A stretch of DNA of 64,000 nucleotides, taken from Bolinopsis microptera. Taxonomy: Eukaryota > Ctenophora > Tentaculata > Lobata > Bolinopsidae. The translations under genes were made by a program, and so were the position numbers. Under the pieces are notes generated by a model that did not search any database, had not been told where the DNA came from, and was given only the letters and a program-made list of their open reading frames with translations. Below, in pieces: positions 1 to 64,000 of the stretch (positions are counted from its first letter, which is position 1; each line of letters begins with the position of its first letter). The stretch is from contig NC_087075.1 in NCBI RefSeq assembly GCF_026151205.1, positions 9,727,303 to 9,791,302 on the forward strand, read 5' to 3'.

Positions 1-1260
1 GCTAATGGTTATAGGTTTATAGCAGCTCCAGTTTATTTGTTTCGTGCAGCTTTGAGCAGTTTGGGCTTTTGAAGGTGCTGGTTGTATATTCCTTACACGC
101 GATAATTCAGCTATGTCTTGGTTATAATACCTAATAATATAACCTGATAATACCTGATAATATAACCTGATATAACCTGATAATACCTGATAATACCTGA
201 TAATCATTGTCTGACGATGTTATATAACATACAGAATAAGAAACCAGGTGTGGAAAACATGACGTCATAACTTGGCTCGTGTAGGATCTCTAAATAGAGG
301 GTTGTGTTACACTTAATCCTGAAACCTGTGCACTCTACTCGCTAAACACAGCCCCATTCGTTAGAATAATTAGCACGTGTAAGAGACGCGCGCGCACGTG
401 CATATATCCAGGTCGTGGGTATTGGTTACAAGTTAGCACGTGTCAGTATATGACGATTGGGCAATTTGTGGTGCACGACCAGTTTGCATCTTTATAGAGG
501 TTTACAGTGTTAATATGGGGTGGTTTACAGTAAACTGTGGTGCCCGCTTCTATATTTTTTTTTGCTATATGTACTATTTCGGTATTTTGTATTTTCTGAG
601 GTGTCCCAAAGCCTGACATGCCCAGGTTTCAGTGCTTTAGCTTTGAGTATGTTAGTGTAAAAACGTAGTTGATAGTTAAGATAATAAGTAAAACATATTA
701 TATATATGGCTCTGCGGTTAATCAACAATCATTCAACACGGAATTATTTATCCAAGTAAAGCAGAAGTTATCATCCAGACAAAATTTAGTGAAATTATGT
801 TGTTTGGTCTGATTATCACCTGTAAAATGTTAACGATCTTCTAATGTTGGTACAAGTAAATATTAACTGGAAGAATCAAGCTACTTGAGCTAAGACTTGA
901 TAAGAATCATCTCACAAGTGGTTACAAGAAACTAAGATAATTTTACGTACGTAGATCTTTATTTGTTATTATCAGTTGATCTTTACTCGGTTGAAGTTGG
1001 TCGTTACTTGGTTGAAATTAGTCTTCACTTGGTTGAATTTGGTTTTTACTCGGTTGAAGTTAAGCTGTTATCACCCAATTCTACATTTTATTAGCTTGGG
1101 TATAATCATTACAACTCGGTAAAACATATACTGGTATTAACTTCATCTATTTTTTGACAAAGTTTGAAATAAAAACTCCGAAACAGTTTTATTAAATTAA
1201 CAAAGAGATGAAGCAATACATGTATATTTGTATTACTACTAGAACGTTATATAAATTGTA
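1..1260. other. Upstream intergenic DNA with two short tandem repeats
   Basis: I see no supportable gene here. Positions about 125-205 are a tandem array of a roughly 10-bp unit resembling CCTGATAATA. Positions about 985-1066 hold four degenerate copies of a roughly 26-bp unit containing ACTCGGTTGAAGTTGG. A TATA-like stretch (TTATATAAATTG) lies directly before the ATG at 1261, so the end of this region may be the promoter or 5'UTR of the calmodulin-like gene, but a 5' non-coding exon cannot be excluded. Confidence 0.4.
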
Positions 1261-3880
1261 ATGACGCGGAACAATGACGATGCCAGACGTTTTAAAATTA
1301 TGAGAGGAGCTTCAGAAACCGCTATTTTGATCAGACAAAAGGCGATTGACTGTAAGCACATATTAAAACCTTTGGAAATTATCATATCTTTATAATATTA
1401 ATTGTATACAGACAAGAAAATGGACAAAGTACGAGTAACTAAACAAATTAAAAGCCTACAATTATTTCCGACTAACTGAAGAATAAAACAACCCCAATTA
1501 TTTCAGATCATTTAGAGAGATTATCGGGCGAAGCAAGATGCGACAGCATGACCTCTCACAACGACTGCAAACGGAAACTCAACAAGATCAGACGTCACGC
1601 AAAGGAGCATTTGTCACAGTTTCTTAACGACGATGGTTTTCTGGGTAGGTTACCTCGCTCCTATAATTAGGACGGCTCAGCCGCTCATTACCTATAATTA
1701 AGCAAACTCCAATTTACTGTGGTCATTTCCTTCCTTAAATAGAGCTTAACATGGATAATTCTAACAAACAAAACCCCGATGTACCGCAGATTGTTCCTTT
1801 CCAAACTTCGACTAAAATATACATATTGTATAATTGTTACTTTACTTTCAGAGAAACGTTTATTTTTCATTTGTTTTAACTGGTTATATTTTCAGAACTG
1901 AGCAGACTATCCCCGAAGGACAAGGAACTGTTAATAAGCTGTGTCAGTGAGAGTCAACTAGACTCTTTTATCGAGGCATTTGAAACCTTTGATATGAACG
2001 ACGACGCTAGTATATCTTCATCTGAGTTGAGAGTGGTCCTTAAGTCTCTAGGTTAGTTTATCAGTTCTTATCTCCGCTCGCGCTATCAACTAGGGGGGGG
2101 TACTAATGACTTATTATATGTAAGTCAGTCTCCCGTGGTCCACTGAGTCGAATGATCAGGAAATCCGTGATCTAGGGACCCTGCCAAAAGATCTCGAATC
2201 TTGAAAGGATACCCTTCGGTAGACATTGTAGTGCACTATAAATAATATAGCTACACAGTACACCCTACACATGCATGTGCTATTTTATCATATCTTTTCA
2301 ACATGGGTAATATGTACTTCACACATGGCTTGATTATGACGATGCTAGTTGAGTAGTTGTATTGGCTCTTAACACTCGTAATTTGTATGTTAATTGATGC
2401 TTGTAAATAGCATATTAAAGTTTAAACATATTCAGGTATAGAGCCGACGGAAGATGTGTTAACTGAGATCCTCTCTGAAGTTGATGCTGATGGTAAGTGA
2501 TGACCAATGAAATGCAGCATGTAAATCATCAAACTACGAAAGAGCTGTATTTTTGTTTACTTTCGCTATAATTATATCCACAAAGTTATGATAGGCGACT
2601 TACATAAATATGAAAAATAAAATAAGGAACCGATCGAAAAACATTAATTCTTATTTGTTTTAAAAACCTCTCCTTGCCTCATTCACTAATGACAGAAGGT
2701 TATACGCCCACGATTGTACACACTAATTCATGATCCCCTGTATAAATAACTCACTCAGGTAACGGCGTAGTGGATGTTCAGGAGTTTCTGATATTCATGG
2801 CCTCCAGAACATTGTACAAAGATGAGGATCAGAATATAAGGTGGGTGATGGCACATTATTTCCACCTACATTATTTCCACCTTAATTATTTCCACCTTCA
2901 TTATTTCCACCTACATTGTTTCCACCTACATTATTTCCACCTACATTATTTCCACCTTCATTATTTCCACCTTAATTATTTCCACCTTCATTATTTCCAC
3001 CTACATTATTTCCACCTACATTATTTCCACCTACATTATTTCCACCTTCATTATTTCCACCTACATTATTTCCACCTACATTATTTCCACCAGGGATTTG
3101 TAGTGCTAGGACTAAACTATTCAGTTCATCCATTCCTTAACAAATTGCACGTGCTAGATGATTTAATGAATGTGTATTTTCAGGGACGCGTTTAAACAGT
3201 TTGATAAAGATGGAAACGGTTATATAGATAAAGACGAACTGATATCCCTTATGGAGTCATTAGGTATCCGCATTATATACTTACTAAATTTAACTGCTCC
3301 TGATTTGCTTGACATTTTGTGATTTTGTCTTTTCTTATATCCGGTCACCGGTACGTGAGGTAATCGATATCGTTAAAATTCATGCATAATGGTGGAGTTA
3401 TCATATATATCACTATACACCCACCATCTCAAGTATTATAATAGTAGGCTGAATTTCGATTAGGTTTTAACATTATGTAATTCAGGGCAGAAACTATCAG
3501 AACAAGAGATAGATGAAATGATGCAAGATGCAGACTTTGATAAGGATGGCAAAATAAGCTATCAAGGTACTTTTTATAATACTTTCATTCAACAACTTCC
3601 TTTTCTATTTATCTTATCATTACATTTCCTGCTCAGATATTTCTTCATCTCAGATATTTCATCATCTTCAATCGATTGAAAATATGGCATTTAGTTGTCT
3701 ATGAGTTATGAGCCGAAACATTTCTGAATATCATTTATATGTTTTAAATATCCCCCTCCAGGATGATCTGAAAGGAACATGCTATAAATTGAACTAAATC
3801 CCCTCAAAAAGTGAAAATAAATGTGTTCATAACCTTCAATATCCCCAGAATTCTACATAATGATGAAGTTGGCATACTGA
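1261..3880 (+). CDS. Calmodulin-like four-EF-hand calcium-binding protein, 8 exons
   Basis: Exons: 1261-1351, 1507-1644, 1896-2051, 2436-2492, 2759-2840, 3184-3263, 3486-3566, 3849-3880. All joins are GT-AG, phases agree, and the product is 238 residues. Residues 1-76 are basic and charged with no domain I recognise. Four EF-hand loops follow at about 109-120, 145-156, 182-193 and 218-229. Loops 2-4 have the canonical D-x-D-G-x-G/I-x-x-E ligand pattern. Loop 1 keeps Asp1 and Glu12 but has Ala instead of Gly at position 6, so it may bind calcium weakly. By family it should be a calcium sensor related to calmodulin, troponin C or centrin, with an N-terminal extension of about 75 residues that calmodulin lacks. 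The partner is unknown. Intron 5 contains a 15-bp minisatellite. A possible AATAAA signal is at 4085-4090. A further 5' exon is possible, but the ATG at 1261 starts an open, phase-consistent exon. Confidence 0.88.
2849..3092 (+). repeat. 15-bp minisatellite in intron 5 of the calmodulin-like gene
   Basis: About 16 tandem copies of a 15-bp unit of the form TTATTTCCACCTACA (variants TTCA and TTAA) begin about 9 bases after the exon 5 splice donor and fill most of the 343-base intron. The unit length is a multiple of three, so the array is open in the frame of the upstream exon and would encode (H/N)YFHL repeats if the intron were retained. Confidence 0.9.
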
Positions 3881-4734
3881 GTGAAGAACCCATTTGCACG
3901 ATACTCAGATATCAGAACATAACATGAGATCACCGAACCAGTCATCACGTGACAAGAAATGAAACAAAGGACAATTTGTAATATTGCTATCATATACTGT
4001 GGTATAAACGCGGCGAAGTGTTGCCATGGTTACAATGTTGTTGAAGTTGTATTCGAGACTGGACAGATAGATTACTTATGGACGAATAAATTTCATTGCA
4101 TGGACGAAGAAATGTTGTTTTCGCACAGAGAAATAAGCATCTTAAACCTCAATCTTGGGAATCCAATTCTCGATACTTTATAATGATAATAGTCCTGCTT
4201 CAGTTATCAATACTTTGTCATAATAACGACTAATAATCGTGCACATTTAAATGTTACGTAAGGTTCTATTATCATGTACACTACATGGAACGTTACAATT
4301 TCAAAACAGCAAGATTCAACATTAGGGTTAGATAGCAGATCGAAATGATTCTACACAAAAATTGTTTTCAAAAGGTCCTGCATTCCGATCAATTTTACGT
4401 TTAGCGAATAAGAGAGAATTTCTATTGGTTTTTATCGTTCAATTTGTTAATTTTAATTGACCAATAATTGTACTGTTTAACTTTAGCATCAGTTGTTTTA
4501 GCAAATGTGTTACTGAACTTCGCTACAGAATTGGTGATATCTGTTGTAAAGTTTGTTAACGTATTGTAATAATTATTTCAATCTTCACCAAGAGTTATCA
4601 ATTTGTTACATAAAATAGTCAGCAATCTATCTTTATTTTTTCACATCTTTATGTTATATTTTTATATAGATGTACTTCAATTTCATCACGCAGGACTGAT
4701 TACCTTTTTCAGATTTTATTCAACTATCTAAAGG
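3881..4734. other. Intergenic DNA after the calmodulin-like gene
   Basis: This is AT-rich sequence that probably begins with the calmodulin-like gene's 3'UTR (AATAAA at 4085-4090). No further coding potential or clear repeat was seen before the foldback element starts at 4735. Confidence 0.4.
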
Positions 4735-5736
4735 TTACCTGTAACTGGGGACCCCATGCTATTATTGATTATGTTCATAATAGCGATTCGGCGGAATGAC
4801 AGGCTGAGCGCCGCCCAGTAATCTAAAGGCCGCTAAATCACTAAGTGTTTGTAAAAGTCACTCAGTGTCACGTACTAATAACTGTTAAAAGAGTACACCA
4901 CGCGCAAGGGCTCTGGATAGACTTAGAGCAATACCAACCGCGCTATAAGAACGCGAAAATACATCACTACTACATACTAGTAGTGCATCGCGCTACAAAA
5001 GCGCGCATGTACACAACGGTCAAAATCTAATGTGTAATCGCGCCCAAGCAACTTTTGCCCCATAATTTTTTTGCTCAGATGTGAGATGGCTTGTTTGCTC
5101 AGCTCGTCGCATTTTTTGCCTTTAGCTTTGCACTGTGCCGAACAACATGCTCAATGTTACTGGTGCACTGCTTTGTCATTCGGATTGGAAACAACGATTC
5201 AATTCATTCATCATTATTCCTAATTCATGTTTGTGAATTAACGGGTGATACTCGTAAAATATTTGTTCCATATATTAGGTCCAACTCGGCGCGCGTCCTG
5301 GTAGGTTGTAAACCTACAAGTTTGTGAACAACCTTGTATCACGTGGTGACCCCCACTGTCGCTTCACTATAGTATAGTTTTAACGATACAGGGGGAGCCG
5401 CGCACCCGTGCGCGGCGTGTCATACAACGTATGACAAACAATTTTGGAGGACTTCGCCGCTTTGACGCGCCGCACAAACTAGTATTCTTGCTTCGCAGAG
5501 CAACGATCTGGAAGGGTTGACATCGTTTAACATACGTTGCATGCCACTTTTCGCGTCATCGTCAATCAAAGTATTGCTCTAACGTACCAGAGCCCTCTGA
5601 CCCTCTCGCTTGTTGTGAAACAAGCGCGTCACGCAGTACGCGTATACACATGGCTATGTGAAATCTTACTGGGCCGCGCTCAGCCTGTCATTCCGCCTAA
5701 TTTCTATGAACATGATAGCCTGAGGTCCCCAGGTAA
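4735..5736. mobile_element. Foldback/MITE-like element with about 80-bp inverted ends
   Basis: The left arm (4735-4821) and right arm (5666-5736) are imperfect inverted copies. Read inward from either end they share a TTACCTG/GGGGACC start, an ATGTTCATA segment, GGCGGAATGACAGGCTGAGCGC and a CCCAGTAA end. A third, single-orientation copy of the same arm lies at 6003-6104. There is no transposase ORF. The interior is rich in small perfect palindromes, for example CACTACTA...TAGTAGTG near 4960 and CGCGCT...AGCGCG near 4990, plus the shared hairpin-module blocks described separately. The class cannot be assigned from the ends alone. Confidence 0.7.
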
Positions 5737-6800
5737 TGTGAAATCAAAGTACAATTACAAAATACGAAGTACAAGTACAATTACAAATAGTATATACTTT
5801 TTGTTTTTAAAATGCTAATTTGCACGTGTAAATATAATTTAGCTTGCCATTGACAGATGTTATTCGTTTTAATTTTTTCGAAGTAGCGCGCGCCGAGCCA
5901 AACCATTATTAACGGCTGAGACTCGTAAAATATTTGTTTCAAATATTAGGACCGTCGACGAGTCCAACTCGGTGCGCGTCCTGGTAGGTTATAAACCTAC
6001 AAGACCATTACCTGGGGACCTCAGCTAGGCTATTATGTTCATAAACATAGAGATTAGGCGGAATAGAGATTAGGCGGAATGACAGGCTGAGCGCGGCCCA
6101 GTAACAAGACCATTAACAATGGTCAAAGCTTGCCAGTATAATTTACCTGGCACGCCAGTCCCAATGCGCGGCGCTTTTTGGAGCTTCTCAGTTCTCGCAT
6201 ATATACGTGAGATCAGATCGAGCGAGCAATAGACTAGCAAGTTGTAGCGCGATGCCTTACTGGGCCGCGCCGCGCACTCAATTATGCTTCTCGCAACCAC
6301 TTTGTTAAATCGGCGAAATACGCTACTGGGCCTTGCCGAGCTGCAAAGAATTGACCACGTCAATTAAACTAGCAAGCTATGTCGGTAAAAATTTATTTAA
6401 TGCACGTACGCTCGCTTTTCTCACGTAAAATGCAAGAAGCTTGAAAACAGCGCCGCGCATCAGCAATTAGGATTGGTGCACCTGCAGATAGGAACAAATA
6501 ATTTAGTGTTTTTTTGTAGACTTATAACCTATCAGGACGCGCGCCGAGTTGGACTCGTCGACGGTCCAAAACAAATATTTTACGAGTATCACCCGTCAAG
6601 TTTTTTTGTATCACGTCGTGACCCCCACGGCTGTTTCACTATGTAGAGTTACTACGATACAGGGGAGCCGCGCACTCGTGCGCGGCGGGTCATACAACGT
6701 ATGACAAGTTTTTTTGACATACGTTGCATGCCACTTTTCGCGCGCGAAGCGCGCGCCGCCGAATATCTCTGATATTTGTGATACGTAACATGTATCAAAG
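5230..6800. repeat. Cluster 1 of GC-rich hairpin modules
   Basis: The region is built from short near-perfect palindromes in recurring blocks. Block X, about 85 bp, contains ACTCGTAAAATATTTG, a GAGTTGGACTC-type hairpin and GTAGGTTATAAACCTAC. It occurs at about 5236-5320 (+), 5917-6001 (+) and 6513-6597 (-). Block Y, about 100 bp, runs from GTATCACGT through CCGCGCAC...GTGCGCGG to the hairpin GTCATACAACGTATGAC. It occurs at about 5329-5435 (+) and 6608-6705 (+). Another hairpin, GACCATTAACAATGGTC, is at 6108-6124. The same blocks recur near 54-55.8 kb. No ORF here looks real. Confidence 0.75.
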
Positions 6801-6944
6801 TTTTTTAATGTTTAAAGATATTTATTAAACTTTTTTGTTAAATTGGTGATGAATAATCAAATTTCCTTTTTTATTGTGTTTTCCTTTTTATTGTGTTTTC
6901 CATTTACACAAACAGCAGTTTTCTTTCTTGTATCTACATGATTA

Positions 6945-7094
6945 GGGGTCGTCCAAATACCAGCAATCACTGAGGGAAGATTCCAAATGATTACGCTAGT
7001 GCAATTTTAACACTGTAGATATGTGCAAAAGTGATTACGGAGGGGTAAACATTTGCCTAAGAAAAAGTACGTATTATATTATGTGAACGACCCC
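6945..7094. mobile_element. 150-bp MITE with GGGGTCGT terminal inverted repeats
   Basis: The element starts GGGGTCGTCCA and ends TGAACGACCCC, an imperfect terminal inverted repeat, and it is flanked by TTA on both sides (6942-6944 and 7095-7097). A three-base TTA duplication is typical of PIF/Harbinger MITEs, and a TA-targeting family is an alternative. It has no coding capacity. Confidence 0.65.
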
Positions 7095-7212
7095 TTACCA
7101 GAAATTTTAACAATCACATTGCATATTCATATATATATTGATAGTCAGCCACAACTGTCAGTAAAACAACGCCTTGACTTCAAATGTCGGTAAAATGTAC
7201 CTTTACAGTCAT

Positions 7213-8574
7213 CCTCAAATTATTTGTTATATAGTAATGTTGAAAGTATATATATATACATATATATAATATAGCGTAAATTTATAGATAAACATTGAGA
7301 CACAGTACTATGTCATGATCTATCCTGAATCTTGATCTATCCTGAATCTTTAACTATCCTGAATCTTTAACTATTTTATCATCTAAAGGTGTGTTTTGCA
7401 ACCCCAAGTTCGCTGTTCAATAAACCGAAAAATCTTTCAATATAAGAATTAAATCAATAATTTCATTTTACTTTTAAACAACGGCCAACAAGTGGGAATG
7501 TGCTACAACTTAAAATAAAGCCCTTTTCGTCCACGGTACTGACAAAATAATTTTTTGATGATCGATTGGCCATGTCAGGCACTGCCATCAAAATTGATAA
7601 CATTTCTGCTAGTGAAGAGAAGGGTAGCACTGTGAAATTAGGTGATAGATTTTTTCTTAATTCACTTTTTTCGTGAATCTGTCTGTAGGCTAATTTTTTG
7701 AGACCTTTGCCAGAGCAAAATACCTATAAGTAATTTGACGATAGAGATCATTTTCAAGAACGAATCAAACAATTCTATTTGAATTGCAAAATAAGTGTGG
7801 TTCAAGAGAGATGTAGATTGGCAGCCCTAGGAAATTTTTTAGGAACCATGTACTTTTAAAAAGTTTTTTCTTCATTTCAACGCACACTCTTTGCCCGCAC
7901 ACTAAAATGTTTTAACCTTGCTTTGAGTTCTTAACTTCCCGCCAGGTCCTATTTTGGGTGTTATTTGCAGGGGTAAATCAGAAGTTATTTTCAATGATCG
8001 CTTTAATTAAGTATTGGCAATCATAATCAGTTGGTTACGGATATTTTATATAATGAGTCATTGGGTAAAACAAAAGTTCATAAAAACAAATTTTGCCAAA
8101 AAATGTATTATTTTAGGACTGGCAATTATATATTAATAGGACTGTTCATTTACAGAATTGTTTACAAACGGTTTTGTCATTTCGTGAGCATATCTACACA
8201 TAGTTTTCTATTAATTACTTTTCAAATAGTATTTATCTTTCTAAACTCAACTTTTTGAATAATAATGTGGGTCGGCTCCCAACGATAACTGTTGACTGTC
8301 GCTATATTATATTTAACAGAATTAGAACTTTATTACAGCTATTATGGACAATCGGACGTATTTCGAAAGAAAAGATGAAAATGTTGTCGTGGAAGAGGTA
8401 TTTGTTTTTAAGTTGTTGTTTTCTTGAAATTGTTGTTTTCTTAAGTTCTGTGGAGGGGATCACCGCAATTTTATATTTTGGCATTGTATATTTTTTACGT
8501 TGATATTATTTATTAACACGGAATCATGCCATCTTTAATACTTTCAACACTACTATATAACAAATAATTTGAGG
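7213..8574. mobile_element. TIR-bounded element of unknown class, 1.36 kb
   Basis: About 38 bases at 7213-7250 (CCTCAAATTATTTGTTATAT and on) recur as their reverse complement at 8538-8574 with a single visible mismatch. The interior has no transposase-like ORF. It includes a short tandem repeat of a CTATCCTGAATCTT unit around 7318-7372 and AT-rich sequence. No clear target-site duplication was found at the outer borders, so this may be a non-autonomous DNA transposon or the remains of a larger inverted repeat. Confidence 0.6.
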
Positions 8575-8882
8575 ACCCCTAGTGGGAATTAACACCTCAA
8601 TCAAATGTAGCAACCATTACAGGTTGTATGTCGATGTAAATGGTTGTTGCATGATAGTTTATTTAAAGACATCCTAAAGACTATCAGACATCGTTTTTAA
8701 GAGCTGTTAACTCCCATCTATCACCTATCACCCATCTATCACCTAAAGAATATCAGACACCACTCATTCCCATCTTCTGAATTGCTGCAAAGGTACTGTA
8801 ATCAACAACTAAATAACTATAAACAGTAGCATCGGTTTTAGACTCTATCCTGAATTCTTTGCATTATTGTGTTTATTGAACT
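8575..8882 (+). other. Probable 5'UTR of retrotransposon A plus flank
   Basis: No gene was seen. The last 150-250 bases before the ORF1 start are probably the 5'UTR of element A, by comparison with the 174-base 5'UTR of element B. A short repeat of CCCATCTATCACCTA lies near 8714-8745. The 5' boundary of element A could not be fixed because no target-site duplication matching its 3' flank was found. Confidence 0.35.
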
Positions 8883-10442
8883 ATGTCCGGTATCCCAATC
8901 AGAAATTACAGCCTTCGTGACAGACCTAACAGTGCAAAAGCAAAATGTTCTACCTGTGTATCACTAAGTCTTGAAAACGACAATTTGAGGAGACAAATTG
9001 CTCGTCTAACCAAACTTGCCCAAGGCTCAGGCCATGACAAAATTGCGGTTCCATTCTCTTGCGGGGACAATGTTCTTATCTCTGAACATGAATCAGAAAC
9101 TCAAAACTGTGAAGTTAGCAGTGTGACTGAACTTAATAGCAACCCATCTCTTGTGAATTCTTCTGATGTTAACAAACAATCTTCAACCAGTGTTAACGTT
9201 GTGGATAAGTCCATCAATCCATATCATGATTTGAGTCGAGGTGTATTCAGGTTTGTTGATACTCTCAAGTTGGATATGGAAACACAATACACACAAACGT
9301 TTAACAATAGGGCTGTAGCATACTATGGGGACAAACCCTTATTAAAGTCTATTTTAGAACGTTTACGCTCACAGTTCCCAAGTCTGATATTTAACAGCGC
9401 CATGATCACTAAGTATGAAAATGGCAAGCAAGGAATACCATTCCATTCAGATGATGAGAGGTCCATATCACCAGGCTCCATGATTACCACCATATCGTTA
9501 GGAGCAACAAGAGTCCTCAGTTTTAGGTCTAAAAGCAAAGTCCACGTTGCCAATCTTACTCTCTCCCATGGCGACATAATGATTATGACCAGAAAATCTC
9601 AGGACAGCTTTGAACACAGCCTTATTCAGGACCAAACTGATGACATGAGAATTAGCATTACTCTGCGCCAGATTGATGGCAGTGCAACCTTGTCTGCTCC
9701 ACCCGATACCTCAAATAAGCCTTTCGTTACCGCAAGAGAAACTGAACCCTCAATCAAAGGGAAATCATCACCCAACAAAATCACTCATAAGAGCACCGTA
9801 CCCCCTGCTTCAGTCAAAAGCAAATCCCTTGCTGTGTATGTTAGCTCAAGCATGTTCTCCAAGTTAGATGCTACAAAACTATCCTCTGCTCATCAAGAAG
9901 CACATGTATTTCACTATCCTGGTGGCATTGCAAACGGTATCAATGAACGCTTCCACTCAGATGAAAGAAAGAGGTCAATTGATGCAAATAATGTGAAGAC
10001 CATCGTACTCATGTGTGGAACTAATGATGTGGACTTAATCCTAGAGAATCCTCGACACATGAGGAATAGATTATTGTCACCCGATGACTTCACAGGAAAA
10101 GCAAAGGCCCTTGATAACACCAATCGCTCTATTGATAATCTGATCCAGTCACTTCACTCGTGGGCTCCAGCTGCAAAAATTAAGATCATAAACATTTTAC
10201 CAAGAGAAAGTTTTGCTAGAAATAAAGTGATAAATGACTTTAATATCTTTTTATCTAAGATTCCTTCCAAATACTCGTTTGTTAGCTTTATACCCACAGA
10301 GATGAATCGATTTTTGTTTAGTGATAGATCTGGATTTAGGAAATCATCTTGTTTTAGTAGATTTGGGGAAGACAATGTGCATCTAAACAGCGATGGTATC
10401 TTTAAACTAGCAAAGCACATCAAGTACCATGCTCACCATTGA
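8883..10442 (+). CDS. Retrotransposon A ORF1: coiled coil + AlkB-like dioxygenase + SGNH esterase
   Basis: This is an intact 519-residue ORF. Residues 22-45 hold a CSTC motif and a short predicted coiled coil. Residues about 115-265 match the AlkB fold of Fe(II)/2-oxoglutarate dioxygenases: the tract ITKYENGKQGIPFHSDDE carries His188 and Asp190 of the iron triad, His245 (FEHS) is the third ligand, and Arg256-(x5)-Arg262 is the 2-oxoglutarate/substrate arginine motif. Residues about 316-515 look like an SGNH/GDSL hydrolase: Ser block at 321-323, GTN at 379-381, Asp497-x-x-His500. Esterase domains are known in ORF1 of CR1-type elements. AlkB proteins remove alkyl groups from nucleic acids. That this protein demethylates or protects the element's RNA is inference. 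All key residues of both enzymes are present. Confidence 0.88.
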   Translation: MSGIPIRNYSLRDRPNSAKAKCSTCVSLSLENDNLRRQIARLTKLAQGSGHDKIAVPFSCGDNVLISEHESETQNCEVSSVTELNSNPSLVNSSDVNKQSSTSVNVVDKSINPYHDLSRGVFRFVDTLKLDMETQYTQTFNNRAVAYYGDKPLLKSILERLRSQFPSLIFNSAMITKYENGKQGIPFHSDDERSISPGSMITTISLGATRVLSFRSKSKVHVANLTLSHGDIMIMTRKSQDSFEHSLIQDQTDDMRISITLRQIDGSATLSAPPDTSNKPFVTARETEPSIKGKSSPNKITHKSTVPPASVKSKSLAVYVSSSMFSKLDATKLSSAHQEAHVFHYPGGIANGINERFHSDERKRSIDANNVKTIVLMCGTNDVDLILENPRHMRNRLLSPDDFTGKAKALDNTNRSIDNLIQSLHSWAPAAKIKIINILPRESFARNKVINDFNIFLSKIPSKYSFVSFIPTEMNRFLFSDRSGFRKSSCFSRFGEDNVHLNSDGIFKLAKHIKYHAHH

Positions 10443-10577
10443 AATCGACATGACATTTCCACCTGAATATTTATTTTGATTTCAAGTTTAAAACTTTTCT
10501 ATTGAAAATATTTACAGGCGGATAATTTTCACCTGATTTTAGTTTAATCAGACACAACGACTAACACGTTTTGTGAA

Positions 10578-11861
10578 ATGACAAATATTCACAACTCAGC
10601 TGACAAATTTCATAACCTTTGCATTGGTCATGGTCACTGTAACATTCAAGGTGGTCTCCTAAATTTAGCTAAAAGTAATGAACTTACTCAACTCATTCGA
10701 GATCATAAGCTAGACATACTTTCCCTAAATGAGATGAATCTTAATGATACTATTGACACAGACACCATAAATATTCCTTCCTCCTTCAACATTATGCGAT
10801 GCGACAGGCCAAACAGTTCTAGGGGTGGTTGTGGCTTAATGATAAACAAAAAACTAGCTTACACAGAATTAGTTATGGATAGTAAGCTTGATAACATTGA
10901 AGCATTATGGGTGAAGCTTAAGAATAGCAAGATCAATGTTTGCTGCTTCTATCGCTCTGGAAATTATTGCAGTGTTGATAACTTTATTGAGTACATTAAT
11001 TTTTGCATGAAAAAATTGAACGGGAAAAAGGTTATCTGGATTGGGGATATAAACATTGACCAGAATAATATCTCATCCACCCAGTACAAAAAATTAGATA
11101 TGACCTTGAGATGTTACAATCTAGTTCAAACCATTCAAGGGATAACTAGAGTTGCTAAACGTGGAGACAATTTTACCCAGACTACTATTGATGTAATATT
11201 CACTAACTGTTTAAATGCAGATTTTGTTCAATCTTCTGTTCTTGATGACCGTATTGGGGATCATCAAGCTATTATGTGTGAGATAGATTGTAAAGTATCT
11301 ATAGCTCCTAAATTTGAAAAGGTTGAAATTAGAAATCATTGTAAACGTAATGTTAAACAATTCTTAGACTATCTAGATACCTGTTCTGATTACAGTCCAC
11401 TATTGGAAAGTACAGATGTTGAAGCTATCACTGCTGGCCTTTGTCATCATATTGAACAGGCATATGCAACCTTCTTCCCTTGCAAGACCATAGAAAGGCA
11501 TGAAAAGTTCATACATAAACCTTCTACTGAACTTTTAAATGCCATTAATCATACACATTTTCTTCTAAAGAAATTCCGTAAAAAGAAGGATAAGAGAGAC
11601 AATGGAAGTTGCAATAAATGTGGGATATGTAGCAAATGTATAAAGTGTAATGAGGCCTGGGATTGCTACAAGATTCAGAGAAATATTAGAAATAAATTAG
11701 CTAAAACCTGCAAAACGGCTAATGTAATCGATGATGAACTACAAGTTAAAAGTGCTAAGAATGATCTTAAAGGGGTATGGAAAACTATCAAACTGGCATC
11801 AAATATGACCCCTGGTACAACTAATTGTCAAACTATCAATGAGAATGATCCTGAGCTATTT
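10578..11861 (+). pseudogene. Retrotransposon A ORF2, 5' part (APE endonuclease and linker)
   Basis: The frame opens at the ATG and carries the APE-like endonuclease: the Asn motif HCNIQGG near residue 24, a Glu in SLNEMNL near 52, WIGDINID near 155 and the DRIGDHQA motif near 227. A cysteine-rich linker CNKCGICSKCIKC follows. The true frame is interrupted after codon 428 (11859-11861) by the self-insertion starting at 11862, and the same frame resumes at 12936. The frame continues by chance to 11918 inside the insertion. The product would be an endonuclease without RT. Confidence 0.85.
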
Positions 11862-12931
11862 ATATTTGGAATAATGTTCCAACAGATCTACGAAATCTGC
11901 CCGATGTTAAAAGCTTAAGTGATTCGTATAAGAAACAGCTACTCTCATCTATAACAACAGACCCTAATTATACCGTCGACAATTCATATGACAAATTTTA
12001 CACTGCAATCATAGTCGACGATAACTAAGTATCTTCTAATTCTTTTAAATCTGAGGCATATATAATTGATGTATCGAAAGGATTTTCCCTTTTTTACCAC
12101 CTTACCATTTTGATTGATTTTGCACATGACTGACATGTTTTAACTGGAGGAAGGGTTCGCACAGTGGTAGTTTTATAAACCACTTTTAATTTATTGACCT
12201 ATTATACCTAGTGGTAGTTTTATAGACCACATTTAATTTATTTACTTATTATACTTAGTATTTATTTTTGGTGACTGTATCACCCAGTTTTAACATTTGA
12301 TAATTGTACAGTTTATTGACGACACATTGACTGAATGTTATTTTATATTCTAATTTATATTCTAGATATTTTATTTATTTTTCAACAGACGACAACTTCC
12401 TGTTTTTTCTTCTATATTAGTTACTCATATCTCTTTTACAGACTTTTTTACAAGGACATTGACAGATGATACTCACATTAGGCATTCATTATTGCATCTA
12501 AATTATTTCACTTGCATTAGGTTTAGAAATTTATTCTCTGGTTAACAGATTTCAGATGTTCAATTAATTTGTAGTATGACAGTAAGGTATATAAGAAGTT
12601 ATTTAATTTTGCTTGGGCTATTATATTGACTATTGAGGTTTAATGATGATATGGAATTTGAATTCTATATAAATTTACACTATGTGGTTGGGGCATTTTG
12701 CATAGTAAATATGGTTACTACTCCTATATATCATATTATTTGATTGGTATTCGATTTCTGATTATTTCTCTAGGAATATGATTATTATATCTCAATTTGG
12801 CTTTAGGTAGGGTGCCCCGCTAAAAGAACTGGATTCTTCCAGGAAGCATCCCGTGCACAGACCTTGGTCTACATATATATTAAATTATTAACCATTCATT
12901 CTGTATGTGCACGAAAATTTATTTCAATCAA
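11862..12931 (+). mobile_element. 5'-truncated self-copy inserted in ORF2 of element A
   Basis: This 1,070-bp block is about 99% identical by eye (roughly a dozen differences) to 14488-15557, the last codons and 3'UTR of element A. It is flanked by ATTT at 11858-11861 and ATTT at 12932-12935. Removing the block and one ATTT restores the reading frame exactly. It is therefore a 5'-truncated retrotransposition of the same family into the element, not a pair of LTRs. It keeps the TGG (Trp) codon that is TGA at 14490 in the host copy, so it came from a different, less damaged source element. Confidence 0.85.
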
Positions 12932-12935
12932 ATTT

Positions 12936-14651
12936 AACTTTCATTTTGCAAATGTTGGATCAAGATTACAAAATCAGGCCCCCAATATTGAAAGAGTTAG
13001 TTTTACTGATTTTTTACCTCCTAGAACTTCTAACATCTCATTTGATAGATTCCAAGAAATAAATGAAACTGATATCCTAATGTATGTCGAAACGCTCAAG
13101 AATGACAAGGCCTCATATGACGATGTGCCTCTATTTTTACTTAAGCAAGCTGTACCACACATAGTTGAGCCACTGACCCATATTGTCAATTTGAGCCTTA
13201 ATACAGGTGTTGTACCAACACTTTGTAAAAAAGCTAGAGTAACTCCCATCCATAAGGCAGGAATGAAAGATGATCCTAATAATTACAGGCCAATATCCAT
13301 CCTTCCACTTGTAGGAAAACTTATAGAATACTTTGTCGGCAAGCAACTCACTGATTACATGGAAGAGAACAAACTTTTCATCCGGCATCAATATGGCTTT
13401 CGGAAAAATCACTCCACAACTTATTTGATGTACGATCTGATGGACGAAATATATATGAGTAAATCTAAGTCTTATAAACCAGGAATCATCTTTCTTGATC
13501 TTAAGAAGGCCTTTGACACAGTGAATCATGAAATATTGCTTCAAAAATTGGCATATTATGGAATTGGTGGCATTGCTTTAACCTGGTTTAAGAACTTCTT
13601 ATCTTGTAGATATCAATGCACTAGGATCAATGGCAAATTAAGTTCATTTTTAGAAGTTCTGAGTGGTGTACCACAAGGAAGCATCATTGGGCCTATATTA
13701 TTTAGTATCTTCATAAATGACATCATTTATGCCTGTAACCTATCTAAGCCCTTTCTATTTGCAGATGATGGTGCACTATTCTTTGATCAAACCTGCAGAA
13801 GCACATTTATAAACATGAAAATAGAACTTATGACAATCTTTAAATGGCTCAGTGTAAATAAATTATCACTCAATGAAAAGAAGACTGAATTCCTATTGTT
13901 TGATTCTGTTGATCAACATGATGAATTAACCATTGAATGTAATGAGGTAACTTTCACAATCAAGGAGTGCAAAGAGACAAAATATCTTGGCCTCATTCTA
14001 GATAGTAAATTAAACTTCAAAAGCCATGTAGATTATATTATTAAGAAGGTCATGAAGAGAATTGGTGCCATGTATAGAAGTAAAGCACTGCTACCCATTA
14101 AATATAGGAAAATGTTTGCCAATGCACTCATGTTGCCACAATTCGATTATTTAGACACGATCTATTGTAGAGCTGGCAAGACAAAACTTGCTGAACTTGA
14201 CACTCTGTACAAAAAGGTAGCCAAAATAGCTCTCAACGTTCCACAAACAGAGAGCAGCCTTAATGTTTATAGAGGCATGAAATGGTTACCACTCCATCTT
14301 AGACGGCAACTCCATCTGTCAAATTATATGTATGTATTAATGTTTAGAATCATCCATGACAATTGTCCTACAAACTTTATGAACAAATTTAGTTACATAT
14401 CAGGAGGTAGTAGGAGCGGCGAAAGCTGCAACCTATATGTTAATAGATCAACATCACATAAAAACTTTCAATACTTGGGGGCAAAATGTTGAAATAATGT
14501 TCCAACAGATCTACGAAATCTGCCCGATGTTAAAAGCTTAAGTGATTCGTATAAGAAACAGCTACTCTCATCTATAACAACAGACCCTAATTATACCGTC
14601 GACAATTCATATGACAAATTTTACACTGCAATCATAGTCGACGATAACTAA
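12936..14651 (+). pseudogene. Retrotransposon A ORF2, 3' part (reverse transcriptase)
   Basis: This continues the ORF2 frame after the self-insertion. RT motifs in order: NNYRPISILP, QYGFRKNHST, FLDLKKAFDTVNH, GVPQGSIIGP, and the catalytic LFADDGALFF, followed by a thumb-like region ending LGAKC. A TGA at 14490-14492 replaces the Trp that the inserted self-copy retains. After it the frame continues 52 codons to TAA at 14649-14651. ORF2 therefore has two lesions, the insertion and this nonsense mutation, and the copy cannot supply its own RT. Confidence 0.85.
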
Positions 14652-15557
14652 GTATCTTCTAATTCTTTTAAATCTGAGGCATATATAATTGATATATCGA
14701 AAGGATTTTCCCTTTTTTACCACCTTACCATTTTGATTGATTTTACACATGACTGACATGTTTTAACTGGAGAAGGGATTCGCACAGTGGTAGTTTTATA
14801 AACCACTTTTAATTTATTGACCTATTATACCTAGTGGTAGTTTTATAGACCACATTTAATTTCTTTACTTATTATACTTAGTATTTATTTTTGGTGACTG
14901 TATCACCCAGTTTTAACATTTGATAATTGTACAGTTTATTGACGACACATTGACCGAATGTTATTTTATATTCTAATTTATATTCTAGATATTTTATTTA
15001 TTTTTCAACAGACGACAACTTCCTGTTTTTTCTTCTATATTAGTTACTCATATCTCTTTTACAGACTTTTTTACAAGGACATTGACAGATGATACTCACA
15101 TTAGGCATTCATTATTGCATCTAAATTATCTCACTTGCATTAGGTTTAGAAATTTATTCTCTGGTTAACAGATTTCAAATGTTTAATTAATTTGTAGTAT
15201 GACAGTAAGGTATATAAGAAGTTATTTAATTTTGCTTGGGCTATTATATTGACTATTGAGGTTTAATGATGATATGGAATTTGAATTCTATATAAATTTA
15301 CACTATGTGGTTGGGGCATTTTGCATAGTAAATATGGTTACTACTCCTATATATCATATTATTTGATTGGTATTCGATTTCTGATTATTTCCCTAGGAAT
15401 ATGATTATTATATCTCAATTTGGCTTTAGGTAGGGTGCCCCGCTAAAAGAACTGGATTCTTCCAGGAAGCATCCCGTGCACAGACCTTGGTCTACATATA
15501 TAATATTAAATTATTAACCATTCATTCTGTATGTGCACGAAAATTTATTTCAATCAA
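14652..15557 (+). other. 3'UTR of retrotransposon A
   Basis: About 900 bases of AT-rich non-coding sequence follow the ORF2 end and are nearly identical to 12021-12931 in the self-inserted copy. The end is a non-repetitive TTTCAATCAA, unlike the hexamer repeat tail of retrotransposon B, which supports treating A and B as separate families. Confidence 0.75.
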
Positions 15558-15786
15558 TTATCCTCATGAAAAGCAGGTTTTACTATTCTATTTAAGGAAG
15601 ATATACAGTATACACCTAATCTACTTCTAGCAGAAACTATTATGTTTGCGAACTACAGAGGAGATTTTGATATTTCTAAATATTTAATGTTTAATCATTT
15701 TCATTCCATTCCACAAACCTTACTTTCATCCAAACATAATTAACTAACTAATTACCTATCTAACTAATTAACGATATTCCCCTCAG

Positions 15787-17517
15787 TTATCATCCCTGAC
15801 GACGATACCAGAGGACCAGATGGTGACTGTACAGGAAGAAGTGATAACCACAGTTGACACAGACACAGTCCAGAAACCTCTACCCATATCAGAGGAGGTT
15901 ATGGATGAGGGTATGTTCTGTGGAACTTTAATAATCACGTGACTATTCTAGTGATAACTGAGGTCTGAGAGATCGGTCAGGCAGCAAATTACATTCTCAG
16001 GAGCTTGGGGGGCAATATTTGGGGACCCTAAAATTCTTATTCCTTGGTCAATTTTGTTTAGCAATGATCCAGCGGTCTTGCAGATTTTAAAGTGGTTATA
16101 AAGTTATAAATTGGTATTAAAATGGTATTAAAATGGTATTTAGGTGGTATTAAAATGGTATTTAGGTGGTATTTTAGTGGTATTTGGAGACCCTCTCCCT
16201 CTTAGTTTATTCTACCATCCCAGGTCAAGCCCCTAAAAGAGATCCAGATCAGATTGCTGCAATAGAGAAACGCAGGAAACTCACTCTTAAACCTAAACCT
16301 GTTAAAACGGAGGTATGTTTATGTGGAATTTGGAGTATTTACGTCTTCAGTTTACAAATCAGTGAAACACAAACATACTATGCGGGGGGCCGGGACTACA
16401 GACCCCCTCAAAGTCCTTTACAACGTTACTGCCAGGTTACATAGCACTGAAAATCAATATCATCAGAAATTCAAATTCAAAGCAATGCCGTCATAGTATT
16501 ACAAAGCCCCAAATGTGATATTTCAGTCTGGTGATTTTTGTCATTTTAAGTTGTCATTTCGACCGTGATTTGTTAATGTAATTTTTCATTTCTACCGAGA
16601 TTCGCAATTTTGAGTTGTCAATGACACATTACCAATTAATTACTAATATTACTTAATTCAGACTGGGAAGATTAAAAAGAAGAAGAGTAAGGGAGCGAAG
16701 AAAGAAAAGGGACGAAGAAAAGTGTCAGCTTATTTACTGTATTCACGACACATGCGACCAAGTGTGGCTAAGGAAAATGCAGGTACATTTAAACATGTTA
16801 ATGTTATGTGTAAATATTATAAGTATGCAGCTCAATAGCCAGAGTATTTCCAACTAAAAGTTATTTTGTCTCACGTCCAATCATTAATATTATGATGTTT
16901 CCTGATAAAAAACAAGTAATCAGATCCTATAATTTCAGATCTAAAAATGATTGAAGTAACGTCAAAGTTAGCTAAAATGTGGAATGAACTTGATGATAAT
17001 GACAAGGAGTACTGGAAGTCAAAGGAGGCGGAGGAAAATTCAAAGGTTTGTGTTTAACCAGTAATGTACCACTGTAACAGTGTACCACCCCCGGTTTTTA
17101 TATTAAAAACTTGTGATTCTGATTCTCGATAATATTTTTGCTAGTTTAAAAAAATTAGAGGTTCAGTAAAAAATTGATAAATACTGTGAGAATCACCCAG
17201 GAAACGGAATTAATTTGTTTCAGGTAGTGGTAGAGAAGAAGAAGAGTAAGAAGAAGAAGAAGGTTTTAGCACCGCTGGCACCAGACGGACCACCTGAAGC
17301 GCTAGACTTGGCTGCTCATTTGAAACTTCTTGGAGACTCTATTACCAAGATGGGCGAGATTACTGGCGAGGTGAGGAAATAAATTAAAACTTGACATTAT
17401 TATTGATTATTACAATTATTTCAATTTTAAGTACAGATTGTTCAGACGATAATTTCCTAGAATACCTTGAAAATGAGCTCGTGATATTTTCCAATCAAGC
17501 AATCTGACACACTTAAA

Positions 17518-17588
<71 letters not shown>

Positions 17589-17592
17589 TAAT

Positions 17593-17636
<44 letters not shown>

Positions 17637-17857
17637 CCACTCCTTAGCTAGCAGAAAGGGGAGACTCTGACTACAGTGAGTTGACAGTCTCTGCACTGCT
17701 CACCAACCTACTAAACTGCCTACTCTGTGCATCGGCTCCCCTCCTCTACCTCACCTCCCACGTGGAGCAACTTAACGTTATATCAGAGGAGAAGCAGATT
17801 AGGATGTTGGATAACATTGCGTACATCATGCCTGGTCTGGAGAACTTCAAGGCTTAG
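15787..17857 (+). CDS. HMGXB4: HMGXB4 orthologue (HMG-box protein), last six exons
   Basis: Exons: 15787-15910, 16224-16312, 16662-16782, 16939-17045, 17224-17370, 17648-17857. All are GT-AG and phase-consistent and give 265 residues. The HMG box begins after a lysine-rich stretch, with SAYLLYSRHMRP encoded at the end of exon 3 and KLAKMWNELDDNDKEYWKSK in exon 4. The C-terminus has AAHLKLLGDSITKMGEI and then LDNIAYIMPGL. The last is the signature C-terminal block of animal HMGXB4, a nuclear HMG-box protein linked to Wnt signalling and chromatin. The first visible exon begins at an acceptor (CCCCTCAG), so 5' exons are missing. They may lie left of retrotransposon A, but I could not find them. 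An AATAAA at 18203-18208 is a candidate poly(A) signal. Intron 5 ends in a long CTAA-repeat tract. Confidence 0.85.
17516..17636 (+). repeat. (ACTA)n microsatellite before an HMGXB4 splice acceptor
   Basis: A nearly pure ACTA tetranucleotide repeat, with one interruption at about 17587, ends about 11 bases before the acceptor AG of the last HMGXB4 exon (17646-17647). In the sense direction each unit contains CTAAC or CTAACT, which matches the metazoan branch-point consensus, so the tract offers many possible branch points and no ordinary polypyrimidine tract. Confidence 0.9.
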
Positions 17858-18750
17858 GAACGAAAGGGAAATTAAAGCCTGATAGCCTAGAGATGGCATG
17901 TTGCTTCTTTTTTGAAATTTAAGTTTGACGCCTAGATGACATGTTACAAATTTTAAGCACGATAGCCTATAGAGAACACACTATAGAGATGTTTTGGTGT
18001 TTAGGTGTTATTTGAATTTTGATCTGCTAGAACATTGTAGAACATTCCTTGAGAACGAATTGAAAGCACATTGAAGTACAAGAACAAAAGTTTACATGAA
18101 TCTGCTTTCACAACAAGGTCATTTGTTGAACATGTTAGAAATCTGTCTTGCGTTACTGACTGTGATGGTGGTCAAGTAATTATGCAACAATTTTAGCTAC
18201 TTAATAAAATTAAAGATTAAGTTTTAAAATTATTTGATATTGCAGTATTATGGCGAGTTTTCTGTTAACTTTCCAAAAGTCTAAACCAGTGAGCCGAAGA
18301 GATCCCACCGGCGCGGTACTCCACATACGTCAATGTTTTTTTTAATTTACAATCAAGCGTTGAGTTTGGGGAAAGGAAACAGCCCAGTAAATTGTAGTTT
18401 GCGGTAAATTGGGGATTGCGGTAAATCGAGGTTTTATTGTAATATTGTACCACCAAATGTATCTTTTACTATTTCAATGGTGGAACGTTTTAAATGTTGT
18501 AACTATGTAATACCAACAGTTTTAATCGTTATCATTTTCAACCATATTTAGAGTAAGTCTCCTTCATTTGTCCGATCATGGTCAGTTCATGTTACAGTTA
18601 TAATTGTAGACATTAAATTTTTTTATTAATTCAATTAATTATCATATAAATTACAAATAAATCAACCTTACATTTCAGCCATACATTTTTCCATTATTAC
18701 TATTAATAGTGTTATACATATAATAAACAACAAATAAATAAATAAACAAG
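17858..18750. other. HMGXB4 3'UTR and intergenic DNA
   Basis: The first 350 bases are probably the HMGXB4 3'UTR, ending near AATAAA at 18203-18208. They contain short imperfect repeats of GATAGCCTAGAGA-type sequence. The rest, up to the NERD-helicase stop codon at 18751, is AT-rich and would include the 3'UTR of that convergent gene. No other gene was seen. Confidence 0.45.
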
Positions 18751-19796
18751 CTAATTATGTCTTATCAGGTGAGTAAAAGGTGCCAATTCTTCTAATAATT
18801 CTGGAATATAGTAGTAGTCATAGTCAAGCGTTGCTTGACGAACGCCGGGATTTCCCGGCCCGGGAAATAAGAAAACTAAGCACATCACACGTGCTCGAGA
18901 TATTGCTAGGTAGAGTTTAGCAAGACACACCGGAGTGTTGTAAAAACGACATAACACTACAACTACAGGCCACTCAGCTGAGTAGCTGTGTGAAGCACGA
19001 CACACTGTTATATTATATGTGTTGTGTGCGTCTTTAACACGATTAACAATATCAATCACATCATCATTTAAATCATTATCAATATAGACTACCGCTACCT
19101 CTAAGTTTTCTACGATATTTCTACAGTCACATAATTTGATCAATTCTTTGTTAACAATATTAAATATCAATTCATCATTACGTATATTAAAAACATGAAA
19201 CTTTGTTAATGGGCCCCGAATAAAATGCCCTGAATCTTGCATTAAAATTTCTTGATTAAAATTTAGTAGGTAATAATCTCTAATTATACATAAAATATTG
19301 GACAAATCGCACGTGTTCCGCAAATTCTGCGTCAACGTAACAAGTTGATCTGAATTCAATTTTTTACCAATTAGACCAATAATCCTACTATAAAAATTCT
19401 CAATGTCATTTGTAAAGCAAGTTTCCCAATAACTCTGCATAAAATCACACGCTACAATTACAGTGTTGTTAACTGATAACATTATTAGTGTGTTTACTAA
19501 TGTCTGTAATAAGGACGTTGGTATCGAATAGTTAATACTATTAAATACACACTGCACATCATCAAGTAGCACATGGCAGCAACTTAGTTGTTTGAGTCTA
19601 TCTGTTATCCATTTTATGGACCATTGTCCCGGATGTTTTAATGTTATCTCTACAATCACAGCACTACAGGTACTCTTTAGTATCAATCCAGATACATCAA
19701 ACCATATTTCATCATTGCTCACAGATAACAACTCATAATCCACACCAGCTTTCTTACAAATATCTTGATACGTTGTAGAGTTGTTGTTACCTCCAC

Positions 19797-22700
19797 ACAA
19801 TTCACAACACCCGATCAAGTGGCCATTAAAATCCAACTCAGCTCGACAGAACTCATTCTGGCAGCTTCGTACATGGATATAAATGGGCCGGTACCGCCAC
19901 AAGAAACATCACCTCTAGCAAAATACGCAAATGATAACAACATCCCGCTCATTATAGGGTCGGACACCAATTCCCACCACACCCTTTGGGGGAACAAGGC
20001 ATGCAATAAAAGGGGAGAGGAGCTTCTTGACTTTCTCTCCTCCCTAGGGCTGTCATGTGCCAACAAAGGATCATCCCCAACCTTCCTCAACTCTCGAGGC
20101 CACAACTCAATTATCGATCTCACAATAACAAACCAGTTGGGAGGAGATCTCATTAGTAACTGGCATGTTAGTGACCTTTACTCCAACTCTGACCATCGCT
20201 ATATTATGTTCGATATAACTACAGGGCCAAAGAAGGAACCCAAACAGATCCGACTAATCAAAAACACTGACTGGGACAGATTTGATGAGATCCTATCGAA
20301 TAACCCCAACCTTAACAACACACAAATCAACACTACGACTGAAATTGATCACAAAATAGACATAATCAATACTGCACTAAAGGAAGCCTTCGAGGAGGCA
20401 TGCCCCATTACTTACATCTCAAGTTCCGTCCGCAAACCCCCCTGGCTAACTCAAGAAGTAGAGGAAGCACAGAGGGGAATAAGACAAAAACTGATTACTG
20501 CCCGCAAAAAGAAGACTGATGCCCTGTGGCTCGCTCTCAGAGAGAGCAACAAACAATACAACAGACTTATAACCAACTCCCAGCGTAATGCCTGGAGAAC
20601 TTTTTGTCAGGAAACAGAGTCTGTTAAGGAATCCGGAAGGATGAATAAGATTCTGAAATCCTGTAACGACAACAAACATACACTAGAAGCCGTTTACAAA
20701 CCAAACGGAGACATCACCAAAAATGCAGAGGAGACATTGGAGGTCATGACACGAACCCACTTCAAGGATAGTGTCACTGATCCGCCAGTGCCTCCACCTG
20801 GTCCTCTACCAATCACCACCACCTTACTCAATACCATCTACAGCCCAGACAGAATCGAGGAGGCTCTTAAATCCTTCGATCCATTGAAAGCTGCTGGACC
20901 CGACACCCTCAAACCTATCATCATACAGAAAGCTTGGACACACATCAAAGACATCACCAGAACCATTATGACAAAAAATCATGAAACCCAACACATTCCA
21001 ACTTTGTGGAAAGAATCCCTTGGAATCTTTCTCCCAAAGCCTGGAAAAACTGACTACAACCAACCAAAGTCATTTCGCACTATCACCCTTTCGCCAGTGA
21101 TGTTAAAACTACAGGAGAAGGTGATACTGTGGCATATGCAACACGACCTTAATATCGCTAAAGACATCAACAAACGACAATTTGGCTTTAAGAAAGGATG
21201 TTCAACCGAAGCAGCCCTTCATAAAGTTACTCACACCATCGAGCGCAGGATAGCTAAGAAGGGATATGTCCTAGGCGTCTTTCTAGATATAGAGGGAGCT
21301 TTTGATAATGTCTCTTTCAAGGCTATTTCTGACGCTATCAAGACCACGAAAGTGGATCTGGCCACAGCACAATGGATTATCAACATGGTAACTAACAGAT
21401 TCATCACATTAAATCATAAGGATAAGTCGACAAGGGTTCGGATCCGGAGAGGGTGCCCTCAAGGTGGCATCCTTTCCCCTTTCCTCTGGAACCTGGTAGT
21501 CGATGATCTCCTGGCCTACACCGCAAGAGACATACCAGGTTATCTGCAAGCTTTTGCAGACGATCTGCTCTCTCTAGCGGAGGGGAATGATTTAGACATC
21601 ATCTGGAACAGAACACGCAAAACCATCAACACAATAGAAAAATGGTGCCAAACCAAAGATCTATCCATAAGCGCACTCAAAACACAAATAGTCATGTTTA
21701 CCTGGAATAAGAAATGGACACTAAGACCTGTGGTGGTGGGTAACACCACTATAGGTCTATCCAAATCTGCCAAATTCCTAGGAGTGACCCTCGACAGCAA
21801 GCTCAATTTCAATGAACATATCACCAATACCACCAAAAAAGCTACGGCATCCCTTATGCAATGTAGAAGAGCTGTCGGCCCCACTTGGGGTATGAGCCCT
21901 AAAACATGCAAATGGATGTACACCGCTGTCATCAGACCTATTCTATCATACTGCTGTAGTATATGGATTAGAGCAACCCAAACAGACACCAACGCGAGGA
22001 AGTTCAAACGAGTTCAGGCATTGGCATTGAGAATGATGTCTGGTGCCATGCCTAGTACTCCCTTCATCGCACTGAACCACCTCACTAACACTCCAGATAT
22101 CATACTTTTCCTGAGAGGTGAAGCAGCAAAGGGCACAGCCAGGCTTCAAGCCTATGGAAGCCTAACCCTCGAAACTATCGCCCCCAGAAAAGGTACCATC
22201 ACAACTCACACCACTATCAACAAAAAATTCATGGTAGATCTCAACATACCACCCAAAGCAGAGAGAGACCTATCTATACCAACCATGATGCTTGAACGAC
22301 GCTTCACGGTCACCACTCCTGGAGCTGACAACATTGGATATAGAGGCTCACTCCAAAACACCATCAACAACATCCCCAGTGAAACCATCACCTGCTACAC
22401 AGACGGGTCACGCACAGACTCAGGTAGCGGGGCTGGTTATATTATCACCACAGACAACAACAACACTACACTAGATGAAAGATCATTCAAGCTTCCCGAT
22501 TATTGCACCGTTTATCAAACAGAACTCATTGCCATCATCGAAGCTTGTAAATATCTATCAACTTATACAAACACACACATCATCATATGGTCAGACAGTC
22601 TCTCCTCTATTCAAGCCATATCCTCACCTTCAACGAGGAGTAGGACTACTAGAGACTGTTACGACACCCTCAATACACTCGGATCCACTAACACCTTAGA

Positions 22701-23493
22701 GATCAGATGGATAGCTGCACACATTGGATTGTGGGGTAATGAAAAAGCAGACGAGCTGGCCAAAAATGGTACAACCAGTGAATCCACTTTGAATTGCCCA
22801 ATTCCACAATCTTACATCAAACGCCTGATCAACGACAAAGTCACAAAACTTAATCAAGAATCATGGATTACTGATGGTCCCAGACACACTAAACTGACAC
22901 TTGGACATAAAAACATCAACATCATCAAAAATCTCAACACTACACTCAGTAACAACAGAAAAAATTATAGAACTGCAGTGCACCTCATCACGGGACATTG
23001 TGGCCTCAACAAACACCTACACACCATTCGCAAATCAGACACAAGTGCTTGTCCTAAGTGCGGCGACGAAGAGGAGACTGTCTCACACTTTCTCGGACAG
23101 TGCCCGGCTATTGCCCAAATAAGAGGTCAATATTTCCGGGACTACTACCTCTCTGTCAATGACATATTCGACAACCAACACATCTCCACCATTGTCAACT
23201 TTACAAACCACACTAAACGCTTAGCGGTGCCAGAGGAGTTGGACCAGACAGGTGTAACATAGCGACTACTTTAACGCCGTCTTGTTTCGCCTCTCTCTTC
23301 CACACTCAACCACCACTTAAGCGTTTATCTATGACACACCCCACAACACTTACCATCATCCTTGATTACACATCTTGATTCCACTGGCATCCTCCCACAG
23401 GACTGCCATACCCCAGAGGTAGGCAAAGCATTCATATGCTATCCTCTCGTGGGCCAACCAGGCCCAGCCTCTCTAAAAAAAAAAAAAAAAAAA
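19797..23493 (+). mobile_element. Non-LTR retrotransposon with RNase H (I/R1/LOA-type), 5'-truncated
   Basis: The 3,697-bp element ends in an A tract of about 19 bases (23475-23493). It is flanked by ACCTCCAC at 19789-19796 and at 23494-23501, an 8-bp target-site duplication. It lies on the + strand, opposite in orientation to the helicase gene it interrupts. The 5' end falls inside the endonuclease domain, so the copy is dead on arrival for mobility although its ORF is still open. Presence of RNase H and the poly(A) tail separate it from the CR1-like elements nearby. Confidence 0.9.
19798..23262 (+). CDS. ORF2 of the RNase H-bearing retrotransposon (EN fragment-RT-RNase H-Zn knuckle)
   Basis: The element's own frame is open from 19798 for about 1,154 codons; the upstream ATG at 19765 belongs to helicase-gene DNA and is accidental. 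Domains in order: the second half of an APE endonuclease (IIGSDTNSHHTLWG, SNSDHRYIMFDI); RT with GFKKGCSTEAAL, LDIEGAFDNV, GCPQGGILSP and the FADD box in LQAFADDLLSL; RNase H with YTDGSRTDSGSGAG, the Glu of YQTELIAI, WSDSLSSI and AHIGLWGNEKADELAK; and a CPKCGDEEETVSHFLGQCP zinc motif. It lacks the N-terminal half of the endonuclease. Preservation of a 1.15-kb-codon frame without stops argues for recent insertion. Confidence 0.9.
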   Translation, partial: QFTTPDQVAIKIQLSSTELILAASYMDINGPVPPQETSPLAKYANDNNIPLIIGSDTNSHHTLWGNKACNKRGEELLDFLSSLGLSCANKGSSPTFLNSRGHNSIIDLTITNQLGGDLISNWHVSDLYSNSDHRYIMFDITTGPKKEPKQIRLIKNTDWDRFDEILSNNPNLNNTQINTTTEIDHKIDIINTALKEAFEEACPITYISSSVRKPPWLTQEVEEAQRGIRQKLITARKKKTDALWLALRESNKQYNRLITNSQRNAWRTFCQETESVKESGRMNKILKSCNDNKHTLEAVYKPNGDITKNAEETLEVMTRTHFKDSVTDPPVPPPGPLPITTTLLNTIYSPDRIEEALKSFDPLKAAGPDTLKPIIIQKAWTHIKDITRTIMTKNHETQHIPTLWKESLGIFLPKPGKTDYNQPKSFRTITLSPVMLKLQEKVILWHMQHDLNIAKDINKRQFGFKKGCSTEAALHKVTHTIERRIAKKGYVLGVFLDIEGAFDNVSFKAISDAIKTTKVDLATAQWIINMVTNRFITLNHKDKSTRVRIRRGCPQGGILSPFLWNLVVDDLLAYTARDIPGYLQAFADDLLSLAEGNDLDIIWNRTRKTINTIEKWCQTKDLSISALKTQIVMFTWNKKWTLRPVVVGNTTIGLSKSAKFLGVTLDSKLNFNEHITNTTKKATASLMQCRRAVGPTWGMSPKTCKWMYTAVIRPILSYCCSIWIRATQTDTNARKFKRVQALALRMMSGAMPSTPFIALNHLTNTPDIILFLRGEAAKGTARLQAYGSLTLETIAPRKGTITTHTTINKKFMVDLNIPPKAERDLSIPTMMLERRFTVTTPGADNIGYRGSLQNTINNIPSETITCYTDGSRTDSGSGAGYIITTDNNNTTLDERSFKLPDYCTVYQTELIAIIEACKYLSTYTNTHIIIWSDSLSSIQAISSPSTRSRTTRDCYDTLNTLGSTNTLEIRWIAAHIGLWGNEKADELAKNGTTSESTLNCPIPQSYIKRLINDKVTKLNQESWITDGPRHTKLTLGHKNINIIKNLNTTLSNNRKNYRTAVHLITGHCGLNKHLHTIRKSDTSACPKCGDEEETVSHFLGQCPAIAQIRGQYFRDYYLSVNDIFDNQHISTIVNFTNHTKRLAVPEELDQTGVT

Positions 23494-24664
23494 ACCTCCA
23501 CCGAATTTAAAAACCACAACTTTCCGTCCTGGATCAAATTGAGCGAGATCAATTAATTTTCGTGATAACAACACAGTTTTACCAGTTCCTGCTGGTCCGT
23601 TGATCCACAGCAGCTTTTCTTTCGATTTTAAGATCCTTTCTTGTTCCGCTGTAAAATACTTAACACCTAAACATTCTCCAATATCAATATCATCAGTTGC
23701 TTTAATCACTCCTGGATTTATGCTCTTTTTGCACTTCGATTTTTTATCATTTTGCAGTAAAGTTATTTCTCCTTCTCTCAGCTCCTTGTCTATTCGCATC
23801 ACAGTGTCTGCTAGACTGAACATAGATTCATCTGGGAAATCAACTTCAGTACAAGATATTGTTAACAAAATATGCTTTGTTTTTATCTGCCTCTCTTTAC
23901 GACCAAACGATATACCACACATCAAAATGTGTGGTATGTTTGGTCGAATTTTCATTGATATGTTGACATTCCACCAATTAGCAAAGTTATCGATATCTTC
24001 TTTAAAGATAATTGAATTCATTTGCTCGCTGTCATCTATTAGCAGGGAATCAGAGCTCAAATAGGGAAAAGCCGTGTAAAGAAAAACCTTTAATTCCGGA
24101 TGAAGAGCTCGAATAAGCTTCTCGACCCGATTTCTCTGAATTAACGATCCCTTGAATGCTATGGTGGGGTTCCCATCAGATGCTGGGTTCTTAACTTCAA
24201 TGACTACAAAGAAGCCCTCTCCGATAATCAAAAAATCACATTCCTCAGAGTTTTTAGGCCTCTTACACTGTCCACAATGCCTCCTATCATGGTTCCTGTC
24301 ACACAAAGTATACTGGTAATGTGTGAACTTAAACCCGTGAAGAACAATCAGGCGTTCTTTTAACATCTCCAATGCACGGTAGACTATCACTTCGGCTTCA
24401 TAGTTCTGCTGTTTTGTTTTGTTATCTGTTATACGAGGATCTTCGTTTATCGTGTTGTCCGGATATCGATCTTTGTAGGTTTGTTGGGGAGCTGGGGGAC
24501 TCATAACAGAGAGTTCCTCTTCTGTTGAACAGTAGAAAGTGGCTATTTCTTTTCCTCTTCGTTCGTAGTCCGATAGGCTAGTTACCGTTTCTGTAAAGTT
24601 ATTGCTATTAAGTTGAGCGAATGTGTCAAGATCATAATTTTGAAATGGAAGAATTTGTATGCCG

Positions 24665-26079
24665 TTTAAGGGGAGATACACCAAAAACGTTTTTGCTCCG
24701 AACATCGATTTTATTTTATATTATGGTTAAATAGACAAAAAGAATAAGATTGCACACCTTCAAAATTTTCTAAAAATATTCCCTCATCGAGAAAAAAAAT
24801 ATTTTTCTTTTTCAAAAATTTTTAAAATTTGGAGAAGTCTGTCACTGTAATACCGATAGTTCGGCCATTTTAAAAGTTGTTTGGCTGATTGTTTTACTGA
24901 ACATTACTTACACTCCTTACAAAACAACCCTTTAAAGGATTATATATTTGAACGATAAATGACGAAGTTACAGACCAAACAAGGTCGACAAAATAAAAAT
25001 TGAAATTTTTCCCACTTCTAAGGTTGTACATTTCACCAATCACCCGGGTCAGCAGATATCGCTTCAAAAATTCTTGTGAGTGTAGCTGATGATCATATCA
25101 AACTTTTTGGAGTAGGATTTCTTTCAGATTTGAGTTTTAAGCTATGCAACGTGGCCTCAAAAATTCATCGTAAAAAAGGGCAAAAAAGGCAGATTTAAGG
25201 CTTAAAATGCCTATAACTCAAAAAGTATCAGTTTTTTTGAAATAATTTTTACAGAATCGTAATCAGCTTGGTAAGACGAATCTTTTAGTACCAAATAAGT
25301 GCTTTAAGAAGACAGATTGTCTTAAATAATTTTCTAGCTCGAACACAAGGGCCCCCCCCCCCCCCCCCCCCCCTTGTATAAATTTTGTACAAATTGTACA
25401 CATTTTTTTACAAATTTTGTGTCTTTAAATATTATAAATGTCGTACTAAAAGATTCGTCTTACCAAGCTGATTACGATCCTGTAAAAATTATTTCAAAAA
25501 AACTGATACTTTTTGAGTTATAGGCATTTTAAGCCTTAAATCTGCCTTTTTTGCCCTTTTTTACGATGAATTTTACTAAGTCGTTTGAGGCCACATTGCA
25601 TAGCTTAAAACTCAAATCTGAGAGAAATTCTGTTCCAAAAAGTTTGATATGATCACCAGCTACACTCACAAGAATTTTTGAAGCGATATCTGCTGACCCG
25701 GGTGATTGGTGAAATGTACAACTTTAGAAGTGGGAAAAATCCCAATTTTTCTTTTTTCACCTTGTTCGGTCTGTAACTTGGTCATTTATCGTTTAAATAT
25801 ATAATCCTTTAAAGGGTTGTTTTGTAAGGAGTGTAAGTAATGTTCAGTAAAAAAATCAGCCAAACAACTTTTAAAATGGCCGAACTATCGGTATTACAGT
25901 GACAGACTTCTCCTAATTTTAAAAATTTTCGAAAAAGAAAAATATATTTTTTCTCGATGAGGGAATATTTTTAAAAAATTTTGAAGGTGTGCAATCTTAT
26001 TCTTTTTGTCTATTTAACCATAATATAAAATAAAATCGATGTTCGGAGCAAAAACGTTTTTGGTGTATCTCCCCTTAAA
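24665..26079. repeat. Large palindrome duplicating the helicase gene's start region
   Basis: The left arm 24665-25291 and right arm 25443-26079 (about 630 bp each) are near-perfect inverted copies. The spacer of about 150 bp contains a C22 run at 25352-25373. The left arm includes the first 14 codons of the NERD-helicase gene and its upstream DNA. The right arm carries the same ATG (26039-26041) and codons pointing the opposite way, and hits a stop two codons after the arm ends. The arms differ by small substitutions and one short indel, so the duplication is not brand new. Confidence 0.9.
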
Positions 26080-26156
26080 TAGCTATTAAAATGACGAATA
26101 ATAACTACAGAATTTTGAAATTGTTGAATTTCAAATTAAACTATTAGCACTGACGC

Positions 26157-27057
26157 CTAAAGTATTATCTTATTGTTACCCCAAATTGCTCCCGGTACAT
26201 TTTGACCACAGTTTATCACTACCGCTTTTCTTTCTTCAACAATGTATCTTAACTCGTGGACAGCACCATGAAATTTGGTTTCCAGAATCTTCATATCACT
26301 GTCAAGCTTCCAATAACCTTGACTCTTTTTCTCTTTATTCCACTTGACCGTTTTGTCGCTGAGAAACTGAATGCAGTTACTGTTACATGTGGGTCTTGCT
26401 CCGTCATTAGTCCACTTCCAAGGACTGTCTGTTATTTCAGGAAATTTGGCCCAGGTCTCTGTTGGGTTAACTAAATGTTGAAGTATATGTTAGATGTTAA
26501 ATAATTACGTGATTTTAGATAATTGGCCATTGCATTGGGGGATCAAGATATCAAGTTCAACTGATCTAGAGTAAATACGAGGTATATAATGTTTATACAA
26601 TTATTGAATTAGTTTGTAAGAAGTGAAGTTGTTAAATATGGTTGAAAAAACAACTATTAAGATTAGTATGGCTGGATGCCTGAAATCTGAATGTAACAAG
26701 GATTATGTGGCAATTTAACCATGCCTTAACCGTGCCTTAACCGTGCGTAGCTACATTGCCGATTAGGTTATACTAAGATATTGGTCAGGCTAACCTGTTT
26801 GAACTGGCTCTAACAAAGAAGATGGCATCTCTTGGTCCACCATTGTAACAGCTGAAATTTTACCCTCTGTAGTTTTTATAGTTGACAATTGGGTAAAATC
26901 ATTTCAATTTTATAATTTCGAAATGTGTGTAGCGCACAAGTAAATGTGCAGTGTTAGTATTTCAGGATTCTATAATCTAATATTGGTCGTTCTTACCTGT
27001 TTTATTCCACTGATAGTAGTTAGTTAGGTTATATGACCACATTTTTATGTTCGTATT
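26157..27057 (-). CDS. Two-exon gene fragment of unknown function
   Basis: On the minus strand, an exon at 27057-26997 (61 bp, bounded by TTTCAG and GTAAGA) joins in phase to a terminal exon at 26470-26157 (314 bp, acceptor TTTAG, stop TAG at 26159-26157). The joined product is about 124 residues, rich in Trp, Asn and Lys, with stretches such as WAKFPEITDSPWKWTND, two closely spaced Cys (PTCNSNCIQFL) and KFHGAVHELRYIVEERKAVV. The agreement of splice sites and phase over a 300-base open frame argues that it is real. I do not recognise the family. The first exon is open only in one frame and includes an ATG, but it may be internal. The 5' exons were not found. Confidence 0.5.
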
Positions 27058-30050
27058 CTGAAACAGTGTTTGTGAAGTAGATGGAAGTAACCCTGAAGAA
27101 TCTGTTAAGCAAACTAAAATTGAAATTCAGGGCGATTTTGAGAAAACGTCCATGAAAATCTCTCTACAGTTTTTCAGCAATCACCCTGAAATTTATCTCT
27201 CTCAAAATTCTGTCTGGACAATCTCTTCTAAATGATCCTTAGAACATACCTCGAAAGTTTCTGGGCGATTTTGAGAAAATTTACAAAACTGATGAAATTT
27301 TCAAGAAATTAAACTATAAAAAAACAAGGTTCCATTCCAGTTTATCATTTCTGATTAATTACGCTTCACCCAGTTAAATGTAATAACACTTAAGAATTTA
27401 AATGAAAGATAATAAATTACTGTTCAGTACTTACACGTTAACGACCAGATAGCGAGATAAATTATCTCTGTGAAGGGGAGGTCCTGAGAAGTGAATTTAA
27501 GTTTACTTATGGGTATCTTGTCGTTAATTAAAGGCTGATTTAAAAAGGTAATTTAGCCGATATTACCTGTCCAGGGTCTTCGTTTTAAATTGGACACAAT
27601 ATATAAGTTAACTGAATGCACTTAGGAAAGTAAGTCCGGTTTTTAAGAGACTATAATATAAGTTATAGACTTAAGGTTTTATTCATCCATTACTAAATAA
27701 TATTCTTCTTTGACTTTTATACCATTCTTACCTAAACCAATGATTTGAGTATTTTAAAGTAAACTTACGTATAAACTTACAAGTAAGCTAAATAGAAACT
27801 GGATGGTTAAAGTATACAGTTCAAAGCCACAGTGCCGGTAAGTAGTTTTACAAACAAAAGGGTACAGGTAATAAGACACAAATAAAAGGAGAGGAAACAA
27901 GAATGTTATCTTATCTGCTGTGTCACGATGTGCTAACATAGCGCCAGCTAGAAAGAAATGACGTAAAAGTGGTCATATTATATTTCATGAAGATACACTG
28001 CTCTGTGTTGAGGGATGATAACATTGCCCTAATCTACAGTTTGAGTAAATGTCTTGACAAGTTATGCCATAACCTGGTTATGGGGAGAACATTCCAGAGT
28101 CTTCCATCTCTCACTGAGAATGCGTAGTTGTAGTCAGAGCCTGCAGCAGCTTATGCTTATCTAGATTCTAGAACTTACGTTACTGAATTAAGCAGGTCCA
28201 TGAGTTATTCATTTAACATTAGTATTAGTAATGATTCAGTCGCTATTGACTTGTTGTTGGAGTCAGTCAACAACTATTTTCAGAAAACAAAACTGTCAAC
28301 TTATTTTTGATGGAAACACGATTAAATTTAACAGGGTCTGACAGTTCACTTATCTTTAAGTACAATAGTGACATCATCGATTTTAAAAATTACTTGTTAT
28401 CGCGTAGTTACGTATTACGTATGTTATATACCATAATAATCACTTAATTTAATACGCTTCCACGAAAATAACAAGTACTCGCAGTGGAGAAACAACAGCT
28501 TAAACTAGCAAAATGCGCGTTTTGCTATAAAAACACACTTTTTTTAGAGATTTTACCAGTTTTTTCTCTAAAATTAGGATATTATAATAATTAAAGGGAG
28601 GGCGGCCCACAGGTACGTTTCGCCAATACCCACTCTAGTGTTAGTTAAAATAGTTCGACAGCGGCTGCAGCTGGTGTCTGCGTATCAATCACAAGTTCCA
28701 TTCTCTACAGAAGTTAAGATGTTGATAGGAGAAGGGTATTCTGTCACTGGCAAGTAAAAACTGATCCGGGGTTAATAAATGCACCGGTTAAATTATTTTA
28801 GGGTTTTAAGGTCTCTTACTTTTAAATGGGATTTGGAGGCGAACCCGAAATTAGTTTAATATTATAAACAATAATTTGTGTACCTAGTTTAGGTTGCAAA
28901 CAGCTGATATCGACTCTAACACCCTGACGGGAGCATATTATGCTTTCTTCCATTCAATTTACCAATAATTTCTTTTCTCGTATCTTCCTTCTAGTTATTT
29001 GCCTGCATAGCATTTTACGATATTGGCAAATAAGAATCTCAGAAAAATCGCGATGTAATCATCAAGAATGGCCATTCAATAGATGAGTTTTGGCTGCTGA
29101 TGCCTGATAGAAAGTAAACAAACAGGATTTGCATATATAATGTACTGTGGCACTGTACGGTCACGCTCTGAAAATGCCACGTGCGCGCCAAAGACATATG
29201 TCTTTGGAGTGACTGTTTTAGCGCAACATTTGTGCGGGTGCGCGCGCCCGCTTTAATTGAGGAATTCATCTAGTCTTATTCCCGCCGCTTTTTCTGGGAT
29301 ATGTTGTTTCGGTTCGATAAATCAAGCTTGGAGATTAAACTAATCTTCAAGCATCTGATAATTTGAATCAGATAATGATTTCTAGTGAAAATATAATATA
29401 TTTAGGGGCTGCTGAGAGTTCTAACAAATAAATGCACCAATTTAACAAATTGGAAAGTCAAAAAACAAAATATAATAGCGAAGTTTTACAATATACTGAT
29501 AGTATAAACATGTTCATGAATATTGATTTAATCACAATTCTCCTGAAATCATCGAAGGCATATGAAGGGTAAATTGGTAGGCAGGCTTTTGGTAATCACC
29601 ATCGAATTTACTACCTAGATCAAGTAGGACATTTTTATTGTCACCAACACCAATTTTGACTACACGTTGGTGACAGTCATACTTTCTCTAGTATTTCAGC
29701 GCAATGAAACTCAACTAATCTTCTAACAAGATAGTGTTCCGTACAAGACGAGAGTTCAAAGTTTATCAGCAGAACGTTTTTGACTGTCAAATCTAAAGAA
29801 TTTAAATGGCTGTAAAATGAATGATTAATCTACAGAATTGATTTCTGATCGAAAATCATTGGCAATCTTCACATTAAGGAGATCAAAACTCCATAAACCT
29901 GAATTACAAATATTCTATTTACAATCCGTAATATTATGTTACTGATATCGTCGATCATTTAACTCATTCTTCTTCTCCTCTATAACTCCCTCAAATGTAC
30001 TCTTTTCTTATTTTATGTTTACATCTTCAAATTTCACTTCCACTTCATAT
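27058..30050. other. Intergenic DNA with a decayed RT fragment and a repeat relic
   Basis: Two remnants were seen. Positions 28034-28142 on the minus strand encode YAFSVRDGRLWNVLP, the conserved C-terminal block of many non-LTR RT proteins, ending at a stop. Positions about 28500-28615 resemble the right end of the hAT-like element at 45130-45311 (AATGCGCGTTTT... AGAGATTTTACC...). A candidate minus-strand exon at about 27433-27478 has splice signals but its phase does not fit the downstream exon. Otherwise the region is AT-rich with no gene I can support. Confidence 0.45.
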
Positions 30051-32970
30051 CTAACTTTCAGTCTGTTTCTCCCCTGATTCAATACTGCCGAAGTCCCGCC
30101 CAATTTTCAAGCACTCTTTCAAGTACTTATTTTCGTAGCGGAGTCTAGCAAGTTCTCTTTCGTTCTGCAAATCGTAATCCTCGTCCCGGCGTATCTGGGT
30201 TAGATGAGATTGAGTCAGGGAAATATTTAGATGGCAACTGGCGGGGAGGTGAGGGTACAGAATACAGATGTTGTGACGGTGATTTCATTGGTCGCTGTTA
30301 CAAGGTGATAGCTTGTGATATCCGTCAAATATTTTATTTCAGGGGGTGGTTTTGAGAATTCGGACACACCCGGACAGGGGGAGGTGGGGGTGGTCTGAAA
30401 GTGGGTGGCCCCATACTTGATTAGAATATATCCAGATTTATATTTTTGTTCAATTATTTCGCTACTTGTCGTATTTTCGCTACTTGTCGTATTTTGGTTG
30501 CATGAAGTGAGATCCCCCAAATTTCGACGGCACCTGTTATGTGCCGGTAACATTTGTCCGACGTTTCAGATACCGGAATAATGACCACATCCCCCCCCCC
30601 CCCCCCCCCTGAACACCTACCCCTTCGTCAGATACTGCTATCAGGTCCCCCATCTTCTCGACATAGTGCTGTAGAATCTTTTCATTGTTGTTCGGTAATT
30701 CCTCAGATTGCTCCTTTTTTAACGTCATAAATGCTGTCATCTGAAACAATGTTTTTTTAAATTTAAAAATTGCTTTAGTTCGGCGTTCCATCTCAACTGC
30801 AGCTGCCCTATCTTAGCATAATAATTTACTTGAATAATACATACCAAGATATTAAACCTTTGACCATGTTTAATGGACTAGGCGATCCGATCTCAGGCTA
30901 GGCGCGCGCAGCGCACAAGGACCGCGCAGACTAACTGTGAGCTTGGGGGTCATTTCGATAACAAGTTGTTCTCGCGCGTTACAAAAACATTAAAATTAAG
31001 TTGGACCGAAAAAACATTGGACACTCCCGTTTCTTCTGCTTTTAGAAGGTACAATAATATATAATATAATAAGGTCACGCAGGTCGTGTTAAACATGTCA
31101 AATACTCCACTGAACTGACCTGCATCCGATATTTTGCCATGATGAACTCTAACGCTTCCTGGTGTTCGGCCAAAGCACACTTCAAATCGTTGTTTTCTAT
31201 TACCAACTCTCTGATCTTTCTAAAATAGTTATCTTTACTTTAAGGTACTCAACTTTTTTTTCTTAAGAAAGTTTAGACGATTAAATGTGCAAACTTTAAT
31301 GAGCATGATTAAACAATGTTTGTCATGTTTATATACTGTTCAACCTACTGTTCACTCGTCCAAAAGAGACACTAACCAAAAACCTTAAACTTTTCAAGAT
31401 AGTTAATGGTTAATAGAGCTATGTTTACAGTACACTACAATTTAGATACACTGAAGGTCAAGATATCAGAGATAAGGACACTAACCTGTTTTCATAAATG
31501 GCAGTTTGACTTCGCTTCACCAGATCAGCTTTGGGTCTCTGTCCTGCCTGGCTGTTCATCTCTTCCATGTTTGCGCGGTACTAAAATAGTGGTGGAATGT
31601 GTCAGAGAGATTTGTTTTGCAATTTTTCTCTATTCGTTATTCTATACAATATGCTATAGGAATTGGTTGATATATTTAAATTGGTTCTTTATTAAATGGT
31701 TACTTTTCATTACTTTTTTACAAACTTGTACGAGCATTGCACTTTTCATTTGTGTTTTGGGCATTACACAAAAAATAGATAATAGTCTCTATCTAGGTTT
31801 CTAATTTACTTTCTTCTGAGGTGCTCGCCTATATCTTGGTTTAAAATTTACCTTTTTCATAGCTTATATCTTGGTTTAAAATTTACCTTTTTCATAGCTT
31901 ATATCTTGGTTTCAAGTTTACCTTTTTCATAGCCTATTTATCTATTTTTCTAAAACTAGCATTATATAACATTTCTAAATTATCCCTACACACTTGTAAA
32001 TAATTAGAATTGTGTAACTTAAATTATTTCAGAATTACAACTATTGTGTACTCAATAAAGTAATTATCACTTTTGTATCCTTGTATCCTTGTATCCTTGT
32101 ATCCTAGCCTATATCTTGATTTCAAATTTACCTTTTTGATAGCCTATATCTTGGTTTCAAATTTACCTTTTTCATAGCCTATATCTTGATTTCAAATTTA
32201 CCTTTTTCATAGCCTCTATTTTGGTTTCAAATTTACCTTTTTCATAGCCTATATCTTGGTTTCAAATTTACCTTTTTCATAGCATATATCGTGGATTCAA
32301 GTTTACCTTTTTCATAGCCTCTATCTTGGTTTTAAATTTACCTTTTTCATAGCCTATATCTTGGTTTCAAATTTACCTTTTTCATAGCATATATCGTGGA
32401 TTCAAGTTTACCTTTTTCATAGCCTATATCTTGGTTTCAAGTTTACCTTTTTCATAGCCTCTATCTTGGTTTCAACTTTACCTTTTTCATAGCCTCTATC
32501 TTGGTTTCAAATTTACCTTTTTCATAGCCTCTATCTTGGTTTCAACTTTACCTTTTTTATAGCCTCTATCTTGGTTTCAAGTTTACCTTTTTCATAGCCT
32601 CAATCTTGGTTTCTAAACTAGAGAAACTGCGTGATATTTTCTCAGCAAACAGCTCGTTTCCTCCTATCTTCTTATCTAAACCCTGACAAGTACAAATAAA
32701 TAATTATCTATTAATAAGATAACCGATCACTAATCAATTCAATTAAATAAGTTACTTGATATACAGCTTGTTTTCATATCATTGCCTCGAAAATGTCCGA
32801 ACAAATCGAAATTTTGTTGTAAAAATGTTGACTTATCTTCTAATTACTTAATTAGTAAGTTAATTAATTAGTTAGTTAATTAATTTATCACATACCTGAA
32901 GATCAGTTAACATGTCACGTGCGGGTAGACTCTGTCCTCGTCTGCTTATAGTGTTAGACGACATTGTCAT
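30051..32970 (-). CDS. SIKE1/FGFR1OP2-like: SIKE1/FGFR1OP2 family coiled-coil protein, 6 exons
   Basis: Exons in gene order: 32970-32896, 32682-32587, 31580-31486, 31219-31120, 30740-30621, 30194-30051. Every join is GT-AG and in phase, giving 209 residues. Two in-frame ATGs (32970 and 32964) are possible starts. The diagnostic block is IRELVIENNDLKCALAEHQ followed by ALEFIMAKYRMQ in exon 4, which aligns with the corresponding block of vertebrate FGFR1OP2 and SIKE1. Exons 2-6 are predicted mostly coiled coil. Family members are adaptors of the STRIPAK phosphatase-kinase complex in the cytoplasm; SIKE1 also restrains TBK1/IKKe signalling in vertebrates. The vertebrate pair arose by duplication, so this gene probably represents the undivided ancestor. 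Intron 2 contains a minisatellite built from the exon 2 splice-donor region. A C19/G19 run lies about 11 bases downstream of the exon 5 donor. Confidence 0.9.
31830..32594 (-). repeat. 35-bp minisatellite of splice-donor copies in the SIKE1-like intron 2
   Basis: About 14 tandem copies of a 35-bp unit at about 32104-32594, plus about three more at 31830-31935, follow exon 2 of the minus-strand gene. Read in the gene's direction each unit contains AAACCAAGATAGAGGCTATG then AAAAAG and GTAAAC/T. That is a copy of the last 20-odd bases of exon 2 together with its 5' splice site. The exon itself forms the first copy. Variants carry TATAT for TAGAG and a few point changes, but nearly all keep the AAAAAG|GTAAA donor. 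Confidence 0.9.
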
Positions 32971-33679
32971 TCTGGTGTGAACGTTCTTATCACGTGACCT
33001 TAACTTCTTGGGTAACTTATCACATGTTTAACTACAGGTTGTAGTAGTTAGTTATCACTTGATTTACAAACATCAGTTTTAAGAAGGTTGACAGCATGAT
33101 TACAAATAATAATGATGATTCCAATCATTCACTTTCGAGCTCAGTGCTTTGAAGAGGAATGTGCCATGTTTTGTAAGTAATGTATTTGTAAAAGTCGGAA
33201 AATATCAAGTTCATCAATACAATTTTAATTTATTTTAAATTAGTATTCGAAAAATGTATTTGGTATTGTTTTTATTTGTGCATATTAGCGGGATGTATTT
33301 TTATTTAACTTCATTAAATGCAAGAGAAAATACCATTGATTTACAATATATAGTATTATAACATAATACATGATTTTCAAATAAGAAACATTCATGGTCC
33401 CAGCCACAATCTTATAAAACTCTACGTTAGTTTATCAATACTGCAAGAAGGAGGGAGGATTACATAATAGACAGCACCTACAAATTCTAGTCCACCATCC
33501 AAACCCCGTTAACAAATAATATTCCTCCACGTACAAAAGGTGCTATTTTAAATGTCTCCAGAAAGTGGGTCATGATGAGCTTACATAACTGCGGTTCGTC
33601 ACAAAAACGTGACTATTCTGACAGAAGCCCTCTCTTGAACTACAGGAATGCTTGGTTTGGAACGTTTGGAATGTTTGGT
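32971..33679. other. Spacer between SIKE1-like and PSMB4 genes
   Basis: Both genes are on the minus strand, so this 700-base stretch holds the PSMB4 3'UTR and the SIKE1-like promoter. It is AT-rich. No further exon, repeat array or RNA gene was seen. Confidence 0.45.
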
Positions 33680-36600
33680 TTACTCGTATCCCGAAGGGTT
33701 AGCTCCGATACTCCAGTCTGTTTCAGCAGATATTGGCTCTGAGATTGAGCTGTCCGCTCCAGTGACCTGGGGTAATTGGTGTGAAATTTGTTGACAAATC
33801 CATTTTTGAGCTTCACTCCTTGTCATGCTACTACTATCCCAAACCCTGACCCTAACTATAACCCTAAAGATATCTACCCTAAAGTCTACCCTTAGTAGAC
33901 TTTAGGTTAGTCCGCCTAATTTAGTAGAGGCTCTGTATTTTTTATTGACTACATATTCGATAAAAAAGCTAAACATATTTCTGCAAATAAACTCCGTCAA
34001 TTATAAACAATTAATTGATATTAATTATTTCATTAGCTAGGCTGTAGTAATAACAAACATTAAACATTAACTTATCATGACGTACACACAAACAGTGAAA
34101 TTAGTGATAGAATGAGAAGTCATAGAAAAGTTGTCGACGTGTTGAAAATTTGTGAAATTTCATCCCCCTAACATTAAGAAAGTGATTGGTGTTGGACTTC
34201 AATAAGCTAACATTCTTCTGATTGCAGTGTGAAAAGTAACTAGATAAAACTGCTGTTATTGTTCAAGGTACAGGACGTGTATAACTGAACTAAGACTGGG
34301 ATAACAGATAATTGAATTATTTTTTACAACGTTTTTAATTATTCATAAACTCAATCGCTTTCATGTTATTTTAACCGCTGAAAATTCATCTCAACAAATC
34401 AACAAACCAGTACGATTATAAAGTGATAATGAGTCACAACTAAAATCAACATGCTGGAAAAAAATAAACTATTGAGTACAGTAACTCACCACTCCAATTT
34501 GGAATCTGTTAAGGGACCGACAATCTCGGTAGAAGAGAACCTTAAGACACCGTGCCATCAGTCTTTTACCTTCCTCAACATTCATATTAGGATTCTCTAA
34601 GGGGGAAGTGGGTAAGTTAAATAACTTAGAAACTAAGCTATCAGTCTCATACCTTTATCCACACTTATAATTCATAATTTTTGGTGTGATCCGTGAATAT
34701 TTCATCTAGGCATTCGAATAATTTAATCATCATAAAAGTGTAAACAAACCTTCCATAGCTTTTCTCATCATTGGTTGAGCAATGTAGGAGCCAAAGCCTG
34801 TAGCTACACTTTTATCTGTAAATGAGACACCGATCTTATCCACGTATCCCAGGTAGGGCTTACCTGAAATATTAATTGTGTGGATCCTGGTTTATGTTTC
34901 TCTCTGTGTAAAACAAATCATGTTTAAAATGTTTGGTGAAACTTTGCTGTTAAAATTGTAAACAATTTTTTATATAATAATTCATTAATTTAAGTGGTTT
35001 AGTAGTTGATAAGTGAAAAGAAACTAAATGAAACGTATAATAGTAAATCAAAGGTATACATCTATCAAAAAGATAAATATTTACAAGATAAGTCAACAAA
35101 AAACTTTGTATGTACAATGTACATGTGTTTTGTATCCTCAGCCGCAGAATATTATATGAGTCACATGCACACATCAATTTGTTCTTTTTATCTCTATTTG
35201 TTATCAGTACTTTGCTTATCTCTATTTGTTATCAGTACTTTGCTTATCTCTATTTGTTATCAGTACCTGAGTAATCTCTGCCAGCCACAACTATGGTGTT
35301 CCACAGAGGGTTCATCTTACTTCTTCTGTTATATAACACACAACGTAACCAGTTGTGTATAGAGGGTGCATCTCTGTATACTCCATCACCTGTTAGGTCA
35401 CGTGAAAATTATTATTCTTTATTTATTTACATAATATTATTAGTAGTTATATCATATATGGTAGTTATATTAAATAGTTACTAGTTATATTATATCAATA
35501 TTCTCTGTACTGTGTACACTTCTGCAGTAATTTATACTTTAAACAATAAAAATCAAAAGCTAAAGGTAGAGATTTAATTAACATTCCACAGTCCAGACTT
35601 AAAAATAGTATTTAGCCTCCACAAGATAAAACTTTGAAAGTCACCTACCGACAACATCATCATCAATAGTCTGCTGTTCCAGTAACTTCATTATGAACTG
35701 AAAGTCTGCATAGTCTCCAAATCCACCAATAATGGTACTATCATTCACTTTCATCAACCTGATAAAAAAGCATTTTTAAATAAAACAATTACAACCAATA
35801 ATCATTTAATTTCAATTGAACACTTCTCGTTGGGTTGACATTGCATTGAACGTATAAAGAAGATGCACCATAACAAAATACCAATATAATCTTTTCTGGT
35901 TTGTGTTTGTAACCTGCTAATATCCCTAAAACGGGCAAGAGAACCATAGGACCCGAGAGTGTCAGCTGCAATCACCACACCATCAGTACACATTATACCC
36001 AGCACGGATGTACCTGAAAAGAGCTAAAATAACTAACCTTTATAACTAACCTTTATAACTAACCTTTATAACTAACTTTATAACTAACCTTCATAACTAA
36101 CTTTATAAATAACCTTTATAACTAGCCTTTATAACTAACCTTTATAACTAACCTTTATAACGAACTTTTATAACTAACCTTTATAACTAACCTTCATAAC
36201 TAACCTTTATAACTAACCTTTACAACTAACCTTTATAACTAACCTTTATAACTAGCCTTTTTAACTAACTTTATAACTAACCTTTATTACTAACCTTTAT
36301 TACTAACCTTTATAACTAACCTTTATAACTAACCTTTATTACTAACCTTTATAACTAACCTTTATAACAATCTTTTTTAACTAACCTTTATAACTAACCT
36401 TTATAACTAACCTTTATAACTAACCTTTATAACAAACCTTCATAACTAACCTTTTTAACTAACCTTCATAACTAACCTTTATAACTAACCTTTATAACTA
36501 ACCTTTATAACTAACCTTTATAACTAACCTTTATAACTAACCTTTATAACTAACTTTATAACTAACCTTCATAACTAACTTTATAAATAACCTTTATAAC

Positions 36601-39290
36601 TAGCCTTTATAACTAACCTTTATAACTAACCTTTATAACGAACTTTTATAACTAACCTTTATAACTAACCTTCATAACTAACCTTTATAACTAACCTTTA
36701 CAACTAACCTTTATAACTAACCTTTATAACTAGCCTTTTTAACTAACTTTATAACTAACCTTTATTACTAACCTTTATTACTAACCTTTATAACTAACCT
36801 TTATAACTAACCTTTATTACTAACCTTTATAACTAACCTTTATAACAATCTTTTTTAACTAACCTTTATAACTAACCTTTATAACTAACCTTTATAACTA
36901 ACCTTTATAACAAACCTTCATAACTAACCTTTTTAACTAACCTTCATAACTAACCTTTATAACTAACCTTTATAACTAACCTTTATAACTAACCTTTATA
37001 ACTAACCTTTATAACTAACCTTTATAACTAACTTTATAACTAACCTTCATAACTAACTTTATAAATAACCTTTATAACTAGCCTTTATAACTAACCTTTA
37101 TAACTAACCTTTATAACGAACTTTTATAACTAACCTTTATAACTAACCTTCATAACTAACCTTTATAACTAACCTTTACAACTAACCTTTATAACTAACC
37201 TTTATAACTAGCCTTTTTAACTAACTTTATAACTAACCTTTATTACTAACCTTTATTACTAACCTTTATAACTAACCTTTATAACTAACCTTTATTACTA
37301 ACCTTTATAACTAACCTTTATAACAATCTTTTTTAACTAACCTTTATAACTAACCTTTATAACTAACCTTTATAACTAACCTTTATAACAAACCTTCATA
37401 ACTAACCTTTTTAACTAACCTTCATAACTAACCTTTATAACTAACCTTTATAACTAACCTTTATAACTAACCTTTATAACTAACCTTTATAACTAACCTT
37501 TATTACTAACCTTTATAACTAACCTTTATAACAATCTTTTTTAACTAACCTTTATAACTAACCTTTATAACTAACCTTTATAACTAGCCTTATAACTAAC
37601 TTCATAACTAACCTTTATAACTAACCTTTATAACTAACTTTATAACTAACCTTTATGACTAACCTTTTTAACTAACCTTCATAACTAACCTTTATAACTA
37701 ACCTTTATAACTAACCTTTATAACTAACCTTTATAACTAACCTTTATAACTAACCTTTATAACTAACCTTTATAACTAACCTTTATAACTAACCTTTATA
37801 ACTAACCTTCATAACTAACCTTTATAACTAACCTTTATAACTAACCTTTATAACTAACCTTTATAACTAGCCTTTATAACTAACTTTATAACTAACCTTT
37901 ATTACTAGCCTTTATAACTAACTTTATAACTAACCTTTATAACTAACTTTTTAACTAACCTTTATAACTAACCTTTTTAACTAACCTTTATAACTAACCT
38001 TTATAACTAACCTTTATAACTAGCTATAGCCTTATAACTAACCTTTATAACTAACCTTTATAACTAACCTTTATAACTAACCTTTATAACTAACCTTTAT
38101 AACTAACCTTTATAACTAACCTTTATAACTAGCCTTATAACTAACCTTTATAACTAGCCTTATAACTAACTTTATAACTAACCTTTATGACTAACCTTTA
38201 TAGCTAACTTTTTAACTAACCTTTATAACTAACCTTTATAACTGACCTTTATAACTAGCCTTATAACTAACTTTATAACTAACCTTTATAACTTACCTTT
38301 ATAACTAACCTTTATAACTACCTTTATAACTAACTTTATAACTAACCTTTATAACTAACCTTTTTAACTAACCTTTATAACTAACCTTTATAACTAACCT
38401 TTATAACTAGCTATAGCCTTATAACTAACTTCATAACTAACCTTTATAACTAACCTTTTTAACTAACCTTTATAACTAACCTTTATAACTAACCTTTATA
38501 ACTAGCTATAGCCTTATAACTAACTTCATAACTAACCTTTATAACTAACCTTTATAACTAACCTTTATAACTAACCTTTTTAACTAACCTTTATAACTAA
38601 CCTTTATAACTAACCTTTATAACTAGCCTTATAACTAACTTTATAACTAACCTTTATAACTAGCCTTATAACTAACTTTATAACTAACCTTTATAACTAA
38701 CCTTTATAACTAACCTTTATAACTAACCTTTTTAACTAACCTTTATAACTAACCTTTATAACTAACCTTTATAACTAGCCTTATAACTAACTTTATAACT
38801 AACCTTTATAACTAGCCTTATAACTAACTTTATAACTAACCTTTATAACTAACCTTTATAACTAACTTTTTAACTAACCTTTATAACTAACCTTTATAAC
38901 TGACCCAACTGACCTTTATAACTGACCTTTATAACTAGCCTTATAACTAACTTTATAACTAACCTTTATAACTTACCTTTATAACTAACCTTTATAACTA
39001 CCTTTATAACTAACTTTATAACTAACCTTTATAACTAACCTTTATAACTAGCCTTATAACTAACCTTATAACTGACTTTAAACCTAATAACTAACTAAAC
39101 ATATATTGAAATTTCAATCATTGTTTACTATCTCAAGTTGGGTACTGTATAAAGTACCTGTTACAATAGGTTGCAAAGTATGTTTCCTAGGTCCTGAGAG
39201 AGCTGCTTCTTCCTGCCAAAATTCTGCCACCTTCTCTTTCATGTCCACCATTCTTGGCAGATGCATGTGTGTTGAGTACATTCCCGCCAT
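33680..39290 (-). CDS. PSMB4: Proteasome subunit beta type-4 (PSMB4), 7 exons
   Basis: Exons in gene order: 39290-39158, 36013-35914, 35758-35649, 35389-35267, 34863-34750, 34596-34490, 33766-33680. All junctions are GT-AG and in phase, giving 257 residues, close to the usual length of about 264. Diagnostic blocks: VTGTSVLG near residue 45, GVVIAADTLGSYGSLARFR, SKMNPLWNTIVVAG, VATGFGSYIAQP and FYRDCRSLNRFQIGV. PSMB4 is the non-catalytic beta-7 subunit of the 20S core; its extended C-terminus clamps the two half-proteasomes together. The N-terminal stretch of about 40 residues should be the propeptide. A TCTACAG just before the ATG suggests a possible 5'UTR intron. Intron 1 (36014-39157) is almost entirely satellite. 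A hAT-like element starts 186 bases upstream of the ATG. Confidence 0.93.
35178..35268 (+). repeat. Short 26-27-bp tandem repeat in PSMB4 intron 4
   Basis: Three copies of a unit of the form TCTATTTGTTATCAGTACTT (plus TGCTTA) run up to the splice donor of PSMB4 exon 4. The last copy contributes the GTAC donor sequence itself. Confidence 0.75.
36024..39075. repeat. 13-bp satellite array (about 3 kb) in PSMB4 intron 1
   Basis: The array consists of a 13-bp unit CTAACCTTTATAA with variants (CTAACTTTATAA, CTAGCCTTATAA and others), repeated over about 3 kb. A higher-order repeat of 478 bp is visible: the variant string starting ACTAACTTTATAACTAACC occurs at 36071, 36549 and 37027 with the same order of variants between. 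Right of about 37560 the array is less regular. The unit is in the antisense direction relative to PSMB4. Confidence 0.95.
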
Positions 39291-40034
39291 ATCTGTAGAT
39301 TATATGTCAGTTTTAGCTCTATTGAATTTGAGTGGGTTTATCATAGTTTAGACAAAGAAAAATTAGCTTCTCCACAAAATTACCCTATTCACTGTACAGC
39401 ATACACTTTTGATAAATCAGGTTTACAGTAAATTTGGGCTTCACTGTATTTGGGGGGGGGGGCGGGGGGGGCCAACAGTGGCGTAACGAAGGGCCCTGCT
39501 GACCCCGCTGTGCAGGGGGGCGCCGTCTTATGGGGGCGCCAAATCTTCGTTTGAATGTGGGACAATTTCGAAAACTTAGAATTAGAATTAGAATTAGAAT
39601 TAGAATCAAATTTACACAGCAATACAATAAGAATAAAAATAATTTAAGAAGCTTCAATCTGCTGTGCAGGACATTCAAGTCAGTCGAAAACTGTTAGCAG
39701 AACACCCTTCTAGGGACATAAGGATATAGTATGTAAACATAATGAGTAATAAAATAATGAGTGATAAAATAAGATATGATTTAACAGTGAACTGTGGGCA
39801 TGAAGGTAACAATTAAGATTACATAGATGCCCACTTTGGGATTACGTTAGTAATGTTATTTACAGTTATATACAGAGAAGTATAGAACAATAATAGATTG
39901 GCAATGATAAAAAATGGGAACGAATAAAGGAGATGTTTAAAGTTCTATACTTCTGGAAATACCTAGGTCATATATAACGCAGGGGGCCTTTCCACCCGAC
40001 AAAAACTCCAGCCCCATAAAATTTGTTTCAGTTG

Positions 40035-43031
40035 TCACATAGCTAGAGTGTAGAAATAGTCGAAACTATTGTTTATTTCATAGGATGAGACTCCTTGAAT
40101 TACATCTGACATAAATTTAGATTTCATACATTGTGAGAATTTTACACTACATTCTATAGTCCTTATGTTCTCTGGAATTGTATTCCAACATTTGGCACCT
40201 AAATATGTAAAGGTTTTGTGTGTTCTGGATTTGTGAATATAAAGGTTGCACCTCTCAGCATCACGTGATCCTCCGGATACATAAGAAAATTTATCTGTGA
40301 ATGATGATGGTGCAGCCTCATTAAGAATTTTATACATATACGATGACAGATGGAGTTGTCTTCTTAAGTGTAAGGGTAACCACTTCATATTTCGATATAC
40401 ATTTACTGATGGTTCCTGCCAATGAACATCCAGAGCAATTTTTGCTACTTTCTTGTATAATATATCAAGAGAATTAAGTTTGGTTTTGGCAGCCCTGCAC
40501 CATATTATATCCAGGTAGTCAAATTGGGGGAGCATAAGAGCATTTACAAACATTTTTCTATATTTCAGTGGAAGAAGATTTTTCGACCTGTATAATGCCC
40601 CTATTCTTTTAGCAATTTTTGATTTCACATAATCAATATGGTCATGAAAGTTCAATAAATTGTCTATCATGAGACCTAAATATTTTTGAGATTTGGTTTC
40701 TTCTATAAATAGGCATTCTTTTTCCAAATCCAGAGGGATTGACAACGTGTCCAGATTAGGTGATCTATCAAATACAATGAATGAAGATTTTGCAGCATTT
40801 AGTCTCAGCTTGTTGATTCTAAGCCATTCATACACAATTTTCATATCCTTAATTACATTCTCATATATGCCTCGGGAAATGTTATCAAAATATAGTGCAC
40901 TGTCATCTGCAAATAAGTAAACAGTAGATTGTGTGCAATTTCTACTGAGATCATTGATGAATAAACTAAATAGAATTGGTCCTAATATGCTACCCTGTGG
41001 CACACCTGTTTTAACAGGGAGTGATGTGCTTACATTACCACGTATTTTGGTGTGTTGCTTTCTGTCCCCCAGGTAGCTTTTGAACCACTTTATGACAAAG
41101 CCATCAACTCCATAATACTTAAGTTTTTTTAATAAAATATTATGGCTTACTGTGTCAAAGGCCTTTTTGATATCTAAGAATACAATTGCAGGTTTCTTCT
41201 GTGATTCCTTAGACGTAAATATTTTATCAAATAGATTAAGCATTAGAAAAGTGGTGGAATGATCTTTTCTAAAACCATACTGATGGTTGGTAAGCAGTTT
41301 ATTTGTTTCAACATACTCTGTAAGCTGTTGGTTAACAAAATATTCTATGCATTTTCCAATTAGGGGGAGTATGGATATTGGCCGGTAGTTATTTGGATCA
41401 TTAGGGTCACCAGTTTTAAGAATTGGAGTGACTGATGCAATTTTACATGCCAACGGCATTGTTCCACTTTTCATACTAAGGTTTATAATATGAGCTACTG
41501 GATCGATGATTTGGGGAATAATATACTTATATATTTTAATGGGCATGATATCGTTAATCGATTTATCTGATGGTATACTGAGTATATATTCTTTTACTTG
41601 TTCAACAGTCACCTCTTCGAATACAGAGAGTTTACACTCTGTTGGAGGCGGCATATATTCTAGGAAGTCGTCTGAATCCTTTTCCTTAATCGATTCTTGT
41701 ATTATTGTACCAACTGTGGCAAAATGCAGGTTAACTCCGTTAACATTTAAGTTGCTTGGGGAAGAGCTACTTATTTTTCCAGGTAAGTTTGAAGCATGTT
41801 TGATAGTTTTCCAAATGCCTTTTAAATCGTTTTTTGCACTTTTCACAGTAAGGTCCTGAACAATATTTGTACGTCTGTTTTCTTTGGATAATTTTGTCAC
41901 ATAGTTTCTTTGGGGACGATAGTTATCCCACGAAGTAGAGCATTTCTTATGTAGTTCACTTTTTCTGCATTTACATATTCCATTAATACAATTACACTTG
42001 AATTTGTTTAATTGTCCTAAACACTTTTTATACTTTCTGAAAAGCATCTTCTTCTTCCGTATTTCTGCCAACAGTTCTTTAGAGGGATTACAGAGAAAGT
42101 TACTATTACATTTTATCTGTTTAGGTGGACAGTAATTATCATACGATTCCTGGATGTGATGATTAAGTCCATCTAGGGCATGGTCTACATTAGTACAGCT
42201 TAGAATATTACTGTAGTTGCTGCAGGATCCCAGAAAATAGCTTAAGGCTTTCAGATTGTTTAAGGAGTGGTCTCTGATAAGAACCTTCTGGAATTTACTA
42301 GCTTTACTTACTTTAAAGTCGAGAACACATTTGAGAGCTTGGTGATCTCCTATTCTATCATCAAGTACTTTACACTCTATGAAATTAGAGTAACAGTTAG
42401 TCATGACAACATCTATTGTGCTCTGCGTTATCCTACCATCTAAGTTTGCAACTCTAGTAATTCCTGTAACAGTCTGTATCATTCCAAAGAGCTTCATTGT
42501 TATATCTAACTTTTTATAATCTAGATCAGATAAAGAGTTTTGGTTAACATTAACATCGCCAATCCATATTACTTTCTTACCTTGAAGTTTCATCATACAT
42601 TCAGTCATATAATCAAGGAAAGTATCTAGGTGACAAAAGTTTTGTGATCTGTAGAAGCAGCAAATGTAAAGATTGGCATCTTTGAGTTGTATCCATATAG
42701 CTTCGATTTTAGAAATATCAGAGTAAGTTATATCTAAATTGAGTAATTTGTGGTTTACATTTTGGTTGATCAATATACCACACCCTCCTCTTCCTCTATC
42801 GTTAGGTCTATCACACCTTATAAAATCAAAGTTTAAGGGGAAGTTAAGTGTACTAGTGTCTATATCAGATTTAAGGTTTGTCTCATTAATTCCAATTATG
42901 TCAAGCTTTTCGCGAAATATTAGCTCCTGTAGTTCAAGAGTTTTTGCCAGATTAGTCAGGCCACCCTGTATATTACATAGACCAAGAGAGAGATTATCGT
43001 TTATTGAGGTACGAATGTGGTAATAATAAAG
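40035..43031 (-). CDS. Retrotransposon B ORF2: APE endonuclease + reverse transcriptase
   Basis: The frame is open from 43031 (just after an in-frame TAA at 43034-43032) to the stop at 40035, about 998 codons. The endonuclease N-terminus lies upstream of the first ATG (42773): LCNIQGG (catalytic Asn), then INETNL (Glu), later WIGDVNVN and DRIGDHQA. The Cys-rich linker CNCINGICKCRKSEL is followed by RT motifs: NNYRPISILPL, QYGFRKDHSTT, FLDIKKAFDTVSH, GVPQGSILGP and YLFADDSALYF. Because the ATG at 42773 would delete the first catalytic block, translation should begin upstream at a non-ATG codon, or by reinitiation or frameshifting from ORF1, which ends 177 bases earlier. Otherwise it appears intact. 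Confidence 0.88.
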   Translation of the reverse strand, partial: LYYYHIRTSINDNLSLGLCNIQGGLTNLAKTLELQELIFREKLDIIGINETNLKSDIDTSTLNFPLNFDFIRCDRPNDRGRGGCGILINQNVNHKLLNLDITYSDISKIEAIWIQLKDANLYICCFYRSQNFCHLDTFLDYMTECMMKLQGKKVIWIGDVNVNQNSLSDLDYKKLDITMKLFGMIQTVTGITRVANLDGRITQSTIDVVMTNCYSNFIECKVLDDRIGDHQALKCVLDFKVSKASKFQKVLIRDHSLNNLKALSYFLGSCSNYSNILSCTNVDHALDGLNHHIQESYDNYCPPKQIKCNSNFLCNPSKELLAEIRKKKMLFRKYKKCLGQLNKFKCNCINGICKCRKSELHKKCSTSWDNYRPQRNYVTKLSKENRRTNIVQDLTVKSAKNDLKGIWKTIKHASNLPGKISSSSPSNLNVNGVNLHFATVGTIIQESIKEKDSDDFLEYMPPPTECKLSVFEEVTVEQVKEYILSIPSDKSINDIMPIKIYKYIIPQIIDPVAHIINLSMKSGTMPLACKIASVTPILKTGDPNDPNNYRPISILPLIGKCIEYFVNQQLTEYVETNKLLTNHQYGFRKDHSTTFLMLNLFDKIFTSKESQKKPAIVFLDIKKAFDTVSHNILLKKLKYYGVDGFVIKWFKSYLGDRKQHTKIRGNVSTSLPVKTGVPQGSILGPILFSLFINDLSRNCTQSTVYLFADDSALYFDNISRGIYENVIKDMKIVYEWLRINKLRLNAAKSSFIVFDRSPNLDTLSIPLDLEKECLFIEETKSQKYLGLMIDNLLNFHDHIDYVKSKIAKRIGALYRSKNLLPLKYRKMFVNALMLPQFDYLDIIWCRAAKTKLNSLDILYKKVAKIALDVHWQEPSVNVYRNMKWLPLHLRRQLHLSSYMYKILNEAAPSSFTDKFSYVSGGSRDAERCNLYIHKSRTHKTFTYLGAKCWNTIPENIRTIECSVKFSQCMKSKFMSDVIQGVSSYEINNSFDYFYTLAM

Positions 43032-43207
43032 TTAAAAGGAGGACAAATCTATACGTTTCTTCTTCAAGCAATTTAAATAAAATTCATGACATTTAGTTTT
43101 ATGTCATGCTGATTTATTTGTGACTTAATAATTTAAAATGTGATTCTTTGATAAAAGTATCAAATACTCATTAAACTACAGAACTTTCTACAATCTGAAT
43201 GGAGAGA

Positions 43208-44944
43208 CTAAGTTTGCTCATTGTGGGATAAATATTTTAAATGTTTCGCCAACCTGGCGATTCCCTTGATATTAAGGTGAACATTATCTATTCCCTTTTT
43301 GAAAAATACCTGTTTCCTTACTCCAGTAACTCGGCTGGTAAATAGTCTATTATTACGTTCTAAATCTATATAATTTAACCCATGGCTAGAGCAGGTGTTA
43401 GAAATAAACCTATTTAATTCGTTGATAACTTCATTTTTGTTATAACTGTTCCTAGGTAAAATATTTATAACTGAAATTCTTGCTCCAATAAACATTCCCC
43501 AAAGTATACTAAGTATTTGATCAATTCCTTCTGTTGCATTTTTCATAGAAATATAATTGTTACAGACAGAATCTACGTAGTTTGTACCTGTTAGTATGAA
43601 AACACGCTTTACATCCTTTTTGTCCAGTTTTTTGAACTCCTCATCATGTAACAGCCTATTTAACATTTGAGCAGAGTTCGCTCCAGGGTAGAAGAACACC
43701 TTAGCTTTCTGCTTCCTCGAACTTAGTAGAGTTCCGTTGAGGTCCCTGAACATACTGCTGCTGATGTAGATGGTATCAATTGGCAGGTCACTTGGGATCT
43801 GTTCAGGTGAAGGAGGCGCTGCAATTGACTTGGCTGAACTCTTAACTCTGGAATGGTGGACTTCAAATTCACTTTCGTTGTAGGGTACATATCCACTAGC
43901 TGAAGAAGGTGATTTTCTTGGTTGACTGCAGACAACTGGTTTGATAAGTCTAAAAGTTAAACTGATCCTTTTGTCTGTGCATAGTGGATCGGGACATAGT
44001 TCATGGTTGAATTGATGTTGGGACTTTTTGGACATAAGACATACATCTCCATGTTCTAAAATTAGGGAAGTCACCACTTGTCCTGTTTTGATTTCAGTTA
44101 ACTGCATCATCCTGGAAGCACCAAGGGACACTGTTACAATGTACGAATTTTCTTCAATAAATTCTTCATTGTCACTATGAGCAGGCATATGTTCCTCTCC
44201 AGATTCATAGAGATTGACCAGAACACTGTTGTAGTTGTATTCTGGGAATAGCTCATCTAGAAAGGAACATATACTTGCCATGTAAGATCCCTGGGGGATC
44301 TTCTTTGGGTCATGCATTCCTCCACTGTACACGTAAGGATGTTTCCCAAAGTAGACTGATTTCCTGTTATGGAAGTGGTGGCTGAACTTTAATTCCTCAA
44401 ATAAGATTTCAACAGAAAATTTGCTGAATGGTGCCTGTTCAATAAGTTCAACAGGTGTGATGGCGATATCAGGGATTTCATAGTCTGTAGTAAGGTCTGA
44501 ACTTGACACAGGTGTTAAATCTAATCCTGCATAATATTCACCACTTCTTGGAATAACTGAGCCAGTGTCTGTAATCTCGCTGGTTGAAATGTCTATGTTG
44601 TTAGAAATAATTGATAGAGGTGCTTCTACATAGCCATCATCATCAATCAACAAAAATGATTCTGGTACCTCACATTCATTGTCATACTGAATGTTATTGT
44701 TGCTGGAGTCCGTTTGCACTGATACATCGAAACACTTGTATTGAGCAATTGATTGGTTTCCACTTTGAGGCGAAATAGTTTCATTAATCTCTGCTATTGT
44801 TTGTGAGGTTTGAACAATCTCCTCTAAAATGAACACTTTACGCTCCAGAAACTTCACGCGAGTTTCAAGATCTGAACAGTTTGTACATTTTGTATCACAT
44901 TCCATCAATAATTTGCCGAAAAATGTTTCCAATGAATCGTTCAT
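43208..44944 (-). CDS. Retrotransposon B ORF1: coiled coil + AlkB-like dioxygenase + SGNH esterase
   Basis: This is an intact 578-residue ORF. The N-terminus has CDTKCTNC followed by a coiled coil at about 24-50 and an acidic, Ser-rich linker to about 165. The AlkB-like domain spans about 170-335: VLVNLYESGEEHMPAHSDNE gives His256 and Asp258, His314 is in FNHEL, and Arg326-(x5)-Arg332 is in RISLTFR. The SGNH-like domain spans about 388-572: ISSSMF at 394-399, GTN at 453-455, Asp553-x-x-His556 and a final helix GIARLAKHLKYL. Block order is the same as in element A ORF1, with conserved motifs in otherwise diverged sequence, so both enzyme domains have probably been kept by selection. Binding of element RNA by the N-terminus is inference. 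Confidence 0.9.
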   Translation of the reverse strand: MNDSLETFFGKLLMECDTKCTNCSDLETRVKFLERKVFILEEIVQTSQTIAEINETISPQSGNQSIAQYKCFDVSVQTDSSNNNIQYDNECEVPESFLLIDDDGYVEAPLSIISNNIDISTSEITDTGSVIPRSGEYYAGLDLTPVSSSDLTTDYEIPDIAITPVELIEQAPFSKFSVEILFEELKFSHHFHNRKSVYFGKHPYVYSGGMHDPKKIPQGSYMASICSFLDELFPEYNYNSVLVNLYESGEEHMPAHSDNEEFIEENSYIVTVSLGASRMMQLTEIKTGQVVTSLILEHGDVCLMSKKSQHQFNHELCPDPLCTDKRISLTFRLIKPVVCSQPRKSPSSASGYVPYNESEFEVHHSRVKSSAKSIAAPPSPEQIPSDLPIDTIYISSSMFRDLNGTLLSSRKQKAKVFFYPGANSAQMLNRLLHDEEFKKLDKKDVKRVFILTGTNYVDSVCNNYISMKNATEGIDQILSILWGMFIGARISVINILPRNSYNKNEVINELNRFISNTCSSHGLNYIDLERNNRLFTSRVTGVRKQVFFKKGIDNVHLNIKGIARLAKHLKYLSHNEQT

Positions 44945-45319
44945 GATGTTGAGTTGGTTGAGTTGGTTGTAGATAAATAGATTGATTGAAGTCGATTGAA
45001 GTTGATTGAAGTTGATTGAATAGATTTGATACCTCCAATTACATTACATTTTTGTCATGTTGGTCATTTTGGTCATACCTCAATAAATGTAATATATTTG
45101 TAGTGTTGTAATTAGTTTAAAACTTAACTAAAGTACTAGCAAAAATGCGCGTTTTACTCTAGATACACACTTTTTTAGAGATTTTACCGGCGTATCCTCT
45201 AAAATCACCTAATTTGTTCAATTTTAGGGAGGGGCACCAAAAGGGGAGGGGGCGCCAACAGGGGGGCGCCTTTTCGGCAGGGGGGCGCCAACAGGCAACG
45301 TTACGCCACTGGGGGCCAA

Positions 45320-45584
45320 CCTCATAAATATTCATAAATACCTATACCTATTTTGAAATCAGAGGGAATGATAGGTATTTACGAGGTTGGCACCCCCCCC
45401 CCCCCCCCCCTCATTTTGTTTACTGACTTCAAGTTCCCAGCTCCTTTATTTGCTGTGATTAAAAAGTCGAAACAGTAGTGATTTTCAGCATTAACTCTAA
45501 AATGTTATGAATATGTTTCAATGAATTGCTGTTTAAAATTTGACTTTGTTTATTATTAAATGCTGATATTGAAGATTTAGATTT
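45320..45584. other. Small foldback next to the hAT insertion
   Basis: An imperfect inverted repeat runs from CCAACCTCATAAAT (about 45316) with ATACCTAT to ATAGGTATTTACGAGGTTGG (about 45371-45390), followed by a C18 run at 45393-45410. The matching G run on the other side of the hAT element (39452-39471) shows that the hAT target lay beside this poly-G/C foldback. No coding content. Confidence 0.5.
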
Positions 45585-46330
45585 AATCTGACCTTGTTTC
45601 ACAAAATAGTCAATGGTGTATGCACACAAGAGCTTCCTAATTACTTACAACTATACAAAGGAAGCACACGCTTAAGATCATGTCACCATGACAGCCTAAG
45701 TTATGTAACGACTCTTGTTCAAACACAGTGTAATAGCAGTCTCCTTAAGAAATCATTCTTTTATCGGACACATCTGCTCTGGAATAAACTTCCTCTCGAA
45801 ATAAGAGACCATAGCTGTCCTGATATCTTCAAGGCCAAACTTAAGGATCACCTATGGTCGGAAATGCTACCCACAGATCCAAACGATAGTCACGCTGAAT
45901 TCTACCTGTCTGATAATGATTAGATGCATCTCATTTCTCCCAATGCCAATTCTCTAATCTAAAATAACCGATCCAAATTATTTAAGGGGTTAGGGGTGGG
46001 TTGGGTTGTGGGTTGGGTTTTTAAAAGTATTGTATGATATAATCTATTTCATTAAAAAGTTAACAAATTATTAACATTATGATATTTTATGCACGCTGTA
46101 TTTTATTATTGCACAATCATCTCTATTACTATATATCTTACATTTATATGTGTTGATTGTATGAAATGTTTTGTCAGGGACCATATTTTGTAGGTGTAAT
46201 TTTTGCACGAACTACGTTCTGGTTTCCCGTCATTATAGTACATAGAAATCACTTTTTGACCGTGTTATTTTCATGCAATTACATTGATGTATGTACTATT
46301 TTGAAAAGATTTTCAATAAAAAAAAATATT
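45585..46330 (+). mobile_element. 5'-truncated non-LTR retrotransposon, RT C-terminus only
   Basis: An open frame to the stop at 45921-45923 encodes FHKIVNGVC, then FFYRTHLLWNKLPLEIRDHS and FKAKLKDHLW, the characteristic C-terminal block of Jockey/CR1/RTE-like RT proteins. It lacks all catalytic RT motifs. The following AT-rich sequence is its 3'UTR, apparently ending around the A-rich AATAAAAAAAAAT at about 46313-46326. I see no clear target duplication. Confidence 0.7.
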
Positions 46331-46805
46331 GAGCCCTTTGGCTAGAGAATACTTTCTTAGATATTTTGGACAGTTTTTAATATTGGTAATGTTAATGAAT
46401 TGTAATTGATTGATATGTAATATTTAGGCCCGTGGCCATTTTTCAAATTATCAAATGCTGATTGGCTTCCTGATCAGGTGGTCTCAGAAGGTAGTCGATA
46501 AACTACTCAGCTGCTGTCAAATCAAAATGCCAGCTGCAGACATTGACAGAGTTATTCGCATCATCACTGATCACTATGCAGAGAGATTTTACCGGCTATC
46601 ATCTAATTTGTTCAATTTTAGGGCGGGGCGCCAAAGGGGGTATGGGCGCCAACAGGGGGTGTGCTAAATCACTCTACACTCAAACTTTGAGATTTTTATA
46701 AAAGGTGAAACAGTTGAAACCAACCCTGCTGGGGTCAATAAAGCAGTCAAGCATCATGTATGTTATGTCGAGCATTCTATGGTAAAGGAAACTTTTAAAA
46801 ATTAA
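46331..46805. repeat. hAT-end fragment and a 75-bp repeat before an RT fragment
   Basis: Positions about 46565-46670 match the right end of the hAT-like element (AGAGATTTTACCGGC, GGGCGCCAACAGGGGG). Positions about 46662-46737 (GTGCTAAATCACTCTACACT to GAAACAGTTGAAACCAA) are one of three degenerate copies of a 75-bp repeat, the others at about 51912-51994 and 53738-53806. Nothing coding was seen. Confidence 0.55.
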
Positions 46806-49680
46806 ATAAATACCCCAACTTATTTGAAATTTGCCCTTGGCCTTCTGGCTCTAAGTTCAAATCTAGACTATCTATATCCAAAAAGTTCTATCTCACCCCT
46901 CTTATCCCTTTGGAGAGAAATCATTGCTGATCTAAGAATTTCAAATCAAAAACTTTTAAGTAAAATACAATACAAAGTCTCCAAAAGAAATCCAATTAAC
47001 AATCCTTGGATGACAGATGGAATTTCAGAAGCTATTTCAACTAAAGAGGAGCTGTATGATGACTGGATAGCCTCGAAAAAGTCAAAAGAATTTAGTCCAG
47101 ATGGAAATATTGATCTTCACACAAAATTTGCAAACTATCGTCGATGTCTTAAAGGTGTAATAAAAAGTCAAAAAAAGAAATATTACTGTACTAAGATTAT
47201 GGATCATCAAGGAAACAGTAAAAAGACTTGGGAAGTTATCAATGAATTAAGAGGAAAATGCAAAAAAACCATAAAGCCTCAATTCTGTGTCGACGGAGTA
47301 CGCATCACAGAACGTAGACTCATAGCCAACAAATTTAATGAGTACTTTGCCTCCATAGCGTCGAAATTGAATGAACAAGTTGATGGGGAAATGAAAATTG
47401 AGCCACTTCCTTCATTTGTTGAATTTTTACCAAAAACTAACCCAAATTCGATGTACTTAACAGACTGCACTGAGAGTGAAATATCTCATATCATTTCTGA
47501 GCTCCAAAATGGCAAAGCTAGTGATTTCCCCATCAGTGTTATTAAAAAGGCTTCACACATTCTCAGCCCAGTGCTTTCCATACAATACAACAACCTTATG
47601 TCAACAGGATGCTTTCCCGCCATCCTTAAGGTAGGTAAAATTAGCCCCATCTACAAAAAAGATAACGAAGAACACTTACAAAATTATCGTCCAATTTCCA
47701 CTCTCCCAATTTTTGGTAAAATTTTTGAAAAGGTTATCTACTCATGGCTTTATGGTTTTCTCTCGAGTCAGGGAATACTGCACGATAGCCAGTTTGGGTT
47801 CCGAAAGGGTCACTCAACATCACATGCACTCAACTACTCAATTCACCACATTCAGCAGTCACTCAAAGCCGGTAATCATGTTTTAGGAATCTTTATCGAC
47901 CTAAGTAAAGCATTTGATACAATAGATCACTCAATACTTCTCAAAAAATTAAACACATACGGGATCAGAGGACGGGCACACAAACTCCTGGAAAGTTATC
48001 TTTCCGACCGTAAACAATATGTTGGTGTGCTTAATGAAATATCTGATACTCTACCCGTGCTCTTTGGAGTGCCACAGGGGAGCTGTTTAGGGCCCCTTCT
48101 GTTCTTAATATACATAAACGATCTTACAAACTCTGAAAAAAACTCTAAATTTGTTCTATTTGCTGATGACACAAATATCTTCGTCGCTGCAAAAAGTAAA
48201 AACCTAGCATACAAAAAAGCCAATGAAGTCCTAAGTTCTGTACACCGCTACATGCTTGCCAATAAACTTCACATAAACACTGGCAAGAGCTGTTACCTTG
48301 AATTCTCAAACTCTCGATCCAACAAAGATGAAGATACCCCCTCTGATCAAGAAATAAATATCAATGGCATACCTTTGGAGAGAGTACATGAAACTAAATT
48401 CTTAGGCGTAACAATCGATGAAGACCTAAACTGGAATGCACATAGAGGTAAATTAGCAAAAAAAACTAGCCAGCTGCTGTGGCATGCTAAATAGAATTAA
48501 AGATAACATTCCCACATCACTCCACAAAGATCTGTATCACACTCTGTTTGAAAGCTATCTTGCTTATGGTATAACAGTCTGGGGAGGAGCATCTAACAAA
48601 AAACTCGAACCTCTGTTCAAAGCACAGAAAATGTGTGCCCGCATAATGTTTGGTGATAAAGAAGCATACTTGGATAAGTTCAAAACTAGTGCGCGATGCA
48701 GACCCTACGGGGAGCAAATCCTGGGCAACGAATTCTACAGAAAAGAGCATACTAAACCCCTCTTCAACACTCATGAAATCATGAATGTGCATAATCTGTA
48801 CTTCTACCACTGCATTAATGACATCTTCAAGGTCTTGAAATATAGAACCCCTATATCACTTTACTCCCTCTTTGAAACATCTGGCAGACTTGGCAAAGAG
48901 ACACTCATTCTCACACCTAAACCATCAGACAGCTACATATATAGAGCAGGGACAATCTGGAACACAGTACGACAAAATCTCATGCTAACTACATTCACCT
49001 GTAAGCCCAATCACCTCAAATCATCCATAAAAATAACCATCGCTCACACTCAAAAGGAAGGAGAACCAAACGACTGGAACTTAGCCTTAAACAGTGTTCG
49101 ACAAAATTCAAAAACTTTAAAATTGACCTTGCCTAGATTACTTAAGCTTACAAAAGCTGTAATATCTTAGCAAAATATAACTTGCAGCAGCCCCATACCT
49201 TGTCATGAACATAATATCGATACTACCTCTGTGATCACATCTTTCTCTGGGTGCAAAATGAATAGATATATATATTATATAGATTATAGGTTTATCAGTT
49301 TTATAGAAATTTGAAAGTTCTATAGAAATTTATTTAATTTATTTATATATGGATTATAAACATTTTTGTTTGTGTGTTTTGCGCTATGCATCTTTATACC
49401 TATTTTAGAAGAGATTTTTATAGAATATTAGAAGTGTAGTAGGGTCAGTTTCAGACGAATTAAGCATAAATATCATCATTGCCATGTCTGAAGTGGTTTG
49501 TAAATGGGCCATTGTTAGCCCCAAGCGTTTTGGTCCTTCATTCCTGCCACTCAGCATTGCCTACTGTAAAGTAGAAATTTTTCTAAGACAATAGAGAAAC
49601 TGACCCTGTCTCACTAAATTCCCCTAAATTCAACCACTTACCATAATAAAAATGCTAACAACCAAATAAAGTTTTTTAAA
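46806..49680 (+). pseudogene. 5'-truncated non-LTR retrotransposon ORF2 (L2/CR1-like RT) with a frameshift
   Basis: The open frame has no endonuclease; the 46824 start is not a real ATG. The RT domain is well preserved: LQNYRPISTLPIFGKIFEK, QFGFRKGHSTSHA, FIDLSKAFDTIDH, GVPQGSCLGPLLF and VLFADDTNIF. Near 48475 one extra base in CTGCTGTGG breaks the frame, and the protein resumes as CGMLNRIKDN in the next frame from about 48482 to the stop at 49168-49170. The C-terminal region contains VWGGASNKKLEPLF and TPISLYSLFET. A non-coding tail of about 500 bases follows. It is similar in kind to the fragment at 51080-51910 but clearly diverged from it. The copy cannot be autonomous. Confidence 0.85.
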
Positions 49681-51079
49681 TAAAGAATATTTCCTCAAGT
49701 TTACGTCTAGCTAACTAATTAGTGGTTTAAGCTCTTATTCTATTTATGATTAAAGGAATGTAAAATAAAACTTTTCGTTTTCATTGAATTTTAAGTAAAA
49801 TACAATTTTTATTTTCCACAGAAGAATCAATACATATTGAATTATAAATATCCGATAATTCCATTAATAATCATTAAAAGTTGCTTTGTCATTTGTAAAA
49901 TCAAAAACGAAAAGCCCCACGCTGAACGCGCGCGGCATTTTTTCTGCAGCTGCCTAGCTTCAAGCTTGTAGCTGCTAACATCAAAGCCGCCGCGCGCGCC
50001 CAGCGCTGGGGTGCATTCTCATTAACAATTAAACTTGGTCAAAGATATTTATATACAATTCCTAAATTAAATCAATAATCATGTTAATATGAGTATTCAA
50101 CACTACTCGACAACAAATATTTGCCGGCCCATCAACGATTCAGTCGCCGAAACAAAAATCAAATGTTTGCTTTTTCGTTTCGGGGACTGTTTGAACTCAG
50201 TACCATATCCGACTAATCACACTTTATAATGGTTAAAATACAAAGTAAAAAGATTTTCCTCGATGGGCCGGCATTCGCAACCGCGAAAAGTTTTGAGTAC
50301 GACAAACGATGACACCACCACCAGCCGTTAATTGATAAGTCCATGGGTGACGGGATAAAGTTAAAGTAAGATGTGTAATTTCATATTGCCTATCACCTAT
50401 CACCTAAGTTACTTTGCATATACTGCTTCTAGTTACACGATAGCGATCTCAGTTCCCAATAACGTGTGACCCAACAGAGGGGATTGTGGAAGGACACGTA
50501 CATTTTTCATTAACACGTGCCCTGATTACCCCCTCCGTTGAGCCACTATACGGGGAACGTTGACCGCCAGTCTGTAGTCAGATCGTTAATAAATTATACT
50601 TTAAAATTGGTTGCCGGGTGATGGTGTCAGTGAGAGACGTTAAGTTAGGTGAACATTGGTACAAAAATATAATAATCTAGCAGTTTATCTCAAAGTTAAA
50701 ATCACTATTTGTTAAAGTATACAAACAGTTCTATTCAAAAGAACAAAGTCCGAGAGCAGAGAGAAGATTTGGAGACTATACACGCATATGTGGGGTTTAA
50801 ATTTGGTATTAGTAATTTTAGGGTTCGACCGAAAATGTTGGTCGGTTGGTTAATAGGGAGCAGTCACTGTCATTAGAATTATCAGATTAGGAGCAACAAT
50901 TAGAATCAAATTGGACATATTGTGTATTGTGAAATCAGTGAAACCTAGAATGGCGGTAAAATGCTAACGCGCCTTGTTATGCGCGCTAACATACTAGCTG
51001 CTGAAAATAAAGAAGTATATGCATGATAATGTCGTTTGTCGGCAGCGCCTGCCGATACCTGGATTATATTGTGTATAAC
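49681..51079. other. Intergenic DNA with short inverted repeats
   Basis: No gene was seen. GC-rich hairpin-prone islands occur near 49925-50010 (GCGCGCGGC and CCGCCGCGCGCG), at about 50120/50260 (inverted GCCGGCCCATC and GATGGGCCGGC), and near 50960-51060 (GGCAGCGCCTGCC). The last 100 or so bases are probably the 3'UTR of the minus-strand RT fragment that begins at 51080. Confidence 0.4.
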
Positions 51080-51910
51080 TTAGAATTCAGTGAAATTTTT
51101 GTCATTCCATTCAGCACCATACCTGTTTTGGGCATTCATCAGTGACTTTTGTAATTTATTCTTAACAGAAGAACAAGAGGAATTAAAATTAAATGAGCCA
51201 ATTTTACAAAACTCATTCCACAGCCACGCTGATTTATAGATGAATTGTTTAGTTGGAGAAGGTGTGATTAACATATTGTCTTTCCTATGAGATATGGTGA
51301 ACAAAGAGAACATTGAAATTGGTACTCTTGTCTTAATTATCTTTAAAAATTCCATTAGGCAACGTAGTCTATATAGGTTCTCTACAGCTAGTAATTTATG
51401 TTTTGCAAATAGAGGTTTGGTAGACTCCTTAACATAAAAATCGCAACCCAAACGTTGGGAGCCGAACGGTCTAACTCTAGCACATGTTTTGAATTTGTCT
51501 ACATACCTTTTATGGTCTCCGAATAGAATTCTTATACATTTCTTCTGAGTAATAAATAGTGGTTTTAACTGGATATTAGGAATACCTCCCCACACAGAAA
51601 TAGCAAAACCGAGATGTGATTCAAAGAGAGAATGGTAAATTTGTTTATATAGTGATTCTGGTAAGCATTTCTTAATACGGTAGATGCGTCCACAAGCACT
51701 GCTTAGTTTTTTGTTAAGGGATTGTATGTGTGGTTTCCAACTTAATTTGTCATCAATAATTACTCCAAGGAATTTAATTTGACTAACACGCTTGATTACC
51801 TTGTTATTCATGGAGAGGTAATAGCTATCTATATCGGCGTCTAATTCATTATTGTTACGTTTATTTGGAGAGAGGTACATGTAACAGCACTTTTTTACAT
51901 TAAAACATAC
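51080..51910 (-). pseudogene. 5'-truncated non-LTR retrotransposon, RT C-terminal third
   Basis: The minus-strand frame ends at 51080. It encodes the post-catalytic part of an L2/CR1-like RT: IKFLGVIIDDKLSWKPHIQ, IYHSLFESHLGFAISVWGG, LFITQKKCIRILFGD and FYVKESTKPLF. The catalytic FADD region is missing. The frame can be read rightwards to 51958, but the last 45 or so bases belong to the 75-bp repeat also found at 46662 and 53738, so the true 5' truncation point is near 51910. It is the same superfamily as the element at 46806-49680. Confidence 0.75.
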
Positions 51911-51959
51911 TGAGCGTGCTGAATCACTACACTCAAACTTTAAGATTTTATAGTACATG

Positions 51960-52199
51960 TAATAGGTGAAACGGTTGGAACAGTTGAAACCAACTTAAAT
52001 GTTTTTTTGAACGCTATTTCCGAATCATCCCCATGACAAAAGGTGAAAGTGCTCCCTTGGCATGTATCAGCGAAAAACTGTCTTGATCACGTGATATGGC
52101 CAAATAAATAAGTTGGTATTGTGTATTGATGCTTTTCATACAAACAAGTTAAACCAAATTCTTTAAGTCATGTATCCTGGGTTTGGACAGGATATGTCC
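51960..52199. other. Spacer containing the rest of the 75-bp repeat
   Basis: The sequence GTGAAACGGTTGGAACAGTTGAAACCAA at the left edge completes the 75-bp repeat interrupted by the RT fragment. No other feature was seen. Confidence 0.4.
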
Positions 52200-52207
52200 G
52201 CTTAAAA

Positions 52208-52803
52208 CAGAGGCGGCTATTGAGGGCGTCCAGGCGTCCGTGGACGCCTTTAAATTATTATCTGGTGGCTGGTGCTTAAAATAGAAATAGTAATTAGTAA
52301 TAGTGTTAGGAAATAACAAATCGCAATATAAAGGTCTTCGTTTACTATCATACGTTTTAATGTAAGCGCACGCAAGATCTTCGTGAAATTTTGTGTTGTA
52401 GGGAGTCCAATCCTACCTCTGGACTACTCAGCTGTGCAGTTTTAACACATAGTTAATTGTAAACGTTACAAAGCACATCGTGCGCATCCCACTACAGGTA
52501 ATCTATTATGATTTGCCTCGATTTGGGGGTCCAGGACCCTTTGAAGTTTTAACTATTGCCTGTTGTGATACTGCGCGGCTGAGATCGTACACGTGTGGTG
52601 TCCTGTTTCACCCATGTTATAAGTTTTTGTTTTAGTTTGCTGTCGCCTGTAAAGTGTTACACATTACATTTACAAAGCCCTGTGTGTAATGTTAAAGGTA
52701 GTTTGGAGGGATCAGCTTGAGCCGGCTCCCAAGCCCCCCTCCCCCCAGTCCATCGATTGGACCCCCAACAAAACTGCCAGCCAGCTCCCACGAGCCGCCT
52801 CTG
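52208..52803. mobile_element. Non-autonomous hAT-like element, 596 bp
   Basis: It begins CAGAGGCGGCT and ends AGCCGCCTCTG, a perfect 11-bp terminal inverted repeat of the CAGAGGCGG type seen in hAT elements. GCTTAAAA flanks it on both sides (52200-52207 and 52804-52811), a perfect 8-bp target duplication. There is no transposase ORF. Confidence 0.85.
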
Positions 52804-53083
52804 GCTTAAAATACGTATAATTTCTGAGCAGCTGTGCACAGCTGAATTTTAAAATGTTAAACAGGTGCTTCTTGTAAACAGAGAAATTTGTTTCCCTTTG
52901 AATCTATCAAACTAGATGAATTGTTGTAAATACTGAGATCAAACTATCAATCTACAGGCTATCGTCAAACATGTTGCAAGGCGTCATCTTCAGTGACATA
53001 AGCCCTAGAAATTGTAAAAAGTTAGTAAAACCCAAAATTCCTTTAAAAATCTGAACACTCTTAAAACGGTTATAAAGTTAAAA

Positions 53084-53296
53084 TTAAGATGTTAGGAGTA
53101 ATGGAAGGCCAAAAGGATTTTTAGTGTTAATTCCCAAAGGTTTTAAAGTCTTGAGTAGTTGAATATATTTATGTTCACGGACATCCAAAGTTTTAGGACT
53201 AGAATTATCAATAATTGACACATTAAAAATTTTGTTAAAATCTTCCCTTTGTCTAAAACCATGATGCTTCTTGTAAACAATTCGTTTTAAACATTT
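53084..53296 (-). pseudogene. Penelope-like element relic, C-terminal end
   Basis: A minus-strand open stretch ending at TAA (53086-53084) encodes KKHHGFRQREDFNKIF, then LDVREHKYIQLLKTLKPFG and NPFGLPLLLTS. The 'REH-x-x-I-x-x-LKTLKPFGIN' pattern resembles the GIY-YIG endonuclease region at the C-terminus of Penelope-like retroelements. Upstream RT sequence is not present. The call rests on motif resemblance only. The AT-rich DNA at 52860-53083 may be its 3'UTR. Confidence 0.5.
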
Positions 53297-53639
53297 GTTC
53301 GAAATTTAAAAGGTGATCACCTTATGGAGTATCGATACTCCATACTTTTAACATATTTGTGCTAAGACGTACCTACAATGTACAATGTACTTCCAGCTTG
53401 TTAGTACTTTATATGTTTTGTTTGTTATAGTTTGGAGGAAATTGTCGCCCAACGCGCTGCGCGCATTATCATGCTTGCTTCACTTCGTGAGCGATAGTGA
53501 TATCGTTGCAAAATTATTATACGAAACGTTGGTATCCTCAATTGTATAAATCAAATGGTAATTCATTTACATGGATGTGGTTCGTTTTTTTCAGGTATAT
53601 GTTAAATTTAATTGCCCATTATTAATTGACTAGCCCGAC
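53297..53639. other. AT-rich spacer
   Basis: No gene was seen. A small palindrome around GGAGTATCGATACTCC (53325-53341) and GC-rich hairpins near 53450-53470 are the only structure noticed. Confidence 0.35.
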
Positions 53640-55790
53640 GCGGATTACTTTGTAGCACATTTTCGGGCAAAGAGGAGCGCGCTACATGATCGAAGAAATT
53701 TAGACGAGTAACATCCGTCAACAATTTAACCAAACGTGCTAAATCATTTTACAGTCGATCTTTGATGCATTTTACTAAAAGGGCCAAGCTAGTTGAAACC
53801 AATTTGAATCGATGCACTTTGGACGTTGATTCTTAATTAGTAAAACAAATTTTTAGTAAAACAAATTTAAATTTTGGTATTTATTAAGAACACTACTACT
53901 ATATTGTATTAAGAACAATCAAAACATATCATATCATAAAAATAAAGCCGCGCGTTGGTTGACTGCCTCAGTATGGTGAATAATTGACGATGTCAATTCA
54001 TGGCAGCTCGGCGCGGCACAGTAGCGCATTTCGCCGATCTAGCCAGAGATCGCTGTGAGAAGCCTAAGTGCGCGGCGCGGCACAGTAACGCATCGCGCTA
54101 CAAGTTGATTCCGACGGGTTAAAATGCTCCCCTGGCGAGATATTGACGAACAATTGTTTAGGTCGCGTAATATGACTGTAAAAAGAAGTTGGTCTAATTT
54201 CTCGTTAGGGTTAGAGTTTCGGCATATGCTTTTGTTATAAATTGGATTAGGGTTAGGATCAAATTAAAGGGTTAAGTCACATAATATTCGAAAGTAGTTT
54301 GATAAATCATTATGCAGATATAATTTTGTCTTACGAGTTACATTGTTGACGGATGTTACTCGTCTAAATTTCTTCGAAGTAGCGCGCGCCACTTTCTTCT
54401 CGAAATGTTACCCGATGGCAAGTGCTACGAAGTAGCGCGCGCCGGGTCAGACCATTAACAATGGTCAAGTTACATTGTTGATTGTACGACCCGCCGCGCA
54501 CGATGCACGAGTGCGCGGCTCCCCCTGTATCGTAGAAACTCTACAGGGCCAGGGGTCGCTTCACTATAGTGAAGCGACAGTGGTGGTCCATGGTCACCAC
54601 GTGATACAAAATATAATTGTAAATTATTAGCGTTGCGGCTTAAAATGTATTATCTGATTTGGCAAGTACATTTATGATTTAACAAATTCTCTTCTATTTG
54701 GAAAATTTGTTTCGATTTTATAAATAAAATTTATGCGTGTATACATTTTTTAATTTAAATTTTAAAAGAGTTGTATAATAATTTTAATGGATTAAAGTAT
54801 ATATTTTTACGTAAATCAGTCATATGTCAATTTGCTAATATATCCAAGGATATGCAATTTTTGAGACTATGAAAACTTTGTCATAAGTTGTATGACCCGC
54901 CGCGCACGAGTGCGCGGCTCCCCCTGTATCGTCAGGACGATAAAGTGAGGGTCACAACGTGATACAATGTAGGTTTACAACCTACCAGGACGCGCGCCGA
55001 GTTTGACTCGTCGACGGTATAATATATGGAACAGATATTTTACGAGTATCACCCGTTAATTGAAATTTCGAACCACGCAAGGCCAAATAAAGTAAGACCA
55101 TGTTAGTTTAGTTAAATACATAAAATTTTGAGAGATTCAATAAGAAATTTGTTTGTGATTTCAGTGCCTAATTACTGCAATTACATTGGGCCCAATGGGC
55201 TAATAAGAATTTGAAGTAGCGCGCGCCGCTTTCTTCTCGACGGCAACTGCTACGAAGTAGCGCGTGCCGGGCCAGATCATTAACAATGGTCAAATAAGAA
55301 TATACGAAAATAAATCCAGCAATGGCTATAGACGCACTCAAAAATATAATTCGACAAATAAATTAAAATGTTAAAATTCAGATGTGGCCTGTGGGTAGGG
55401 TGTTATAGCAAAAATGGGTTTAGCTTTCCGAGACTGACTCAGACGGTTTGGGATGCAGGCCCCCTCGTCCGGAGATTTCCGCTGGAGGCGAAACTAAACG
55501 ATATTTTGGAGCCTAGAAAGGATCTGGATACATTTCTAAAGCAAGACCAGAAGCAAGTTGTTGAAAAAACAAATTTTCAACATGTTAAAGTAAGACACGG
55601 CCAGGTTAATGAACTCACACAGATCTGAGATCGTTACACATGTCAAATTATTAGGCAGGCGTTCGGCATCAACAAGCAGGCGCTCAATTATTAGTTGTCA
55701 TACGTTGTATGACCCGCCGCGCACGAAGTGCGCGGCTTCCCCTGTATAGTGAAACGACCGTGGGTGTCGCAACGTGATACAAATTATTAG
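53640..55790. repeat. Cluster 2 of GC-rich hairpin modules and a foldback element
   Basis: The blocks of cluster 1 recur here. Block Y lies at about 54485-54606, 54889-54975 and 55697-55790, all in minus orientation. Block X lies at about 54976-55066, minus. Hairpins include GTCATACGTTGTATGAC (55697-55713), GACCATTAACAATGGTC (54450-54466) and GTCGCTTCACTATAGTGAAG (near 54547). A foldback unit of about 700 bp is bounded by inverted copies of GAAATTTAGACGAGTAACAT (about 53693 and 54384). CGAAGTAGCGCGCGCC-type segments occur at about 54373, 54427, 55211 and 55253. Degenerate TTAGGG words occur near 54205 and 54243. There is no ORF except the exon at 55368-55589, which lies between modules. Confidence 0.75.
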
Positions 55791-58700
55791 GTTCAAAAAA
55801 GTGGGTATATGAACGCACCCATCTTGCATCAAATAACATGTAATGAACCATTTTCACGAGCCACAAGCCCTTATCCCAAAATACACGTAAATTCGGAGAT
55901 TTGGTATGCTTCTAAAACCCAGGATTGATAACGCCGACCTGAACCCCGCTACAACTGTTTTAAATGCACGGCTTTCACTGCGTGATTATTTGGTTGGCGT
56001 ATCAATTAAATTTAAAACAATTACTGGATGAGTATTAAATTTTTAAATTTTTCACAGAACGAACCGAGTTACGTGGGTGCATTTTGATTCTTGACACCAA
56101 GAAAACAATAATTTCAAGAAAACAACAATTTTATTTAGTATCAATTAAAGCAGACAAAAATATATTTCATATATATAACTAGCACGAACTTTAGATCAGA
56201 TATCTTAGGGGACTTGGAGTTAGCAAGAGATTAACTAGAAGGTATATCCCTTTTACAAAGATACGTCGAGAAGAATCCAGGGTGATACAAGATCGGAGAG
56301 TGCAGACCATAAAGTTTACGGCGCTAGGTGGCATGCGAAAAGTGGCATGTAACGTATATTAAAGTTTACGCACCCACCTTTGCCTCCTGAATTCTTGGTT
56401 GGATAGAAATTTATGCAAACTTGGTCGTTTATTCTCCAAGTCCCTTTGTTAAAAGAAGTAATATTAACTATATCTAGAGCTAGCTTCGTTCAATAATAAC
56501 AATATCAATATAATCAATATCAATAATCAATATCAATATCAGATAAAACTACCGAATAAATTATTAAATATTAATTAATTCGTTCTGATAAAAATTTGTA
56601 TAATAACCCCCACACCCACACGAGCCTCCACTGGTAAAATTATAATAATCAAATGAATAAATAATTAAATCCTGTTTACATGCTATGGTAAAAGTGGCCA
56701 CTGCTTACTAGCAGTTCATGCCCAACAAACATTTATGATCTAGGGAGTGTCAATTAGGTTTAGTTATAAATGCTCATTACAGCAGGTTGCAGAGTTTTAC
56801 TCCTCTGTATCTCCTGATTGATTTTGTACAATGAGCAAAAGTTGTAATCTGTGTATGATAAAAGCCATTGCATTATCTTTAACCTTTCTTATGGCTGATC
56901 TGTTCTGCCAAGTGCTTCAAGAATTTAGATGCCTCTGGTGACATTCCTCCTGTCATACTGGAAACCAGTGAGGTGAAGGTTCCTTTTCTAAATATATTTT
57001 CATTGTTATAAATTTGTTGATTCTGTAAAATGTGCTAAAATTAAATTTCTTGTTTCATTAAACATCAGAACTCTTTGATAGTATCCCGTTTTACTGTTCT
57101 CAGGCGCTAGAAACATCTGTAAGATGCTCTTGTCACTGTTGGCTTGTGCTTGAGAGTGAAGTACCCTTACATGTGTGAATTTCTTGTCCAGCGGTGACTA
57201 AAAAGATTTCACACTGATGTGATGGAACCTCTATTTGTGTGCCATTTTATCTATTGGTGTCGTTTAATAGTTCAAGTGTTGTTTCAACGTCTTTTACAGT
57301 CCTGAAGAGTTCTTCGACTGTGTCTTTGAGTGAATTATATCTAAATAACAACTGCGACCCTCAGTGTCCGAATTGTCAGATGCTGGACAACAATTACCAT
57401 CGAATCTTCTCCTGTTCACTGTACCGCTGTTCCTACAGAGAAACCATCCAAGAGCACTCCACTAGTGACCAACCATGCTGGTCTATCTTAAGAGATGATA
57501 GTGATGACAGCATCACTGCCTTCCGATCTCTAGCACAGATCGCCATCGGTGAACTATCATAGAATTGATACTTATAGTGCTCCTTGACCTTCATCCCCCT
57601 TCATGTCCTACATCTCCTCATGACATCACTCCCCTTCAGCCTCTACTACTCCTCTAAGCTACTCCATCTACTGCCTCATCTTCTGGACGTCATTATCTTC
57701 GAGTTTAGTTGAGAATTCTCAACACCCACTTCCAAGTCGAGTACTCTCGACCCACTTAGTCCACATGCCTTGCAAGCTTACAGCAGAGTATTTGTAATGG
57801 TCTAAGTCCCTAATACACTCCAAAAATGGTTCCTCTATACTCAACCGTAGGAGAAGAGACTTAGGTGACTGTATTTTGTTCTAATGTTGGTATTGATATT
57901 AGTATGTTCTAGTTTTTACTCCTTTTGTTTTAACGTTTTTATGGTACTCACCTTAAATTATTCTAATGCAGTCACTCAGATGATTTTTAAATCACGACAC
58001 ATAAACAAAGACACATACTCTGCCCACAATAAGGGGCCATAATTTTTAAATTATGTAACAGTATAGAATTATTATTATTATTATCTAAATATAACAAGAT
58101 ATCCACTTTTGAGAGTTAATGTGGTTTTTTACAGACTCATAGGATTTCTGTTAACAGTTAGGTTAAATTTGAGTGAGAGTGCATCAAAGAATTCTTGTTT
58201 ATCGAGAACATGGTTTCTTAGTGGATGAAGTCAGGTATTTATGAGTCAGATCATTCAAAAGCAGTGCTTTTTTTAACCTCTGTCTGCTGTCAGCTGTTTT
58301 GTAGCATTGACTGAGTTGAAGTACTCTATCTTTACAGTTTCCTTCATTGATATTTATGTAACTTTCTACCAAAAACGTTATTGATCGGGAATCGTCTTTC
58401 AATTATTTTGGGGAATTTTTTGACTTTATATAACAACGTTGTCATAATGACACAAGTGACTGATCAACCGCTTTATTTGATCTTGTTAAGAATATATTTA
58501 TATTTTCAGCTTTGGATGAAAACATTTAGGGGGATTTTATTTTTTATTTTCATATCTATCATGCTATTTGTTACTAAATTGCTCATTGTATACTGCCTAT
58601 AATGATTAGATTTTATCATCATCATCCTTGCTGTAGTTGTGCAGTTTGGAATACTCAGACGACCCACTCTAGCAGCACATATAATTTACCAACGATGGCA

Positions 58701-60667
58701 CAGGAATGGATTCTTCCATGACACTATGCAAAGTATTTTAGGTCCCTTGATTGGTGTATGACTGGTTTCCATTGTGTTGCACCATATTATAATACATATA
58801 AATATTAATATTCTGATTGTAGAATTATCAAAATTTCCTCAGTGTAGATAGTTAACTGATGGTGCCTGAGGATAAACCTTATAACCCATATCCTTACGAT
58901 GGGACTGATGATTTAAGATTCTACACAAAAAGTGGGCTTTTAGGAGCATGGAAAGCTCGGGCCTCCCAATATGCAAAAGAAATGGTTATAAATTATTATA
59001 TTTTATAATGTTATCATTTTAATGATTATTCTTAGGTATTTTCTTGGCGGAAAAGAAGATCCCTTTACCATAACCGTTAATTTTATACCCAATTGAATTT
59101 TCATCTGAGAAATATAAATTATATTGAATATGCTTATTGCATATGTATTTGATATATAATTGATTCAATATTATATGCATTTATATGAGTTTATCTGATT
59201 GACATCCTCTCCCAGGATCCTTGGAGCACATACAATTCAGTAGATAAAAACAAATTATCCTGGACCTGGAGGAATGTGTGGGACGTAAGTATTTATTATT
59301 TAACATACCCCCCTTGTACCCCTCCCCCTGTACCCCCTCCCCCCTTGTACCCCCATCCCCCCATGTACCCCCTCCCCCCTTGTACCCCCATCCCCCCATG
59401 TACCCCCTCCCCTCTTGTACCCCCTCCCCTCTTGTACCCCTCTTTGCAATATCCATTTCTTTAACCTCGAAAACCCACTTGTAGCTACTGATCAAAATTT
59501 TGCTGATTTTTTAGAACCGTGAGCATTTTGCAGAAAATATTTTTCTTTCATTTTTACCTTAGCTTTGGTTTGATACCTTAAAATTCTTCCTTTAAGGTCG
59601 TACTTTAAGCAAATTTGGTAAATACGGCCCTCAAATAAACATTATTAACTAAATGTAGTTTTGCAACTTTTGGCTGTCAAATATCGAAGATTTCTTGTGC
59701 AGGACCCCATGGGAACGTTCATTGGTAGAGATGTGCTTACAGAGGAAGAGATCGAAACACGGCTTATGTGGAAAGACAAGGAGGAAGTTTCTGTGTAAGT
59801 TTGCTTTATAATAGATACAGTAAAACCTCACTTTGGCATTCCTCTCTATATCTACAGATCAAATGAGAAGTCAGAATGAAATTCATGATTGATAGCAACT
59901 CATCTTCCGAAATTTTCTCCTTCATGAATATTTTATCATTTTCTACAATTCAAACATTACTTTTGAATCACCCTGCATACCGGGTTCCACCTCTTTTTCC
60001 CCAAACTTTTAGTCAATTTGCCCAAGTTTGGCCAATTCTTGCAAGAAATGTGATTTATCAGAGCCTGGACCTGGTTAATCACTCGGCTAGTTTATTGCTT
60101 CATTCCATGCCTTCAAAGACTAATAAAGTGACACGAGTCACAGTTTAAACATTTCGTCTGTACAATTAAATACAATATAATACCAATTAAATTAATTAAT
60201 TAAACTTATATTTTGGCTCAATTCTGGTGCTCAGCCGTGCATTTAAATGAAATGAAAAGTCCCTGAAACGTACTAGAGAAACTTTATTAATAAGCTATTT
60301 TAGTCATAATTGGTGTAATATCTTTAATTATTTGGTTTCATACTGTACATCAGTATTACCGATATCTTTTCAAGCATAAGTTTCCAGTATACAAGTTTCC
60401 AGTATACAGGTAAATTTCTAAGTTTTATTTAATAGTGGTGCTATTTCAATTTATTATTATCATCACATGATCAGGTTTGTAAAGAAAGAGTCGGACTACA
60501 TGCGTATCCTGCCGACGGATGGTGAAGAAGTGGGAGGCAGTGCCATGTACCACTCAAATATGTTGGAGAAGAAGATAGTGCATGCGCGCATTCTCAACAC
60601 ATTCCAGGAGCCGTTCGAGGTGGAGGACGAGAATCACTACGAGCGCAGAGTTCAGTTTGACTTGTGA
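55368..60667 (+). CDS. Unknown protein, mitochondrial-type N-terminus, 5 exons
   Basis: Proposed exons: 55368-55589, 58871-58984, 59216-59284, 59703-59794, 60475-60667. All are phase-consistent and give 229 residues. Exons 2-5 are well supported: YPYDGTDDLRFYTKSGLLG, DPWSTYNSVDKNKLSWTW, DPMGTFIGRDVLTEEE and ILPTDGEEVGGSAMYHS then a charged C-terminus. Exon 1 starts MLKFRCGLWVGCYSK with Arg, Lys and hydrophobic residues and no acidic residue until position 29, as in mitochondrial presequences. Its link to exon 2 across a 3.3-kb intron full of repeats is inferred, and the exon 2 acceptor (CCTGAG) is weak; an ATG at 58859 could start a separate gene. The TGA at 60665-60667 overlaps a strong donor (GTGAGT at 60664), so the gene might continue. 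I do not recognise the family; a mitochondrial ribosomal or respiratory-complex accessory protein is a guess. Confidence 0.55.
55791..56774. other. AT-rich part of the long intron
   Basis: No gene was seen. Short AATATCAAT repeats occur around 56500-56545. The rest is unremarkable. Confidence 0.35.
56775..57215 (-). pseudogene. Decayed mobile-element ORF of the 'FTPLVF..GGM' family
   Basis: The minus strand encodes, across frameshifts, SPLDKKFTHVRVLHSQA (from about 57215), YYQRVLMFNETRN, then FTSLVSSMTGGMSPEAS and FLKHLAEQISHKK, then RRYRGVK. The order matches a C-terminal block common in invertebrate mobile-element proteins, in which an 'FTxVRVFNP' segment and an 'FTPLVFSxxGGMG' segment are followed by a basic RxRG end. 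Several stops and at least one frameshift show that it is dead. The parent element class is not established here. Confidence 0.45.
57315..58085 (+). pseudogene. 5'-truncated non-LTR retrotransposon tail
   Basis: The frame ending at 57560-57562 encodes CDPQCPNCQMLDNNYHRIFSC followed by about 50 residues, a zinc-knuckle pattern like the C-terminus of R1/Jockey-type ORF2 proteins. About 500 bases of 3'UTR follow and end in (ATT)n at 58068-58083, a typical microsatellite tail. No RT motif remains. Confidence 0.6.
58086..58870. other. Intron sequence before exon 2 of the unknown gene
   Basis: No gene is supported. A 67-codon minus-strand frame at 58199-58402 has a composition compatible with a decayed element but no recognised motif. 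Confidence 0.3.
59305..59445. repeat. C-rich minisatellite in intron 3 of the unknown gene
   Basis: Tandem units of the form TACCCCCTCCCCCCTTG (about 16-19 bp) begin about 20 bases after the exon 3 donor (59285). The complementary strand is G-rich with many GGGG runs, so it could form G-quadruplexes. Confidence 0.85.
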
Positions 60668-61300
60668 GTAAGGCGGAGAAGACGGCATGTTTTCAGTTGT
60701 CAAAAGATTTAGGAGTGTGGTCAAAATAGATGTTTTTACTTTTAAAATAAAATACGACAAAGTTTTCAATATGCAAACTTTTATTAAAATCGGTGTTGTG
60801 ATAATTAGTCGGATCCCAACCGTTCTAAAAGGCTATCTCGTTAGCTTTTCGTGTTAAAAGCGATTTCTCAACGGTTATCACCTCTCTAGATGATTCTTAA
60901 AACATTTGGACTTCATTGCATTTTTGAAATAAATGCAATGAGGGCGTTTTCGGCCACACCCTTTTTCAGGGTTTCGCGGTCACTCGAATTTTTGTATTTC
61001 AGCCCAGGAAGGTCTTAAAGACTATTCCGATACACCAAAATGTGCCTAATAGCCACATTTATATACAACTTATGAAGCAACATATACCTTAAAATGCTTC
61101 GTTTCGGAAATATGGCCGAAAAACGGTTTTTGGCTTGACGCAGTTCATAATTTCCGTGATTTTTGGCATTTCCGCCTAGGAAGGTCGTAGAGACTATTCT
61201 GATACACTAAAATGTACATAATGGCCACATTTATATACAACTTATGAAGCAACATATACCCTAAAAGGCCTATTTTCGGAAATGTGGCTGAAAAACGGAT
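60668..61300. repeat. Tandem duplication left of the terminal foldback
   Basis: Two direct copies of about 180 bp (about 61004-61160 and 61180-61300) share ACATTTATATACAACTTATG and AAGGTC...AGACTATTC...GATACAC segments. The rest of the stretch is AT-rich with no gene seen. It may be an outer part of the foldback that follows. Confidence 0.6.
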
Positions 61301-61302
61301 TT

Positions 61303-64000
61303 TTGCCGAGTGAACAATGACAATATTCACAAATAGGCTATTGGACTGTTAGCTAAAACGGTCTTAAAGACTCATGAGCAACACAGCATTTGTCACAAGA
61401 TGTAAGATGACTCAATTTGTGTCCAGAAACACCTACAAAAATTGGAGAATGATCTACTTTATTGGGCATCTCTCTTAATGGGCCAGGCCAGCAGCATATT
61501 TGTGTCTTACTAAATGGCAATTTTTCAAAATTACGGTTTCTTTAGTAAAGGTCAATGGGTCAGTTGCTAACAGCAAATTGTTCGCAATTGCCGACTCATG
61601 CACATCATATATACTCAAAAACGCTCACTTTAGGAGTCATTAGTAAATAAGTTTAACTACTGCATGATTTGTGAAAACTCCAACAATTTTTCATTGGCAC
61701 CTATATAGCCAAAATGTAATGACCAAAATTCAACTTTTTATTTATTCATGCCATGAAACCATATAATTATATGTACCAAGAATACCGGATCTAAAATAAA
61801 TCGGCACTGGATCCGGGCCAGATTGTCGCTTGACCACTGACCAGTACCCCACTTTATAATCATAATTGACTTCACTGCCTCGACCAATATTGGTCTGTAA
61901 TCCCTGGATTGAGATCTGTTGGCTGCAGTTTAATTTAGCTCATTTACCATAATAGTAATACCGCAGTGGTTTGGTTCGCATAGATTTTCCCATCGTATGA
62001 TAATGTGTGTCATTCCCTCGTTTTTTAATCAAGTGGTTACTGGCTAGCTCTTTTTTATTACAGCTGCCTCGAGATCTTATCTAGGGCACTAATACATTAG
62101 TACTAGAACATTAGAACTGTAATTATAGAACTTCAGATTAAGATTACTTGGCCGAATGGCAGGGTTCGAGATTCGACTCTAAAACGCTCAGTTTAGGAGT
62201 GATTAGTAGATAACTACTGCATGATATGCGAAAACTCCAACTAGACAAGGATCATGCTTAATCAAAGTGTTCCTCGACTTGAACTTAAGTCTTGTAACCT
62301 ACTGGAGTTTGGGCCACTGAATTGAATACGACCTGATATTAATTTTAGGATGTCGGGAAATTCATTAAGATTTTTATTCTTTGGTTTTTCAATTGTGCTA
62401 CGAATCCGAGTTTGAGTTGATAACACCGAATTTCCTCTTTGACTCTCAAAGAGAGGAACCAAGGCTTACGTTCCTCTTTTTGGCTCTGAGATCCAACTTT
62501 AAGATCGGACTTCGGAGATCCTCGCGTCGGAGATCATGTAAGTGTAACATCAGTACATGAGATTAGACTTTTTTGCTTGATATTGGACCTATAATTAATC
62601 TAATTATATATTCGAAACAGCACGGGATGTAACCAAGGTTAATTTAGATAAGATATACCAGCTTTCGGGGTTACAAGACCCCACGAAAGGCAGGCAGAGC
62701 ATCCTAAATCCTCAATCCTCATGCTATCCTCACGTTGACCATCTAGGTCCAAACTCCAGCCTCTCATTAAAAAACAGCTATTAGGCCCGGGATCCGTCCC
62801 TTGTCCCGTAGTGTCCCGTAAGTAAGAGATCGTTCAGATTTTGGTCATTTAGACCCCCTCCCCGCTCTAAAATCCACTTTACCCAATTAAGCTGGAAAAA
62901 TTTCACATGTGAAACCTAAATAGCTAAATCAGCATCTCGAGACCTTCTAATATAAAAACCCCGTGATCCTACTATAAGCTTATAACTTATAAGGCAATAA
63001 TATAAAGGCATTGCATGCCGAAATTAAGATTCACTTCAACTGGTGATGTGAACCTGACATATGTTACCTGAATGCCCTCAGTCAAATCTCGAACCCTGCT
63101 AATGCTATTCTGCCAAGTAACCTTAATCTGAAGTTCTAGAATTACAGTTCTAATGTTCTAGTATTTGTGCCCATGCCCCAGATAAGATCTCGAGGCAGCT
63201 CACAGCTGTAATACCAGAAGAAATAGCCAGTCACCACTTGATTAAAAAACGAGGGAATGACACACATTATCATACGATGGGAAAATCTATGCGACTAAAA
63301 AAAAGAATATGGGGTCATTCTGAAGTGGGAACCAGACCACTGCGGTATTATAGGAAATTAGCTAAATTAAACTGCGGCCAACAGATCTCAATCCAGGGAT
63401 TACAAACCAATATTGGTCGAGGCAGCGAAATCAATCATAATTATAAAGTGGGGTACTGGTCAGCGGTCAAGCAACAATCTGACCCGGATCCAGTGCCGAT
63501 TTATTTTAGGTCCGGTATTCTTGGTACATATAATTATATGGTTTCATGGCATGAATAAATAAAAAGTTTGAAGTTGAATTTTGGTCTGGCACGTCACACA
63601 TTTTATTTAAATTGGTACCAAGGAAAAATTGTTGGAGTTTTCACAAATCATGTAGTAGTTATTTACTAATGACTCCTAAAGTGAGCGTTTTTGAGTATAT
63701 GATGTGCATGAGTCGGCAATTGCGAACAATTTGCTGTCAGCAACTGACCCATCGACCTTTACTAAAGAAACCGTAATTTTGAAAAATTGCCATTTAGTAA
63801 GACACAAATATGCTGCTGGCCTGGCCCATTAAGAGAGATGCCCAATAAAGTAGATCATTCTCCAATTTTTGTAGGTGTTTCTGGACACAAATTGAGTCAT
63901 CTTACATCTTGTGACAAATGCTGTGTTGCTCATGAGTCTTTAAGACCTTTCTAGTTAACAGTCCAATAGCCATTTGTGAATATTGTCATTGTTCGCTCGG
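61303..64000. mobile_element. Large foldback element, right arm cut by the window end
   Basis: The left arm, about 61303-62176, and right arm, about 63085-64000, are inverted copies at high identity. Examples: GACTCATGAGCAACACAG at 61370 against CTGTGTTGCTCATGAGTC near 63920, and GAACTTCAGATTAAG at 62127 against CTTAATCTGAAGTTC near 63122. The central 900 bases are unique and lack a transposase-like ORF. A direct repeat (TTTAGGAGT...ATTAGTA...ACTACTGCATGAT) occurs near 61635 and again near 62190. The right arm continues past the window, so the total length and class are unknown. Confidence 0.8.

Follow-up and report, generated by a model that had tools for sequence, protein, structure and literature searches.

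AlkB dioxygenase and SGNH esterase domains are paired in ORF1 of LINE retrotransposons of the ctenophore Bolinopsis microptera

Results

Two LINEs with an AlkB-SGNH ORF1

An AlkB-like dioxygenase and an SGNH hydrolase are fused in ORF1 of a non-LTR retrotransposon of Bolinopsis microptera, as an earlier note on this DNA had claimed, and the fusion was confirmed by Pfam, by a PDB search and by the predicted fold. The earlier note understated the case: four lineages of LINEs carry the pair, and so do Helitron-type elements, the SGNH part being tentative in one of the LINE lineages (T3, see below). A chance motif was ruled out by Pfam, fold and recurrence. The stretch of DNA that was analysed, hereafter the window, comprises 64,000 nucleotides (NC_087075.1, positions 9,727,303 to 9,791,302) and contains two such elements, A and B, with the following features.

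8883 to 10442, plus strand: ORF1 of element A, copy 1 (519 aa), with coiled-coil candidate, AlkB and SGNH
8949 to 9023, plus strand: predicted helix 23-47, a coiled-coil candidate that begins at a CxxC pair, from the secondary structure of a model with low pLDDT
9210 to 9680, plus strand: AlkB (2OG-Fe(II) dioxygenase) of element A, residues 110-266, with H188, D190, H245, R256 and R262
9329/9330, plus strand: site of the 51-nt gap of copy A relative to related copies (YxY lid motif)
9816 to 10439, plus strand: SGNH hydrolase domain of element A, residues 312-519, with S323, G347, N381, D497 and H500
10578 to 11918, plus strand: ORF2 remnant of copy 1 of element A, an APE-type endonuclease; the RT was presumably lost at 11865/11866, judging from a repeat
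12877 to 12931, plus strand: left 55-bp direct repeat, resembling a target-site duplication and 100% identical to its right counterpart
12932 to 15502, plus strand: 5'-truncated second copy of the element A family (RT and 3' UTR), with putative ends
15503 to 15557, plus strand: right 55-bp direct repeat
39584 to 45067, minus strand: element B, its probable extent drawn from the loss of identity to other copies
43208 to 44944, minus strand: ORF1 of element B (578 aa), unbroken, with CxxC/coiled-coil candidate, AlkB and SGNH
43937 to 44371, minus strand: AlkB domain of element B, YxY lid motif present
43223 to 43777, minus strand: SGNH domain of element B
40035 to 43031, minus strand: ORF2 of element B, 998 codons from stop to stop and 912 aa from a TTG, with endonuclease and RT

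The ORF1 sequences of A and B are 34% identical to each other. In the case of element B, the AlkB residues are H256, D258, H314, R326 and R332 and the SGNH residues S397, G421, N455, D553 and H556. ORF1 of element B matches the AlkB profile at 9.7e-21 and the GDSL profile at 1.7e-5; the latter match is below the cut-off, as the curated Pfam cut-off for GDSL is 32.9 bits and element A reaches 16.8 bits and element B 25.8 bits. By profile, the SGNH part also matches the solved ORF1 esterase of ZfL2-1 (PDB 4c1b) at 4.6e-4. The SGNH blocks that had been announced for element A were found with the catalytic Ser, Gly, Asn, Asp and His all in place. Structure prediction gave a usable model confidence for both domains, with 12 of the 15 ten-residue blocks of AlkB above 80, and the AlkB model has the double-stranded beta-helix fold. 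The helix 23-47 of the copy A ORF1, proposed as an N-terminal coiled coil, is a low-confidence prediction.

The window copy of element A is damaged. Aligned with copy L029 over 1560 positions it shows 14 mismatches, and a stretch of 51 nt is missing after window position 9329, hence 17 amino acids with the YxY lid motif. This motif is present in 12/12 other aligned sequences, cellular-looking genes included, and is directly followed by xG in 10 of these 12; the lid segment is retained by element B and by the sister copies L029 and L030. The AlkB domain of window copy A is incomplete without it. The "complete AlkB signature" of the earlier note therefore holds for the residues that were listed, all of which are conserved, but not for a copy that has lost a segment kept by its sisters. 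Elsewhere in the genome, family A has 20 full-length ORF1 matches at 94-96% among the 44 listed; all exceed the window copy in length, by 42-67 nt, and in 13 of the 20 cases the excess is exactly 51 nt. Eight A-type copies were fetched (L029 to L036); ORF1 is unbroken in two of them (L029 and L030) and broken in the other six. Copies L035 and L036 have insertions within the AlkB part of ORF1. Furthermore, ORF2 of copy A stops after the endonuclease; at 11865/11866 the sequence continues directly with the terminal part of ORF2 and the 3' UTR. The truncated second copy sits between perfect 55-bp repeats, which to us have the look of a target-site duplication.

For element B, 15 of the 40 matches listed cover the whole of ORF1 at 95-100%, the window copy being counted with them, which indicates recent activity. 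Its 3' end carries ATTCTA-type hexamer repeats, and copies L012 and L014 end likewise with different flanks; such 3' microsatellites are typical of CR1/L2 elements. Given these short tandem repeats, together with an ORF2 that combines an APE endonuclease with an RT and gave no RNase H profile match, the element appears to be a CR1/L2-like LINE, with an ORF1 protein (ORF1p) predicted to run from an N-terminal coiled-coil candidate through an ALKBH2/ALKBH3-like AlkB domain to an SGNH esterase. Over ORF2 and the 3' UTR (window 39584-43016) L012 and L014 are 97% identical to element B, whereas in the first 1010 nt of ORF1 the identity to B falls to 69-70% at the DNA level, which points to LINE families having exchanged their ORF1s.

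Profile searches of the window gave no AlkB or SGNH match outside A and B. The RT frames at 46824-49170 and 51080-51958 are akin to those of PHD-type (T2) LINEs and, given this result, are probably 5'-truncated copies. The window also contains, at 19765-23262, a single frame of 1165 aa with endonuclease, RT, RNase H and a weak zf-RVT match, from a LINE of another superfamily. A minisatellite array with extreme strand asymmetry lies at 36029-39096 (GC skew -0.92 in 36001-38000), and two minus-strand frames, at 18751-19902 and 23473-24705, resemble NTPases/helicases on inspection by eye, GPAGTGKT being present in the second.

Genome-wide spread of the AlkB-SGNH pair

The genome searched comprises 264.65 Mb in 232 contigs. 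The PF13532 profile search listed 151 matches, 150 of 587 first-look candidates being scored, and family A ranks below this list. Of the 151, 35 were examined (L009-L028, L038, L039-L051 and window B): 32 are in transposons and three (L009, L010 and L011) are cellular-looking. Copies were assigned to five types from the RT or Rep/helicase frame found alongside them, or from the similarity of their ORF1 to that of a copy with such a frame.

T1 (B, L012, L014, L021, L022, L038, L046, plus window A, L029 and L030): CxxC/coiled-coil candidate, AlkB, SGNH
T2 (L015, L026, L027, L039, L040, L041, L044, L047, L048): PHD-like finger (Pfam match below cut-off), AlkB, SGNH
T3 (L017, L018, L023, L025, L028, L050, L051): AlkB, coiled-coil-like stretch, probable SGNH, distant RT
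T4 (L013, L016, L019, L020, L024): Helitron-type; SGNH, Ala/Pro-rich linker and AlkB, ahead of a Rep-helicase
T5 (L042, L043, L045, L049): AlkB, SGNH; RT read for two (L052, L053)

The frames of three T2 copies are cut short (L027, L044 and L026, the last a 222-aa frame). PHD variants are said to have been described in CR1-like ORF1 by Kapitonov and Jurka in 2003, and would be comparable to T2. The RT of T5 was not found in L054. The SGNH of T3 rests on motifs and on weak Pfam matches (0.0079 for L018 and 0.057 for L023, with none at 0.1 for L017); its predicted structure is of low quality (pLDDT 50.7), and the top fold match, to a GDSL lipase, has an E of 0.14.

In T4 the domain order is reversed compared with the LINEs, SGNH preceding AlkB. 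In L013 and L020, AlkB is followed within one frame by DUF6570, Helitron_like_N and PIF1, the last two matching at 3.7e-22 and 1.3e-20 in L013 and at 4.4e-22 and 9.3e-22 in L020; L016 has PIF1 in a later frame, and L019 and L024 were assigned by similarity only. As read from these frames, the AlkB-esterase pair is also carried by a DNA transposon, of Helitron type.

As for the cellular-looking genes, L010 is a single long frame that carries a GRGRGRG stretch in its N-terminal half. About 700 nt downstream of L011 lies a frame that matches the SGNH profile weakly (8.8e-5), which makes the cellular status of this gene less sure.

The pairing was also looked at from the SGNH side. Among the 150 SGNH matches (PF13472) listed from 424 candidates, a list that misses most AlkB-bearing LINE ORF1s, 138 have no match from the likewise capped AlkB list within ~5 kb on the same strand (by eye). 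Many of these 138 are in frames of ~420-530 aa, a large esterase pool that perhaps includes AlkB-free ORF1s; such ORF1s are likely given the frames of about 480-520 aa among them. Hence, the AlkB-SGNH link is strong from the AlkB side but may be loose from the SGNH side, and the pairing may not be obligatory. Scans of viral contigs with the copy A ORF1 protein and with query A4 gave no relatives, nor did a scan of genome contigs with A4.

Phylogeny of the RT and AlkB domains

A tree of 14 RT sequences, built without named reference clades, separates T1, T2 and T5 from T3 and RNase-H-type LINEs (91/91) and groups T2 with T5 (88/83). In the tree of 35 AlkB domains, T1, T2, T5 and the Helitron-type elements are split from T3 and the cellular ALKBH2/3 genes (97/98). 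L009 groups with human ALKBH2 (99/100), L010 and L011 are found near ALKBH3 (80/80), and the Helitron-type AlkBs stand weakly beside three T2 sequences (75/70). The cellular genes form one clade (86/86), so that a root placed there allows a single clade of all transposon AlkBs. Six constrained AlkB trees were compared in the AU test, and not one was rejected at 0.05, the lowest p being 0.0504 (T5 with the cellular genes); bp-RELL and c-ELW exclude two of them, those with T1 or T5 joined to the cellular genes. The AlkB tree would thus be compatible with one capture or with several.

Conservation and selection

The HxD...H iron triad and both arginines are kept in 35/35 aligned AlkB domains, cellular and transposon-borne (by eye; these are 35 of 45 rows, window A, near-duplicates and fragments being left out). 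The triad is likewise present in 13/13 rows of a smaller alignment, in which the RxxxxxR of element A corresponds to R256 and R262. An acid after HxD (E192) is found in all 13 aligned sequences, at what we take to be the position of the base-recognising acid. In the SGNH regions chosen, Ser, G-x-N and His are kept in 20/20 and DxxH in 17 of the 20 (by eye), the Asp being missing in all three T5 regions.

Values of dN/dS were calculated by the Nei-Gojobori method. For AlkB they are 0.08 (L029/L046, family A), 0.12 (B/L014) and 0.24 (B/L021) in T1, 0.21 in both T2 pairs (L015/L039 and L044/L047), 0.05 in T3 (L017/L018), and 0.16 (L013/L020) and 0.31 (L013/L024) in the Helitron-type elements. The near-identical pair L043/L045, with few changes, gives 0.48 for AlkB and 0.77 for SGNH; the AlkB domains of L027/L040 and of L029/window A are too similar to be judged. 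For SGNH, dN/dS is 0.15-0.25 in five pairs and saturated in two, the values for L027/L040 (1.39, over 24 codons) and L029/window A (0.80, few changes) not being meaningful. The fusion recurs across families and is under purifying selection.

Discussion

Proposed function

From the domains, their catalytic residues and fold, the selection acting on them and their recurrence, we infer, with moderate confidence, an activity, a substrate and two roles: the AlkB of ORF1p would keep the RNA or cDNA of the element free of m1A and m3C, and the SGNH part would anchor or remodel the RNP at membranes. ORF1p would coat the element RNA, and also the single-stranded cDNA during target-primed reverse transcription. 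AlkB would then oxidatively strip those methyl groups (m1A, m3C) which, on the Watson-Crick face, block reverse transcription or DNA synthesis, and the SGNH part would act on the RNP as proposed for the ZfL2-1 ORF1p. Both m1A and m3C are polymerase-blocking and are repaired by ALKBH2 and ALKBH3, the latter acting on single strands; the PDB titles of 3h8r, 3bty and 8jnr agree with these activities. Furthermore, human ALKBH2 and L009 have in common, before the YG motif, a VFGKW stretch, presumably the ALKBH2 duplex finger; it is missing from the T1 AlkBs, so that a single-strand preference is expected for them. Helitrons replicate through single-stranded DNA, and exposed single-stranded nucleic acid would be the substrate common to LINEs and Helitron-type elements. 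On these sequence grounds, the likely substrate is single-stranded RNA, cDNA or, for Helitrons, ssDNA.

The choice of m1A and m3C depends on the nearest solved relatives. In single-sequence searches with five transposon proteins, these were ALKBH3 for T1 B, T3 and T4 and ALKBH2 for T1 A and T2, and the AlkB-family chains matched were ALKBH2, ALKBH3, AlkB and, weakly for T3, ALKBH1; ALKBH5 and NMAD-1 were absent from them. Since the identity of the copy A ORF1 protein to ALKBH2/3, with the structures aligned, does not exceed 25-29%, the substrate is one that we infer from these relatives. The earlier note had proposed m1A or m6A as the marks erased; with ALKBH2/ALKBH3 and not ALKBH5/FTO as nearest solved relatives, m6A is the weaker part of that proposal, and an ALKBH5/FTO-like m6A eraser was set aside as first choice. 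The same comparison bears on an alternative that we consider unlikely, namely counter-defence, in which AlkB would erase m6A in RNA or 6mA in DNA, host marks for the silencing of transposons. The AlkB of an orchid Ty3/Gypsy element is reported to demethylate m6A RNA in vitro (PMC9289625), but its authors describe that protein as ALKBH5-like. A 13-row profile also reaches Caenorhabditis elegans NMAD-1, which is named as a DNA 6mA demethylase in the PDB, at 1.7e-4, and ALKBH5 at 0.0074, far behind ALKBH3 (1.7e-42), ALKBH2 (2.9e-38) and E. coli AlkB (4.5e-14), a ranking biased toward ALKBH2/3 by the three cellular ALKBH2/3-like genes among the 13 rows.

Rather improbable, in our judgement, is a mainly structural use of AlkB, with catalysis secondary, as the nucleic-acid-binding module otherwise missing from esterase-type ORF1ps. 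AlkB would then supply an RNA-binding domain where, according to Schneider et al. (PMC3905857), none of the esterase-containing ORF1ps in RepBase has a structural one. However, iron and 2OG residues kept in every one of the 35 domains and AlkB dN/dS values of 0.05-0.12 in deep comparisons argue for retained chemistry.

Some members of the AlkB family have tRNA or protein as their target, and fold matches to ABH8 and ALKBH7 exist. It could accordingly be imagined that AlkB acts on host tRNA, mRNA or protein to the benefit of the element, or that AlkB and SGNH jointly remove alkyl/acyl adducts; these matches are, however, weaker than those to ALKBH2/3, and we hold this option to be improbable. 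A chance or dead fusion, in which a host AlkB exon was trapped in an old copy and is functionless, would suit the damage to window copy A and the six broken A-type ORF1s, but is refuted by the recurrence of the fusion, which numerous multi-copy families carry in frames that are open and under purifying selection, and is barely credible.

The repair reading, in which AlkB clears m1A and m3C from the nucleic acid of the element, can be extended tentatively, and with clearly less confidence, to all types. AlkB and SGNH might be a two-enzyme module acquired or exchanged, within one animal lineage, by transposons that are unrelated to each other (LINEs whose RTs are distant, and order-reversed Helitrons), because both replicate via single-stranded nucleic acid that needs to be free of alkyl, and perhaps acyl, adducts at membranes; this would amount to a transposon-encoded repair system.

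A LINE with its own putative nucleic-acid dealkylase, kept by purifying selection and present in many young copies, makes it possible to test whether transposition is constrained by alkylation damage to, or methylation of, the RNA or cDNA of a transposon. That LINEs and Helitron-type elements carry the same two enzymes offers a natural experiment on the features shared by these unrelated replication cycles. AlkB would also provide esterase-type ORF1 proteins, in which the absence of a structured RNA-binding domain had been remarked on, with a domain that handles nucleic acid. The presence of AlkB and esterase in several ctenophore transposon families suggests that these parasites chemically clean their own genetic material during copying.

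Comparison with known systems

Cellular ALKBH2 and ALKBH3 are the closest proteins by sequence and fold and have identical catalytic residues; in the elements described here AlkB is, by contrast, fused to transposon domains. AlkB-bearing plant RNA viruses have, to our knowledge, neither an RT nor an esterase. These viruses (Alpha-/Betaflexiviridae and Closteroviridae, as named in PMC9289625) are likewise parasites with their own AlkB for RNA.

In the open PMC literature, with Repbase, Dfam and subscription papers outside its scope, the sole transposon-borne AlkB found was that of the Phalaenopsis orchid Ty3/Gypsy element (PMC9289625). It is also encoded by a retrotransposon and is active on m6A RNA in vitro; unlike the LINEs here, that plant element is of the LTR type and has an ALKBH5-like AlkB in a separate ORF, and an esterase is unmentioned for it. 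The discussion of that paper names RNA viruses as other AlkB-bearing parasites and does not name LINEs or Helitrons.

The CR1/L2 ORF1p of the ZfL2-1 type (PDB 4c1b; PMC3905857) has an SGNH esterase and a coiled coil (here a candidate) and is likewise followed downstream by an endonuclease-RT ORF2; its esterase hydrolyses esters and binds negatively charged phospholipids and liposomes. In the elements described here, AlkB lies between the coiled-coil candidate and the esterase.

Finally, the GDSL/SGNH ORF3 of bdelloid rotifers is common to LTR and Penelope-like elements (PMC5408684, where AlkB is unmentioned). It is likewise a case of accessory enzymes shared across unrelated transposon classes, and here the pair of AlkB and esterase spans LINEs and Helitron-type elements.
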